This document shows positions 1 through 53,165 of a stretch of DNA of 53,165 bases, one piece after another. This DNA comes from Rhodopseudomonas sp. BR0M22. Its GTDB lineage: Bacteria; Pseudomonadota; Alphaproteobacteria; Rhizobiales; Xanthobacteraceae. Each line of letters starts with the position of its first letter. Positions within the stretch are counted from its first letter, which is position 1. The position numbers and the translations under genes are program-made. The notes beneath the pieces are model-generated. The model did no database searches. It had not been told where the DNA came from and worked only from the letters and a program-made list of their open reading frames with translations. The DNA lies in NCBI RefSeq assembly GCF_010907035.1, contig NZ_QUMK01000037.1, positions 1-53,165 of the forward strand, written 5' to 3'.

Positions 1-9
1 TAAGGGACA

Positions 10-35
10 GGGTTAGGCGCGTAGCGCCGTAACCC
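10..35. repeat. Short palindromic repeat at window start
   Basis: The arm GGGTTAGGCGC is followed by GCGCCGTAACCC, which is its reverse complement apart from one bulged G. It resembles the short GGGTTA...TAACCC intergenic palindromes scattered through Bradyrhizobiaceae genomes. The rest of 1-277 shows no gene I can support: every frame is broken by stops and no family is recognisable. Confidence 0.5.
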
Positions 36-277
36 ACCGACCACCTGTATACCGAGTGCCAAAGCATCGCAGCCGATGTCCTTGAGCGCTCGATCACGAG
101 CGGGACTTGATGTCGGCGAGTAGTCCTGGCAGCGTTCGGAGTTGAACAACAGGTCTGCTCTATCTGCGGTATTTCGAGCGGAGGTCGAGCGCTGATAACT
201 CGGTCGCGAATTCGCCCGCAGTCGAAGCGCACATACGCACAGCCCATGGAGGCGGGCCGCCGCCGGAGGTCGGAGCC

Positions 278-649
278 ATGAGTAAGCTGGATCTGTACCG
301 GATGACGACGCAAGATCTCGTGGCTCTATTCGCCAAAGTCACGGTCGAACAGGACGACGCCTTGCTCGGCAACCAGATCGCCAGGTTCAATCGGCTGTTC
401 GGCGTGATGGCGGAGATTGCGGACGAATTAAAAGCGCGCGACGGCGACCAGCGCACCGCGCTTCTGAGCCTTTTCGAATACCCCAATATGCAGGTGCGGC
501 TTCAGGCCGCAAAGCTCACGCTCGCCGTCGCACCAGTGAAGGCGCGTGAGCAGCTCGAAGCGATCGTATCCTCGAAATGGTTTCCGCAAGCCGGTGACGC
601 CGGCATGTGCCTGGACTTTCTGGATGATGGGACGTTCAAGCCGAAATGA
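278..649 (+). CDS. DUF2019 domain protein
   Basis: This is a 123-residue, probably cytosolic, mostly helical protein. The start ATG follows GGAGG by nine bases. The segment QDDALLGNQIARFNRLF, a central LLSLFEYPNMQVRL and a following KLTLAVAP match my memory of DUF2019 proteins, which look like HEAT-type helical repeats and are common in Rhizobiales. Their function is unknown. Some lie near polymorphic toxins, so an immunity role is possible, but no toxin gene is recognisable in the 277 bases upstream. It stands alone on the forward strand and converges with the SLOG/phosphoribosyltransferase pair. The family call rests on pattern memory. Confidence 0.7.
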   Translation: MSKLDLYRMTTQDLVALFAKVTVEQDDALLGNQIARFNRLFGVMAEIADELKARDGDQRTALLSLFEYPNMQVRLQAAKLTLAVAPVKAREQLEAIVSSKWFPQAGDAGMCLDFLDDGTFKPK

Positions 650-726
650 TGCGACGCTGCAGTAGTTGCCGCGCGCTCCTGCGTCTCGCAGCGCTCAGCG
701 ACTCGGTGTCAACAGGAAGGAAACGA

Positions 727-1284
727 CTAAACCGCCAGCGAAAGCTGGTTCGGCGTCAGCGACTGCATGCGGGCGTTGAGCTTGATCTTGTCGTCGGCTT
801 TGGCGCGGGCATGGTCCGACATCGCCGAGACCAGCGATTGCAGCCCGCCGGCATCCGCCACCGTTACGAATGTCTTGCTCTTGTTGATGAACACGACGGT
901 CTTCCGGCCGCGCGCCAAAAGCTCGATGATGTTGGACAGCGTGCCGGTACTCTTGCAGTCCCACACCATCAGGCCGACGTCACTGACGCGCGCCATCTCG
1001 CGGTCTTTGGCGGTGAAGAACGCCCGGCTGCCGGCTGCGGCGGTCGTCGATACGGTCTGCACCGGCCAATTACCGACGTTGTTGCGCGGCGTCTCGCCAC
1101 TGCAATACACCGTCACTCTTACGGCGCCATGCTCCGCCAGGCAGTTTTGAATCGACGTGTCTGCTCCATCGGCGTCACCGACCACGACGTCGAGGTCCGA
1201 ACCGGCGATCGTGGCGATCCGCTGCTCGACCTGCTTGTCGAGACGACTGATCGAGATCGAGCCTGCGATGAACACCGTGGTCAT
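727..1284 (-). CDS. DprA/YpsA-like SLOG (Rossmann) nucleotide-binding protein
   Basis: This is a 185-residue soluble protein. After a first beta strand come the loop AGSIS (residues 7-11) and a second strand ending in VVVGDADGAD (about 33-42), a glycine-rich loop like that of SLOG/DUF2493 proteins. Further on, AKDREMARVSDVGLMVWD and STGTLSNIIELLARGR match the conserved second half of that fold. SLOG proteins bind or cleave nucleotide-derived ligands and occur in DNA uptake (DprA), LOG cytokinin-type hydrolases and many conflict systems. It starts three bases after the stop of the upstream phosphoribosyltransferase gene, so the two are very likely co-translated. No membrane or effector domain is fused. 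The ligand cannot be read from sequence. Confidence 0.72.
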   Translation of the reverse strand: MTTVFIAGSISISRLDKQVEQRIATIAGSDLDVVVGDADGADTSIQNCLAEHGAVRVTVYCSGETPRNNVGNWPVQTVSTTAAAGSRAFFTAKDREMARVSDVGLMVWDCKSTGTLSNIIELLARGRKTVVFINKSKTFVTVADAGGLQSLVSAMSDHARAKADDKIKLNARMQSLTPNQLSLAV

Positions 1285-1287
1285 GAG

Positions 1288-1875
1288 CTACGTCTTTGTA
1301 ATCGTTGCAGCGTAGATCTTGCCGATCTTGGGATAGGCCCGAAGCGCCGTACTGGCGGCCTCCATCGACGCTCCTGTATCGAACAAATCGTCCAGCAGCA
1401 GGGCGTTCCACCGCCCGTTGCCACCGATAGCGTCTTTTACCGCAAAACAGCCTGCAAGGGCAGCGGCTTTCTCGTCCTTCCCGGTCAAGCTCTTCAGTTG
1501 TGGGGCCCCGACGCGCGCTGTTTTGCTCAGCAAATCGGTGAAAACGGGAAGTTCCGCCAAGCGCCCGAGCTGAGTGGCAATTTCGGCGACCGGCTGCCGC
1601 ACCCGGTGCAGGGTTGGGGGCATCGGCACGATCAGGCCGACCTCTCTAAACCGCGGCAGCAACGACTGCCTTAGCTGGTCCGCGAGCGGACCCGCTTGTG
1701 TCCAATCCGAACGATATTTCAGCTTGTACAGCGCCTCGCCCGGTTCTGATCGAACGGTGTCAAACCGCGGGTGCCCGTGCTCGTCATCACCGAGATAGGT
1801 GCTCGACAGAACGTGCTGATGCAGCGCGTAACCCGCGTCCCAATTGCCCGTCAGGGTTTTGACATCTACCAGCAT
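1288..1875 (-). CDS. ComF-like phosphoribosyltransferase without zinc ribbon
   Basis: Starting at the ATG that gives MLVDVKTLTGNWDAG, the protein has 195 residues. The middle stretch VGLIVPMPPTLHRVRQPVAE and the PRPP loop LLLDDLFDTGAS place it in the type I phosphoribosyltransferase fold, closest to ComF-type proteins. It lacks the N-terminal cysteine ribbon of true ComF. The segment GEALYKLKYR near residue 45 fits the family's pre-catalytic region. The frame stays open upstream to 2070, but those codons look unlike the family, so 1875 is preferred despite a weak ribosome site. It is the first gene of a two-gene unit with the SLOG protein. Substrate and role are unknown; base salvage or nucleotide signalling is an inference. 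Confidence 0.7.
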   Translation of the reverse strand: MLVDVKTLTGNWDAGYALHQHVLSSTYLGDDEHGHPRFDTVRSEPGEALYKLKYRSDWTQAGPLADQLRQSLLPRFREVGLIVPMPPTLHRVRQPVAEIATQLGRLAELPVFTDLLSKTARVGAPQLKSLTGKDEKAAALAGCFAVKDAIGGNGRWNALLLDDLFDTGASMEAASTALRAYPKIGKIYAATITKT

Positions 1876-2372
1876 AAGACCGATCCGGTCGGTGCGGCTG
1901 CAGAGGAACGGCATCCTTCCGGGACGATCGGCTTGGCTGCAAGACAGGAGCTTCCCGGACAAGGGCCGGCCGTGCAGCTTCTCTGCCGTGGATGAAGGAG
2001 TCACAGACGCTGCTGATGCGCCGAGAAACTGGCCGAACAGTCGGATGCTGAGGCGCTTCCGCCGCAGCACTCCAATCGTTGACAGGCAGGGCGAGCTGCG
2101 TGGGTCCGCATTTCGGTCAAGCCGTCCATCCTCTTCAGCGTCGCTAAGCGCGCGGTGGCGGCGTGTAGGATTTCGATGCCGTCAAGCTTGTGACATTTCG
2201 CTCGGGCTGTAGCGACGAGCAAGAGTCTGCCTATCGAGCCGTATGTCTCTGAAGGATTTTGGAAATTGGCATTTTGAGCGACCACAGAACCCTGGGATAA
2301 AGACGAAATACCGGTTGATTGCCTGCGCTTGGTTGTGGAACTTCTGCCTCCACAACTCTCTTGGGGGCTTTG
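1876..2372. promoter_or_regulatory. Divergent intergenic region, no gene seen
   Basis: About 500 bases separate the divergently transcribed phosphoribosyltransferase and the forward two-gene cassette, so promoters for both should lie here. The longer open frames are low-complexity and resemble no family. I see no convincing sigma-70 hexamers or strong operator palindrome. Confidence 0.35.
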
Positions 2373-3320
2373 ATGCTGAAGGCGACATCTCGCTATATCC
2401 TGTATTTTGACTTGGCGATGGCGCCGCATCCAAGCGATGCACCGGCCCTCCCGCTCCAGGAATTTATACCGTACTTACAAAGGCGATCGGAGACGGGGAG
2501 TGCATGCCAAGTAATCGATAACGAGCGACGTGTGATCCGTCTATCTGCGATCAAGCAGGTGCGCACCAAGGGCGGTAAGCCGGCGATTGCCTTGTTGCTG
2601 AACCTGGGAGATCGAGACAAGGCTGATCCTGGCTTCACAAATTTCGCCACTGGTAAAGTTAGAATTCCAAAGCGCCATGCGGACGAGGCAGGTGGACTGT
2701 CGGTGCATGCTGTCCTTTGCACCCGCCCAACCCAAAATGGCGGACATCTCTATCGCATGGTCTATGAGGATGTTAGTGGCTTTGGCCGAACTCTAATTCA
2801 GAGCTTTATTCGATCGGAGTTCAAGGTGATCAGCGAAGAAAGGCATCTTACGTTTCGCAGAGAAGGGGGAAGCGAGATCAAGACGCGTCCGATGGTTGAG
2901 TTGGCGGGGCACGCATCCGATCGTCTTCGGGACTCGCTTACCGAGGGGCGATTGCTCCACGTTGATCTGGTCGATTACATCGAAGAGGATTTTGGGTTTG
3001 ACGAAGGAAAGTTTATCAAGACGGCGCGGCGAGATTTGAGCCTCTCAATTTCGAGATCATTGCCCGATGGAGAAGGTCTGAAACTAATTGAGAAGCTCAA
3101 GCTGTATGCGCGACGAAAGGGGTATGCTTCAATGAGGGTCCGCTGGCGTGATCCAGAATTAACTCGCCCTCAATCCGCCAGGGTAGATGTGGCCAGGCAG
3201 GATGCTGGTGAGGCGGTCTTTGTGAAGTCGTCCGAGATTGAGCTCGATCTTCCGCTGCCGGATATCTCTGAGAGTATTAGCGACGAATTAGTCTCGAAGA
3301 TGAAAAACCTTCTGGATTAG
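2373..3320 (+). CDS. Unknown soluble protein, first gene of a two-gene cassette
   Basis: I do not recognise this 315-residue protein. The ATG at 2373, preceded by a G-rich GGGGG segment, is preferred over an upstream in-frame start at 2319. It has no signal peptide or membrane helix. The C-terminal third is charged, with KTARRDLSLSISRSL and IEKLKLYARRKGYASMRVRW suggesting nucleic-acid or partner binding, and the last residues form an acidic helical tail. Base composition is clearly lower in GC than the flanking GTA genes, with more A/T-ending codons, suggesting transfer. It is followed after four bases by a four-helix membrane protein. A soluble sensor plus small membrane effector is the layout of RexA/RexB and, with reversed order, of Kiwa, but I could not match its sequence to either. 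Confidence 0.6.
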   Translation: MLKATSRYILYFDLAMAPHPSDAPALPLQEFIPYLQRRSETGSACQVIDNERRVIRLSAIKQVRTKGGKPAIALLLNLGDRDKADPGFTNFATGKVRIPKRHADEAGGLSVHAVLCTRPTQNGGHLYRMVYEDVSGFGRTLIQSFIRSEFKVISEERHLTFRREGGSEIKTRPMVELAGHASDRLRDSLTEGRLLHVDLVDYIEEDFGFDEGKFIKTARRDLSLSISRSLPDGEGLKLIEKLKLYARRKGYASMRVRWRDPELTRPQSARVDVARQDAGEAVFVKSSEIELDLPLPDISESISDELVSKMKNLLD

Positions 3321-3324
3321 GCCG

Positions 3325-3921
3325 ATGTGGCGCATCTTTGTTCCACTCCAGTACCTGAAAATCGATCATCCAGAAAAATGGAAATTCGACTGGGGAATCC
3401 CGCTTGTTTTCGCGGTCTTCTTCGCTAGTCCATTGTTGTCAAGCGAGTTTAGGGCCGAGGGCGCCGCGGGACTAAATATCGTTGAGAAAATCAGTAGCTT
3501 TCTGGGCGTTCTGACAGGGTTCTATATAGCTGCGCTAGCGGCAGTTGCGACCTTTGGTAAAGCGGAGATGGACGACCCGATGCCTGGCGAGCCGGGAGTG
3601 CGGCTGGAGCATCGAGTGAATACTGAGATTTACATGGAGAAATTGTCGCGGCGAAGATTCCTGTCGTTTCTTTTTGGTTATATGGCGCTGGTTACGCTCG
3701 CGTTGTACGTGCTTGGCTACGTCTACATGGTGCTCGATAAGTATGCTCTTTCGGGTACTTCTCTCCACGTCCCGGTTTTCGTAGCATTCTGGATTGTGTA
3801 CTCGTTTTCATTAGCTAACGTGCTCGCTAATACGCTGCTTGGCCTATTCTATTTGACTGATCGAATCCATCGACCCAATCGGACGGTGCAATCAAATGAT
3901 GGTTCGCAAGATTCGATGTGA
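3325..3921 (+). CDS. Four-helix membrane protein, second gene of the cassette
   Basis: This 198-residue protein has four predicted membrane spans: about 24-40 (IPLVFAVFFASPLL), 55-77 (FLGVLTGFYIAALAAVATFG), 112-134 (FLFGYMALVTLALYVLGYVY) and 150-178 (VFVAFWIVYSFSLANVLAN). A charged loop of about 35 residues (80-111) lies between spans two and three. It starts four bases after its partner's stop, so translation is probably coupled. It has no signal peptide cleavage site and no known enzymatic motif. The codon bias is AT-richer, as in the upstream gene. A membrane-permeabilising effector of an abortive-infection pair is a reasonable hypothesis, but nothing in the sequence proves it. Confidence 0.6.
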   Translation: MWRIFVPLQYLKIDHPEKWKFDWGIPLVFAVFFASPLLSSEFRAEGAAGLNIVEKISSFLGVLTGFYIAALAAVATFGKAEMDDPMPGEPGVRLEHRVNTEIYMEKLSRRRFLSFLFGYMALVTLALYVLGYVYMVLDKYALSGTSLHVPVFVAFWIVYSFSLANVLANTLLGLFYLTDRIHRPNRTVQSNDGSQDSM

Positions 3922-4044
3922 TGCAGGACTATCGGTGTTGCGCCTGCTGACGGTTTTCTCGGCACTTGAAGTTCGAGTGCGATGGTGGCTCGGGCAGGCC
4001 AGAGGGAACCAGCTGACAGCGCCGGATCGATGTTAGTTTGCGCG

Positions 4045-4260
4045 TCAGCCTGAAAACGGTTTGTTGACATCCTCGCCGCGCTCCTTGCAGAACACCAGGT
4101 AGTCCTCGATCAAGCCAGCCAGCGCCTTCTTCAGTTCAGCGACGGATTTGCCCTGAAAGGTGATGACGTCCTGCGTACCGGCGACCTCGCCGTGGAAGAT
4201 CCCGACGTCGGGGTCGTATTCGGCTGTGGCGGTGTAGCCCTTGTAGGTCATCGTGGTCAT
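4045..4260 (-). CDS. HicB-like antitoxin family protein (orphan)
   Basis: This 71-residue protein begins at the ATG at 4260 (a second ATG at 4251 is possible). The sequence runs MTYKGYTATAEYDPD, then VITFQGKSVAELKKAL, and ends KERGEDVNKPFSG, the pattern of the HicB-like partial RNase H fold. HicB proteins neutralise HicA mRNA interferases and may repress their own operon. No hicA-like small ORF is visible next to it, and the C-terminal DNA-binding segment of longer HicB proteins is missing. It may be a solitary member or the remnant of a pair. It is divergent from the terminase genes. Confidence 0.72.
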   Translation of the reverse strand: MTTMTYKGYTATAEYDPDVGIFHGEVAGTQDVITFQGKSVAELKKALAGLIEDYLVFCKERGEDVNKPFSG

Positions 4261-4495
4261 GGCTGGCGCCGAGTTCGTCTGCGCCGCTGCGGTCGCCTGG
4301 GTGGCGGTGCGGCTGGCTGCAGCATGGCAGCGCTGTCGTGCCGCCGCAACGGCGCGCTCGCTGATCCGCCGGTCGGCGCTGCAAGGCGTGGATGCCCGGC
4401 ACAGGGTCGGGCATGACGGCGGAGCCGGTGATTGCCGGGCCGCATGGACGCTGGTGCTACGGCGTGACCCGAGACGCGCTGGTAAGGGAGCTGCC

Positions 4496-5425
4496 ATGTC
4501 CGACAATCCTCCGCCGCGCCGCTATCTGCCGCGCGGTTTTCCGCCTGAGGGGCTGGCGGAGGCGAGGCGGCTTTATGAAGAGACTGACGTGCCGCTGGCC
4601 GACGTGGCGGCGCGGTTCGGCACCAATCGGCGCTGCCTGGGCAAGCTGGCGGAGAGCGAGGGCTGGGCATCGCGGTGGAGCCGACAGCGGTTGACGCCTG
4701 TGCCGCGGGCGGTCCGGTTTTCCGACGCGGCTATTGCGCATATCCGGCGTCGCTACGAGGACAGCGACGACACCGTCGAGAGCATCGCCGCGAGTGTCGA
4801 CGCCGATCGCAGCACGATCGAGCGGCTCGCCGAACAGCAGGGCTGGCGGTTGCGCAAGCACCGGCCGCCGCGCGACCTGCCGGAGACCTTGCAGATGCAG
4901 CTCGATGCCGCCGCGACCCTGCTGCAGGCGCGCGCCGCGGAGGCCGGCGAGGCGGTGGCGGCGTTGCCGCCGCCGGCGCAGGCCGTGGCGTGCGAAGCGG
5001 AGGCAAGCGCTGTGACAGACACGGCAGCGACCGAGACGGGGGCGCCGCAGCCGGCCGATCCGGCCGCGCCTGCTGCACCCGAAGCGGTGCTGTCGCTGGC
5101 GCTTCGGCTGGAGCGCGCGGTCGAGACCCAGCTTCGTAAGGTCGAAGACTTGCGCGAGGACGCCGGGGCCGACCCGGCCAGCCGCGCGGTCGAGGCCGAG
5201 CGGATCGCCCGCACGCTGGCGGCGCTGACGCAGACGCTGTTCAAGGTCCGCCAGCTTCGCGATCCCGAGCGCGCGCTCAGCGCCGCCGATGACGAGATGC
5301 CCGCCGATGCCGATGGATTCCGTCTGGAGCTTGCGCGCCGCATTGAGGCGTTTGTCCGCGGCGGGACTGACCGAGAGCTTTCTGCGCGCGACCGGGCTGC
5401 GGACGCTGGCGACGCTGGGGCATGA
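4496..5425 (+). CDS. GTA small terminase-like protein (gp1)
   Basis: This 309-residue protein starts at an ATG behind AAGGGAG; the open frame upstream is low-complexity and rejected. Two similar helix-turn-helix-like units occur at about residues 22-60 (ARRLYEETDVPLADVAARFG) and 83-122 (IRRRYEDSDDTVESIAASVD). An alanine/proline linker follows, then a coiled region (LALRLERAVETQLRKVEDL and AERIARTLAALTQTLFKVRQ). This layout fits the alphaproteobacterial GTA gene 1 / small terminase family, which recognises DNA and assists the large subunit. It overlaps the start of the large terminase by about 137 bases in another frame and opens the GTA cluster. Its N-terminal repeats could instead be simple DNA-binding modules. 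Confidence 0.72.
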   Translation: MSDNPPPRRYLPRGFPPEGLAEARRLYEETDVPLADVAARFGTNRRCLGKLAESEGWASRWSRQRLTPVPRAVRFSDAAIAHIRRRYEDSDDTVESIAASVDADRSTIERLAEQQGWRLRKHRPPRDLPETLQMQLDAAATLLQARAAEAGEAVAALPPPAQAVACEAEASAVTDTAATETGAPQPADPAAPAAPEAVLSLALRLERAVETQLRKVEDLREDAGADPASRAVEAERIARTLAALTQTLFKVRQLRDPERALSAADDEMPADADGFRLELARRIEAFVRGGTDRELSARDRAADAGDAGA

Positions 5426-6662
5426 TTTTGCGGTGTTCGCGCATCCGCATCAGGAGCATGAAGAGGCCGGCAATAACGGCGCGCCGTGGACCACCTGGCT
5501 GATGCTCGGCGGCCGCGGCGCCGGCAAGACGCGGGCCGGCGCCGAATGGGTGCGGGCGCTGGTCGCCGGCACGCCGCCTTATGCGGCGCGGCCTTATGGC
5601 CGGATCGCGCTGATCGGCGAGAGCTGGCACGACGCCCGCGAGGTGATGGTCGAGGGCGAATCCGGCCTCTTACGGATCTCGCCGCGCGCCGAGCGGCCGG
5701 AATGGATCGCCACCCGCAAGCGGCTGGAATGGCCGAACGGCGCGGTCGGCCAGGTGTTCTCCGCCGACGATCCGGACTCTTTGCGCGGTCCGCAATTCGA
5801 GGCGGCGTGGTGCGACGAGCTGGCGAAGTGGCGCTACGCCGAAGCCAGCTTCGACATGCTGCAATTCGGGCTGCGGCTGGGCTCCCGGCCGCGGCAACTG
5901 ATCACCACGACGCCGCGGCCGTTGCCGCTGATCAAGCGGCTCCTGGTCGATCCGCGGACGCGGGTGACGCGGGCGCCGACCCGCGCCAATGCCGAGCATC
6001 TGTCGCCGGCGTTTCTCGACAATGTGGTGGCGCGCTATGCCGGCACGCGGCTCGGCCGGCAGGAGCTGGACGGCGATCTGATCGAGGACCGCCCCGACGC
6101 GCTGTGGTCGCGGGCGCTGATCGAGCGCAGCCGCGTCGCCGAGGCGCCGCCGCTGCAGCGCATCGTGGTGGCGATCGACCCGCCGGCGTCGTCGAAGCCG
6201 GGCGCGGACAGCTGCGGCATCGTCGCGGTGGGGCGCAGCGGCGACGGCGTGTATTTCGTGCTGGAAGACGCTTCGGCGCAGGGGCTGACGCCGGCCGGCT
6301 GGGCCGCCAAGGCGGTGGGGCTGTATCACCGGCTCGAGGCCGATGCGATCGTCGCCGAAATCAACATGGGCGGCGAGATGGTGCGGGCGGTGATCCGCGA
6401 GACGGATTCGGTGGTGCCGATCCGCGAGGTGCGGGCGAGCCGCGGCAAATACGTCCGCGCCGAGCCGGTGGCGGCGCTGTACGAACAGGCCAAGGTCAAG
6501 CACGTCGGCAGCTTCCCGCTGCTCGAAGACGAGATGTGCGACTTCGGCCCCGGCGGCCTGTCGAATAGCCGCTCGCCCGACCGGCTCGACGCACTTGTCT
6601 GGGCCGTCACCGCGCTGGTGAAAGGCGCCAATGCCGGCGGCCCGCGGGTGCGGCTGCTGTGA
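5289..6662 (+). CDS. GTA large terminase (gp2), DNA packaging ATPase/nuclease
   Basis: This 457-residue protein carries a Walker A loop GGRGAGKTRAG at about residues 74-84. A Walker B-like strand ends in WCDELAKW near 180. The C-terminal nuclease half shows VVAIDPPASS near 296 with downstream acidic residues (VAEINMGGEM). It is full length for GTA and HK97-type terminases, which pump DNA into the procapsid. In-frame methionines at 5307 and 5313 are alternative starts, and no strong ribosome site decides between them. In Rhodobacter-type clusters the portal gene follows at once. Here the coding strand goes silent and repeats follow, so the motor is kept without the neighbouring capsid genes. 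Confidence 0.92.
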   Translation: MTRCPPMPMDSVWSLRAALRRLSAAGLTESFLRATGLRTLATLGHDFAVFAHPHQEHEEAGNNGAPWTTWLMLGGRGAGKTRAGAEWVRALVAGTPPYAARPYGRIALIGESWHDAREVMVEGESGLLRISPRAERPEWIATRKRLEWPNGAVGQVFSADDPDSLRGPQFEAAWCDELAKWRYAEASFDMLQFGLRLGSRPRQLITTTPRPLPLIKRLLVDPRTRVTRAPTRANAEHLSPAFLDNVVARYAGTRLGRQELDGDLIEDRPDALWSRALIERSRVAEAPPLQRIVVAIDPPASSKPGADSCGIVAVGRSGDGVYFVLEDASAQGLTPAGWAAKAVGLYHRLEADAIVAEINMGGEMVRAVIRETDSVVPIREVRASRGKYVRAEPVAALYEQAKVKHVGSFPLLEDEMCDFGPGGLSNSRSPDRLDALVWAVTALVKGANAGGPRVRLL

Positions 6663-6682
6663 AGGCGGCGAGGGTGTCGCGT

Positions 6683-6820
6683 GTAGGATGGGCCCGCGCG
6701 CAGCGAAACCCATCACGCGATTGCGGGGGGCCGATGGGTTTCGCTGCGCTCAACCCATCCTACCAGACCTGCTTGGGGTGGATGATGGGTTTCGCTGACG
6801 CTCAACCCATCCTACCAGAA
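6683..6820. repeat. GTAGGATGGG...CCCATCCTAC palindromic repeat cluster
   Basis: The segment begins GTAGGATGGGC, contains CAGCGAAACCCATCACGCG, and is followed by two direct units of GATGGGTTTCGCTG(A)CGCTCAACCCATCCTACCAG. Each unit is self-complementary, and the first forms a long stem with the left arm. This is a Bradyrhizobiaceae-type intergenic palindrome, here in one and a half to two copies. It lies where the portal gene would be expected. Confidence 0.8.
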
Positions 6821-6833
6821 GGCGAAGCAGCGC

Positions 6834-7145
6834 TCAGCAGTAGCCGTACCAGCCGCAGGCGTAGGGCAGGCGGCCGAAGATCAGGTTCGGATCGGTGCCG
6901 TAATAGCTGCGGTACAGATACGAGCGCGGCTTGCCGTAGTAGCCGTGCACGATCGGCGGCACGTCGACCTCCGGCGCATACACCGGCGTGCCGCTTTCCA
7001 TCTCCAGCGATTGCCGCACGCCGCGCGGCTTCGGTTGCGGCTCGGCGAAGATCTTGCCGATCTTGCTGTGCATTGGCAGATCGGCCGCCCGCGCGGGCCA
7101 GGCCAGCGGCAACGCGATCAGCAGTAGCAGCACGACACGCAACAT
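6834..7145 (-). CDS. Small secreted protein, unknown
   Basis: This 103-residue protein has a clear signal peptide (MLRVVLLLLIALPLAWPARA, cleavage about residue 20-21). The mature part is short and rich in tyrosine and proline, with VHGYYGKPRSYLYRSYYGT, and ends CGWYGYC with two cysteines. I do not recognise a family. It lies between two repeat blocks on the strand opposite the GTA genes, in the gap left by the missing portal-protease-capsid genes. Export is supported by the sequence; the function is unknown. Confidence 0.65.
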   Translation of the reverse strand: MLRVVLLLLIALPLAWPARAADLPMHSKIGKIFAEPQPKPRGVRQSLEMESGTPVYAPEVDVPPIVHGYYGKPRSYLYRSYYGTDPNLIFGRLPYACGWYGYC

Positions 7146-7220
7146 GGCGGCACTCCGGAGTGAGATGCCGCGAGGGTGGGCGATTATGGTTAATAAAGAT
7201 TAACCATCGGCGTTTTCCCC

Positions 7221-7305
7221 GTCATTGCGAGCGCAGCGAAGCAATCCAGGCGCCGTGCACCGAGCCTCTGGATCGCGTCGTCGGCTGCGCCGCCTCGCGA
7301 TGACG
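7221..7305. repeat. Palindromic repeat A, copy 1 (GTCATTGCGAGC...)
   Basis: The left arm GTCATTGCGAGCGCAGCGAAG, continuing into GCAATCCAGG, is answered by CTCTGGATCGCGTCGTC and CGCCTCGCGATGACG. The two halves form a long imperfect hairpin. Further copies are at 10991-11110 and 30524-30606. All three lie between genes, close to GTA genes. Confidence 0.85.
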
Positions 7306-7307
7306 AG

Positions 7308-8075
7308 CTATCGGCTGAGCGCCGAGCCCCAGCTTTGCGCGGTGCGGGCGATCCAGTCGCGGTACAGCGTCAGCGGGGTGACGCCGGTGAGGCCGCCGCA
7401 GCCGGCGCTGTTGCCGGGGCCGGTCGACCACGACACCACGCCGATCACCACCAGCCGGTCGTTCTGCGCCTGCAGCGCCGGGCCGCCGGAATCGCCGGTG
7501 AAGGCGCCTAAGCCCGCGCTGCCGCCGGTGGCGGCGGGATCGGTGAGGCGGATCTGCAGCCGGCCGGGGCGGCCGGTCGCGGTCAGCGTCGCGCTGCGGG
7601 CAGTGCCGCCGCTCTTGCCGTCGCCGCGCCGGGTGACGCCGATGCCGGCGACGGTGAAGTCCTGGCCGGCGGCGAGCGGATCCTCCGGCGCCGCGATCGG
7701 CAGCGGCGCCTTGCCGGGCAGCGGCGCGGCGAGCTTGAGCAGCGCGACGTCGGCGCTGGCGCGGTGGCCGAGGATCGCGCCCATGTCGAATTCCGGATGC
7801 GCCGCGACGCGGGCGACATCGCGCAGGCTGGGCTGCCGCTGCGCGTCGTAATGCACCACCTTGTAGTCCGCGCCGGGGCCGACGCAGTGCGCGGCGCTCA
7901 GCACCAGATCGGGCGCGATCAGCGTTCCCGAACAGAAATTGCCGCGCGAGCCGACGATGGTGACCAGGGCGCGGGAAAGCGCGCCGGTCGCCTCGGGCGC
8001 GCCGCCGACCATTGCGGCGGCCGGTGAGGCCAGCGCGGCGACGAGCAGACAGCCGAATGTGAGCGAGCGGATCAT
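7308..8075 (-). CDS. Secreted trypsin-like serine protease (S1 family)
   Basis: Starting at MIRSLTFGCLLVAALASPA, the protein has 255 residues with a signal peptide cleaved near AAAM. The S1 triad is visible: histidine in LVLSAAHCVG, aspartate in SADVALLKLA and serine in TGDSGGPALQ. Cysteines in SAAHC, FCSGTL and AGCGGLT could form the usual disulfides. It should act in the periplasm or outside the cell. It faces against the GTA genes and is not a prohead protease of the HK97 or ClpP type, so it does not replace the missing GTA gp4. An upstream in-frame start at 8129 is possible but would bury the signal peptide. Confidence 0.85.
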   Translation of the reverse strand: MIRSLTFGCLLVAALASPAAAMVGGAPEATGALSRALVTIVGSRGNFCSGTLIAPDLVLSAAHCVGPGADYKVVHYDAQRQPSLRDVARVAAHPEFDMGAILGHRASADVALLKLAAPLPGKAPLPIAAPEDPLAAGQDFTVAGIGVTRRGDGKSGGTARSATLTATGRPGRLQIRLTDPAATGGSAGLGAFTGDSGGPALQAQNDRLVVIGVVSWSTGPGNSAGCGGLTGVTPLTLYRDWIARTAQSWGSALSR

Positions 8076-8140
8076 GCCGGCGCGTTTCGCCCGCCGCCGC
8101 GGCGCTGTCAATCGCCGATCACCAACCATGAGGAACCACC

Positions 8141-8710
8141 ATGCCGATGCTGCTGCTGGCCGGGCCGGCCGCCGAGCCGTGGACCATCACGGATCTGAAG
8201 AGCTTCCTGCGCGTCGAGCACGACGCCGACGACGCGGTGATCGCCTCGCTGCTGACCGCGGCGCGGGCCCAGATCGAAGCCTGGACCGGCAAGATGCTGC
8301 TGGCGCAGCGCTGGCGGCTGGTGCTGGATGCCTGGCCGCGCGACGGCCGCATCGTGCTGCGTGGCGGCCCGCTGCGGGCGCTGATCGCGGTGCGGACCTA
8401 CGACGCGCACGGCGCCGCGCACGATGTCGATCCCGCCGGCTTCGTGCTCGATCTCGCCGCCGACGTGATCGCGGCGCCGCGCTGGGCGCTGCCGGAGCCG
8501 GGGCGCCCGGTCGCCGGCATCGAGCTCGACCTCGAACTCGGCTACGGCACCGCGCCGGACGATGTCCCGCCGCCGCTGCGCCACGCGGTGCGCCTGCTGG
8601 CGGCGCAGTGGTACGACAACCGCGGCGACGCTGCGTCCGGAGCCGGCTCCGCGGTGCTGCCTGGCGGCGTCGCTGCGATGATCGCGGGCTATCGCACGGT
8701 GACGCTGTGA
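8141..8710 (+). CDS. GTA head-tail adaptor (gp6-like)
   Basis: This 189-residue protein opens with the typical connector helix region (EPWTITDLKSFLRVEHDADD, then VIASLLTAARAQIEAWTGK). This is the head-tail connector family that joins portal to stopper (RcGTA gp6, HK97 gp6-like). The ATG follows AGGA. Its stop overlaps the GTG start of the next gene (GTGA). It is the first GTA gene after the gap in which portal, protease and capsid should stand, and it has no portal partner in the window. Confidence 0.85.
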   Translation: MPMLLLAGPAAEPWTITDLKSFLRVEHDADDAVIASLLTAARAQIEAWTGKMLLAQRWRLVLDAWPRDGRIVLRGGPLRALIAVRTYDAHGAAHDVDPAGFVLDLAADVIAAPRWALPEPGRPVAGIELDLELGYGTAPDDVPPPLRHAVRLLAAQWYDNRGDAASGAGSAVLPGGVAAMIAGYRTVTL

Positions 8711-9027
8711 TCGATCCCGGCCGCTTGAACCGCCGGCTGACACTGCTGGCGCCGGTCGAGACCGACGACGGGCAGGGCGGCGTGGCGCGGAGTTACGCGG
8801 CGCAGGCGGTGGTGTGGGCCAGCGTGACGCCGCTCGCCGCGCGCGAGGGCGTCGCGGCCGATCAAGATCTTGCCGCGCTGCGCGCCAAGATCACGCTGCG
8901 CGCCGGCGTGGCGCTGTCACGCGCGCACCGGCTCGCGGACGGCGACAGCGTGTACCGCATCATCGCCTGGCGCAGCCGCGAGCGCGGCGCGCTGCTCGAG
9001 ATCGACGCCGAGACGGAGCAGACATGA
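8707..9027 (+). CDS. GTA head closure / stopper protein (gp7-like)
   Basis: This 106-residue protein has a GTG start overlapping the gp6-like stop. The sequence PGRLNRRLTLLAPVETDDGQ, the tryptophan in VVWASVTPL and the late segment DGDSVYRIIAWR are typical of phage head-tail joining/closure proteins (SPP1 gp16/HK97 gp10 type). It should form the ring that closes the head after packaging. Its end overlaps the next start (ATGA), continuing the tight GTA operon. Confidence 0.85.
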   Translation: MIDPGRLNRRLTLLAPVETDDGQGGVARSYAAQAVVWASVTPLAAREGVAADQDLAALRAKITLRAGVALSRAHRLADGDSVYRIIAWRSRERGALLEIDAETEQT

Positions 9028-9434
9028 CCCCTGCCAGCGTTGCGCTGCGCGCGGCGATCCACCGCGCGCTGATCACCGACACCGCGCTGCTCGCCGCGCT
9101 CGGCGGGCCGCGGATCTACGACGAGCCGCCGCGCGAGGCGGCGTTTCCGTTCGTCACCCTCGGCGAAGCGCGGATCAGCGACGTCTCCGCCGACGACGCG
9201 CCGACCCAGGAGCATCAACTGACGCTGCACGCCTGGTCGCGGCAGGGCGGCCACAAGGAGGCGCACCTCATCACCGGCGCGCTGCTGCAGGCGCTGGATG
9301 ATGCGCCGCTGGCCCCGTCCGGCCATCGCCTCGTCAATCTGCGGTTCGCGCTCGCCGACATCCGCCGCGAGCCCGACGGCCGCACCTATCACGCCTTGGT
9401 GCGATTTCGCGCCGTCACCGAACCAGTTAGTTAG
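9024..9434 (+). CDS. GTA tail terminator, DUF3168 family (gp8-like)
   Basis: This 136-residue protein matches the DUF3168 / tail completion pattern: an N-terminal helix (ALRAAIHRALITDTALLAAL), the turn RIYDEPPREAAFPFVTLG, and the strand QLTLHAWSRQGGHKEAH. Members cap the tail tube and connect it to the stopper. The ATG overlaps the previous stop, so translation is probably coupled. Confidence 0.87.
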   Translation: MTPASVALRAAIHRALITDTALLAALGGPRIYDEPPREAAFPFVTLGEARISDVSADDAPTQEHQLTLHAWSRQGGHKEAHLITGALLQALDDAPLAPSGHRLVNLRFALADIRREPDGRTYHALVRFRAVTEPVS

Positions 9435-9446
9435 CAGGAGCCGCGC

Positions 9447-9854
9447 ATGGGCGCACAGAAGGGCAAGGATCTGCTGCTCAAGATCCACGACGGCACCAAC
9501 TACGTCACCGTCGCCGGCTTGCGCAGCCGCAAGATCGCGTTCAACGCCGAACTGGTCGATATCACCCACGCCGAATCCGCCGACCGCTGGCGCGAGCTGC
9601 TGGCCGGCGCCGGGGTGCGCCGCGCCTCGATCTCCGGCCGCGGCCTGTTCAAGGATTCCAGCTCCGACGCGCTGGTGCGCAGTGCGTTCTTCAGCGGGCT
9701 GATCAGCGACTGCCAGGTGGTGGTGCCGGATTTCGGCAGCATCGCCGGGCCGTTCCAGATCGCCAGCCTCGAATTCGCCGGCGAACACAACGGCGAAGTC
9801 ACCTTCGACCTGACGCTGGAGAGCGCCGGCGCGCTCGGCTTCGTCGCCATCTAG
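9447..9854 (+). CDS. GTA major tail tube protein (gp9-like)
   Basis: This 135-residue protein starts MGAQKGKDLLLKIHDG and contains LRSRKIAFNAELVDITHAES and WRELLAGAGVRRASISGRG, hallmarks of the TP901-1/HK97-like tail tube family in GTA clusters. It should polymerise into the tail tube. The start follows AGGAG. Length and order match RcGTA gp9. Confidence 0.9.
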   Translation: MGAQKGKDLLLKIHDGTNYVTVAGLRSRKIAFNAELVDITHAESADRWRELLAGAGVRRASISGRGLFKDSSSDALVRSAFFSGLISDCQVVVPDFGSIAGPFQIASLEFAGEHNGEVTFDLTLESAGALGFVAI

Positions 9855-9863
9855 GAGGACACG

Positions 9864-10181
9864 ATGGCCAACAGACATCGCGGCGAGATCGAAGCCGAAC
9901 TCGGCGGCCGCACCCGCACGCTGGTGCTGACGCTCGGCGCGCTCGCCGAACTCGAAGCCGCGTTCGCTGCCACTGATCTCGTCGCACTGGCGCAGCGCTT
10001 CGGCAGCGGGCATCTGTCGGCGCGCGATCTGGTCCGGATCATCGCCGCGGGCCTGCGCGGCGCCGGCGAGGCGGTGCGCGACGACGAGGTCGCGGCGATG
10101 AAGGTGAGCGGCGGCGCCGCCGGCTATGCCGGCATCGCGGCCGAGTTGCTGGCAGCGACCTTCGGCGAGGCCGCGGCGTGA
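9864..10181 (+). CDS. GTA gp10-like tail assembly chaperone
   Basis: This 105-residue protein begins MANRHRGEIEAELGGRTRTL, followed by LTLGALAELEAAFAATDLVA, the pattern of the 'gene transfer agent family protein' gp10, thought to act as a tail assembly chaperone. The ATG follows AGGAGG. Its stop overlaps the GTG start of the next gene. RcGTA has gp10 and gp10.1 in the same order. Confidence 0.85.
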   Translation: MANRHRGEIEAELGGRTRTLVLTLGALAELEAAFAATDLVALAQRFGSGHLSARDLVRIIAAGLRGAGEAVRDDEVAAMKVSGGAAGYAGIAAELLAATFGEAAA

Positions 10182-10381
10182 CGCCGTTTCCGTGGGCGGA
10201 GGCGATGCAGTTCGGCCTCGGCGTGCTGCGGCTGCCGCCCGATCAGTTCTGGCGGATGACGCCGCGCGAACTCGCCGCCGCGATCGCCGGCCTGCGCGGC
10301 GGCGCAACGGCGCCGCTCGGCCGCGCCGCGCTCGACGAGCTGATGCGGCGCTATCCGGATCACCAGGAGCTGATGCGATGA
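10178..10381 (+). CDS. GTA gp10.1-like tail assembly chaperone (rcc01693 family)
   Basis: This 67-residue protein has a GTG start overlapping the upstream stop. The sequence FPWAEAMQFGLGVLRLPPDQ then FWRMTPRELAAAI is characteristic of the small GTA chaperone that follows gp10. It ends in an ATGA overlap with the tape measure gene. The short length is normal for the family. Confidence 0.85.
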   Translation: MTPFPWAEAMQFGLGVLRLPPDQFWRMTPRELAAAIAGLRGGATAPLGRAALDELMRRYPDHQELMR

Positions 10382-10971
10382 CGAGCGATGGCACCAGCGA
10401 GAGCTGCGACTGCGGCTGCGTCGAGGAGACGACGCAGAAGGTGGAGCAACTCACCACCAAGACCCAGGCGCTCAGCAGCGAAGCCAAGGGCTTCGCGCGG
10501 GCGATGACCTCGGCGTTCTCGCAGTCGATCACCGGCGGCAAGCAGTTCGAGGACGTGCTGAAGTCGCTGGCGCTGAAGGTCTCGGATCTGGCGGTCAAGG
10601 CGGCGCTGAAGCCGCTGACCACCAGTCTCGCCAGCGGCTTCGACAGCCTGTTCTCGGGATTGTTCGGCGGCACCACCGCCAAGAACGCCGACGGTGCGAT
10701 CAAGCCGTTCGCATCGGGCGGCGTGATCGGCACGCCGACCTACTTCCCGATGCTCGGCGGCGGCGTCGGTCTTGCCGGCGAGGCGGGCCCCGAGGCGATC
10801 CTGCCGCTGTCACGCGGCGCCGACGGCCGGCTCGGCGTCGCCTCCAGCGGCGGCGCCACCACGGTGAACATCCAGATCGCGACGCCCGACGCCGACAGCT
10901 TCCGCCGCTCCGAGACTTACCTCACCGGCCAGATCGCCCGCGCCGTCGCGCGCGGCCAGCGCGGGCTTTGA
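10378..10971 (+). CDS. GTA short tape measure protein (gp11-like)
   Basis: This 197-residue protein starts in an ATGA overlap with gp10.1. An N-terminal coiled stretch (ETTQKVEQLTTKTQALSSEA) and FARAMTSAFSQSITGGKQFE precede the conserved C-terminal region FASGGVIGTPTYFPMLGGGV and GEAGPEAILPLSRG found at the end of many tape measure proteins. GTA tape measures are about 200 residues, matching their short tails, so this is not a truncated long phage protein. It should set tail length and help DNA pass the envelope. Confidence 0.88.
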   Translation: MTSDGTSESCDCGCVEETTQKVEQLTTKTQALSSEAKGFARAMTSAFSQSITGGKQFEDVLKSLALKVSDLAVKAALKPLTTSLASGFDSLFSGLFGGTTAKNADGAIKPFASGGVIGTPTYFPMLGGGVGLAGEAGPEAILPLSRGADGRLGVASSGGATTVNIQIATPDADSFRRSETYLTGQIARAVARGQRGL

Positions 10972-10990
10972 GCCCGCGGCCTTCCATCCA

Positions 10991-11110
10991 CGCCATTGCG
11001 AGCACAGCGAAGCAATCCAGTTCCTTGATGTGCTGAGCCTGGATTGCTTCGTCGCGGAGCCCGTGGCCGGACGGCGCGTCGCGCCGATCCGGGTGCTCCT
11101 CGTAATGACG
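10991..11110. repeat. Palindromic repeat A, copy 2
   Basis: CGCCATTGCGAGCACAGCG and AAGCAATCCAG are answered by CTGGATTGCTTCGTCGCGG and CTCCTCGTAATGACG. This is the same family as 7221-7305 and 30524-30606, with a longer central part. It separates the tape measure and distal tail genes, which are otherwise expected to be adjacent. Confidence 0.85.
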
Positions 11111-11126
11111 ATGAAGGACTCATCGC

Positions 11127-11765
11127 ATGACCTCCTTCCACGAAATCCTGTTTCCGCTCGACGTCGCGCTGAAAAGCGCGGGCGGGCCGGAGCGGCGCAC
11201 CGAGATCGTCGGCTTCGGGTCGGGCCGCGAACAGCGCAACGCGCGCTGGGCGGACTCGCGGCGGCGCTACGACGCCGGTTACGGCGTCAAGACGTTCGAG
11301 GCGCTGCAGCAGGTGGTGGCGTTCTTCGAGGAGCGCCGCGGCCCGCTCACCGGCTTCCGCTGGCGCGACCGGCTGGATTGCAGCTCCGCCGCGCCCGGTG
11401 CGCCGATCTCGCCGCTGGACCAGGGCATCGGCATCGGGGACGGAGCGCGCGCCAGCTATCAACTCGTCAAGACCTACGGCGCGGGCTTTGCGCCCTATGT
11501 GCGCACCATCGCCAAGCCGGTCGCCGGCAGCGTTCGCGTCGCGGTCGGCGGTGTCGAGGCTGCGGCCGCCGCGTTCGCCTGCGATTCCGCCACTGGTCTC
11601 GTCACCTTCGCGCCCGGCCATCTGCCGCCGTCCGGCGCCGCCGTGACTGCCGGATTTCAGTTCGACGTGCCGGTGCGGTTCGATACCGACTACCTCGAAA
11701 TCGATCTCTCGGCGTTTGCGGCCGGCGCCATTCCGAAGATCCCGCTGGTCGAAATCAAGGTGTGA
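11127..11765 (+). CDS. GTA distal tail protein, DUF2460 (gp12-like)
   Basis: This 212-residue protein carries the DUF2460 pattern: FHEILFPLDVALKSAGGPER, QQVVAFFEERRGPLTGFRWR and FRWRDRLDCSS. DUF2460 proteins form the distal tail ring (RcGTA gp12). The C-terminal half is rich in beta strands and ends IPLVEIKV. In RcGTA the hub gene gp13 follows directly. Here its counterpart starts about 10.7 kb later, beyond flagellin and acyl-CoA genes. Confidence 0.88.
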   Translation: MTSFHEILFPLDVALKSAGGPERRTEIVGFGSGREQRNARWADSRRRYDAGYGVKTFEALQQVVAFFEERRGPLTGFRWRDRLDCSSAAPGAPISPLDQGIGIGDGARASYQLVKTYGAGFAPYVRTIAKPVAGSVRVAVGGVEAAAAAFACDSATGLVTFAPGHLPPSGAAVTAGFQFDVPVRFDTDYLEIDLSAFAAGAIPKIPLVEIKV

Positions 11766-11826
11766 AACACGCAACGAAACGCGTCGCGGCGCCCCGCCGG
11801 CCGTGAACGAAACCTTGCCCGGCGGA

Positions 11827-11861
11827 CGTCCGATTGGGTGAAGGCGACGCCCGATCGGACG
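11827..11861. other. Inverted repeat upstream of flagellin
   Basis: The arms cgtccgattggg (11827-11838) and cccgatcggacg (11850-11861) pair in 11 of 12 positions around an 11-base loop. There is no T-run, so a classical terminator is unlikely. It lies 100 bases before the flagellin ATG and 60 bases after gp12, so it could be a leader structure, an operator, or the boundary of the GTA transcript. Confidence 0.45.
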
Positions 11862-11962
11862 TTGGCCGGTTCAACGATCCTTTCCGCGGCGAAATTGAGA
11901 ATGGCGAGCCGACAGAAAAGTTCGGCTCAACGACACGTCATTGCCCAGAAAGGCAAAAGTCC

Positions 11963-14638
11963 ATGTCCGGTATCGTTCTTTCCAACGCCGTTCGCCAGAA
12001 TCTCTCGTCGCTCCAGGCTACGGCTGATTTGCTCGCCACCACCCAAAGCCGCCTGTCGTCCGGCAAGAAGGTGAACTCGGCGCTCGACAATCCGACCAAC
12101 TTCTTCACCGCCGCTTCGCTCGACAGCCGCGCCAGCGACATCAACAACCTGCTCGACGGCATCGGCAACGGCGTGCAGATCCTGCAGGCCGCCAACACCG
12201 GCATCACCTCGCTGAACAAGCTGGTGGACAGCGCCAAGTCGATCGCCAACCAGGCTCTGCAGACCACTGCCGGTTACGCCACCAAGTCGAACGTGTCGGC
12301 GACCATCTCCGGCGCCACTGCGGACGACCTGCGCGGCACCCAGAGCTTCAGCAACGCCGTGGCCAGCAGCAACGTCGTGTTCGACGGCACCGCCGGCGGC
12401 ACCAATGCGGCCTCGAGCACCGACACCCTCGGTGGCACGATCGTCAGCATCGCGGCTTCTGCGGCCGTGACCGTCGTCGGCGCCGCCGACAACACCGGTC
12501 TCGGCAACGCCCTGACGGTGGGAACGGCCAGCGGCTCTGCCACCGGCGCGTCCAAGATCAGCGATCTGACCAATGGTCTGACCACGACCGCGACCGGCCC
12601 TGCCGCCGGCGACGCGATCACCGTCAACGGCAAGACCATCACCTTCACCACCGCCGGTGCGGCGAAGGCGGACTCCGAAGGCAACTATACGATCGGCCTC
12701 GACCAGAACCTGACGGCTCTGCTCAAGACCGTCGACACCATCAACAACAACACCACGAACGCCTCGCAGGTGACTGGTGGTAAGCTTGAGCTGCACTCGG
12801 GCACCAACAGCCCGCTGACCATCAGCGACAACGCTGGCGGCGCGGTGCTTGCCAAGCTCGGCCTCGATTCCACCTCGGGCAAGGTCGATACCGCGGCTGC
12901 GACCAGCTCTGCGGCGAACATCTCGGGCTCGACCCAGTTGTTCAACACCCACGGTGGTCTCTCCACCACGGCGATCGCCGATGGCACCACCCTGTCGGTG
13001 AACGGCAAGACCATCACCTTCAAGACCTCGGACGCGCCGCAGGGCAACGATATCGCTTCGGGCACCGGTGTTCTCGGCCGTATCGGCACCGACGGCAACG
13101 GCAACTCGACGATCTATCTCGGCAACCAGGGCAACTTCACCAACGCCACCGTCGGTGACGTGCTGACCGCGATCGATCTGGCCAATGGTGTCAAGTCGGC
13201 TTCGATCTCGAACGGCGTTGCGACGATCTCGACCAGCGCCGGCCAGACCGAGTCCTCCGTCGCCGGCGGCATCGTGACCATCCAGAGCTCGTCGGGTGCC
13301 GACCTGAATCTGACCGGTCCGACCGATCTGCTGAAGAATCTCGGCCTGACCACCGCGACCGGCGCCGGCCCGCTGACCTTGACCAAGCCGCGTACCACGA
13401 GCGGTACGACGCTGGGCACCCTGGTTCAGGACGGTTCGACGCTGAACGTGAACGGCAAGACCATCACCTTCAAGAACGCCGCGGTGCCGACGGCTTCCGC
13501 GTCGCACACCGGCATCTCCGGCAATGTCGAGACTGACGGCAACGGCAACTCGACGGTGTACCTGCAGAAGGGCACGCTCGACGACGTGATGAAGGCGATC
13601 GACCTTGCCACCGGCGTCCGCAAGGCGACTCTCGGCAATGCCGGTGCGGTGATTTCGACCGCCACTGGTACGGCCAACTCGTCGATCACCAACGGCATGC
13701 TGAAGATCTCGACCGGTCTGCAGTCCGATCTCAGCATCACCGGCACCGGCAACGCCATGTCGGCGCTGGGCCTCACCGGCCCGAGCGGCACCGACAGCTC
13801 GTTCTCCGCGTCGCGCGGTGCGAGCGCCGGCAGCCTCAACGGCAAGACCTTGAGCTTCACCTCCTTCAACGGCGGTGCGGGCGTCAATGTCACCTTCGGC
13901 GACGGCACCAACGGCACCGTCAAGTCGCTGGCCCAGCTCAACGTTGCGCTGGCCGCCAACAACATGTCGGCGGCGATCGACAACGCCACCGGCAAGCTGA
14001 CGATCTCGACCTCCAACGACTACGCTTCCCACACCCTGGGCGGCAACGAGGGCGGCGAGCTCGGCGGCACGGCGTTGACGAGCCTGACCTTCACCACGCC
14101 CCAGGCGCCGGTTGCGGACGTCAATGCCCAGAACACCCGCGCGGGTCTGGTCAAGCAGTTCAACGACATCCTGAACCAGATCAAGACCACGGCTCAGGAC
14201 GCTTCGTTCAACGGCGTCAACCTGCTGAACGGCGACAACCTGAAGCTGGTGTTCAACGAAACCGGTAAGTCGACGATCTCGATCCAGGGCGTCACGTTCG
14301 ATCCGACCGGCCTCGGTCTGTCGAACCTGTCGTCGGGCGTCGACTTCATCGACAACAAGGCCACCAACGCGGTCCTCGACAAGCTGAGCGCCGCCTCGAC
14401 CACGCTGCGGTCGCAGGCCTCGGCGTTCGGTTCGAACCTGTCGGTTGTGCAGGCACGTCAGGACTTCTCGAAGAGCCTGATCAACGTGCTGCAGACCGGT
14501 TCGGCGAACCTGACGCTGGCCGACACCAACGAGGAAGCGGCGAACAGCCAGGCGCTGAGCACCCGCCAGTCGATCGCGGTGTCCGCGCTGTCGCTGGCCA
14601 ACCAGTCTCAGCAGGGCGTCCTGCAGTTGCTGCGTTAA
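11963..14638 (+). CDS. Giant flagellin with DUF1522-like inserted repeats
   Basis: This 891-residue flagellin has a conserved D0/D1 N-terminus (NAVRQNLSSLQATADLLATT and SRLSSGKKVNSALDNPTNFF) and C-terminus (ending LANQSQQGVLQLLR, with LINVLQTGSANLTLADTNEE). Simple rhizobial flagellins have about 300-400 residues. The extra 500 or so residues carry a repeated unit starting near residues 222, 347, 497 and 626, each with (V/L)NGKT followed by about 125-150 residues. This fits the DUF1522 inserts of long Bradyrhizobium/Rhodopseudomonas flagellins. It would form the filament, with the inserts exposed on the surface. The protein is serine/threonine/glycine-rich and lacks cysteine. A start further upstream is rejected because the D0 motif begins at 11963. 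Confidence 0.9.
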   Translation: MSGIVLSNAVRQNLSSLQATADLLATTQSRLSSGKKVNSALDNPTNFFTAASLDSRASDINNLLDGIGNGVQILQAANTGITSLNKLVDSAKSIANQALQTTAGYATKSNVSATISGATADDLRGTQSFSNAVASSNVVFDGTAGGTNAASSTDTLGGTIVSIAASAAVTVVGAADNTGLGNALTVGTASGSATGASKISDLTNGLTTTATGPAAGDAITVNGKTITFTTAGAAKADSEGNYTIGLDQNLTALLKTVDTINNNTTNASQVTGGKLELHSGTNSPLTISDNAGGAVLAKLGLDSTSGKVDTAAATSSAANISGSTQLFNTHGGLSTTAIADGTTLSVNGKTITFKTSDAPQGNDIASGTGVLGRIGTDGNGNSTIYLGNQGNFTNATVGDVLTAIDLANGVKSASISNGVATISTSAGQTESSVAGGIVTIQSSSGADLNLTGPTDLLKNLGLTTATGAGPLTLTKPRTTSGTTLGTLVQDGSTLNVNGKTITFKNAAVPTASASHTGISGNVETDGNGNSTVYLQKGTLDDVMKAIDLATGVRKATLGNAGAVISTATGTANSSITNGMLKISTGLQSDLSITGTGNAMSALGLTGPSGTDSSFSASRGASAGSLNGKTLSFTSFNGGAGVNVTFGDGTNGTVKSLAQLNVALAANNMSAAIDNATGKLTISTSNDYASHTLGGNEGGELGGTALTSLTFTTPQAPVADVNAQNTRAGLVKQFNDILNQIKTTAQDASFNGVNLLNGDNLKLVFNETGKSTISIQGVTFDPTGLGLSNLSSGVDFIDNKATNAVLDKLSAASTTLRSQASAFGSNLSVVQARQDFSKSLINVLQTGSANLTLADTNEEAANSQALSTRQSIAVSALSLANQSQQGVLQLLR
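12626..13861 (+). repeat. In-frame repeats inside flagellin
   Basis: The sequence AACGGCAAGACCATCACCTT occurs at 12626, 13001 and 13451, with a degenerate copy at 13838. The spacings of 375, 450 and 387 bases are all multiples of three. A second shared element, GACGGCAACGGCAACTCGAC, occurs near 13091 and 13539. The repeats encode the surface-exposed domain units and offer sites for recombination that would change flagellin length in frame. Confidence 0.75.
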
Positions 14639-14649
14639 CGACACCGAAG

Positions 14650-14684
14650 GGGCCGGCGGCGGCGACGTCGCCGGCCCTTTCTTC
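14650..14684 (+). terminator. Rho-independent terminator of flagellin
   Basis: The stem gggccggcg (14650-14658) pairs perfectly with cgccggccc (14669-14677) around a ten-base loop and is followed by TTTCTTCC. It starts 12 bases after the flagellin stop and 20 bases before the next start codon, so the FlbT-like gene may be expressed only by partial read-through or processing. Confidence 0.75.
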
Positions 14685-14703
14685 CTGATCCTGGAGAGAA
14701 CAA

Positions 14704-15258
14704 ATGCCGTTCGCCGAGATGACCGCCACGCACGCCGCCAAGACGCAGCGCCGAAAGCCGTCATCCGGACTGAAGATCACGCTGAAGCCTTTCGAGCGGA
14801 TCGAGATCGGCGCCCTGACGTTGATCAACGGCTGGACGGAAGCGTCGACCTTCTCGATCGAAGGGCTCGCGCCGGTCCTGCGCCAAGCCAACACCATTCT
14901 CGAAGATCGCGCCGACACCAGCCTGCGCCAGGTCTATCTGCGTCTGCAGAAGCTGTATCTGCGACGGGACGGGGCGACGATCGAAAGCTATACCGAAGCC
15001 ACCGAGCGCCTGCTCGAAGAGATGCCCGCTGCCGCTGCCGCGGTCGACAACGCCAACAAGGCGATCGGCGAAGACCGGCTCTATACCGCGCTGAAGATCT
15101 ATCGCGATCTGCTCGACGAGACCGACGCGGGATGGTCCGAGCAGACGTCGGAACCCGCTGTGATCAAGCAGGGCGATCGTCAAACGACGCCGTCCGTCGA
15201 GTTCGTGCGCGACCGCCGGAAATATCGCGCGGGCAACGCTCGCAGCAGCTCCGTCTGA
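14704..15258 (+). CDS. flbT: FlbT-like flagellin regulatory protein
   Basis: This 184-residue protein is preceded by GGAGAG. The core LKITLKPFERIEIGALTLIN, VYLRLQKLYLRR and DRLYTALKIYRDLLDET follows the FlbT pattern (usual length 130-145): a small beta N-terminus, then helices ending in a 'yKALK..r.L' motif. FlbT binds flagellin mRNA and controls its translation or stability in alphaproteobacteria. This copy has about 20 extra N-terminal residues and a basic 40-residue tail. Its place directly behind the flagellin gene supports the call. The sequence is divergent, so the symbol is tentative. Confidence 0.62.
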   Translation: MPFAEMTATHAAKTQRRKPSSGLKITLKPFERIEIGALTLINGWTEASTFSIEGLAPVLRQANTILEDRADTSLRQVYLRLQKLYLRRDGATIESYTEATERLLEEMPAAAAAVDNANKAIGEDRLYTALKIYRDLLDETDAGWSEQTSEPAVIKQGDRQTTPSVEFVRDRRKYRAGNARSSSV

Positions 15259-15271
15259 GGGCGGCACGGAC

Positions 15272-15295
15272 CGCCACCGAAATTTGGGGGTGGCG
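15272..15295 (+). other. Hairpin after flbT-like gene
   Basis: The arms cgccacc (15272-15278) and ggtggcg (15289-15295) pair perfectly around a ten-base loop, 14 bases after the flbT-like stop. No T-run follows. It may be a weak terminator or an mRNA 3' end structure. Confidence 0.35.
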
Positions 15296-15398
15296 ACTCT
15301 CCGACACCCGAACTAGGGTCCCGTGCAATTACGGGGTCAGGCTTCTCGCCCGTCCTTCGTAGGGACGATTTGTCGTACTGTTTCAGACACTTGCGGTC

Positions 15399-16145
15399 AT
15401 GCTGCGCGCGAATCTATCGAAGATCGTCAGGGGAGTGGGAATCAGCGCCCTGGTGATCGATCGGAACGGCAAGATTCTGGAATCCAGCGACGAGCCGGCA
15501 ACGTCCGGTTCGTCTCAAGCCAGACCCAAGCTGGGCAGCAGCTATTTCGACGCCTGTATTCGACCCGATCGGCACTCGCTGGAACTGCTGCGCGGCTTCA
15601 AGAGCCTGGCCGAGAAGAGCATCGACTTTTTCTCGACCGTGAGTTGGCGCGAGGAAGCCGGCGAACGCAAGCACTTCCTGATCGTCGCGACACCGTCGGA
15701 CGATAATCCCGACACGATCGTGGTGCTGCACATCGATCTATCGGTGCTGCTCGGCGGGCGTCAGGAGCTGTCCGCATTGATGATCGGGCAGGGAGCCGCC
15801 GCGACGGCGCAGGCCGACTCGGTGATGATCGGTGCCGTCCGCGGCGCGATCGTCGAAGCGCTCGCCGCTTCGCAGGATCGGAGCCCGACGCTGACGATCC
15901 CCAAAGCTCAGCCGCAAGAGCAGAACGTCTTCAGCGAGCTGACGCCGTCGCAATTGGAACTGCTGCCCTATCTCGCGAGCGGGAAGAGCAATCGGCAGAT
16001 CGCCAAGGAGCGGGACATGAGCGTATTCACGGTCAAGTCCCAGGTGGCGGGCATCATTCAGAAGCTGAACGTCGCCAATCGCACCCAGGCGGCACTGCTG
16101 GCGATGCGCAACAGCGAAGCCTTGGGAATTCGATCGGGAGCCTAG
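15399..16145 (+). CDS. LuxR-type regulator with N-terminal sensory (PAS-like) domain
   Basis: This 248-residue protein ends in a LuxR/GerE helix-turn-helix: LTPSQLELLPYLASGKSNRQ, then IAKERDMSVFTVKSQVAGII and QKLNVANRTQAALLAM. The N-terminal 130 residues (SALVIDRNGKILESSDEPA, and HFLIVATPSDDNPDTIVVLH) look like a PAS-type sensor, but no ligand residue can be named. There is no receiver domain or acyl-homoserine lactone pocket motif. No strong ribosome site precedes the ATG. It follows the flagellin and FlbT-like genes on the same strand, so control of motility is plausible but unproven. Confidence 0.78.
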   Translation: MLRANLSKIVRGVGISALVIDRNGKILESSDEPATSGSSQARPKLGSSYFDACIRPDRHSLELLRGFKSLAEKSIDFFSTVSWREEAGERKHFLIVATPSDDNPDTIVVLHIDLSVLLGGRQELSALMIGQGAAATAQADSVMIGAVRGAIVEALAASQDRSPTLTIPKAQPQEQNVFSELTPSQLELLPYLASGKSNRQIAKERDMSVFTVKSQVAGIIQKLNVANRTQAALLAMRNSEALGIRSGA

Positions 16146-16189
16146 AGCGGTTCATCGTTTGATTGACACGATCCGACCTTTCCGAAGGC

Positions 16190-16325
16190 ACTGAGTCCTC
16201 ATCCTGAGGAGCACGGCGAAGCCGGGCGTCTCGAAGGATGGGGCAACGCATTCCCTGCGTCGCATGGTTCGAGACGGCGCTACGCGCCTCCTCACCATGA
16301 GGTTCTGCCTGTTGCAGGCTGTCCG
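16190..16325. repeat. Palindromic repeat B, copy 1 (CCTCATCCTGAGGAGC...)
   Basis: CTGAGTCCTCATCCTGAGGA, GCCGGGCGTCTCGAAGGATG, CATGGTTCGAGACGGCGC and CGCCTCCTCACCATGAGG form a long composite palindrome. The same elements occur in opposite orientation at 24455-24580. The two copies lie in inverted orientation about 8.2 kb apart. Confidence 0.85.
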
Positions 16326-16375
16326 AAGCGCGGGTTCGATTCTATCGAAAACAGGATTGCTTCACGCGCGATGCC

Positions 16376-17368
16376 TCAGCCCCCGATCGCCTCGCGGCGA
16401 AATGCGCCGGGGCTTTTCGCCATCCATTTCCGGAACGCGCGCTGAAACGCGCTGGGCTCGGCGAAGCCGAGGTCGGCGGCGATGTCGCCGACCGGCTTTT
16501 CGTTTTCGGCGAGCCAGCGGATGGCGAGCGCACGGCGGATCTCGTCCTTGATCGATTGATAGGTCTGCCCTTCGGCGCTGAGGCGGCGGCGCAGCGTCGA
16601 GGCGGGGATCTTCATCTGCTTCGCCAGCGTCTCGAAGTTCGGCCATGCGGTCGGCGGCTTCGCCCGCAGCGTGGTGCGGATCGCCGCGGTGAGCGTGGCG
16701 TCGTGGCGGTAGCGGACCAGAATGTTCGCCGGCGCCCGGCGCAGGAACTCCTTCAACGCCCGCTCGGTGCGGTTGGTGCGCAGCTCGAGAAACGCGGCGT
16801 CGAACACCAGCGCGCTTTCCGGCTGGCCGAACCTGACCGGCGCGCCGAAGAACGATCGATAGTCCGCCGCAAAGGCCGGCGGAGTGCAGGCGAAATCGAC
16901 CCGGCGCAGCGGCAGACGCCGGCCGACCAGCCAACAGGCGATGCCGTGCACCATGATCCAGAAAGTGCGGTAGGCGAAGGCCGAGCGCGGCGCTGTCTTG
17001 TCCCGCAACACGATGCGGGCGAGGCCGCCCTCGATCCGCAGTTCGCCGCTGGGATCGTCCAGGGCGATCTTCAGGAACCGCAGCGCACGGTTCAGCGCTT
17101 GCCGCAGCGTGCCGGCGTTGAGCACCGCGTGGCCGAGCAGCGTGAACGATCCAGGGCGCATCGGCCGGCCGCCGAGACCGAAGAACTCGTCGTCCATCGT
17201 CTCGGCCACCGCCAGCCACAGCGCGCCGAATTGAGCGGCCGAGACGCGCTCGCGCACCACCTCCGGCAGGCCGGCCGAAACGAACACCGGCCCGGGCGCG
17301 ATGCCGGCACTGCGCAGGCAATCGGCGACCTCTTCCACGAACAAAGGCGCAATCGTCCGCCGCTCCAA
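16376..17368 (-). CDS. AraC-family transcriptional regulator
   Basis: This protein of about 330 residues has an N-terminal Arabinose_bd-type domain (TLLGHAVLNAGTLRQALNRA near 77-96) and a C-terminal AraC DNA-binding domain. The latter shows PASTLRRRLSAEGQTYQSIK and then VGDIAADLGFAEPSAFQRAF with RKWMAKSPGAFR. Such OruR/VirS-like regulators sense small metabolites. The start is probably TTG at 17368, behind GAGAGG, because no ATG fits. It is transcribed away from the acyl-CoA operon across a 153-base gap, so it is likely the local regulator of that operon. The effector is unknown. Confidence 0.87.
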   Translation of the reverse strand: MERRTIAPLFVEEVADCLRSAGIAPGPVFVSAGLPEVVRERVSAAQFGALWLAVAETMDDEFFGLGGRPMRPGSFTLLGHAVLNAGTLRQALNRALRFLKIALDDPSGELRIEGGLARIVLRDKTAPRSAFAYRTFWIMVHGIACWLVGRRLPLRRVDFACTPPAFAADYRSFFGAPVRFGQPESALVFDAAFLELRTNRTERALKEFLRRAPANILVRYRHDATLTAAIRTTLRAKPPTAWPNFETLAKQMKIPASTLRRRLSAEGQTYQSIKDEIRRALAIRWLAENEKPVGDIAADLGFAEPSAFQRAFRKWMAKSPGAFRREAIGG

Positions 17369-17521
17369 TCGTCCGGTCCTCTCTCGAAAGTGGCAAAACC
17401 GATCACAAATCTAGGTCAGTTTGGTCCTGGAAAGCCACAGCGCTCCGCAGCTTAATCCGCCCCCGTGAATCCACTCGCGTCAAACCCTCGTGCCAACAAC
17501 GAGGGCAGGGGAAGAAACACC
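17369..17521. promoter_or_regulatory. Divergent promoter region between araC-type gene and acyl-CoA operon
   Basis: Both neighbouring genes start here, so this 153-base region should hold their promoters and the regulator's binding sites. I see AT-richer sequence near 17395-17425 (aaaaccgatcacaaatctag) but no clear direct repeats or hexamers. The call rests on gene layout. Confidence 0.4.
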
Positions 17522-19213
17522 ATGAGCAACGCCCATCCTGCAGTCGCAGCGACCGAAGATTACGCCGACGTTCTTGCGCGGTTTCGCCGCGAGGATCTCG
17601 AAGCGCTGTTCGACGGCGACTTCGCGACCGGCATCAACGTTTGCATCGAATGTTGCGATCGTCATGTCGCGGGCGGCGGTGTTGCGCTGGATTGGGAGAG
17701 CCAGGACGGCCGCACCGCATCTTTCAGCTTCGCCCAGATGAAGGACTATGCGGCCCGCGTCGCCAATCTGCTGGTCGCGCAGGGCGTGAAGCCCGGCGAT
17801 GTGGTGGCCGGCATGCTGCCGCGCACGCCCGAGCTGCTGGCGCTGATCCTCGGCACCTGGCGCGCCGGCGCGGTGTATCAGCCGCTGTTCACCGCGTTTG
17901 GTCCCAAGGCGATCGAGCACCGCGTCAAGATGAGTGCCGCCAAGCTGGTTGTCACCGATGTGGCCAATCGCGCCAAGCTCGCCGATGTCGCCGATTGCCC
18001 GACTGTGGCGATCGTGACCCGCCCCGGCGAGAGCGCGCCGCTCGGCGATCTCGATTTCCATGCCGAGATCGCGGCGCAATCGACCGAGTTCGCGCCGGTG
18101 CTGCGCAAGGGCACCGACCTGTTCCTGATGATGTCGACCTCCGGCACCACCGGCCTGCCGAAGGGCGTGCCGGTGCCGATCAACGCGCTGCCGGCGTTCT
18201 ATTCGTACATCCGCGATGCGGTCGACCTGCGCGCGGGCGACATCTTCTGGAACATCGCCGATCCCGGCTGGGCTTATGGCCTGTACTACGCGGTGACCGG
18301 CCCGCTGCTGCACGGCCACGCCACCACCTTCTACGACGGTCCGTTCACCGCCGAGAGCACCTACGGCCTGATCAAGCGCCGCGGCATCACCAATCTGGCC
18401 GGCGCACCGACCGCGTATCGGCTGCTGATCGCGGCGGGCCCGGAAGCTGCCGCGCCGGTGAAGGGCCAGCTCCGCGTCGTCAGCAGCGCCGGCGAGCCGC
18501 TCAATCCGGAAGTGATCCGCTGGTTCGCCGAGCATCTCGCCGCGCCGATCCACGATCACTACGGCCAGACCGAACTCGGCATGGTGGTGAACAATCACCA
18601 CCGGCTGCGCCACACCGTGCATCCCGGCTCCGCGGGGTTGGCAATGCCCGGCTTCCGCGTCGCGGTGCTCGACGAGCAGAGCAACGAACTGCCGCCGAAC
18701 GTGCCGGGCGTGCTGAGCGTTGACCTGAAGCGCTCGCCGCTGATGTGGTTCTCCGGCTATTGGCAGCAGGAGACGCCGGCGATCGAAGGCGGTTACTACC
18801 GCACCGGCGACACCGTCGAGCTGGAGCCGGATGGGTCGATCAGCTTCGTCGGCCGGGCCGACGACGTCATCACCTCGTCGGGCTATCGCATCGGTCCGTT
18901 CGACGTCGAGAGCGCGTTGATCGAGCATGCGGCGGTGATCGAGGCGGCGGTGATCGGCAAGCCCGATCCCGAGCGCACCGAGATCGTCAAAGCCTATGTG
19001 GTGCTCGCCAAGGACGTGACGCCGAGCGAGGCGCTGGCCGAGGAGCTGCGCCAATACGTCAAGAAGCGGCTCTCGGCGCATGCCTATCCGCGCGAGATCG
19101 AATTCCTGGAGCAACTCCCGAAGACGCCGAGCGGCAAGCTGCAGCGCTTCATCCTGCGCAAGCGCGACACCGAGCCGGCGGGCACGGCCCAGGGCACCTC
19201 TTCTGCAGCTTGA
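17522..19213 (+). CDS. Acyl-CoA synthetase (AMP-forming)
   Basis: This 563-residue member of the adenylate-forming family makes acyl-CoA from a carboxylic acid, ATP and CoA. Core motifs are present: the P-loop MSTSGTTGLPKGVPVP (about 202-217), HYGQTELGM (A5), YYRTGDTVELEPDG and RADDVITSSGYRIGPFDVES (A7-A8 hinge), and the C-terminal catalytic lysine in TPSGKLQRF. Overall it resembles acetyl-/medium-chain acyl-CoA synthetases more than long-chain FadD. The substrate cannot be read from sequence. It is the first gene of a four-gene operon with an SDR, a thiolase and an acyl-CoA dehydrogenase, suggesting activation of an organic acid for beta-oxidation. Confidence 0.9.
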   Translation: MSNAHPAVAATEDYADVLARFRREDLEALFDGDFATGINVCIECCDRHVAGGGVALDWESQDGRTASFSFAQMKDYAARVANLLVAQGVKPGDVVAGMLPRTPELLALILGTWRAGAVYQPLFTAFGPKAIEHRVKMSAAKLVVTDVANRAKLADVADCPTVAIVTRPGESAPLGDLDFHAEIAAQSTEFAPVLRKGTDLFLMMSTSGTTGLPKGVPVPINALPAFYSYIRDAVDLRAGDIFWNIADPGWAYGLYYAVTGPLLHGHATTFYDGPFTAESTYGLIKRRGITNLAGAPTAYRLLIAAGPEAAAPVKGQLRVVSSAGEPLNPEVIRWFAEHLAAPIHDHYGQTELGMVVNNHHRLRHTVHPGSAGLAMPGFRVAVLDEQSNELPPNVPGVLSVDLKRSPLMWFSGYWQQETPAIEGGYYRTGDTVELEPDGSISFVGRADDVITSSGYRIGPFDVESALIEHAAVIEAAVIGKPDPERTEIVKAYVVLAKDVTPSEALAEELRQYVKKRLSAHAYPREIEFLEQLPKTPSGKLQRFILRKRDTEPAGTAQGTSSAA

Positions 19214-19231
19214 GATACGGATCAAATCGAC

Positions 19232-19999
19232 ATGAACATTACTGATCGCGTTTTCCTGGTCACCGGCGCCGCCTCCGGTCTCGGCGCCGCCACCGCCCGC
19301 ACGCTGGTCGCGGGCGGCGCCAAGGTGGTCGGTCTCGACCTCAACGCCGAAGCCGGCGCCAAGCTCGAGCAGGAACTCGGTGCGAGCTTCCGCTTTCTCG
19401 CCACCGACGTGACCAAGGCCGAGGATGCCGAGGCGGCGGTGAAGCTCGCCCAGGATGTGTTCGGTCACGTCAACGGACTGGTGAACTGCGCCGGCGTGGC
19501 GCCGGGCGAAAAGGTGCTCGGCCGCAACGGCCCGCACAAGCTCGACAGCTTCGCCCGGGCGATCACCATCAACCTGATCGGCAGCTTCAACATGATCCGG
19601 CTCGCTGCCGAGGCGATGAGCAAGGAACAGCCGGACGCCGAAGGCGAGCGCGGGGTGATCATCAACACCGCCTCGGTCGCGGCGTTCGACGGCCAGATCG
19701 GGCAGGCGGCGTACTCGGCCTCCAAGGGCGGCGTCGCCGCGATGACGCTGCCGATTGCGCGTGAACTTGCGCAGCACGGCATTCGCGTCGTGACGATCGC
19801 GCCCGGCATCTTCGAGACCCCGATGATGGCCGGGATGCCGCAGCCGGTGCAGGATGCGCTCGGCAAGAGCGTGCCGTTCCCGCCGCGGCTCGGTCGGCCG
19901 GCCGAATACGCCGCGCTGGTGAAGGCGATCTGCGAGAATACGATGCTGAACGGCGAGGTGATCCGCCTCGACGGTGCACTGCGGATGGCGCCGCGCTGA
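19232..19999 (+). CDS. SDR dehydrogenase, 3-hydroxyacyl-CoA dehydrogenase type
   Basis: This 255-residue classical short-chain dehydrogenase has the NAD site [15 protein letters not shown] (12-26), followed by an acidic D after strand two (VVGLDLN), which favours NAD over NADP. The NxAG-type strand is VNCAGVAPG. The catalytic Ser-Tyr-Lys set lies in [21 protein letters not shown]. The sequence is close to the HSD17B10 / 3-hydroxy-2-methylbutyryl-CoA dehydrogenase subgroup. It sits 18 bases after the ligase gene and ahead of a thiolase, which supports oxidation of a 3-hydroxyacyl-CoA. Confidence 0.88.
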
Positions 20000-20054
20000 G
20001 GCGCGGCGGTTACTACTCATTCGATCAAACAACCAAAATCCAGGGAGAATTCCC

Positions 20055-21242
20055 ATGACCCACGATCCTATCGTTATCGTCGGCTCCGCCCGCACCCCGA
20101 TGGGCGGCTTTCAGGGCGAACTGAAGGACGCCACCGCATCCCAGCTCGGCTCGGCCGCGATCTCGGCCGCGGTCGAGCGCGCCGGCCTGAAGCCGGATGC
20201 GATCGACGAAGTGGTGTTCGGCTGCGTGCTGCCGGCCGGCCAGGGCCAGGCACCGGCGCGCCAGGCCTCGCTCGGCGCCGGCCTGCCGCTGTCGGCGGGC
20301 TGCACCACCGTCAACAAGATGTGCGGCTCCGGGATGAAGGCGGCGATGCTCGCGCATGATCTGTTGATCGCCGGCAGTGCCACCGTCGCGGTGGCGGGCG
20401 GCATGGAGAGCATGACCAACGCGCCGTATCTGCTCGACCGCGCCCGCGGCGGCTATCGCATGGGCCACGGCCGGGTGCTCGACCACATGTTCCTCGACGG
20501 CCTGGAAGACGCCTACGACAAAGGCCGGCTGATGGGAACCTTCGCCGAGGACTGTGCGCAAAGCTATCAGTTCACTCGCGAGACCCAGGACAACTTCGCC
20601 ATCACCTCGCTGACCCGCGCCCAGGCCGCGATCAAGGACGGCTCGTTCGCGCGCGAGATCACGCCGGTGACGCTGAAGTCCGGCAAGTCGGACATCACTG
20701 TCACCACCGACGAGCAGCCGCTGAAGGCCAAGCTCGACAAGATCCCGACGCTGAAGCCGGCGTTCCGCGAGGGCGGCACCGTGACGGCGGCGAACTCGTC
20801 GTCGATTTCCGACGGCGCTGCGGCGCTGGTGCTGATGCGCCGTTCCGAAGCCGACAAGCGCGGCTTGAAGCCGCTCGCGGCGATCGTCGGCCATTCCACC
20901 CACGCGCACGAGCCGGCGCTGTTCGCCACCGCGCCGATCGGTGCGATCCGCAAGCTCAGCGAACGCACCGGCTGGAATCTCGCCGACGTCGATCTGTTCG
21001 AAGTCAATGAGGCGTTCGCGGTGGTGGCGCTGGCGGCGATGCACGATCTCGGCCTGCCGCACGACAAGGTCAACGTCCATGGCGGCGCCTGCGCGCTCGG
21101 CCATCCGATCGGCGCCTCGGGTGCGCGCGTGCTGGTGACGCTGCTGGCGGCGCTGGAGAAGTACGACCTCAAGCGCGGCATCGCCTCGCTGTGCATCGGC
21201 GGCGGCGAAGCCACCGCCGTCGCGGTCGAACGGCTGTCGTGA
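20055..21242 (+). CDS. Acetyl-CoA acetyltransferase (thiolase)
   Basis: This 395-residue thiolase starts [18 protein letters not shown] behind AGGGAG. The nucleophilic cysteine is Cys90 in [11 protein letters not shown]. The active-site histidine lies in [18 protein letters not shown], and the second cysteine in [11 protein letters not shown]. The length is normal. It would cleave a 3-ketoacyl-CoA (or condense acetyl-CoA) as the last step of the pathway encoded by this operon. It ends seven bases before the acyl-CoA dehydrogenase start. Confidence 0.93.
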
Positions 21243-21249
21243 GCGCATC

Positions 21250-22377
21250 ATGATTCTCAACGAACTACAGATCCAGATCCGCGACACCGCCCGCGACTTC
21301 GCGCGCGAGCGGCTCGCCCCGACCGCGGCGGCGCGTGACGTCGCGCATGCGTTTCCGCGCGCCGAACTGACCGAGATGGGCCAGCTCGGCTTTCTCGGCA
21401 TGCTGGTGCCGGAAGCCTATGGCGGCTCCGACACCGGCATGGTGGCCTATACGCTGGCGCTGGAAGAGATCGCCGCCGGCGACGGCGCGTGCTCGACCAT
21501 CGTCAGCGTGCACTCCTCCGTTGGCTGCATGCCGATCCTGAAATTCGGAACCGACGAGCAGAAGCAACGCTTCCTGCCCAAGCTCGCCAACGGCGAGTGG
21601 ATCGGCGGCTTCGCGCTGACCGAACCGCAGGCCGGCTCCGACGCTTCGAACCTGCGCACCACCGCGCGCCGCGACGGCGATGCCTATGTGATCAACGGCG
21701 CCAAGCAGTTCATCACCTCGGGGCAGAACGGCCAGCTGATCATCCTGTTCGCCGTCACCGATCCGTCGGCCGGCAAGAAGGGTATCACCGCCTTCATCGT
21801 GCCGACCGATACGCCCGGCTACGAGGTGGTGCGGGTCGAGGACAAGCTCGGCCAGCATTCGTCCGACACCTGCCAGCTCGCCTTCAACGACATGCGGATT
21901 CCCGCTGATCTGCGGCTCGGTGCCGAAGGCGAGGGGCTCAAGATCGCGCTGTCGAATCTCGAAGGCGGCCGGATCGGCATCGCCTCGCAGGCGGTGGGCA
22001 TGGCGCGCGCCGCGTTCGAGGCGGCCCGCGACTACGCGCGCGACCGCGTCACCTTCGGCAAGCCGATCATCGAGCATCAGGCGGTGGCGTTCCGGCTCGC
22101 CGACATGGCGACCCGCATCGCCGCGGCGCGACAGATGGTGCTGCATGCCGCCAGCCTGCGCGAAGCCGGGCTGCCGTGCCTGACCGAAGCCTCGATGGCC
22201 AAGCTGCTGGCCTCCGAGACCGCCGAGGCGGTGTGCTCCTCGGCGATCCAGACGCTCGGCGGCTACGGTTACTTGAAGGACTTCCCGGTCGAGCGGATCT
22301 ATCGCGACGTCCGCGTCTGCCAGATCTACGAAGGCACCAGCGACGTCCAGCGCATCGTGATCGCGCGCAACCTCTGA
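21250..22377 (+). CDS. Acyl-CoA dehydrogenase
   Basis: This 375-residue FAD enzyme shows the signatures [17 protein letters not shown] and [20 protein letters not shown], and the catalytic base glutamate in [14 protein letters not shown], as in short-, medium- and branched-chain enzymes. It would make the 2,3-enoyl-CoA. The enoyl-CoA hydratase expected between this step and the SDR is not encoded in the operon and must come from elsewhere. It is the last gene of the operon; the next forward gene is GTA gp13 after 123 bases. Confidence 0.93.
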
Positions 22378-22500
22378 TCTGAACCACATCCCCGGTCCCG
22401 GCGGGGCGCTCGCCGCCGCCGGGCCGTCGATGCGACATCGTCCGCGGGGCATCGCGTCGCCCCGGCGGATGCGCCGTCGCGCGCCATCGAGGAGCTTGTC

Positions 22501-23412
22501 ATGCGCAGCATTCCGGATGCGTTGCAGGCCAGACTCGACGGCGGCGTCACCACGCTGGCGCAGTGTTGGATCGTGCGGCGGCGGGACGGTGTCGTGCTCG
22601 GCTTCACCGACCACGACCGCGATCTCGTCATCGAGGGCGTGAGTTGTCGCGCCGGCACCGGGTTCTCGGCGTCGGAGGCGTCGCAGCGGTTCGATCTGTC
22701 GGTCGATGGTGCGGAGATTTCCGGCGCGCTCGATGACGATCTGCTGCGCGAGGCGGATCTCGCCGCCGGGCGCTACGATGCGGCGGCGATCGAGAGCTGG
22801 CTGGTGGATTGGAGCGCACCCGAGCTGCGGGTGCTGACCGCGCGCGGCACGCTCGGCGAGGTGCGGCGCGAGGGCGCTGCGTTCACCGCGGAGCTGCGCG
22901 GGCTCGCCGATCTGCTGTCGCAGGAGAGTGGCCGGCTTTACGCCGCGGCGTGTAGCGCCGATCTCGGCGACGCGCGCTGCCGCGTCGATCTCGGCAGTCC
23001 GGCGCGGCGCGGCGAGGGGACAGTCGTCGCGGCGCCAGGGACCTCCACTATCACGGTCTCCGGGCTGGACGGCTTCACACCCGGCCTGTTCACCGCCGGC
23101 CGGCTGAGCTGGCGCAGCGGCGCCAACCAAGGCGCGGCGGTCGAGATCAAGCAGCATCGCATCGTCGGCGGCGAGGTGCGGTTGTCGCTGTGGCAGGCGA
23201 TGGCCGAACCGATCGCGCCCGGCGACGGCTTCGTCGTCACCGCCGGCTGCGACAAGCTGTTCGCGACCTGCCGCGACCGCTTTGCTAACAGCGACAATTT
23301 CCGCGGCTTCCCGCAGATTCCCGGCAACGATTTCGTCGTCAGCTATCCGGTGCCCGGCGCGCCCGGCAACACCGGCGAGCCGATCGGTCCGGTGCTGCGC
23401 AGCGATCTGTGA
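22501..23412 (+). CDS. GTA tail hub protein, DUF2163 (gp13-like)
   Basis: This 303-residue protein has the DUF2163 / phage BR0599-like pattern. Its start is IPDALQARLDGGVTTLAQCW, followed by GFSASEASQRFDLSVDGAE and the C-terminal FRGFPQIPGNDF. Cysteines at YAAACSADLGDARC and AGCDKLFATCRDRF form a four-cysteine set. My recollection is that the R. capsulatus counterpart binds an iron-sulfur cluster, and the set here is complete. It forms the hub between distal tail protein and gp15. The start follows GAGGAG. Gp12 lies 10.7 kb upstream instead of next door. Confidence 0.9.
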   Translation: MRSIPDALQARLDGGVTTLAQCWIVRRRDGVVLGFTDHDRDLVIEGVSCRAGTGFSASEASQRFDLSVDGAEISGALDDDLLREADLAAGRYDAAAIESWLVDWSAPELRVLTARGTLGEVRREGAAFTAELRGLADLLSQESGRLYAAACSADLGDARCRVDLGSPARRGEGTVVAAPGTSTITVSGLDGFTPGLFTAGRLSWRSGANQGAAVEIKQHRIVGGEVRLSLWQAMAEPIAPGDGFVVTAGCDKLFATCRDRFANSDNFRGFPQIPGNDFVVSYPVPGAPGNTGEPIGPVLRSDL

Positions 23413-23451
23413 CCGCGTCACGATCTCATCACGCAATGGAGCGAGGGCACG

Positions 23452-23904
23452 ATGGATCAGCCATTGGGGCGCGACGCGATTGTCGCCGAAGCGCGGAGCT
23501 GGATCGGCACGCGCTATCGGCATCAGGCCTCGGTGAAGGGCGTCGGCTGCGATTGCCTCGGCCTGGTGCGCGGGGTGTGGCGCGCCTGTCTCGGCGACGA
23601 GCCGGAAGCGCCGCCGCCTTACGCGCCGGATTGGGCCGAAGCCGGCGGCGACGAGACGCTGGCGGCGGCGGCGCTGCGCCATCTGGTGCCGGTGCCGTGC
23701 GATGCGTTCGATCGCGGCGACGTGCTGCTGTTCCGCTGGCGCGATGGGTGTGTCGCCAAGCACGCCGCGATCGCCTGTTCGGCCACGATGATGATCCACG
23801 CGCACGACGGCGCGGCGGTGTGCGAGGTCGCGATCACGCCGTGGTGGCGGCGCCGGCTCGCCTATGCGTTCACGTTTCCCGGCGTTGCAGATCCGCTGCG
23901 TTGA
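23452..23904 (+). CDS. GTA NlpC/P60-type tail peptidase (gp14-like)
   Basis: This 150-residue protein has the catalytic cysteine in VGCDCLGLVRGVW (cysteine-leucine-glycine in the usual NlpC position) and the histidine in CVAKHAAIACS, as in NlpC/P60 peptidases of phage tails. It should cut peptidoglycan peptide bonds during DNA entry. Order and length match RcGTA gp14. In RcGTA, gp15 follows directly; here a GFA gene, a repeat and an unknown gene intervene. Confidence 0.9.
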   Translation: MDQPLGRDAIVAEARSWIGTRYRHQASVKGVGCDCLGLVRGVWRACLGDEPEAPPPYAPDWAEAGGDETLAAAALRHLVPVPCDAFDRGDVLLFRWRDGCVAKHAAIACSATMMIHAHDGAAVCEVAITPWWRRRLAYAFTFPGVADPLR

Positions 23905-23960
23905 CGTTGGCGAAGTGGTCTGGTCAGGTCCGGTGTAGTTTCGAACTGGAGGTCTGCGGG

Positions 23961-24386
23961 ATGGATCACGACAGCAACGTGCGGACCGGTGGATGCCATT
24001 GCGGGGCGGTGCGCTTCGAAGTGACGCTGAGCGACGGCTTCGACTCGATCCGGCGCTGCACCTGTTCGTATTGCCGGATGCGCGGCGCGGTGGTGGCGAT
24101 GGCCGAGATGGGCGGGATCAAGATCCTGCAGGGCGAGGACGTGCTGACGACCTATCGCTTCCACACCGGCACGGCGCAGCACTTCTTCTGCTCACGCTGC
24201 GGCATCTACACCCATCATCAGCGGCGATCCAATACGAACCTCTACGCCGTCAATGTCGCCTGCCTCGATGGCGTCAGCCCGTTCGACTTCACCGAAGTGC
24301 CGGTGATGGACGGCGTCAACCACACCAACGACACCGGCCAGCCGACCCGCCGGGCCGGCACGCTGCGCTTCATCGCGTCGGAGTGA
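23961..24386 (+). CDS. GFA family zinc protein (CENP-V/GFA)
   Basis: This 141-residue protein has an ATG behind GGAGGT. The zinc-binding cysteines appear as GGCHCGAVRFEV (12-14), CTCSYCRMRG (33-38) and FFCSRCGIYTHHQRR (77-80), the standard GFA fold. Named for a formaldehyde-glutathione activity, most members have no proven reaction. It sits within the GTA tail region, between gp14 and gp15, and is unlikely to be structural. It looks like a host gene inserted or left by rearrangement. Confidence 0.88.
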   Translation: MDHDSNVRTGGCHCGAVRFEVTLSDGFDSIRRCTCSYCRMRGAVVAMAEMGGIKILQGEDVLTTYRFHTGTAQHFFCSRCGIYTHHQRRSNTNLYAVNVACLDGVSPFDFTEVPVMDGVNHTNDTGQPTRRAGTLRFIASE

Positions 24387-24454
24387 CGGCGAGCGCTTTG
24401 AAAGGGGGCTGCGTCTATCCTTAGTTGGCCTGTGACCGCACTTCGCTTGTGCTC

Positions 24455-24580
24455 GCAACAGGCAAAGCCTCATGGTGAGGAGGCGCGAAGCGCCGTCTCG
24501 AACCATGCGCCGCGAGTCACGCGCGGCCTCATCCTTCGAGACGCCCGGCTTTGCCGGGCTCCTCAGGATGAGGACTCAGT
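24455..24580. repeat. Palindromic repeat B, copy 2 (inverted relative to copy 1)
   Basis: GCCTCATGGTGAGGAGGCGC, GAAGCGCCGTCTCGAACCATG and CATCCTTCGAGACGCCCGGC, then CTCCTCAGGATGAGGACTCAG, match copy 1 (16190-16325) read on the other strand. It fills most of the 260-base gap between the GFA gene and the reverse-strand unknown gene. Confidence 0.85.
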
Positions 24581-24648
24581 GCCCTCGACGAGGGGCAATG
24601 CCGCTTCGATCAATCGACCAAGCGAACTAATCGCCTGGACGACCACGC

Positions 24649-25116
24649 TCAGGCCGACGCCCTGGCGTTGGCCGCCTTGGTCTCGGCGATCATCCGCTTG
24701 ATGGCATCGACGGTTTCGGGCGGCAGGTGCTTGGCGGCGCCGAGCGCGACGTACAGCGCATTCAGCGTGTTGCGGCGGGCCTCGGGCGGGATCACCATCT
24801 TGGCGCGCGGGCCTTCGGCGAGGCCGTACAGCGCCTGCGCGGCGAGATCGAGATCGTAGCCCCACACCCAGCACCACAGCCGCACCGCGGTCGACCATCC
24901 GCGTTCATAGGCACGCAGCGAGGTGCCGGCTTCGAACAGCGCCTTAACGGCGGCGTCGCGGGTGTCCTCGGGGGCGCCGGCATCGACCGCGGAGTAGCGC
25001 TCGGCGACGTCGAGCACGTCGATCCGCTTGGCCTGCAGCGCCACCACCGGCTTGCCGATGAAATACACCGCGCCATAGGCGACGATCGCCACGACTACGC
25101 TCGCTAGAAATTCCAT
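24649..25116 (-). CDS. Unknown membrane-anchored protein
   Basis: This 155-residue protein starts at MEFLASVVVAIVAYGAVYFI, a single N-terminal membrane helix. The rest is soluble and helical (VERYSAVDAG-like segment, then YERGWSTAVRLWCWVWGYDL, and a C-terminal LPPETVDAIKRMIAETKAAN). I do not recognise the family. It is convergent with the GFA gene and divergent from gp15, 137 bases away, so it is not part of the GTA transcript. Confidence 0.65.
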   Translation of the reverse strand: MEFLASVVVAIVAYGAVYFIGKPVVALQAKRIDVLDVAERYSAVDAGAPEDTRDAAVKALFEAGTSLRAYERGWSTAVRLWCWVWGYDLDLAAQALYGLAEGPRAKMVIPPEARRNTLNALYVALGAAKHLPPETVDAIKRMIAETKAANARASA

Positions 25117-25253
25117 CGCCTGATCCTGCCGGCCGCCTCGCCCAAGCCGGGTACGATGCAAATGTCGTGCACCCCGTCAACGCCGCCGGCATTGAACTTC
25201 CGTCGCGTCCGGCCGGCGCCGTGGCGCTCATCATCCGCCGAAGGCATGCTCCG

Positions 25254-28200
25254 ATGGCAGCTCTCGTTCTTTCCGTCGCCGGCGCTGCGGCCGGTGCGCT
25301 GTTCGGTCCGGTCGGCGCGATCGCCGGGCGGATTGCGGGCGCGCTGATCGGCAATGCGCTGGATCAGTCGCTGTTCGGCGGCAGCAGCGATACGTCGCGC
25401 GCGGTCGAAGGGCCGCGGCTCGCTGATCTCGACGTGATGGCCTCGACCGAAGGTGCACCGATCCCGCGGGTCTATGGCCGCGCCCGGCTCGCCGGCCAGG
25501 TGATCTGGGCGACCGCGCTCGAGGAGGTGATCAGCGTCGAGCAGAGCACCACCGGCGGCGGAGGCGGCGGCAAGGGCTTTGGCGGCGGCGGAGGCGGGCA
25601 GACCACGGCTACCACCACGACCTACAGTTACTTCGCCAATTTTGCGGTCGGGCTGTGCGAAGGGCCGATCGGTCGGGTGGCGCGGATCTGGGCCGACGGC
25701 AAGCCGCTCGATCTGACCGGGCTGAATGTTCGCGTCCATCGCGGCACCGAGGATCAGGCGCCCGACGGGCTGATCGTCGCCAAGGAAGGCGCCGGCAATG
25801 CGCCGGCCTATCGCGGGCTGGCTTACGTCGTGTTCGAACGGCTGCCGCTCGCCGATTTCGGCAACCGGATTCCGCAATTATCGTTCGAGATCGTGCGGCC
25901 GATCGGCCTGCTCGAACAGCTCACCCGCGGAGTAACGCTGATCCCCGGCACCACCGAATTCGGCTACGAGCCGGCGACGCGGGTGCAGGTGCTCGGCGCC
26001 GGCAGCGCGGCGCCGGAGAACCGCCATGTCGCCTATGCGGCGTCCGATGTGCTGGCCTCGTTCGACGATCTGCAGGGCGTCTGTCCGGGGCTGCAGCGCG
26101 TCGCGCTGGTGGTGGCGTGGTTCGGCACCGATCTGCGGGCGCAGGCCTGCACGGTGGAGCCCGGCGTCGAGCGCCGCGACAAGAAGCTCGACCATGGCAC
26201 CTGGTCGGTAGCCGGCGCGACCCGCGCCAGCGCACGGCTGATCTCGCAGCTTGGCGGGCGGCCGGCCTATGGCGGCACGCCGTCCGACGAGACCGTGACG
26301 CATCTGATCGGCGAACTGAAAGCGCGCGGGCTGAAGGTCACGTTCTATCCGTTCGTGGTGATGGACGTGCCGGCCGGCAACGGCCTGCCCAATCCGTGGA
26401 CCGGCGCGGCGCCGCAGCCGGCTTATCCCTGGCGCGGCCGTATCACTTGCGATCCGGCGCCCGGCGTGCCGGGCTCACCGCAGGGGACGGCGACGGCCGC
26501 CGCGCAGATGGCGCAGTTCTTTTCGGGCGGTGTCTGGAATTATCGCCGCATGATCCTGCATTACGCGCGGCTCTGCGCCAGTGCCGGCGGCGTCGATGCG
26601 TTCCTGATCGGCTCGGAGCTGCGCTCGCTGACTCGGGTGCGCTCCGCGCCTGGCGTGTACCCGGCGGTGCAGCAGCTCGTCGCGCTCGCCGCCGACGTCA
26701 AGGCGATCGTCGGCGGCGGCACGCTGGTCACGTATGGAGCCGACTGGACCGAATACGGCGCCGACGTGGTGACGCCGGACGCGTCGGAGGTGCGGTTTCC
26801 GCTCGACCCGCTGTGGGCCTCGCCGGTGATCGGCGCGATCGGAATCGATTACTACGCACCGCTGGCCGATTGGCGGGACGATGCTGGCCATCTCGACTCG
26901 GCGCTCGCCGCCACCACTTACGATCGCGATTACCTTGCCGGCAATGTCGAGGCCGGGGAGGGCTACGACTGGTACTACCCGGACGCGGCGGCTCGCGCAG
27001 CGCAGGCACGGGTGCCGATCACCGACGGGCTCGGCAAGCCGTGGATGTATCGCGTCAAGGACATCCGCAGTTTCTGGTCGCAGCCGCATGTCGAACGGGT
27101 CGGCGGCACTGAGTTAGCGTCTCCGACCGGCTGGGTGCCGATGAGCAAGCCGGTGTGGCTGACCGAGGTCGGCTGCCCGGCGGTCGACAAGGGCGCCAAT
27201 CAGCCGAGCGTGTTTCCCGATCCGAAATCGAGCGAGAACTACGCGCCGTATTTCTCCAGCGGCGAGCGCGACGATCTGATCCAGCGCCGCTATCTCGAAT
27301 GCCTGATCACGGCGTTCAGCGCCGAGGCCCGCAATCCGGTGTCGCCGCTGTATGGCGGTGCGATGATCGATCTGTCGGCGATCCATCTGTGGACCTGGGA
27401 CGCGCGGCCCTATCCGGTGTTTCCGGCCGCGGAGGATGTGTGGAGCGACGCGCCGAACTGGACCTGCGGGCACTGGCTGACCGGCCGGCTCGGCGGCGCG
27501 CCGCTCGATGCGCTGATTGCCGCGCTGCTCACTGACGCCGGTGTCAGCGGCGTCGACAGCAGCGACCTACGCGAAGGCTGCGACGGCTATGTGGTCGACC
27601 GGCCGATGGCGCCGCGGGCGATGATCGAGCCGTTGGCGCTGGCCTACAGCTTCGAGGCGGAGGCGGCCGGCGGCGTGCTGCGCTTCGTGCAGCGCGGCGG
27701 CGCGCCGGTGATCGACCTGAACGAAGACGATCTGGTGCTGCCCGATAAAGGCGCGCCGTGGCAGCTGACGCGGGCGCAGGAGACCGAGCTGCCGCGCGAA
27801 ACCGCGATCGCCTACAGCGACGCGCTGGCCGATTATCGTCGTGCCGCGGCAGCCTCGCGCCGGCTGGTCGGCGGTGCGGCGCGGATGGTGAAGGCCGATC
27901 TGGCGGTCGTCACCAACGACGCCGCGGCGACCCGGCGCGCCGAGATCGTGCTGCAGGATCTGTGGGCCGGCCGCGAGCGCGCAAGCTTCGCGCTCGGCCT
28001 GCGGCATCTGCGGCTGGCGCCCGGCGATGTCGTGGCGCTGTCGCTCGCTGGCCGGCGGCGGTTGTTCGAGATCGACGAGGTGGTCGACACCAGCACGCGG
28101 CAGATCACGGCGCGCAGCATCGATCCCGACGTGTTCGCGCTGCCGCAGCGGATGCCGCGGCCGTCCGCGGTGGCGATCCCGGCCGCGCTCGGCCCGGCCG

Positions 28201-29126
28201 AGGTGATCGCGCTCGATCTGCCGGTGATCGATACTGCTGCGCCCGACGTGCTAACGCGGCTCGCGGTGTTCGCCAATCCGTGGCCGGTAGCCGAGACGAT
28301 CTACGTTTCGGCGGATGGCGCCAGCTATCAACCGCTGGCGAGCGCGCCGGCGCGGACCATCATCGGCACCACGCTCGATCCGCTGCCGCGCGGGCCGCTG
28401 GCGCGGTGGGACCGCGCCACGACGTTTCGGGTGCGGATCGGCGGCGGCGCGCTGGCGTCGCTGTCGGAACTGCGGGTGCTGGCCGGCGGCAATGCCGCGG
28501 CGGTGCAGACGTCCGACGGCTGTTGGGAGATCCTGCAATTCGTCCATGCCGAACTGATCGACGGCAACATTTATCGCTTGTCGCATCTGTTGCGCGGGCA
28601 GGCCGGCAGCGACGCCGCCATGCGCGATCTCGTGCCGGCCGGGGCGCGGTTCGTGCTGCTCGATACCCATCTGGTGCCGATCGCGCGCGGGCTGTCGGCG
28701 CTCGGCCGTAGCCTGCGGCTGCGCGTCGTCGCAAGCGGGCGCAGCCATGACGATGCCAGCGCGGTCGACCTGACCGTGGCGCCGGGGCTGACCGCGCTAC
28801 GGCCGCTGGCGCCGGTGCATCTGACCGCGCGCCGCACTGCCGATGGCATTCGCATAGGCTGGATCCGCCGCACCCGGATCGATGGCGACGGCTGGGGCGT
28901 CGAGGTGCCGCTCGGCGAGGAGCGCGAAGCCTATACGCTCGACATCCTCGGAAGCGGCGGCGCGGTGGTGCGGTCGATCCAAACCGCCGCACCGCAAGCG
29001 CTGTACGCCGCCGCCGATGAGCTTGCGGATTTCGGCGCGTCGCAAGCCTCGCTCACGCTCCGCGTCGCGCAGCTTTCCGCCGCGGTCGGACCGGGCTTCG
29101 CCGCCACCGCCACTTTCGCGTTGTGA
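25254..29126 (+). CDS. GTA tail tip / host-specificity protein (gp15, 'megatron')
   Basis: This 1290-residue protein, close to the roughly 1300 residues of RcGTA gp15, opens with a hydrophobic glycine/alanine segment (GAAAGALFGPVGAIAGRIAG). Next come RVYGRARLAGQVIWAT (about 65-80) and a glycine-rich loop near 103-117. The central GTA TIM-barrel-like region includes IGIDYYAPLADWRDD and WLTEVGCPAVDKGANQPSVF. C-terminal beta domains contain YRLSHLLRGQAGSDAAM. It forms the tail tip that contacts the recipient and releases the tape measure. The GTA order continues from gp14 across two non-GTA genes. The start at 25254 is preferred over an upstream in-frame ATG. Confidence 0.93.
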   Translation: MAALVLSVAGAAAGALFGPVGAIAGRIAGALIGNALDQSLFGGSSDTSRAVEGPRLADLDVMASTEGAPIPRVYGRARLAGQVIWATALEEVISVEQSTTGGGGGGKGFGGGGGGQTTATTTTYSYFANFAVGLCEGPIGRVARIWADGKPLDLTGLNVRVHRGTEDQAPDGLIVAKEGAGNAPAYRGLAYVVFERLPLADFGNRIPQLSFEIVRPIGLLEQLTRGVTLIPGTTEFGYEPATRVQVLGAGSAAPENRHVAYAASDVLASFDDLQGVCPGLQRVALVVAWFGTDLRAQACTVEPGVERRDKKLDHGTWSVAGATRASARLISQLGGRPAYGGTPSDETVTHLIGELKARGLKVTFYPFVVMDVPAGNGLPNPWTGAAPQPAYPWRGRITCDPAPGVPGSPQGTATAAAQMAQFFSGGVWNYRRMILHYARLCASAGGVDAFLIGSELRSLTRVRSAPGVYPAVQQLVALAADVKAIVGGGTLVTYGADWTEYGADVVTPDASEVRFPLDPLWASPVIGAIGIDYYAPLADWRDDAGHLDSALAATTYDRDYLAGNVEAGEGYDWYYPDAAARAAQARVPITDGLGKPWMYRVKDIRSFWSQPHVERVGGTELASPTGWVPMSKPVWLTEVGCPAVDKGANQPSVFPDPKSSENYAPYFSSGERDDLIQRRYLECLITAFSAEARNPVSPLYGGAMIDLSAIHLWTWDARPYPVFPAAEDVWSDAPNWTCGHWLTGRLGGAPLDALIAALLTDAGVSGVDSSDLREGCDGYVVDRPMAPRAMIEPLALAYSFEAEAAGGVLRFVQRGGAPVIDLNEDDLVLPDKGAPWQLTRAQETELPRETAIAYSDALADYRRAAAASRRLVGGAARMVKADLAVVTNDAAATRRAEIVLQDLWAGRERASFALGLRHLRLAPGDVVALSLAGRRRLFEIDEVVDTSTRQITARSIDPDVFALPQRMPRPSAVAIPAALGPAEVIALDLPVIDTAAPDVLTRLAVFANPWPVAETIYVSADGASYQPLASAPARTIIGTTLDPLPRGPLARWDRATTFRVRIGGGALASLSELRVLAGGNAAAVQTSDGCWEILQFVHAELIDGNIYRLSHLLRGQAGSDAAMRDLVPAGARFVLLDTHLVPIARGLSALGRSLRLRVVASGRSHDDASAVDLTVAPGLTALRPLAPVHLTARRTADGIRIGWIRRTRIDGDGWGVEVPLGEEREAYTLDILGSGGAVVRSIQTAAPQALYAAADELADFGASQASLTLRVAQLSAAVGPGFAATATFAL

Positions 29127-29136
29127 GGACTTGATC

Positions 29137-30504
29137 ATGACCACGGCCAATCTCGGCTTGCCTCTGATCGAGGCGAGCCAGGCGCAGAAGCACGTCACCC
29201 ACAACGAGGCGCTGTTCAGCCTCGACGGCCTGGTGCAGCTCGCGGTGCTGTCTTCGGCGCTGAGCGTGCCGCCGTCGTCGCCAAGCGAGGGGCAGCGCTG
29301 GATCGTGGCGGCCAGCGCCAGCGGCGCCTGGGCCGGCAAAAGCGGGCAGGTCGCCGCGTACTACGATGGCGACTGGTTATTCCTCGCGCCGAAGCCGGGC
29401 TGGCTCGCCTACGATCTGTCGATGCAGACGCTGCTCGCCTGGAGCGGAACAGCCTGGGTCAACGCGCTGGCGGCGTTTCAGAACCTGCCGCTGCTCGGCG
29501 TCAACACCACGGCGGATTCCGGAGGTCGCCTCGCGGTGAAGTCCGACAGCGCGGTGTTGTCCCACGACGATGTCACCCCCGGCTCCGGCCATATGCGGGT
29601 GACCATCAACAAGAGCGCCGCCGCGAAAGACGCAGGTGTCGTGCTGCAGGACAATTGGGGCACACGCGCGTTGTTCGGGCTGTTCGGCAACGACGACTTC
29701 GTCGTCAAGCTGACGCCGGATGCGGCCAACTACTACGCTGGTTTGCGCGCCTGGTCGGCGCTGCACGGCCGGCTCGATTTCAAGGACGCGCGGCGTCGGC
29801 AGCCGATGCAATGGTCGCCGCGGCCGGGCAGTACCACGCTCGATATGGTCGGTCTCGGCGCCACGCTCACCGGCACCGCGACTGCGGTGAGTCCGTCGGC
29901 CGGCAATCTGTTCCTGTCGTCGCCGCGGCTCGATCTCGTCTCCAGCGCGACCAGCGGCGCGTCGGCCGGCGTGAGCGGATCGGCGCTGACGCTGTGGCGC
30001 GGCAATGCCACGAGCCTCGGCGGTTTCTATCTGCTGATGCGGTTCGGCATCGAGTGGTTTCAGACCAACTGCCGGCTGTTCGCCGGGCTGTATGGCTCGG
30101 CGAGTCCGATCGGCAACGTCGCTCCGAGCACGCTGCTCAACCTGATCGGCGTCGGCTTCGAGTCCGGCGATACCACGCTGTCGCTGCTTAGCAACGACGG
30201 CAGCGGTGTGGCGACCAAGACCAGCCTCGGCGCCGGCTTCCCGACCACCGGCGGGCAGGATCTGTACGAGTTGTTATTATCCGCCGAGCCGAACGGCAGC
30301 GAGATCCGCTACCGTGTCGAGCGGCTGAATTCGGGCGACGTCGCGACCGGCGTCGTCACCAGCGACCTGCCGGCCGCGACGCAATTCCTCACCCCGCATC
30401 TGTGGATGAACAACGGCAGCACCGCCGCGTCGGTCAACGTCGCGCTGTTCCAGATGTACGCCGAGCCGGCGGCACTGCTCGGCTCGCGCGGGGCGATTGG
30501 GTAA
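29137..30504 (+). CDS. DUF2793 protein, likely GTA tail-associated fibre
   Basis: This 455-residue protein has an N-terminal DUF2793 region: TTANLGLPLIEASQAQKHVT, HNEALFSLDGLVQLAVLS, then GQRWIVAASASGAWAG and FLAPKPGWLAYD. The remaining 330 residues are beta-rich and serine/glycine-rich (TPGSGHMRVTINKSAAAKDA, MQWSPRPGSTTLDMVGLG), as in fibre or receptor-binding parts. It starts ten bases after gp15. DUF2793 proteins commonly accompany GTA and phage tail genes, but whether this one is a fibre, a head spike or a baseplate accessory is not shown. Confidence 0.8.
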   Translation: MTTANLGLPLIEASQAQKHVTHNEALFSLDGLVQLAVLSSALSVPPSSPSEGQRWIVAASASGAWAGKSGQVAAYYDGDWLFLAPKPGWLAYDLSMQTLLAWSGTAWVNALAAFQNLPLLGVNTTADSGGRLAVKSDSAVLSHDDVTPGSGHMRVTINKSAAAKDAGVVLQDNWGTRALFGLFGNDDFVVKLTPDAANYYAGLRAWSALHGRLDFKDARRRQPMQWSPRPGSTTLDMVGLGATLTGTATAVSPSAGNLFLSSPRLDLVSSATSGASAGVSGSALTLWRGNATSLGGFYLLMRFGIEWFQTNCRLFAGLYGSASPIGNVAPSTLLNLIGVGFESGDTTLSLLSNDGSGVATKTSLGAGFPTTGGQDLYELLLSAEPNGSEIRYRVERLNSGDVATGVVTSDLPAATQFLTPHLWMNNGSTAASVNVALFQMYAEPAALLGSRGAIG

Positions 30505-30523
30505 TTATCAAGTAACTCGACCT

Positions 30524-30606
30524 CGTCATTGCGAGCGAAGCGAAGCAATCCAGGGTGCCGAGCACTGAAGCTGGATTGCTTCGTCGCTACGCTCCTCGCA
30601 ATGACG
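30524..30606. repeat. Palindromic repeat A, copy 3
   Basis: CGTCATTGCGAGCGAAGCG, AAGCAATCCAGG, CTGGATTGCTTCGTCGC and CTCCTCGCAATGACG form a near-perfect long hairpin. It is the cleanest of the three A copies. It separates the DUF2793 gene from the endolysin gene. Confidence 0.88.
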
Positions 30607-30626
30607 TTCCTTGTAGAGGCAATCCC

Positions 30627-31391
30627 ATGAAAATCGACGAATCCTTGCTGCGGCGGATGTGGCCGCAGGGCGATCGGCGCGTGGCGGGACTGATTGCCGG
30701 CACCGCCGCGGCCTCCGAGAGCGTATTCGCGCGGTTCGGTATCGATACGCCGAATCTCGCCGCGCATGTGATGGCGCAACTCAGCCACGAATGCGGGGCA
30801 GGGCAGGAGGTGGTGGAGAACATGAACTACACCGCGGCGCGGATGATGCAGGTGTGGCCGTCGCGGTTTCCGACGCGGGCGAGTGCGGAGCCGTATGCGC
30901 ACAATCCGCGGGCGCTCGCCAACAAGGTCTACAACGGCCGGATGGGCAATCGCGCCGGCTCCGACGACGGCTGGACATTTCGCGGCCGCGGCGCGGCGCA
31001 GACCACCGGGCGTGAGGGCTATCAGCGGCTGGCTGCGATCACCGGTCTCGATCTGGTGAACGATCCCGATCTGCTGCTCGATCCGCGCTACTTCCTGCTC
31101 GGCGGCGTCGGCGATTTCGTCGCCTGCGGCTGTCTGCCGTTCGCGCGGGCCGACGATGTGGTCGGCGTCACCCGGCGACTCAACGGCGGCACCATCGGGC
31201 TCGCCGAGCGCAAGGCGTGGCTGACCAAATGGCGGGCGGAGTTGGCCGCACCGCCAGCGGTGATCGCATCGCCGCCGCTCGCGTCCGACCTGCCCGCGGA
31301 CGCGCCGCCGCGACCGCAACCGACACCGCCTTCATCGTCTCGGTGGAGCCAACTCATCGCCGCGCTGGTTGCGGCCTTCAGGAGGGACTGA
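30627..31391 (+). CDS. GH19 (chitinase-like) endolysin
   Basis: This 254-residue enzyme starts MKIDESLLRRMWPQGDRR. The GH19 features are the catalytic glutamate in MAQLSHECGAGQEVVENMNY (about 50-57), NKVYNGRMGNRAGSDDGWTF, RGRGAAQTTGREGYQRL and the late LTKWRAEL. Phage GH19 lysozymes cut the glycan strands of peptidoglycan. The last 45 residues are proline-rich with a hydrophobic end. It is followed after two bases by a GTA-type holin, so the two form a lysis unit. R. capsulatus uses a different endolysin from an unlinked locus. Confidence 0.88.
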   Translation: MKIDESLLRRMWPQGDRRVAGLIAGTAAASESVFARFGIDTPNLAAHVMAQLSHECGAGQEVVENMNYTAARMMQVWPSRFPTRASAEPYAHNPRALANKVYNGRMGNRAGSDDGWTFRGRGAAQTTGREGYQRLAAITGLDLVNDPDLLLDPRYFLLGGVGDFVACGCLPFARADDVVGVTRRLNGGTIGLAERKAWLTKWRAELAAPPAVIASPPLASDLPADAPPRPQPTPPSSSRWSQLIAALVAAFRRD

Positions 31392-31393
31392 TC

Positions 31394-31966
31394 ATGGATT
31401 GGGCCGATCTCGCCAAACAGGTGATTGCGCTCGGCGCTCCGGTGCTCGGCAGCGCGCTCGGCGGGCCGCTCGGCGGCGCGGCCGGCAAGATCCTGTCCGA
31501 GGCGCTGGGAGCGCCGTCGCCGACGCCGGACGCGGTGCAGGCTTCGCTGCCGGTAGCCGTGCCGGACCAGATCGCCGAGGCCGAGAGACTCTGGTGCGAG
31601 GCGATCCGTGCCGAGGCGGAGACCCAGCGGATCGCCATTTCCGAGACCCAGGCCACGATCCGCGCCGAGCTGGCCGCGAGCGATCCGGTGCAGCGCTGGT
31701 GGCGGCCGGCCTACGCGTTCGAGCTGACCGCCGAATGCGCCGCGTTGTGGGCGGTGCTGGTGCACGAATTCTGGACCGGGGACGTCGCCACCATCAACGC
31801 GCTGATCGGCGCCACCGCGCTCCTGGTCGCCTATTGGGGTTTCCGATTCGGCGTGCTAGGCGTCTACGTCAGCGGCCGGACCCGTGAAAAGGTCTGCGCT
31901 GCCACCGGGCAGGACAGCCCGAGCGTGATCGACAGGCTGGCCAAAGCGGTCGTGAAGAAAAAGTAA
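31394..31966 (+). CDS. Holin of 3TM GTA-release type
   Basis: This 190-residue protein starts MDWADLAKQVIALGAPVLGS behind GGAGGG. The middle segment PVQRWWRPAYAFELTAECAA is the hallmark of the GTA_holin_3TM family ('W.RP' followed by membrane spans). Hydrophobic stretches lie near 11-30, 108-125 (AALWAVLVHEFW) and 130-155 (LIGATALLVAYWGFRFGVL). It should open the inner membrane for the endolysin during particle release. It closes the GTA region; the next gene is a response regulator. Confidence 0.88.
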   Translation: MDWADLAKQVIALGAPVLGSALGGPLGGAAGKILSEALGAPSPTPDAVQASLPVAVPDQIAEAERLWCEAIRAEAETQRIAISETQATIRAELAASDPVQRWWRPAYAFELTAECAALWAVLVHEFWTGDVATINALIGATALLVAYWGFRFGVLGVYVSGRTREKVCAATGQDSPSVIDRLAKAVVKKK

Positions 31967-32084
31967 TCCGGCGCGTGCGCCATCGTTCACGGCGCATTCA
32001 CCCCGCCGCCGCTCATCTTCATGCCTTCATGCCGTCACACTGTCAGCGTTCGCCTGCCAGTGGATCAAACGACCGGAGTTGAAG

Positions 32085-32759
32085 GTGCGTCTGCTCGTCG
32101 TCGAAGATGACCCCGATCTCAATCGCCAGCTCACCACCGCGCTGACCGACGCCGGCTACGTCGTCGATCGCGCCTTCGACGGCGAGGAGGGGCACTTCCT
32201 CGGCGACACCGAACCCTACGACGCGGTGGTGCTGGATATCGGCCTGCCGAAGATGGACGGCATTTCGGTGCTGGAGGCGTGGCGGCGCAACAGCCGTGCG
32301 ATGCCGGTGCTGATCCTCACCGCGCGCGACCGCTGGAGCGACAAGGTGCAGGGCTTCGATGCCGGCGCCGACGACTACGTCGCCAAGCCGTTCCACCTCG
32401 AGGAGGTGCTGGCGCGGATCCGCGCGCTGCTGCGGCGGAGCGCCGGCCACGCGCAATCCGAACTGACCTGCGGCCCGGTGGTGCTCGACACCCGCACCGG
32501 CCGGGTCAGCGTCAGCGGCAATCCGGTGAAGCTGACCAGCCACGAATATCGGCTGCTGGCCTATCTGATGCACCACTCCGGCCGGGTGGTGTCGCGCACC
32601 GAGCTGGTCGAGCATCTGTACGATCAGGACTTCGACCGCGACAGCAACACCATCGAAGTGTTCGTCGGCCGCATCCGCAAGAAGCTCGGCGTCGACATCA
32701 TCCAGACCGTGCGCGGGCTCGGCTATCTGCTGTCGCCGCCGGCGGCGGACGCGCATTAG
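32085..32759 (+). CDS. OmpR/PhoP-type response regulator
   Basis: This protein of about 224 residues has a receiver domain (acidic pair VVEDDPDL, phospho-acceptor Asp51 in VVLDIGLPKMDG, Thr in LILTARD, Lys in VAKPF) and a winged-helix OmpR C-terminus (LTSHEYRLLAYLMHHSGRVV, NTIEVFVGRIRKKLG, TVRGLGYLL). The GTG at 32085 behind GGAG is preferred over TTG at 32079. It is followed after 15 bases by its histidine kinase. By overall sequence it resembles PhoP/FeuP regulators of rhizobia, which respond to cation or envelope conditions; that specific link is from memory. Confidence 0.92.
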   Translation: MRLLVVEDDPDLNRQLTTALTDAGYVVDRAFDGEEGHFLGDTEPYDAVVLDIGLPKMDGISVLEAWRRNSRAMPVLILTARDRWSDKVQGFDAGADDYVAKPFHLEEVLARIRALLRRSAGHAQSELTCGPVVLDTRTGRVSVSGNPVKLTSHEYRLLAYLMHHSGRVVSRTELVEHLYDQDFDRDSNTIEVFVGRIRKKLGVDIIQTVRGLGYLLSPPAADAH

Positions 32760-32774
32760 CGCGCCGGCGTCGCG

Positions 32775-34166
32775 GTGACCGCCAAACCCTCCCGTCGCGG
32801 CAGCTCACTCGCCACCCGGCTGTTCCTGTCGGCGACCGCCTGGGTGGTGGTGATCCTGGCGATCACCGGCATCGTGCTGTCGTCGGTGTATCGCGGCGCC
32901 TCCGAACGCGCGTTCGACCGCCGACTCAATCTCTATCTGCGCACCATCATCGCCGAGGTCGCGACCCCGGACGCCACCCAGGAATCGTTCCAGTCGATCG
33001 GCGAGCCGCTGTTCGATCTGCCGCTGTCCGGCTGGTACTGGCAGGTGGTCCGCACCGACGGCGACAAGCCGGAGACCCGCGCGTCGCGGTCGCTGTGGGA
33101 CCGCAAGCTGCCCAAGCTCGAGGATCAGGGCATCGAGCTCGGCCCGTCCGGCGTCCGGCACGGCTATGTCGCCGGACCGGAAGGCCAGACGCTGCGGATG
33201 GTCGAACGCCCGGTCGATCTCGGTGTGGACGGCAAATTCCTCGTCACCGTCGCCGGCGACGCCACCGAGATCTTCGAAGAGACCCGCACCTTCGACTACT
33301 ATCTGGCCGGCACCTTCCTGGCGCTGTCGATCGGCCTGGTGCTGACCACGATCTTCCAGGTCCGGTTCGGCCTCGCGCCGCTGAAGCGGATCTCGGAGTC
33401 GATCGCCGATGTCCGCTCCGGCCGCGCCGAGCGGCTGGAAGGCCAGTTCCCGGTCGAAATCGCCACACTGGCGCGCGAGACCAACGCGCTGATCGAGGCC
33501 AATCGCGAGATCGTCGAGCGCGCCCGCACCCATGTCGGCAATCTGGCGCATGCGATCAAGACGCCGCTGTCGGTGCTGGTCAACGAGGCCGGCGCCCGGC
33601 CGGGCGATCCCTTGGCGGCGAAGGTGATGGAGCAGGCCGAGCTGATGCGCAGCCAAGTCACCCACCATCTGGAGCGCGCCCGGATCGCCGCGCGGCTCAC
33701 CGTGGTCGGCACCATCACCGAGGTCGAGCCGGTGATCGAGGCGCTGCGCCGGACCATGGAGAAGATCCACCGCGACCGTGGCATCCAGGTCCGCGCCGAG
33801 ATTGCCCACGGGCTCAAGTTCCGCGGCGAGCGCCAGGACCTCGAGGAGATGGTCGGCAATCTGGTAGACAATGCCTGCAAATGGGCGGCCGGGCGGGTGT
33901 TCATCGCGGTCACCAGCGAGAAGGCCGACGAGCCCGGCGGTCCGCCGAAGCTGCGGATCGTGGTCGACGACGACGGTATCGGGCTGTCTGCCGAGCAGCG
34001 CGCGATCGTCGCCCGGCGCGGCAAGCGGCTCGACGAGAGCAAGCCCGGCTCCGGCCTTGGCCTCGCCATTGTGGTTGATCTTGCAGCGCTTTACGGCGGC
34101 GAACTGAAGCTCGACAACGCCCCGATCGGCGGCCTGCGCGCCGAGCTGACCCTGCCTGCGGCATAA
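32775..34166 (+). CDS. Membrane histidine kinase, PhoQ/FeuQ-like
   Basis: This 463-residue kinase has a GTG start. Membrane helices lie at about 18-40 (WVVVILAITGIVLSSVY) and 175-197 (YLAGTFLALSIGLVLTTIF) and flank a periplasmic sensor of about 135 residues. A HAMP-type linker follows, then the H-box NLAHAIKTPLSVLVNEAG, N-box MVGNLVDNACKWAAG, and G-boxes VDDDGIGLS and PGSGLGLAIVVDLAA. It pairs with the regulator directly upstream. The signal is unknown. Confidence 0.92.
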   Translation: MTAKPSRRGSSLATRLFLSATAWVVVILAITGIVLSSVYRGASERAFDRRLNLYLRTIIAEVATPDATQESFQSIGEPLFDLPLSGWYWQVVRTDGDKPETRASRSLWDRKLPKLEDQGIELGPSGVRHGYVAGPEGQTLRMVERPVDLGVDGKFLVTVAGDATEIFEETRTFDYYLAGTFLALSIGLVLTTIFQVRFGLAPLKRISESIADVRSGRAERLEGQFPVEIATLARETNALIEANREIVERARTHVGNLAHAIKTPLSVLVNEAGARPGDPLAAKVMEQAELMRSQVTHHLERARIAARLTVVGTITEVEPVIEALRRTMEKIHRDRGIQVRAEIAHGLKFRGERQDLEEMVGNLVDNACKWAAGRVFIAVTSEKADEPGGPPKLRIVVDDDGIGLSAEQRAIVARRGKRLDESKPGSGLGLAIVVDLAALYGGELKLDNAPIGGLRAELTLPAA

Positions 34167-34192
34167 CGAACCGGCGGCTGCCACAGCGCTGC

Positions 34193-34212
34193 CAAGATTT
34201 GCATCTTGTTTT
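34193..34212 (+). terminator. Possible weak terminator after kinase gene
   Basis: The stem CAAGAT (34193-34198) pairs with ATCTTG (34203-34208) around loop TTGC and is followed by TTTTCC. It lies 27 bases after the kinase stop. The stem is AT-rich and short, so it may be only partly effective. Confidence 0.4.
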
Positions 34213-34261
34213 CCTTAACGGTTATGGATGTAGGCTGTTGGCCTTCGGGGAGCCGTTGGGG

Positions 34262-34726
34262 ATGACCATGACGTCTTGGGGGGTGAAGCCGCTGTTGCTG
34301 CTCGCCGGCGCGCTGGCGCTGGGCGGGTGCGATCGCACGTCCGGGCTGGTGGCCCGGGTGGATTCCTTCACCAGCACCGCGACCTCTGATTTCGGCCGCA
34401 ACGACGGCAGCGCCGCGGTCGATGCCGCCGCGATGGGCGGCCTGATCGGGCCGAAAATCGGCGCGCTGCTCAATGCCGAGGACCGCCGGCTGGCCTATGC
34501 GGCCGAGCTGGAGGCGCTCGATCGCGGCGAATCGGGCGCCCCCGTAGCGTGGAAGAACGCCACCTCCGGGCGCTATGGCAATATCGTGCCGGGGCCGGCC
34601 TATCTGAAACAGGGCTCGACCTGCCGCGGATTCTCCCATGCGGTGACGGTCGGCCAGCAGATCGAAATTTCCCGCGGCACCGCCTGCCGGGCCCATGAGA
34701 CCGCGCCCTGGACGGCGCAGGGCTGA
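34262..34726 (+). CDS. RT0821/Lpp0805-like surface lipoprotein
   Basis: This protein of about 154 residues starts MTMTSWGVKPLLLLAGALAL. The lipobox is ALGGCDRT, so it should be lipidated and exported. It contains GGLIGPKIGALLNAEDRRLA, then AWKNATSGRYGNIVPGPAYL and ending CRGFSHAVTVG, the glycine-zipper plus small beta domain pattern of the Rickettsia 17 kDa-like and RT0821/Lpp0805 surface proteins. The function is unknown. It is a single gene after the two-component pair. Confidence 0.75.
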   Translation: MTMTSWGVKPLLLLAGALALGGCDRTSGLVARVDSFTSTATSDFGRNDGSAAVDAAAMGGLIGPKIGALLNAEDRRLAYAAELEALDRGESGAPVAWKNATSGRYGNIVPGPAYLKQGSTCRGFSHAVTVGQQIEISRGTACRAHETAPWTAQG

Positions 34727-34941
34727 GGCCGCGCCGGCCGCCCGCTGGAAGCGAAGTTTTCCAACGCGTTATCGGCCGGCTTGGCAGTTGTTGCAGAACC
34801 TGATCCGGCTTCGCCGGCGATCTCCTCAACCCCTTCTTAAGATCGCCGTGGCTATCTCTGGGAGTAGCGCCGCAGCGTGCGCGTCGCATCGATTCCGGTG
34901 CGCGACGACACGGGTGCGGCAGCCTGCAACCCCTTGGGCGC

Positions 34942-36345
34942 ATGAGCCAGACATCGACCGAACGGCTGAGAGACTATCTCTCCCAGCTCCCGCCGCAGTC
35001 CCAAGCGCTGCTCATGCGGGAATTCGAGCGCGCGCTCGAACGCGGCGACGATGTCGCGGTGGCCAGCTTCGTGCTCGAAGAGTTGCGCAAGATCGTCCGC
35101 GGCTCCGACGACGATACCCAGCCGCGCACCGACGATCCGGCCCGGCTGATGTTCCGGATGCTGGAACCGTTCCTGATCGACGCCAAGGAAACGCCGCGGC
35201 CCGGGCAGATCCGGCGTTCGTCGCTGGCCTCGGTGTGGCAGTGGCTCGAGCGCGAGGGCATGCCCGATCAGATCCGGGAATTCGAGGCTGCGCTGATCAG
35301 CCTGCGCAACGCGCCCGCCTCGCAGATCGAGCAGCACGTCCGCAAGCTGCAGCAGTCCGCGGCCGTGGCGATCGAGAAGCTGACCAATCCTGAGCCGGGC
35401 GTCGATCGCCAGCGCGCGATGTCGCGGGTCGGACCGCCGTCGGCGGTCGAAGATCTGGTGCCGATCGGGGCCGTGCTGAAGAATCGCGAGGCCATCGACA
35501 CCTTCAACGGCAAGCTCTCCAGCAATCTGCGGGTGTTCGGCGACAGCCAGGTCAATTCGATGATCGCGGCGCTGAATGTGCCGGCGCTGCAGACCCCGAT
35601 TCTGCTGCCGTTCGCCTTGACGCTGATCCTCGGCCACCTCAACCAGCCGTGGCAGATCGTCCGGCTGGCGATCAAGGTCGCGGGTTCCGACGACGAGATC
35701 AAGGTGGCCGCCACGCCCTATGCGGTCGCCGTGACCATGGCGATCCAGGATCTGGCCCGGCTCACGGTCGACATGCGCGAGGACATCCGCCGCGGCCATT
35801 ACGGCAACGTCGCCGAGAACCTCAAAGTGATTCACGACGGTGTCCGCGGTCTGCGCACCGAGCTCGACATCCGCAGCGATTCGACCTGGGGCAAGCAGCT
35901 GGCGACGATCCGCGTCGAGATTTCCAATGCGGTGAAGTCCGAGATCGAGAGCGTTCCGGGCCGAGTCCGCCGGCTGCTGCGCCAGCGTCCGGACAAGGAC
36001 ATCACCTCCGGCGCCAAGCTCGACCAGATCGAGGTCGAGGAGGCCGCGGCGCTGATCGATTTCGTCGCGGTGTGCCGGACCTATGCCAGCGAGCTGGCGA
36101 TCAACGAAGTGACGCTGCGGACCTATTCCGAGCTGCAGCAATATGTCGAAAAATCCACCGAAGCGCTGGTGCAGTCGCTGCGCGGTTCCGATCCGCGGGT
36201 GAAGCCGTTCCGTCACCAGCAGGCCGAGGCCGCGGTGCGGTTCTGCGAGGTGCTGTTCGGCCACGACTACGCCTCGCTGATGCGGCGGGCGGTCGAAAAC
36301 GCCATGGTGGTGGTGGAACGCAAGCCAGCGGCACGCGCCGGCTAG
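34942..36345 (+). CDS. Conserved unknown cytosolic protein
   Basis: This 467-residue protein starts MSQTSTERLRDYLSQLPPQS. It has no signal peptide or obvious membrane helix (one hydrophobic stretch near 213-230, PILLPFALTLILGHLNQPWQ, may be buried). The sequence is helical throughout, with coiled segments (QIEQHVRKLQQSAAVAIEKL) and many arginine/glutamate pairs. I recall similar proteins only in Bradyrhizobiaceae, without function. It lies between the lipoprotein gene and ccmI with normal codon use, so it is likely core genome. Confidence 0.72.
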   Translation: MSQTSTERLRDYLSQLPPQSQALLMREFERALERGDDVAVASFVLEELRKIVRGSDDDTQPRTDDPARLMFRMLEPFLIDAKETPRPGQIRRSSLASVWQWLEREGMPDQIREFEAALISLRNAPASQIEQHVRKLQQSAAVAIEKLTNPEPGVDRQRAMSRVGPPSAVEDLVPIGAVLKNREAIDTFNGKLSSNLRVFGDSQVNSMIAALNVPALQTPILLPFALTLILGHLNQPWQIVRLAIKVAGSDDEIKVAATPYAVAVTMAIQDLARLTVDMREDIRRGHYGNVAENLKVIHDGVRGLRTELDIRSDSTWGKQLATIRVEISNAVKSEIESVPGRVRRLLRQRPDKDITSGAKLDQIEVEEAAALIDFVAVCRTYASELAINEVTLRTYSELQQYVEKSTEALVQSLRGSDPRVKPFRHQQAEAAVRFCEVLFGHDYASLMRRAVENAMVVVERKPAARAG

Positions 36346-36353
36346 CCTGCCCT

Positions 36354-36367
36354 TTGATTCAAATCAA
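36354..36367. promoter_or_regulatory. FNR/FixK-type box upstream of ccmI
   Basis: TTGATTCAAATCAA is a perfect match to the TTGAT-N4-ATCAA consensus of FNR/FixK/Anr regulators. Its centre lies 147 bases before the ccmI ATG. With the usual -41.5 spacing, transcription would begin near 36402. It suggests oxygen-linked control of cytochrome c maturation, as expected for a metabolically flexible phototroph. The box is seen in the sequence; its use is inferred. Confidence 0.7.
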
Positions 36368-36507
36368 GTTTCATCCCCTGCGGCGCCTTATCCGGTGCCG
36401 CAAATGTCAATTGCGGCTATCGTCCGACCATGGTGTAACCCGCCCGGGTTTTCGACCCGCCGGGCCGGTGCCGCGGCCCTTTAGTCCTCACCCGGAATCT
36501 CGCTCGA

Positions 36508-37614
36508 ATGGCGCTTTGGTTTGTGTTCGCGATGATGACGGCCGTGGCGGTGTTCGCCGTGCTGTGGCCGCTCGGACGTAACGTCCAGGCGCAGCGCGAG
36601 GGCAGCGAAGCCACGGTCTACAAGGATCAGCTCGCCGAGGTCGACCGCGATGCCGCGACCGGACTGATCGGGGCGTCCGAAGCCGCCGCCGCCAAGGTCG
36701 AGATCGGCCGGCGGTTGCTCGCCAGCGCCGAGGCCGAACGCAGCGCGCCGACCTGCTCCAAGCGCGGGCCGCGCCGCGCGGTGGCGTTGCTGGCACTGCT
36801 CGGGCTGCCGGTGCTCGCACTGGCGGTGTATCTGCCGCTCGGCTCGCCGATGCTGCCCGACGAGCCGCTGGCGGCCCGCGCCAAGGCGCCGGCGAACTCG
36901 CAGCCGCTCGACAATCTGGTGGCGCAGGTCGAGGCGCATCTGGAGAAGAACCCGACCGACGGCCGCGGCTGGACCGTGCTGGCGCCGGTGCTGGCCAAGT
37001 CGGGCCGGTTCGACGATGCGGCACGGGCCTATCGCAACTCGATCACTTACGCCGGCGAAACCGCCGATCGCCGCGCCGATCTCGGCGAAGTGCTGACCTC
37101 CGCGGCCGGCGGCGTCGTCACCGCCGACGCCAAGACCGAATTCGAGCGCGCCGCCGCGCTCAATCCCGACGAACCCAAGGCGCGTTACTACCTCGGCCTT
37201 GCCGCCGAGCAGGACGGCCGCCCGAAGGACGCCGCGACGATCTGGCGCGCGATGCTCGAGAAGGCGCCGGCCGACGCGCCTTGGCGGCCGATGCTGCAGG
37301 CCGAGCTCGCGCGGCTCGACGGCACCGCCAAGCAGCCGGCGTTGCCGGACGGCGCCGCCGCTGCCGCGCAGACCATGAGCGAGGCCGACCGCGCTGCGAT
37401 GATCCAGGGCATGGTCGCCAAGCTCGCCGCCAAGCTGAAGCAGAACGGCGACGACGTCGACGGCTGGCTGCGGCTGGTGCGCGCCTATATGGTGCTCGGC
37501 GAAACCGACAAGGCCAAGAGCGCGCAGTCCGAAGCGCGCCAGGCGATGGCCGACAAGCCCGACCGGCTGAAGCAACTCAACGACGGCTTCAAGGGCCTCG
37601 GGCTCGACGGCTGA
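36508..37614 (+). CDS. ccmI: Cytochrome c maturation protein CcmI (CycH)
   Basis: This 368-residue protein begins ALWFVFAMMTAVAVFAVLWP, the first membrane span, with a second near 91-112 (AVALLALLGLPVLALAVYLP). The periplasmic part has TPR-like repeats (DGRGWTVLAPVLAKSGRFDD, YYLGLAAEQDGRPKDAATIW, DGWLRLVRAYMVLGETDKAK). CcmI binds apocytochrome c and hands it to the CcmF/H heme ligase. It heads the ccmI-E-F-H cluster. The 114-base gap to ccmE is larger than the other junctions. An FNR/FixK-type box precedes it. Confidence 0.92.
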   Translation: MALWFVFAMMTAVAVFAVLWPLGRNVQAQREGSEATVYKDQLAEVDRDAATGLIGASEAAAAKVEIGRRLLASAEAERSAPTCSKRGPRRAVALLALLGLPVLALAVYLPLGSPMLPDEPLAARAKAPANSQPLDNLVAQVEAHLEKNPTDGRGWTVLAPVLAKSGRFDDAARAYRNSITYAGETADRRADLGEVLTSAAGGVVTADAKTEFERAAALNPDEPKARYYLGLAAEQDGRPKDAATIWRAMLEKAPADAPWRPMLQAELARLDGTAKQPALPDGAAAAAQTMSEADRAAMIQGMVAKLAAKLKQNGDDVDGWLRLVRAYMVLGETDKAKSAQSEARQAMADKPDRLKQLNDGFKGLGLDG

Positions 37615-37728
37615 CGATGGCGGCACGAACGATGCGGGTTTTCGACATCTTCGTCAGCCACAGAATTCGAGCGACGCCGCGACGCGTCGTTTCAAGGATC
37701 CGGTAGAGGACGCCGAGGCGAACAGACC

Positions 37729-38232
37729 ATGACGCGGAAACAGCGGCGACTGGCGATGATCGGGGGCGCGGGCGTGGTGCTCGTCGTCGCGGTGGGATTG
37801 GTCCTCAACGCGATGCGCGACTCGATCGTGTTCTTCTCGACGCCGAAGATGGTGGCCGAGCAGCCCATCGCCGCCGGCAAACGGTTCCGGCTCGGCGGCG
37901 TGGTCGAGCCCGGCTCGCTGGAGCGCGGCGAGCAGCTCCGGGTGTCGTTCAAGGTCACCGACGGCAGCGCCACGCTGCCGGTCGCCTACAAGGGAATTCT
38001 GCCCGACCTGTTCCGCGAAGGGCAGGGCGTGATCGCCGAAGGCTCGCTCGACAAGGCCGGGGTGTTCGAGGCTGATACCGTGCTGGCCAAGCACGACGAG
38101 AAGTACATGCCGAAGGAAGTCGCCGACGCCCTGAAGAAGGACGGTCACTGGAAGGACGACTACGGCAACAAACCGGCAGCTCCGACGACGTCCGGCCAGA
38201 CCTCGGCGAGCGCGGCGGAGGGCGGCAAATGA
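37729..38232 (+). CDS. ccmE: Heme chaperone CcmE
   Basis: This 167-residue protein has an N-terminal anchor ([20 protein letters not shown]) and the OB-fold domain [15 protein letters not shown], then [20 protein letters not shown]. The heme-binding His122 sits in [11 protein letters not shown], with Tyr126 as axial ligand. CcmE carries heme from CcmC/D to CcmF on the periplasmic side. Its stop overlaps the ccmF start (ATGA), so the two are translationally coupled. Confidence 0.96.
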
Positions 38233-40211
38233 TCGCCGAGGCCGGGCACTACGCACTCGTCCTGGCGCTGGCTCTGGCGCTGATCCAGTCCACGGTGCCG
38301 CTGCTCGGCGCCCGGCTCAACGACGGCGCGCTGATGAACGTGGCGCGCTCGACCGCGCTGGTGCAGCTGTTGTTCGCCGGCCTGTCGTTCACCGCGCTGG
38401 TGTGGCTGCACGTCACCTCCGACTTCTCGGTGGTGAACGTCTTCGAGAACTCCCACTCGATGAAGCCGCTGCTCTACAAGATCACCGGCGTGTGGGGGAA
38501 CCACGAAGGCTCGATGCTGCTGTGGGTGGCGATCCTGGCGCTGTTCGGCGGCCTGGTCGCGGCGTTCGGCAACAACCTGCCGCTGAGCTTGCGCGCCCAT
38601 GTGCTGGCGGTGCAGGGCTGGATCGCGACCGCGTTCTATCTGTTCATCCTGATCACCTCGAACCCGTTCGCGCGGCTCGCCAATGCGCCCGCCGAAGGCC
38701 GCGATCTCAACCCGGTGCTGCAGGACATCGGCCTCGCGGTGCATCCGCCGATGCTGTATCTCGGCTATGTCGGGTTCTCGATTTCATTTTCGTTCGCCGC
38801 CGCCGCGTTGATCGAAGGCCGGCTCGACGCCGCCTGGGCGCGCTGGGTGCGGCCGTGGACGCTGATCGCCTGGATCTTCCTCACCCTCGGCATAGCGATG
38901 GGGTCGTATTGGGCCTACTACGAACTCGGCTGGGGCGGCTGGTGGTTCTGGGACCCGGTCGAGAACGCCTCGCTGATGCCGTGGCTCGCCGGCACCGCGC
39001 TGCTGCACTCGGCGCTGGTGATGGAGAAGCGCAACGCGCTGAAGGTCTGGACCATCCTGCTGTCGATCCTGACCTTCTCGCTGTCACTGCTCGGCACCTT
39101 CCTGGTCCGCTCCGGCGTGCTCACCTCGGTCCATGCCTTCGCCACCGATCCGTCGCGCGGCGTGTTCATCCTGATGATCCTGTGCGTGTTCATCGGCGGC
39201 AGTCTGGCGCTGTTCGCCTGGCGCGCCTCGGCGCTGAAGCAGGGCGGCCTGTTCGCGCCGATCTCGCGCGAAGGCTCGCTGGTGCTGAACAATCTGTTCC
39301 TGACCACCGCCTGCGCCACCGTGTTCGTCGGCACGCTGTATCCATTGGCGCTGGAGGTGCTGACCGGCGACAAGATCTCGGTCGGCGCGCCGTTCTTCAA
39401 TCTCACCTTCGGCCCGCTGATGGTGCCGCTGCTGGTCGCGGTGCCGTTCGGCCCGCTGTTGGCCTGGAAGCGCGGCGATCTGGTCGGGGCCGCGCAGCGG
39501 CTGATCGCCGCCGGCGTGGTGGCGCTGCTGGCGGTCGCGTTCGTGTATGCCTGGACCCGCGGCGGCGCGGTGCTGGCGCCGCTGGCGATCGGGCTGGCGA
39601 TCTTCGTGATCGTCGGCGCGCTGGTCGACGTCGCCGAGCGCATCGCCCTGTTCCGCGGCCCGCTGTCGATCTCGCTGCGCCGCGCCTCCGGCCTGCCGCG
39701 CTCGTCCTGGGGCACGATGTTCGCCCATGCGGCGCTCGGCGTCACGCTGATCGGCATCGTCTGCGAGACCACCTGGAACAGCGAGTACATCGCCGCGATG
39801 AAGCCGGGCGACAGCACCAAGCTGGCCGGCTACGAGTTCAAGTTCGAAGGCGCCACGCAGCGCCAGGGGCCGAACTATCGCGAACTGCTGACGCAGTTCA
39901 CCGTCACCGAGAACGGCCGGCTGATCGGCGCAATGGCGCCGTCCAAGCGCAGCTTCATCACCCGCGGTTCGTCGACCACCGAGGCGGCGCTGCTGAGCCG
40001 CGGCTTCAGCCAGCTCTACATCTCGCTCGGCGATCTCAACGACCAGGGCGCGGTGACGGTGCGGATCTATCACAAGCCGATGGTGCTGCTGATCTGGCTC
40101 GGCCCGATCATGATGGCGCTCGGCGGCCTGCTGTCGCTGTCCGATCGCCGCTTGCGCGTCGGCGCGCCGAAACCCGCCAAAGCACCGCGCGTGCTGCAGC
40201 CGGCGGAGTAG
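38229..40211 (+). CDS. ccmF: Cytochrome c heme lyase subunit CcmF
   Basis: This 660-residue polytopic membrane protein has about fifteen hydrophobic spans. The WWD heme-handling motif is visible as [20 protein letters not shown] near residues 235-254. [14 protein letters not shown] and conserved periplasmic histidines such as [14 protein letters not shown] are also present. CcmF attaches heme to the CxxCH of apocytochromes together with CcmH and CcmI. Length and order are normal. Confidence 0.96.
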
Positions 40212-40224
40212 GGTGGAGAGACCG

Positions 40225-40719
40225 ATGCGGAGACTGCTTGCCGCTCTGTTGATCGTTTGCGCAACCGTCGTTGCCGCCCCGCTGGCGCATGCGGTGCAGC
40301 CCGACGAGGTGATGGCCGATCCGGCGAAGGAAGCGCGGGCGCGCGAGCTGTCGCGCGAGCTGCGCTGCATGGTGTGCCAGAACCAGTCGATCGACGATTC
40401 CGACGCGACGCTGGCCAAGGATCTGCGCCTCTTGGTGCGCGAACGGATCGCGGCCGGCGACAGCAACAAGCAGGTGATCGATTATCTGGTGTCGCGCTAC
40501 GGCGAGTTCGTGCTGCTGAAGCCGCGGTTCGAACTGCACACGCTGCTGCTATGGCTGCTGCCGCCGTTCGTCTTGTTCGGCGGCGGCCTCGGGCTGTGGC
40601 TGCACATCCGCCGCCGCGGCCGCGACGCCGCCCGCGCGACGGACGCCCCGAAGCCGCTCAGCGCCGACGAACAGGCGCGGCTCGATCGGCTGCTGGCCGA
40701 GGGCGCGGATCGGACGTGA
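40225..40719 (+). CDS. ccmH: CcmH (CycL) thiol-disulfide protein
   Basis: This 164-residue protein starts [20 protein letters not shown], a signal peptide, followed by the redox motif [20 protein letters not shown] and [13 protein letters not shown]-terminal membrane anchor ([20 protein letters not shown]) comes before a basic cytosolic tail. CcmH reduces apocytochrome cysteines before heme ligation. The ATG behind GGAGAG is preferred over an upstream in-frame GTG at 40213. It is the last gene of the ccm cluster. Confidence 0.94.
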
Positions 40720-40752
40720 TCCGATCCGCCTCCGTTGCGCGCCGCTCGACCG

Positions 40753-40951
40753 TCAGAACGGGGTAATTTCGATCGGCACAAGCTTGCCGGCCTTGTGCAG
40801 CGCGATCCAGCGGTGCAGTTCGCCGACGTGGCCGCTTTCCTCGGCGACGAACTCTTTCGCCAGCATCTTGATCTCGGGATTGTCGGTGGTGTCGAGCACG
40901 TTCTTGTACCAGCCGAAGGCCACGGGTCTCCGCCTCCAGCGCGATCTGTAG
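40753..40951 (-). pseudogene. Truncated, frameshifted copy of the ferritin-like gene
   Basis: The last 60 or so codons of the ferritin-like gene at 43058-43546 are repeated here almost exactly (WYKNVLDTTDNPEIKMLAK, EFVAEESGHVGELHRW, ending IEITPF and stop). By eye there are roughly a dozen mismatches over about 195 bases. One extra base near 40925 shifts the frame, and homology stops abruptly at 40951 where palindromic repeat D begins. The 5' two thirds are missing. It lies directly after ccmH, on the opposite strand. Confidence 0.85.
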
Positions 40952-40954
40952 CGT

Positions 40955-41028
40955 GTAGGGCGCAATGGCGAAGCGTATTGCGCCGTCTCTGCCCCGCGCG
41001 GCAGACTACGCTGTGCTAATCCGCCTAC
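40955..41028. repeat. Palindromic repeat D, copy 1 (GTAGGGCGCAAT...)
   Basis: GTAGGGCGCAATGGCGAAGC, GTATTGCGCCGTCT, CCCCGCGCGGC and TGTGCTAATCCGCCTAC match 42886-42955. GTAGGGCGCAAT..GCG pairs locally with CGTATTGCGCC. Here it abuts the truncated ferritin-like copy. The bases between it and 41131 show no gene. Confidence 0.8.
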
Positions 41029-41131
41029 GGGCTGGCAAAGCGGGTGCACTCGAAGCTGGCATATTTGGCGAGCAGACGCGGGGCTGTGGTCAAGTTTGAG
41101 GGGCGGACCACAGCGCTATGGAGGCTCCCGG

Positions 41132-41374
41132 TCAGTACCGAGGAGCCCGCGTCCCAACTGCCCCGGTGTACGGATTGACGTTCCCGCGGGTGCTGTAATT
41201 GTCCATTTGAGTGTTGTTCGGATTCGTCGCTTGCGAGCCTTGGACGTAGGTCCCGTGGCTGTTCACATAAGGCGAAACCGTGTGGCTGCGGGTGTTCGAA
41301 CCGTAGCCATATTGAGCCTGCGCAGCCGTTGAAATTAGCGCGACAGCGGCAAAGGCAATCAGAATAGACTTCAT
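41132..41374 (-). CDS. Small secreted protein with GNVNPxTGxxGTRxPRY tail
   Basis: This 80-residue protein starts MKSILIAFAAVALISTAAQA (signal peptide, cleaved near AQAQ). The mature part begins QYGYGSN, is rich in asparagine, tyrosine and threonine, and ends RGNVNPYTGAVGTRAPRY. Similar tiny exported proteins ending this way are frequent in Rhizobiales, with no known function. The start at 41374 is preferred over 41455, which would hide the signal peptide. A 14-base palindrome lies 18 bases upstream of the start. Confidence 0.8.
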   Translation of the reverse strand: MKSILIAFAAVALISTAAQAQYGYGSNTRSHTVSPYVNSHGTYVQGSQATNPNNTQMDNYSTRGNVNPYTGAVGTRAPRY

Positions 41375-41392
41375 GGTGAAACTCTCTGGTTG

Positions 41393-41406
41393 TGGAATCG
41401 ATTCCA
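41393..41406. promoter_or_regulatory. 14-base perfect palindrome upstream of small secreted protein
   Basis: TGGAATCGATTCCA is a perfect inverted repeat placed 18 bases before the start codon at 41374. It could be an operator overlapping the leader. No matching regulator is adjacent, and the rest of 41407-41586 shows no gene. Confidence 0.4.
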
Positions 41407-41586
41407 ATTCAATCAGCCTGTACGCCTTGTGTCGACGTGATTTTGGGAGCGCCAATGAGGGCTATCGTCGCCGTCGGCGGTCGGGATGAGTGTGAACATG
41501 ATCAGTCGCAGCGGATTCACTGCGACGATTTTTCTACAATGTTTGCAATCCGTTGGCTGCTCATCGATCAAGATATCTGACTTCAA

Positions 41587-42576
41587 CTAGGGCTTATCGA
41601 AAAGCGTCGTTTGCTGCTGCGCAGGGCTGGCAGGAACAAACCTAATTACTTGTAAGACCTTGTATTCAGGCTGCTTCTTATTGCCCTGCGCGTCGATGTC
41701 GGTAATGATCTGAAGCCTCACTTGGTAGGCGTCATCAACCAACGCCCCGCCACGATCAAGGGCATCTCTAGCTATCGAGGTCGCGGAGATATCAGCGTAG
41801 ATCACTTCCTTCCCAAGACGGAATCTCCAATTGGGAGCGCTTTGATCATATACTGGTGAATACACGCTAAGCCACGCTGGCGTTTCCTCAATCTCGGGTT
41901 CAGTCTCTTTAGATTTCTCTATTCCGATATTGCATGATGCGACGATATCGCCGACTTCATCTGCGCTTATTTCATCAACGACTAGATCGTCTTCTCGAAT
42001 CTGCACCGCCTCGAATCCATCATGCCCAAGCGGCAAGAAAGCATCTCTTGTTGCCCTAAGCGCTTTTGCATTCTCCGATAGTTTATATACGTGATTATGG
42101 ACGTGCACGGCATTGCCGTCGCCCTCAATCTTGACTTCCACGACCCCAGTTTTGTCAGAATCTACCAAGGGCGTTGCAGACGTAACTTTTCTACCGCGCC
42201 GCCATTTCAGATATCGTAGATAGGTGAATGTTCCAGTTGCGGCGGGCCCTCCAATAATCCCGATCCACTCTAGGATGTTCTTTGCGCTCGAGGCTGTTTC
42301 TGTTCCAAGTAGCGTTTTCAGTTGCTCATATAGGCTAACGACAAGTTCAAAATTGATGTTGAAGCACTTGTGCTCAAAATCGGAGACAACTAATACCTTT
42401 GCGGTCGATTTCTTGCTGTTGAACTCGCTATTGGCTTCCCGCAAAAGCTTGCCGAACGCCAACAGTGCTGGTGCCAGCACCTGTACATCAATCGAATGGT
42501 CGCTTTCACGAGATTTCCCGGTGTAGGCGATTGAAAATTTGTGCCTACTCACGTTGGAATCCTCGCCTTCCGCCAT
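41587..42576 (-). CDS. Unknown protein with one central membrane segment, AT-richer
   Basis: I do not recognise this 329-residue protein. The N-terminal region (HKFSIAYTGKSRESDHSIDV, then LAPALLAFGKLLREANSEFN) is soluble. A hydrophobic stretch near 105-127 (ILEWIGIIGGPAATGTFTYL) is followed by basic RYLKWRRGRK. Next come a beta segment (VVEVKIEGDGNAVHVHNHVY) and an acidic C-terminal part ending in a proline/glutamine tail. Base composition is clearly lower in GC than the neighbouring ccm and degP genes, with codons such as ATA and TTA, suggesting transfer. It is a single gene with no partner seen. Confidence 0.65.
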   Translation of the reverse strand: MAEGEDSNVSRHKFSIAYTGKSRESDHSIDVQVLAPALLAFGKLLREANSEFNSKKSTAKVLVVSDFEHKCFNINFELVVSLYEQLKTLLGTETASSAKNILEWIGIIGGPAATGTFTYLRYLKWRRGRKVTSATPLVDSDKTGVVEVKIEGDGNAVHVHNHVYKLSENAKALRATRDAFLPLGHDGFEAVQIREDDLVVDEISADEVGDIVASCNIGIEKSKETEPEIEETPAWLSVYSPVYDQSAPNWRFRLGKEVIYADISATSIARDALDRGGALVDDAYQVRLQIITDIDAQGNKKQPEYKVLQVIRFVPASPAQQQTTLFDKP

Positions 42577-42697
42577 GCTTTGCCCCTCATAAGATGAAGT
42601 ATCTAGCGTCGCACAACCGTTGGATGTGTCAATTTACCAATTCGTCTTCCGTTTCATTCTTGGTGAATTTGCTAACTAAGGCCGGAAGGCCGCTGCT

Positions 42698-42733
42698 CGA
42701 AACAAAGAACCCGGCCCGCCGGAGCGGCCGGGT
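42698..42733 (-). terminator. Rho-independent terminator, reverse strand
   Basis: The arms acccggcc (42709-42716) and ggccgggt (42726-42733) pair perfectly. Read on the reverse strand, the hairpin is followed by TTCTTTGTTTCG. It lies 30 bases after the stop of the broken gene at 42763, so it is probably the original terminator of the reverse-strand ferritin-like operon. Confidence 0.7.
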
Positions 42734-42762
42734 CTGCCTTGGGATGACGACATCGGTGGGAG

Positions 42763-43040
42763 CTACTCCGCCGCGATCTGCTTCGGCGCCGGACCGAGCT
42801 TGACTCCGTTCGGATAATACTTCCAGCCGTTGCGGACCTCAATCTTGTTGTCCCAGGGAAGCTTGTAGTTGCCTTCAGCGAGCGAGTAGGGCGCAATAGC
42901 GAAGCGTATTGCTCCGTCTGCCCCGCGCGGCGGATGATGCTACGCTGATCCGCCTGACGAAGTTGCGGTCACGTCGCAGCAGATTGGGCGCGAGGCCGTC
43001 GGCGGCCTCGCGCAGTTCGGTCGGCGGGTAGTCGGCGGGG
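42763..43040 (-). pseudogene. Gene remnant split by palindromic repeat D
   Basis: On the reverse strand a coding-like segment DYPPTELREAADGLAPNLL (just after the ferritin-like stop) continues to RRDRNFV at about 42960. It is then interrupted by repeat D in a frame that hits a stop. Coding sense resumes in another frame as LAEGNYKLPWDNKIEVRN, GWKYYPNGVKLGPAPKQ and IAAE-stop at 42763. No start codon with a ribosome site remains. The tail looks like a conserved small-protein C-terminus, but I cannot name the family. Insertion plus frameshift makes it a likely pseudogene. Confidence 0.65.
42886..42955. repeat. Palindromic repeat D, copy 2, inside the broken gene
   Basis: GTAGGGCGCAATAGCGAAGC, GTATTGCTCCGTCTGCCCCG and GCTACGCTGATCCGCCT match 40955-41028. 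It lies within the coding remnant at 42763-43040 and breaks its frame, so it looks like a real insertion, not an original spacer. Confidence 0.8.
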
Positions 43041-43057
43041 CTCGGAGCCGCTGGGCT

Positions 43058-43546
43058 TCAGAACGGGGTAATTTCCATCGGCAGCGGCTTGCCGGCCTTG
43101 TGCAGCGCGATCCAGCGGTGCAGTTCGGCGACGTGGCCGCTTTCCTCGGCGACGAACTCTTTCGCCAGCATCTTGATCTCGGGATTGTCGGTGGTGTCGA
43201 GCACGTTCTTGTACCAGTCGAACGCCCCGGTCTCCGCCTCCAGCGCGATCTGTAGCGCCAGGTCGCGGCCGATGAACGGGTCGGTGCCCCAGATCGCCGC
43301 CGCTTCCGGGCTTTCGAGACCCGGCCATTGGAAGTCGCCGGGCTCCATCTGCGGGATGTCGCGGAAGCCGGCGCGTGCCTGCGCGTCCGCCTGATGCATC
43401 CGCGAGTAGTCCGCGAGCTGGCGGAACAGCTTCGAGACTTCCTTGTTGCCGCAACTATCCATCGCGTCGGCGAGCTGGCCGAACCGCAGCGCGGCTTCCT
43501 GCTCCAGCTTGATCGAATGCGCCAGAAACTCTTCGACTGTTTCCAT
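43058..43546 (-). CDS. Ferritin-like (rubrerythrin-type) diiron protein
   Basis: This 162-residue protein starts METVEEFLAHSIKLEQEAAL behind AAGGAGAG. It is a four-helix bundle with candidate iron ligands: glutamate in KLEQEAALRF, histidine in YSRMHQADAQ, glutamate in IALEAETGAFDWY and the ExxH pair in EFVAEESGHVAEL. It lacks the rubredoxin CxxC domain of classical rubrerythrin. It is paralogous to the C-terminal half of the ferredoxin fusion 53 bases upstream. A truncated second copy lies at 40753. A role in iron or peroxide handling is inferred from the fold. Confidence 0.82.
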   Translation of the reverse strand: METVEEFLAHSIKLEQEAALRFGQLADAMDSCGNKEVSKLFRQLADYSRMHQADAQARAGFRDIPQMEPGDFQWPGLESPEAAAIWGTDPFIGRDLALQIALEAETGAFDWYKNVLDTTDNPEIKMLAKEFVAEESGHVAELHRWIALHKAGKPLPMEITPF

Positions 43547-43563
43547 CGTCGTCTCTCCTTGTT

Positions 43564-43590
43564 CGGCCGTCGCCGGAGTGGCGACGGCCG
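43564..43590 (-). other. Intercistronic hairpin between the ferredoxin-fusion and ferritin-like genes
   Basis: The arms cggccgtcgcc (43564-43574) and ggcgacggccg (43580-43590) pair perfectly over 11 bases with a five-base loop. Read on the reverse strand, no T-run follows. Instead the ribosome site of the ferritin-like gene begins. It may stabilise or process the mRNA, or attenuate read-through into the second gene. Confidence 0.6.
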
Positions 43591-43599
43591 TCGCTGTCG

Positions 43600-44508
43600 T
43601 CAGGCGTTCTCCGCAGCCTTGGCGGCGTGCTTGAGCGACCATTCCTCCTGGGTGATCCAGGCCTCGAGAATACGGACGTGTTCGGCCTCTTCGCCGACGA
43701 ACTCCTTGGCCGCCGCGGCGACGTCGCGGGATTTGGTGGTGGCTTCGACCGCGCGATAGAATTCGTAGCCGCGGCGCTCGCCCTGCAGCGCCGCCTTCAA
43801 CGCTCCGAGACGGGTCAGCCCGACGTCCGACGCCCACACCGCGGCGCGTTCCGGCGTCGCATGATCGGGCCAGGCGTAGTCCGGCGGCACGTTCTTGCTG
43901 ACGTCGATCGAACCGGCGCGCGTCTTCACTTCCGCCAGATGCAGCCGCGAGAACTCGGCGAGCTGCGCGAACAGCTTGGCCACCGGCGCATTGCCGGCCT
44001 CGGCCATCGCCTTGGCGAGGTTGTCGTAGTGCAATGCTGCGTCTTCCTCGACCTTGGCCGCGTAGCTGAAGAACTCCGGCAGGGTGTTGATTTCCATCCC
44101 GCCCTTGTAGTGCGCGGCGGCGGGGGTCACCGCCATGCGCTGCGGCTTGGTCTTGTCGCCCTCGAAGCGGACCATGATGTCTTCGTTACGGACGAAGCAC
44201 TGGCAGGCGAGGCGATAGCGCGGCGGGATATCGTTGACTTCGGCGTTGGCGATCTCGTCCTTGGTGATCTTGCCGAGCTGACGGAGGACTTCCTTTTCCT
44301 TCTCGGTCAGCGCCACCGCCGACTTGGCCTTCGGATTGAAATGCTCGACCTGCACCAGGCAGGAGCCGCATTCGCCGTCCTGACAATCGAACGGGATCGG
44401 AATGTTGTGCGATTTTGCAACCGCCAGAATGGTCCCGCGATCGCCCGCCACCGCATAGACGGTGACATCCTTGGCCATGACCGGGGACGAGAAGGTAATA
44501 TTCGCCAC
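43600..44508 (-). CDS. 2Fe-2S ferredoxin fused to a ferritin-like diiron domain
   Basis: This protein has about 302 residues, starting at GTG 44508 six bases behind GGAGAG (an ATG at 44598 is possible but lies before that site). Residues 1-130 are a plant-type ferredoxin: cysteines in PFDCQDGECGSCLVQVEHF, and the fourth in RLACQCFVRNED. Residues 150-300 are a ferritin-like bundle (KVEEDAALHYDNLAKAM, FSRLHLAEVKTRAG, GERRGYEFYRAVEA, EFVGEEAEHVRILEAW) with the expected glutamate and ExxH ligands. An electron carrier and a diiron site are thus joined in one chain, suggesting a self-supplied reductase or peroxidase. It shares an operon with the single-domain paralogue. Confidence 0.85.
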   Translation of the reverse strand: MANITFSSPVMAKDVTVYAVAGDRGTILAVAKSHNIPIPFDCQDGECGSCLVQVEHFNPKAKSAVALTEKEKEVLRQLGKITKDEIANAEVNDIPPRYRLACQCFVRNEDIMVRFEGDKTKPQRMAVTPAAAHYKGGMEINTLPEFFSYAAKVEEDAALHYDNLAKAMAEAGNAPVAKLFAQLAEFSRLHLAEVKTRAGSIDVSKNVPPDYAWPDHATPERAAVWASDVGLTRLGALKAALQGERRGYEFYRAVEATTKSRDVAAAAKEFVGEEAEHVRILEAWITQEEWSLKHAAKAAENA

Positions 44509-44877
44509 GTTGCACTCTCCTGTCGTCAAGTTGCTGATCGACGCCGTGCTGGCGCCCTCCGGCAGCGCCTTGGCAAGATCCAGGCCATCACTGATCATGA
44601 AGTAATTCAGTTAGTTGCGTGGAGATCGGGGCGAGCGGGTCCGACCAAAGGCGGATCGGATTCCCGACACGAATGTACGAACGGCGACAATTCCGGGGCG
44701 CGGAGCAGGACCGGAAGCGACCATCGGTCGCGGCAAACCGGGGCGGAATACCGCCAAAATTACAAAAGTTTAATTCCCTCGCCAGAGCGCCGTAAGGCTG
44801 CAGGGCCCATCTTCCGAAGCAATGGTGCTGATCGGTTTCGCACCTTCGGTTTCAACTGGTCTTCGGAGATTTTCTCA
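44509..44877. promoter_or_regulatory. Divergent intergenic region between ferredoxin-fusion and degP
   Basis: These 369 bases separate two divergent genes and should hold both promoters. An AT-rich stretch (aaaattacaaaagtttaatt, near 44755-44775) stands out about 110 bases before the degP start. I see no convincing FNR, sigma-54 or RpoH consensus, and no gene. Confidence 0.4.
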
Positions 44878-46449
44878 ATGCATGATCGTCGCCCCGTTCC
44901 GTCCTCGCAGTCTTCGCACCGGCCGCTCGCCAGGTCGTTGCTGTCGGCGCGCAAATTCGCGCTGATGGCCTCGGTGGTCGCCGGTCTGGGGGCAGGGGCT
45001 TACGGACTGGGTCATGGCAACGGTTCGTTCGATCTGATTGCAACGCCGGCGCACGCCCAGCAGGTCGGCGCCAAAGTTCAGCCGTCGCAACAGCCGGTCG
45101 GCTTTGCCGACATCGTCGACAAGGTGAAGCCGTCGGTGATTTCGGTGAAGGTCAACATCGCCGACAAGATGGCGAAGAACGACGATCGCGAAGACTTCTC
45201 GTTTCCGCCCGGCTCGCCGATGGAACGGTTCTTCCGCCGGTTCGGCGGCGAGATGCCGCCCGGCCTGCGCGGCCATCGCGGCGGCGGCATGATCACCGGC
45301 CAGGGCTCGGGCTTCTTCATCTCGGCCGACGGCTACGCGGTGACCAACAACCACGTCGTGGAAGGCGCCGACAAGGTCGAAGTCACGACCGACGACGGCA
45401 AGACTCACAAGGCCAAGGTCATCGGCACCGATCCGCGTACCGATCTGGCGCTGATCAAGGTCGAGGGCGGGTCGAATTTCCCCTACGCCAAGCTCGCCGA
45501 GGGCAAGCCCCGGATCGGTGACTGGGTGCTCGCGGTCGGCAATCCGTTCGGCCTCGGCGGCACCGTCACCGCCGGCATCGTCTCGGCGATGGGCCGCGAC
45601 ATCGGCAACGGGCCTTACGACGATTTCATTCAGATCGACGCGCCGGTGAACAAGGGCAATTCCGGCGGCCCGGCGTTCAATACCAACGGCGAAGTCGTCG
45701 GCGTCAACACCGCGATCTACTCGCCCTCGGGCGGCAGCATCGGCATCGCGTTCTCGATCCCGGCCAACACCGTCCAGGCGGTGGTCGAGCAGCTCAAGGA
45801 CAAGGGCTCGGTCAGCCGCGGCTGGATCGGCGTGCAGGTGCAGCCGGTGACGCCGGAGATCGCCGACAGCCTCGGCCTGAAGACGGCGGAAGGCGCGCTG
45901 GTCGCCGAGCCGCAGTCGAACGGCCCCGCAGCCAAGGCCGGAATCGAATCCGGCGACGTGATCACGGCCGTCGACGGCACCCCGGTGAAGGACGCAAGGG
46001 AATTGGCACGCACCATCGGCGCGTTCGCGCCGGGGCATTCGGTCAAGCTCACCGTATTCCACAAGGGCAAGGACCGCGAACTGACGCTGACGCTCGGTGA
46101 GTTGCCGAACAAGATCGAGGCCAGCAACTCCGATCGCGGCGACAGCGGCTCCAGCCAGGGGCTCGACCTGCCGAAGCTCGGCCTGACGCTGGCGCCCGCC
46201 GGTTCGGTCGCCGGTGCCGGCAAGGAAGGCGTCGTGGTGACCGACGTCGACCCGAAGAGCGCCGCCGCCGATCGCGGCTTCAAGGAGGGTGACGTGATCC
46301 TCGAAGTCGCCGGCAAGAACGTGTCGAACCCGGGTGATGTTCGCGACGCGCTCGCGTCGGCCAAGAAGGACAGCAAGAACAGCGTGCTGATGCGGGTTCG
46401 CAGCGGCGGATCGTCTCGCTTCGTTGCGGTTCCGATCGCCAAGGGCTGA
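44878..46449 (+). CDS. degP: DegP/HtrA family periplasmic serine endoprotease
   Basis: This 523-residue protein has an N-terminal export signal (FALMASVVAGLGAGAYGLGH, with a likely cleavage after PAHA). The trypsin-like domain carries His159 in VTNNHVVEGA, Asp189 in RTDLALIKVE and Ser262 in VNKGNSGGPAFN. Two PDZ domains follow (GWIGVQVQPVTPEIADSLGL; KEGVVVTDVDPKSAAADRGF). DegP degrades or refolds misfolded periplasmic proteins. The start at 44878 is chosen because the long upstream open frame is not protein-like. A response regulator follows after 235 bases. Confidence 0.95.
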   Translation: MHDRRPVPSSQSSHRPLARSLLSARKFALMASVVAGLGAGAYGLGHGNGSFDLIATPAHAQQVGAKVQPSQQPVGFADIVDKVKPSVISVKVNIADKMAKNDDREDFSFPPGSPMERFFRRFGGEMPPGLRGHRGGGMITGQGSGFFISADGYAVTNNHVVEGADKVEVTTDDGKTHKAKVIGTDPRTDLALIKVEGGSNFPYAKLAEGKPRIGDWVLAVGNPFGLGGTVTAGIVSAMGRDIGNGPYDDFIQIDAPVNKGNSGGPAFNTNGEVVGVNTAIYSPSGGSIGIAFSIPANTVQAVVEQLKDKGSVSRGWIGVQVQPVTPEIADSLGLKTAEGALVAEPQSNGPAAKAGIESGDVITAVDGTPVKDARELARTIGAFAPGHSVKLTVFHKGKDRELTLTLGELPNKIEASNSDRGDSGSSQGLDLPKLGLTLAPAGSVAGAGKEGVVVTDVDPKSAAADRGFKEGDVILEVAGKNVSNPGDVRDALASAKKDSKNSVLMRVRSGGSSRFVAVPIAKG

Positions 46450-46684
46450 TCGGCGCAGCGATGACGACAGCAATGGAGAGTGTCGCCGGCAATCGTCGCC
46501 CCCAGCCGACGGCTCTGTCCCGGGGACGGGCCTTAACCCGCTCGTCCCCACCTTACACCTTCCGCTAGGAGTTCAGCCCCCCTCCGTCGGAAGGCTCAGG
46601 CGGGCGGTGGAGTCCCCCAGCTCCATCGCCCGTTCCTGTCCCGGGGGTGTTCGTGCCGCCTTGCAAGGAGGCTGAAGCCGCGTC

Positions 46685-47410
46685 ATGTTGCAGCAGAGCC
46701 CGCAGAGTTTGAGCAAGTCCGACAGCAATATGCGTCTGTTGATCATCGAGGACGACCGCGAATCCGCCGACTATCTGGTCAAGGCATTTCGCGAGGTCGG
46801 CCACGTCGCCGATCTGGCCGGCGACGGCGAAGAGGGACTGGCGCTGGCGGAGAGTGGCGATTACGACGTCCTCGTGGTCGACCGGATGCTGCCGAAGCGC
46901 GACGGCCTGTCGGTGATCGGAAGCCTGCGTGACAAGGGCAACCGCACGCCGGTGCTGATCCTGTCGGCGCTCGGCCAGGTCGATGACCGGATCAAGGGGC
47001 TACGCGCCGGCGGCGACGATTATCTGCCGAAGCCTTACGCCTTCGCCGAACTGCTGGCGCGCGTCGAGGTGCTGTCGCGGCGTCATGGCGGACCGGCCGA
47101 GGAGACCAGCTACCGCGTCGGCGATCTGGAACTCGACCGGCTGTCGCATCGCGTCACGCGCGGCAGCGAGGAGCTGACGCTGCAGCCGCGCGAGTTCAGG
47201 CTGCTCGAATATCTGATGAAGCACGCCGGCCAGGTGGTGACCCGCACCATGCTGCTGGAGAACGTCTGGGATTATCACTTCGATCCGCAGACCAACGTCA
47301 TCGACGTGCACATCTCGCGGCTGCGCTCGAAGATCGACAAAGGGTTCGACCGGCCGCTGCTGCACACCATTCGCGGTGCGGGCTACATGATCAGAGACGG
47401 GCTGCGCTGA
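46685..47410 (+). CDS. OmpR-type response regulator downstream of degP
   Basis: This 241-residue protein starts at the ATG behind AAGGAGG; MRLLIIEDD at 46730 is an alternative. The receiver has acidic IIEDDRES, the phospho-aspartate in VLVVDRMLPKRDGL, and the lysine in YLPKPYAF. The winged helix shows LQPREFRLLEYLMKHAGQVV, NVIDVHISRLRSKID and TIRGAGYMI. Its likely kinase is encoded at 49044, beyond a chemoreceptor gene. The preceding 235 bases contain only an imperfect hairpin near 46522-46549 and no gene. Confidence 0.92.
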   Translation: MLQQSPQSLSKSDSNMRLLIIEDDRESADYLVKAFREVGHVADLAGDGEEGLALAESGDYDVLVVDRMLPKRDGLSVIGSLRDKGNRTPVLILSALGQVDDRIKGLRAGGDDYLPKPYAFAELLARVEVLSRRHGGPAEETSYRVGDLELDRLSHRVTRGSEELTLQPREFRLLEYLMKHAGQVVTRTMLLENVWDYHFDPQTNVIDVHISRLRSKIDKGFDRPLLHTIRGAGYMIRDGLR

Positions 47411-47528
47411 CCGCGGCCGGGCCGGTTCCATCTCGCCTCCAGGTATCTAGATGGGGCGGAGCCATCGTTTCTTAATTTTCATATGCGAGCGTCCCTCCAA
47501 CACGACACACGAGGGATGTGAACGCCGC

Positions 47529-48815
47529 ATGTTTACGGGACGCCAGAAGAAGCAGGAACTGATTCAGAAGGCCGAATGGCTCGACACGCTGTCGCTGCAT
47601 TGCGGCATCGGGCTGTGGGACGCGATCCTCTACGAAGGCGATGCGATGCATCCCAAGGCGCGCTGGACCTGGTCGTCCGAGTTTCGCCGGCTGTGCGGCT
47701 ACAGCTCCGAGGCCGAATTTCCCAACGTCGTTCAATCCTGGTCGGATCGGCTGCATCCCGACGATGTGGCCCCGACCTTCGCGGCCTTCACCCAGACCTG
47801 CCAGACCGGCGTCGGCTACGACGTCAAGTATCGCCTCAAGGTCAAGGACGGCAGCTATCGCTGGTTCCGCGCCACCGGCGGCGTCGTGCTCGACGAAAAC
47901 CGCAAGCCGCGGCGCGCCTGCGGTTCGCTGGTCGACATCGACGATCTGATGAAGGCGGAAGTCCAGAAGCGCGACCAGATTCACGGGCTCGCCAGCGACT
48001 TCGAAAGCGCCATCGGCAAGATCGTCAGGACGGTGTCGTCGGCCTCCGCCGAGCTCGAAACTTCGGCGCGGCAGCTGGCGGTCACCGCCGACACCTCGCA
48101 GAACCTCGCTAGCCACGTCGCAGCGGCTTCCGAAGAAGCGACCAGCAACGTGCAATCGGTGGCCAGCGCGACCGATCAGTTGTCGTCCTCGATCCGTGAG
48201 ATCAGCCAGCAGGTTCAGGAATCGGCCCGGATCGCCGGCGATGCCGTCGGCCAGGCGCGCAACACCACCGATCGCGTCAGCGAATTGTCGATGGCGGCGA
48301 CGCGGATCGGCGATGTCGTCGAACTGATCAATTCCATCGCGGGGCAGACCAATCTTTTGGCGCTGAATGCCACCATCGAGGCCGCCCGCGCCGGTGAAGC
48401 CGGCCGCGGCTTCTCGGTCGTCGCCGCCGAAGTGAAGGCGCTCGCGGAGCAGACCGCGAAGGCCACCGGCGAGATCGGTCAGCAGATCAGCCGGATCCAA
48501 TCGGCGACACAGGAATCGGTCGGCGCGATCCGCGAGATCAGCGGCACCATCGAAAAGCTGTCGGAGATCTCGGCGCACATCGCCTCCGCGGTCGAAGAGC
48601 AGGGCGCCGCGACGCAAGAGATCTCGCGCAACATTCAGCAGACCGCGCAGGGCACCGAGCGCGTCTCCGCCACCATTCTGGACGTCAAGCGCGGCGCGGT
48701 CGAAACCGGATCGTCGTCCTCGCAATTGCTGTCGTCCGCGCAGTCGCTGTCGCAGGAAAGCGGCCGGCTCGAGGACGAAGTGAGCCGCTTCCTGCGCACC
48801 GTGCGCGCTTCGTAA
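47529..48815 (+). CDS. Soluble PAS-domain chemoreceptor (MCP)
   Basis: This 428-residue protein has no membrane helix. Residues 15-135 form a PAS_3-type sensor ([57 protein letters not shown]). The MCP signalling domain follows, with hairpin tip [20 protein letters not shown] and [21 protein letters not shown] cytosolic signal, perhaps redox or metabolic, would be passed to CheA/CheW. The start is MFTGRQKKQ at 47529. It stands between a response regulator and its kinase and is closed by a strong terminator. Confidence 0.93.
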
Positions 48816-48873
48816 GCGCACGGCCGTATCGGCTCGCAGCACCAGATGCGGTGCTGCGCCAGCGATTACTCGC

Positions 48874-48917
48874 ACCGGGGCGCCGCCTTGCAAAGGGCGG
48901 CGCCCCGGTCTTTGTTT
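48874..48917 (+). terminator. Strong rho-independent terminator after chemoreceptor
   Basis: The stem accggggcgccgcc (48874-48887) pairs perfectly over 14 bases with ggcggcgccccggt (48896-48909) and is followed by CTTTGTTT. It ends transcription of the chemoreceptor gene and separates it from the downstream kinase, which therefore needs its own promoter within 48918-49043. Confidence 0.9.
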
Positions 48918-49043
48918 GAGAGATGCGTACTGATCCGCAGTGTCGTTCCTTGAACGATTTGTCACTTTGGATTCAGGCCCGAAGTGTCTAATTTGCCGGG
49001 ATGAAACCCCTTCAACAGCATCGCCGCCGCCGGGACGTGATCC

Positions 49044-50492
49044 GTGACCGCGTTCGGTAAACTGATCCGAACCACCGCGTTTCGGCTGACGCTGGTCTAT
49101 CTGTTTCTGTTCGGTCTGTTCGCGGCCTCGCTGGTGGCGTATTTCGCCTGGACCACGCGCAAGCTGATCACCGATCAGATCACCACCACGGTCGACGCCG
49201 AAATCGCCGAGATCAACGACATCTACGGCCGCCGCGGTTTGCGCGGCGTGGTGTTCACGATCGAGAACCGCGCGCTGCGGCCCGGGGCCAATCTCTATCT
49301 CGTCACCACGCCGGCCGGGCAGGCGGTCGCGGGCAATGTCGGCGCGCTGGCACCGGGGGTGATGAGCAAGCTCGGTTGGAGCGAGACGTTCTATCGGCGG
49401 CTCGACGACCAGGAACGATCCAATCACCGCGCGCTGGTTCACGTGACCGAACTGTCCAGCGGCTTTCGCCTCCTGGTTGGCCGCGATCTGGAAGAGCGGC
49501 GGCGGCTCAACAAGGTGGTGCGCTCGGCGGCGCAATGGTCGGTGCTGATCGTCGTCGTGCTCGGCCTCGGCGGCGGCGTATACGCCGCGCGGCGCGTGCT
49601 GCGGCGGATCGATGCGATGACCGGCACGACGCAGCGGATCATGGCCGGCGATCTGTCGGGGCGGCTGCCGGTCGGCCGCAGCGGCGACGAACTCGATCGC
49701 CTGGCTGAAAATCTCAACGCGATGCTGGAGCGGATCGAAGCCCTGATGTCGGGGATGAAGGAAGTCTCCGACAACATCGCGCACGATCTGAAGACGCCGC
49801 TGACGCGGCTGCGCAACCGCGCCGAGGAGGCGCTGGCGGGCGCCTCGAGCGAGACCGACTATCGGGTCGCGCTGGAGCGCACGATCGAAGAATCCGACGG
49901 TCTGATCCGCACCTTCAACGCGCTGTTGATGATCGCCCGTGCCGAAGCCGGCTACGCCAGCGGCGACATGAGCGACTTCGATGCCGCCGAAATCGCGCGC
50001 GACATCCACGAATTGTACGAGCCGCTCGCCGAGGACAACGCGCTCAGCCTGCAGGTCGAAGCGGTGGCGGCGCCGGTGCGCGGCAATCGGGAGTTGATCA
50101 GCCAGGCGCTCGCCAATCTGGTCGAGAACGCGATCAAATACGGCAAGCCGCAATCGCCCGCCGACGGTGACGCGGACGCCGCCGCGGCCATCGTGCGGAT
50201 CGAAGCGCGGCGCGACGGCGACCAGGTGCTGCTCAGCGTCACCGACCACGGCATCGGTATTCCGGAGGCGGACCGCAAGCACGCGATCGAGCGGTTCGTG
50301 CGGCTCGAGGCCAGCCGCACGTTGCCGGGCTCCGGGCTCGGCCTCAGCCTCGCCTCGGCGGTGGCGCGGCTGCACGGCGGCGAGCTGCGACTTGCCGACG
50401 CGGACCCCGGATTGCGTGCCACGCTTGCAATTCCGGCCCGCACGGGCGAAGGACAGGCCTCCGCAACGACTCTCGAACCGGCGCCGGCATGA
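49044..50492 (+). CDS. Membrane histidine kinase (HAMP, HisKA)
   Basis: This 482-residue kinase has a GTG start. Two membrane spans (LVYLFLFGLFAASLVAYFAW and WSVLIVVVLGLGGGVYAA) flank a periplasmic sensor of about 130 residues. Then come HAMP (RRIDAMTGTTQRIMAGDLSG), H-box VSDNIAHDLKTPLTRLRNRA, N-box LANLVENAIKYGKP, and G-boxes VTDHGIGIPEADR and GSGLGLSLASAVARL. It most likely phosphorylates the OmpR-type regulator at 46685. Its stop overlaps the glnE start (ATGA), so kinase and GlnE are translationally coupled. Confidence 0.93.
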   Translation: MTAFGKLIRTTAFRLTLVYLFLFGLFAASLVAYFAWTTRKLITDQITTTVDAEIAEINDIYGRRGLRGVVFTIENRALRPGANLYLVTTPAGQAVAGNVGALAPGVMSKLGWSETFYRRLDDQERSNHRALVHVTELSSGFRLLVGRDLEERRRLNKVVRSAAQWSVLIVVVLGLGGGVYAARRVLRRIDAMTGTTQRIMAGDLSGRLPVGRSGDELDRLAENLNAMLERIEALMSGMKEVSDNIAHDLKTPLTRLRNRAEEALAGASSETDYRVALERTIEESDGLIRTFNALLMIARAEAGYASGDMSDFDAAEIARDIHELYEPLAEDNALSLQVEAVAAPVRGNRELISQALANLVENAIKYGKPQSPADGDADAAAAIVRIEARRDGDQVLLSVTDHGIGIPEADRKHAIERFVRLEASRTLPGSGLGLSLASAVARLHGGELRLADADPGLRATLAIPARTGEGQASATTLEPAPA

Positions 50493-53165
50493 TTTCTTCC
50501 GCGATCGACGCGGACCTCGACCAGAACGCTTTGGCAGCGCGCTTCCGCGCCGGACCGTGCCTGTACGATCCCGTGCTGGCGGCCGAGCGGCTGTCCGGCT
50601 GGCTCGCCGATGTGGCGCCGGATCAGGCCAAGGCGATCGCCGCGGTCGGCACCGCGTTTCCGGCGGTGCAGACCGCGCTGCAGTCGATCGCCGAGGCCTC
50701 GCCCTATCTGTTCGATCTGATCCGCGCCGATCCGGCCCGGCTGCTGCGCGTGCTGCGCGGCGCGCCGGAGCAGGGGCTGGCAAAGCTGCTGGAGGGCGCC
50801 GAGACGTCGGTCGCCGCTGCGTCGTCCGAGGACGAGGTGATGGCGGCGCTGCGCCGGATGAAGGCCGAAGCCGCGCTCTTGATCGCGCTGTGCGACATCG
50901 GCGGCATCTGGCCGGTGATGCAGGTGACGCAGGCGCTCACCGATCTGGCCGGCCGCTCGGTGCAGATGACGCTGCGCTTCCTGCTGCGCCAGGAGGCCGG
51001 CCGCGGCCGGATCTTGCCGCCCAATCCCGACTGCCCGGAGCAGGGCTCCGGCCTGATCGTGCTCGCGATGGGCAAGATGGGCGCCGGCGAACTGAACTAT
51101 TCCAGCGACATCGACCTGATCGTGTTCTACGAACTCGACGCGCCGACGCTGGCGCCGGACATCGAACCGCAGCCGTTCTTCGTGCGCGTCACTCAGGGGC
51201 TCAGCCGGATTCTGCAGCAGCGGCGCGGCGACGGCTACGTGTTCCGGGTCGACCTGCGACTGCGACCCGATCCGGCCTCGACGCCGGTGGCACTTTCGAC
51301 GCTGTCGGCGCTCGATTACTACGAGCGCGAGGGCCGCACCTGGGAACGCGCCGCGATGATCAAGGCGCGGCCTTGCGCCGGCGATCTGGTCGCGGGCGAG
51401 GCGCTGCTGTCGGAGATCGCGCCGTTCGTCTGGCGCAAGCATCTGGACTTCGCCGCGCTCGCCGACGTCCACGACATGAAGCGGCAGATGCAGACCTATC
51501 GCGGCCAGACCGAGGTCGCGGTGGAAGGCCACAACGTCAAGGTCGGTCGCGGCGGCATCCGCGAGATCGAGTTCTTCGCTCAGACCCAGCAACTGATCGC
51601 CGGCGGCCGCCATCCGGAACTGCGGGTGCGGCCGACGCTCGAGGCGCTCGATATTCTGGCGGCGCGCAACTGGATCACCTATCAGGCGCGCGACGAGCTG
51701 ACCGAGGCGTATCTGTTCCTGCGCAAGGTCGAACACCGGGTGCAGATGATCGCCGACGAGCAGACCCATGCGCTGCCCGACAGCATCGATGCGATCGAAC
51801 GGTTCTCCCGCTTCCTCGGTTACGACAGCCGAGAAGCCTTTGCGCGCGATCTGCTCGGCTATCTCGAACGTGTGCAGGGCCATTACGGCAAGTTGTTCGA
51901 AGGCGATCCGACCGGCACCGCGAAGCTGCCGCCGGTCGATTACGGCGCCGGCCCGGAAGACATGCGCCTGCTCGATCACCTGCTATCGCTCGGCTACAAG
52001 AAGCCGGTGATGGTCGCGACCACGCTGCAGCAATGGATCACCGGCGGCTATCGGGTGCTCAAGGTCGAGACCACGCAGCGCGCGTTTCGCGAGTTCGTGC
52101 CGGCGCTGATCGAGGAGCTGGCGCGCGCCGAGCAGCCCGACGACGCGATCAACGCGTTCGACCGGTTGCTGCAGGCGCTGCATCGCGGCGGCCGGCTGAT
52201 CTCGCTGCTCAGTCAGAACCGCGACCTGCTGACGCTGGTGGCGCTGGTGCTCGGCGCCGCGCCGCGGCTCGGCGACATGCTGGCGCAGCAGCCGCAGATC
52301 CTCGACGGGCTGATCGATCCGCGGTTCTTCGGCGCGATGCCGGATCAGGCCGAACTGTCGGCGCGGCTGGCGGTGACGCTGGCGGACGCCGATTCCTACG
52401 AAGAGTTTCTCGATCGGATGCGGCTGTTCGGGCAGGAGAGTCTATTCCTGATCGGGACGCGGATTCTGTCCGGCACGGTGCCGACCCAGCAGGCCGCGGT
52501 GGCGTTCGCCGATGTGGCCGAAGGCATCGTCGGCACGGTGCACGGCCTTGTCAGCGAGCAGTTCGCTTCGACCTACGGCCGGGTCAAGAATCAGCAGACC
52601 GCGATCCTGGCGATGGGCAAGCTCGGCAGCCGCGAGATGACGGCGTCGTCCGACCTCGACCTGATCCTGATCTACGATTTCGACGACGATGCGCCCGACA
52701 GCGACGGCGAGCGCTCGCTGCACGGCGCGCAGTACTTCGCGCGCTTCACCCAGCGGCTGATCTCGGCGTTCACCACCCGGACCAACTACGGCGTGCTTTA
52801 CGACGTCGACATGCGGCTGCGGCCGTCGGGCCGCGCCGGTCCGGTGGCGTCGCGGCTCGATGCGTTCGCGGCCTATCAGGACCAGGAAGCCTGGACCTGG
52901 GAGCATCTGGCGCTGACGCGGGCGCGGGTGATCTCGGCGCCGCCGGAGTTTCGCAGCAAGATCGAGCAGGTGATCCGCGCCGTGCTGACGCGGCCGCGCG
53001 ATGCGGAGATCATCGCCAACGACGTCGCCGAAATGCGCCGCGCGATCGCGCAGGAGAAGGGCGAGGACGACGTCTGGGACCTGAAATACGCCGCCGGCGG
53101 CATGGTCGATATCGACTTCATCGCGCAGTATCTGCAGCCCGTCCACGCAAACCCGGCCCCGGACA
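50489..53165 (+). CDS. glnE: Glutamine synthetase adenylyltransferase/deadenylase GlnE (partial)
   Basis: The first 892 codons are present and the gene runs off the window; the family length is about 950-1000. Two nucleotidyltransferase cores are visible: MGKMGAGELNYSSDIDLIVF near 194-213 (deadenylating half) and MGKLGSREMTASSDLDLILI near 707-726 (adenylating half). Linker motifs such as RGGIREIEFFAQTQQLIAGG lie between them. GlnE modifies glutamine synthetase according to PII signals, tuning nitrogen assimilation. The ATG overlaps the kinase stop. Confidence 0.96.
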   Translation, partial: MISSAIDADLDQNALAARFRAGPCLYDPVLAAERLSGWLADVAPDQAKAIAAVGTAFPAVQTALQSIAEASPYLFDLIRADPARLLRVLRGAPEQGLAKLLEGAETSVAAASSEDEVMAALRRMKAEAALLIALCDIGGIWPVMQVTQALTDLAGRSVQMTLRFLLRQEAGRGRILPPNPDCPEQGSGLIVLAMGKMGAGELNYSSDIDLIVFYELDAPTLAPDIEPQPFFVRVTQGLSRILQQRRGDGYVFRVDLRLRPDPASTPVALSTLSALDYYEREGRTWERAAMIKARPCAGDLVAGEALLSEIAPFVWRKHLDFAALADVHDMKRQMQTYRGQTEVAVEGHNVKVGRGGIREIEFFAQTQQLIAGGRHPELRVRPTLEALDILAARNWITYQARDELTEAYLFLRKVEHRVQMIADEQTHALPDSIDAIERFSRFLGYDSREAFARDLLGYLERVQGHYGKLFEGDPTGTAKLPPVDYGAGPEDMRLLDHLLSLGYKKPVMVATTLQQWITGGYRVLKVETTQRAFREFVPALIEELARAEQPDDAINAFDRLLQALHRGGRLISLLSQNRDLLTLVALVLGAAPRLGDMLAQQPQILDGLIDPRFFGAMPDQAELSARLAVTLADADSYEEFLDRMRLFGQESLFLIGTRILSGTVPTQQAAVAFADVAEGIVGTVHGLVSEQFASTYGRVKNQQTAILAMGKLGSREMTASSDLDLILIYDFDDDAPDSDGERSLHGAQYFARFTQRLISAFTTRTNYGVLYDVDMRLRPSGRAGPVASRLDAFAAYQDQEAWTWEHLALTRARVISAPPEFRSKIEQVIRAVLTRPRDAEIIANDVAEMRRAIAQEKGEDDVWDLKYAAGGMVDIDFIAQYLQPVHANPAPD

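Follow-up and report, generated by a model that had tools for sequence, protein, structure and literature searches.

A Rhodopseudomonas gene transfer agent cluster with a distantly related terminase pair between its capsid and adaptor genes

Random DNA packaging is held to be a hallmark of gene transfer agents (GTAs), and loss of the DNA-binding domain of the small terminase (TerS) has been offered as its cause; the lack of an N-terminal DNA-binding helix-turn-helix (HTH) domain was proposed there as a defining trait of GTA small terminases (PMC6854486). GTA-type large terminases (TerL) carry a proline and cysteine pair (P/C) in the nuclease domain, with alanine at the first of these positions in the GTA of Rhodobacter capsulatus, RcGTA (PMC7947584). 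Type I RcGTA-like clusters are recognized by their structural genes (portal, protease, HK97-type capsid, tail and megatron), by this residue pair, by the order TerS-TerL-portal-protease-capsid-adaptor, and by the packaging of random host DNA in particles whose capacity is below the size of the cluster itself. Rhodogtaviriformidae, as described in PMC9662315, currently hold members from Rhodobacterales hosts only.

Here we describe a cluster in a 53,165-nucleotide stretch of DNA from Rhodopseudomonas sp. BR0M22 (hereafter the window; Table 1), whose host lies outside the Rhodobacterales. The cluster has the type I structural genes and a TerL with the residue pair (P299 and C309), and it departs from the type I gene order. 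We consider it probable that this is an RcGTA-like cluster whose native terminase was displaced by a second pair, TerS2-TerL2; possible consequences for packaging are discussed below.

Gene content of the cluster and position of its head module

Table 1. Features of the window.
Feature	Position	Strand	Evidence or remark
DUF2019-family cargo gene	278..649	+	PF09450 E 1e-53; first gene past capsid junction
Two cargo genes between capsid and TerS2	730-1284, 1291-2040	-	no Pfam family over cut-off
TerS2, small terminase, 309 aa	4496..5425	+	two N-terminal HTH repeats, coiled coil, C-terminal part
TerL2, large terminase, permuted-place lineage	5289..6662	+	Terminase_6N/6C; tree; P and C residues
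REP-like inverted and direct repeats	6698..6819	.	repeat analysis
Small gene with signal-peptide-like start, in terminase-adaptor gap	6834..7145	-	no Pfam family
Trypsin-type (S1) protease gene	7308..8129	-	Pfam Trypsin E 2.3e-26
gp6, head-tail connector (adaptor)	8141..8710	+	TIGR02215 E 1.9e-78; also Pfam
gp7, gp8, gp9 (tail tube), gp10, gp10.1, gp11	8707..10971	+	Pfam for gp7-gp10
gp12, distal tail protein	11127..11765	+	TIGR02217 (Rcc01695 family) E 4e-101
gp13 (baseplate hub) and gp14 (NlpC/P60 peptidase)	22501..23904	+	TIGR02218 E 2e-92; TIGR02219 E 4e-72
gp15, megatron	25257..29126	+	NF048004 GTA_megatron 1773.6 bits; nearest solved chain 6tba
Lysis genes: endolysin-like and GTA holin	30627..31966	+	PF00182; PF11351

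A first-pass annotation, made from the letters alone, had described a TerL gene followed by two reverse-strand genes and then by adaptor and tail genes, and family searches (Pfam, with NCBIfam for gp6 and gp9) bore this out. The tail genes gp7 to gp10 matched Phage_HCP, Tail_completion_gp17, Phage_tail_2 and Phage_TAC_11, with gp9 also recognized by NCBIfam, and gp10.1 and gp11 are named by place and conservation. At the lysis end, the holin scored 26 bits against a cut-off of 24.8 (GTA_holin_3TM), and the endolysin-like gene had a GH19 match below the cut-off (E 0.005). The frames of gp6, gp7 and gp8, and those of gp10, gp10.1 and gp11, overlap their neighbours by a few bases; the TerL2 frame overlaps TerS2, and its start codon is uncertain.

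Some parts of the earlier description needed revision. Both reverse-strand genes are present, but the trypsin-type one is not specific to this locus: of the 44 fetched genome_contigs loci that carry capsid and gp6, 36 have it at the same spot between these two, on the minus strand (among the best 80 of 588 relatives, the sample to which these shares apply). The smaller gene is found at the same position in same-genus relatives. The 1.5 kb of repeats reduced to the clear REP-like repeats of Table 1 plus 12 bases of a different repeat at 7238-7249; since repeats cover so little, we rejected them as a cause of head-module loss. The tail genes said to form a full set do exist, but not contiguously: between gp12 and gp13 lie 10.7 kb that include flagellin-like genes and genes of fatty-acid type. 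On the other side, the DUF2019 gene also follows the capsid gene in several relatives, and homologues of the two minus-strand cargo genes adjoin the capsid gene in four (G001, G005, G006 and G011).

The earlier claim that head genes are missing between TerL2 and gp6 was correct, with no portal, protease or capsid frame in 6663-8140. These genes are invisible inside the window because a contig boundary severs the head module. In the genome-wide search that had been suggested, a single portal and a single capsid gene scored above the family cut-off. Contig C11 carries the two, and a protease gene separates them there (the protease was sought at the locus). This head set is RcGTA-type, the nearest solved chains of its capsid and portal being those of RcGTA, and C11 terminates 63 bases past the capsid gene. 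In the relative G005 the C11 end and the window start abut: the last 187 bases of C11 map to L020:5513-5699 and window positions 10-656 to L020:5700-6347. In G004 and G010 these ends fall some 40-50 bases from each other. The head module therefore lies directly upstream of window base 1, the join between C11 and the window contig (C90) being drawn by synteny.

The first-pass annotation had read the gap as a head module moved elsewhere in the genome, or else as a locus that now makes head-less, tailocin-like tails. The window itself, devoid of head genes, fits such readings, but the abutting portal, protease and capsid genes on C11 make loss or distant relocation of the head extremely unlikely. 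So do three single-contig genomes (G003, G004 and G010) that keep the whole set in one cluster, where portal-protease-capsid precedes TerS-TerL and all are encoded on one strand. Tail genes are accompanied here by head and packaging genes, unlike in a tailocin. Since the permuted order recurs in these three genomes, we also rejected misassembly as its source.

The cluster is thus RcGTA-like and possesses genes for head, tail and packaging alike. Its capsid, portal and megatron are nearest to RcGTA chains, the RcGTA families are matched by its distal tail protein, its hub and its NlpC peptidase, and its TerL shares the P/C pair; in contrast to RcGTA, its terminase genes follow the capsid gene instead of preceding the portal gene, minus-strand genes stand before gp6, and the tail module is split. 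The departure from the Rhodobacter gene order noted earlier is real. Comparison with relatives, which had also been proposed, showed that the terminase pair changed place and lineage: the terminase, not the head module, stands at an unusual position.

Origin of the terminase at the permuted position

Three arrangements were found among 16 same-genus genomes. Seven are canonical, with TerS1-TerL1 ahead of the portal gene; two (G002 and G012) have TerS1-TerL1 plus TerS2-TerL2 after the capsid gene; and seven "swap" genomes, including that of the window, have only TerS2-TerL2, after the capsid gene. TerL2 is the sole RcGTA-type TerL found in the seven swap genomes, and no TerS1 or TerL1 remnant was seen before the portal gene in the six of seven examined, apart from three chance-level matches in G015 (E 0.34-0.73). 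Clusters with both terminases also occur in Tardiphaga and in one MAG. Fourteen rows were classed as permuted, 10 of them with capsid and TerL on one contig and four (G000, G015, L053 and L054) split over contigs and assigned by synteny or by their trypsin-gp6 side; G024 and G064 represent a single genome, and in G001, where the head side alone was seen, the tail tube was not found. The canonical clusters of Nitrobacteraceae (Rhodopseudomonas faecalis, Nitrobacter and Afipia) resemble the window cluster in their structural genes and in the minus-strand trypsin gene before gp6, but have TerS-TerL before the portal gene and a TerL of another clade.

In a TerL tree (quick search, no bootstrap; 94 rows kept, with same-genome duplicates and short rows left out), the permuted-place TerL fall into a single clade (14 rows; SH-aLRT 98) whose sister group is TerL from lone terminase pairs, with TerL1 in a separate clade. 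The native terminase might merely have been translocated past the head module, in line with the single terminase of the swap genomes; this is very unlikely given that TerL2 falls outside the clade of same-genus TerL1, with starred support on both sides, and that G002 and G012 hold both kinds together. Very probably, then, TerS1-TerL1 was displaced by a distantly related GTA-type pair located between capsid and adaptor. The TerL tree disagrees with an rpoB tree of 24 of the 26 genomes (G001 and G007, with rpoB in pieces, were omitted), and this conflict between sequence trees suggests transfer and repeated loss of TerL1.

The lone pairs lie away from GTA genes, among housekeeping genes, as judged by eye from the ORFs of eight of the 12 loci labelled orphan; this label includes L066 and L075, short contigs outside the lone-pair clade of ten. 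One orphan locus (L042) carries a REP-type transposase-like frame. In the Brachyspira BhGTA, terL is likewise outside the main structural locus (PMC9662315), but that GTA belongs to an unrelated family, and the lone pairs here usually co-exist with the canonical pair or replace it.

The existence of lone pairs, of both-terminase genomes (G002, G012, Tardiphaga and the MAG) and of three cargo-rich spots in the cluster could also mean that TerS2-TerL2 is what remains of a prophage or satellite that entered the cluster, with no role in the GTA. We regard this as improbable, because TerL2 is the only RcGTA-type TerL found in seven genomes of the genus, no other phage structural genes stand beside the pair in the cluster, and all 367 phage records matching TerL2 were below 60% identical to it, compared to about 65% for TerL1. 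TerL2 also has the P/C pair that characterizes GTA TerL and that was present in 94/94 TerL compared; as the comparison took in no phage TerL, the pair alone cannot exclude a phage origin. From the best 80 matches of a viral_contigs scan we examined two: L158 is another permuted locus, and in L157 the match covers residues 1-429, just as it does in G015.

Each of the cluster genes tested had a median dN/dS under 0.6 (portal 0.14, capsid 0.20, TerL2 0.35), in line with the earlier suggestion that the retained genes are under selection; in the G002/G012 pair, TerL1 and TerL2 had values of 0.17 and 0.145. A decaying cluster with disused packaging, in which a terminase exchange is without consequence, would agree with the host genes splitting the tail module at gp12/gp13, with the interruption of TerL2 in G015 by about 18 kb, and with dN/dS values above those of the insert's fatty-acid genes (0.03-0.06, n=3). 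TerL2 and several small genes (0.27-0.58) exceed the portal gene as well. All named cluster frames in BR0M22 are nevertheless open, the GTA holin is kept and no median reaches 0.6, and we think such decay unlikely. For the G015 interruption, an att-like duplication was not borne out, just a 9-base match being found.

Predicted DNA-binding repeats of TerS2 and their possible role in packaging

TerS2 has two N-terminal matches to an HTH profile built from same-genus sequences (E 8e-26 and 1e-24), and its AlphaFold2 model places helices at 17-55 and 77-115. Pfam detected no HTH in the window TerS2, HTH_7 being over the cut-off in the G013 homologue, and a fold search of TerS2 gave no match at E <= 0.001. 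The RcGTA TerS, by contrast, has 107 aa and no HTH, and the TerS of phages such as SPP1 and SF6 resembles the predicted TerS2 in its N-terminal HTH, coiled coil, C-terminal part and place beside TerL (both as described in PMC6854486); unlike these phage proteins, TerS2 has two tandem HTH units and belongs to a GTA cluster. The predicted repeats (genus profile and model) set TerS2 apart from GTA small terminases as defined in print.

Same-genus TerS2 proteins have the two repeats N-terminally, whereas same-genus TerS1 have none. An HTH was found in 13 of 14 permuted-place TerS as against 0/24 in the canonical clade of the host family Nitrobacteraceae, where TerS is rich in Lys, Ala and Thr (92/104 TerS counted, 12 duplicates dropped; L103 and L114 yielded no TerS). 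Elsewhere in the host order, canonical clusters commonly have a TerS with one HTH (37/42), which likewise departs from the published trait, so that the presence of an HTH is not in itself a sign of directed packaging. The HTH part of TerS2 exists as five discrete types among nine genomes, and breakpoint analysis indicated that these were recombined between strains onto a common C-terminal part.

Judging by the protein families, TerS2 would bind DNA and recruit TerL2, which would fill the head encoded directly upstream via the portal; tails made from gp6-gp15 would be added, and the lysis genes would release the particles. As the HTH part exists as discrete, strain-specific types, packaging may start preferentially at type-specific sequences instead of randomly, a less certain step which we put forward tentatively and consider somewhat less probable than its opposite. 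The permuted loci form a group of RcGTA-like clusters in which a TerS with two predicted DNA-binding repeats replaces one without any, and the recombining HTH types make it directly testable whether a GTA chooses its cargo. The terminase emerges as an exchangeable part of such clusters, and there are complete genomes in which both terminases have survived. No title in the literature searched dealt with a permuted or doubled GTA terminase, which is a weak indication of novelty, older alphaproteobacterial GTA surveys being outside the search scope.

RcGTA particles are reported to carry about 4 kb of DNA. The TerS2-TerL2 cassette, about 2.2 kb, would fit such a load, and the whole cluster cannot. 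It is conceivable, if rather unlikely, that the pair is a selfish packaging cassette within a domesticated phage: the strain-specific HTH pair of TerS2 would then recognize a sequence within its own gene or adjacent to it, and particles would over-represent the cassette, spread it between strains and displace the resident terminase. Such a cassette would account for the HTH types and mosaic borders, and for what looks like a transfer into G013.

Head module and layout of the cluster

The genome of strain BR0M22 (G000) comprises 5.29 Mb in 159 contigs, and the window begins at base 1 of contig C90. A genome-wide search returned one match each to portal and capsid above the family cut-off, and one further match each below it. 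The two matches above the cut-off lie on contig C11 (read out as L005). The protease lies on the same contig, with small genes between it and the portal, and C11 ends 63 bases past the capsid stop. The closest solved chains to the C11 portal and capsid are those of RcGTA. In the relative G005, L020 5513-5699 corresponds to the final 187 bases of C11, and the adjoining 5700-6347 to window bases 10-656. The contig end and window start map about 40-50 bases apart in G004 and G010, the capsid end being duplicated beside the G010 junction; in G003 the window is matched only from base 272 on, about 1.1 kb past the C11 end. By synteny, these mappings place the head module directly upstream of the window. 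The first-pass annotation had seen no portal, protease or capsid within 6663-8140, which we confirm, and had considered that the head genes moved elsewhere; they do lie outside that interval but, given the synteny, not far off. Its 1.5 kb of repeats was not borne out, as clear REP-like repeats cover only ~120 bases (6698-6819), and a different repeat is represented by a short fragment at 7238.

Coordinates of cluster genes and related features (window, C11 and fetched stretches of relatives)
Feature	Sequence	Position	Strand	Remark
Portal	L005 (C11)	10507-11679		
Protease	L005 (C11)	13112-13840		family match
Capsid	L005 (C11)	13974-15224		
TerS2, TerL2	window	4496-6662		
Two genes	window	6834-8129	minus	
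gp6-gp12	window	8141-11765		
Host genes	window	about 11963-22377		
gp13-gp15	window	22501-29126		
Lysis genes	window	30627-31966		
Capsid 3'-end fragment	L024	16081-16353		
Capsid 3'-end fragments	L016	8675-8827, 9048-9206		
Capsid 3'-end fragment	L010	8877-9002		
Stretches with the TerL2 break of G015	L026 and L027	1-15552 and 15591-15731		

The insert between gp12 and gp13 carries a flagellin-like gene, a LuxR-type regulator and fatty-acid-type genes (named by eye); the same set occurs in G003 and G015 and part of it in G005, other inserts occupy this interval in G004 and G010, and G002, G009, G012 and G014 have none. A gene between portal and protease (L005:11796-12389), present in two copies or versions in G005, matches an Imm1 immunity protein below cut-off (17.9 of 22.4 bits).

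Two terminase lineages

We searched 61 genomes, including our own, obtaining matches to capsid in 45, TerL in 50, gp15 in 45 and tail tube in 42, and mapped the genes of 40 fetched stretches. The 16 genomes of the same genus fall into three classes by terminase place: canonical, with the original pair TerS1-TerL1 before portal (G001, G006, G007, G008, G009, G011, G014); both, with a second pair, TerS2-TerL2, after capsid (G002, G012); and swap, with the only pair after capsid (G000, G003, G004, G005, G010, G013, G015). G002, G003, G004, G010 and G012 are single-contig genomes. A search before portal for remnants of TerS1-TerL1 covered six of the seven swap genomes and yielded just three matches (E 0.34-0.73), all in G015; in G013, whose stretch begins within portal, there is one TerL match genome-wide. 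The minus-strand trypsin gene predates the swap: of 44 loci with both capsid and gp6, 36 have it between the two, and it occurs in canonical genomes of the genus as well.

Capsid 3'-end fragments of about 30-95 codons lie downstream of the full capsid gene at several loci (table; also L029, L031, L035, L037, L040, L051 and L093), often with cargo genes (DUF2019, or the window's 730-2040 pair) in between. The capsid end is apparently a repeated insertion spot, judging from these sequences.

Scanning genome contigs with the TerL of the window retrieved 79 titled loci (best of 588 relatives), and loci from this sample entered a TerL tree of 94 rows. Within this sample, the 14 TerL in the permuted place (after capsid) form one clade (SH-aLRT 98) comprising Rhodopseudomonas, Tardiphaga robiniae, Rhodoplanes elegans, Rhodoplanes serenus, 'Rhodovulum' PH10 and a MAG; a group of 10 TerL from lone pairs, away from GTA genes, stands as its sister (96), and TerL1 of the genus falls in a separate 24-row canonical clade with Nitrobacter, Afipia and some MAGs (99). 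L055, close to the permuted and lone group, has a TerL 71% identical to that of the window, in the canonical place. Tardiphaga and the MAG have both TerL kinds; in the two Rhodoplanes and PH10 one TerL was found.

The rpoB tree, which covers 24 genomes, unites six swap genomes in one clade (100/100) but places the swap genome G013 with canonical G011 (97.1/91) and G008 (100/100); in the TerL tree, its TerL2 joins those of G000 and G003 (99). From this conflict, with the Rhodoplanes group as a third place, we infer that TerL1 was lost in at least three places and that the TerS2-TerL2 cassette was transferred at least once. Loss of TerL2 is also possible, since canonical G006 is placed among both-terminase genomes in the rpoB tree (81.8/80).

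Lone pairs without other GTA genes (L042, L043, L057, L058, L059, L060, L062, L064) have housekeeping-type surroundings in all 8 listed loci (genes named by eye), with a FAH-like gene within about 3 kb in 5 and MurB- and MurC-like genes in 2; some from different genomes lie near the same neighbour gene. A GTA capsid was found on another contig in 4 of 8 genomes with loci labelled orphan (G068, G069, G072, G073) and not in the other 4 (G067, G070, G071, G074); many of these genomes are MAGs, where absence is weak evidence. G027 has a canonical cluster and two lone pairs.

The small terminase and its predicted HTH repeats

According to PMC6854486, the TerS of RcGTA has 107 aa and no detectable HTH, and it is this lack that was proposed to define GTA TerS. 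The window TerS is a protein of 309 aa in which a profile recognises two HTH repeats; since the profile was built from ten repeats of the same genus, it is partly circular for these rows. An AlphaFold2 model (mean pLDDT 77.5, pTM 0.42) agrees: it shows two tri-helical units, each block at pLDDT 84-95, and a coiled coil spanning 194-255; counting against the repeats, Pfam found no HTH in this protein and Foldseek no match at E <= 0.001, the top one being a transposase bipartite DNA-binding domain (E 0.33). The G013 homologue has HTH_7 above the Pfam cut-off.

With an iterated profile (best of 588 relatives sampled), HTH turned up in 13 of 14 permuted TerS, including 9 with two copies, every one of these from the same genus; it was also found in 11 of 12 orphan TerS and 37 of 42 other canonical TerS, against 0 of 24 in the canonical clade containing TerS1. 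In that clade the N-terminal part has a high content of Lys, Ala and Thr (median 0.44 vs 0.23-0.25). The permuted and orphan rows lacking HTH each begin near a contig start. By these counts, HTH is common in the order and missing from one lineage, and the swap restored it, doubled in Rhodopseudomonas.

The HTH region of nine TerS2 of the genus falls into five types (identity 89-96% within, 46-59% between). Across types, the C-terminal parts from the seven swap genomes share 75-98% identity. G004 combines the G000 HTH type (89%) with the G005 C-terminal part (98%), and G000 and G003 are alike in the C-terminal part (91%) but differ in HTH type (51%). Nucleotide identity windows put the break near 5096, and identity drops again over the last third of TerL (6096-6695; 76-84%, G000 vs G004, G005 and G010); the trypsin gene stands at 93-98% in the same comparison. 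TerS N-terminal-like pieces lie upstream of TerS2 in G002, G012 and G013.

The anatomy of the cluster and its terminase is read directly; for its working, the protein families suggest that TerS2 most likely binds DNA through the HTH pair and recruits TerL2, which would most likely fill the head encoded just upstream. We hypothesize that different HTH types choose different packaging start sites; the boldest form of this, a selfish TerS2-TerL2 cassette, strikes us as improbable. By its structural genes and TerL the cluster is RcGTA-like; since its gene order differs from the canonical RcGTA-type cluster and its TerS falls outside the definition proposed in PMC6854486, we count it as a variant. 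Our literature search, beyond which much relevant literature lies, found no report of a permuted or doubled GTA terminase.

Constraint on the cluster and TerL motifs

Median dN/dS over the swap group (6-7 genomes; NG86, own script) was 0.14 for portal, 0.20 for capsid, 0.33 for protease, 0.35 for TerL2, 0.44 for trypsin and 0.12-0.58 for gp6-gp15; the 0.55 of TerS is inflated since different HTH types are compared. Lysis genes gave 0.20-0.22 (n=3), the insert's fatty-acid genes 0.03-0.06 (n=3) and flagellin 0.16 (n=4). In the pair G002/G012, each of the two TerL is constrained (0.17 and 0.145).

The P/C pair that PMC7947584 describes for GTA TerL occurs in 94 of 94 TerL compared. Walker motifs are retained, with single variants, in permuted and orphan rows; the last RNase H motif is absent from one TerL row, taken to be the interrupted G015 copy. 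In that copy the match ends after residue 429, and the tail, beginning at residue 413, is separated from it by about 18 kb in which phage-like frames were recognised by eye; an IMG/VR contig (L157) has the same break. Downstream of TerL2 at a metagenomic permuted locus (L158:7174-8600) stand frames that look LuxR- and LuxI-like by eye.
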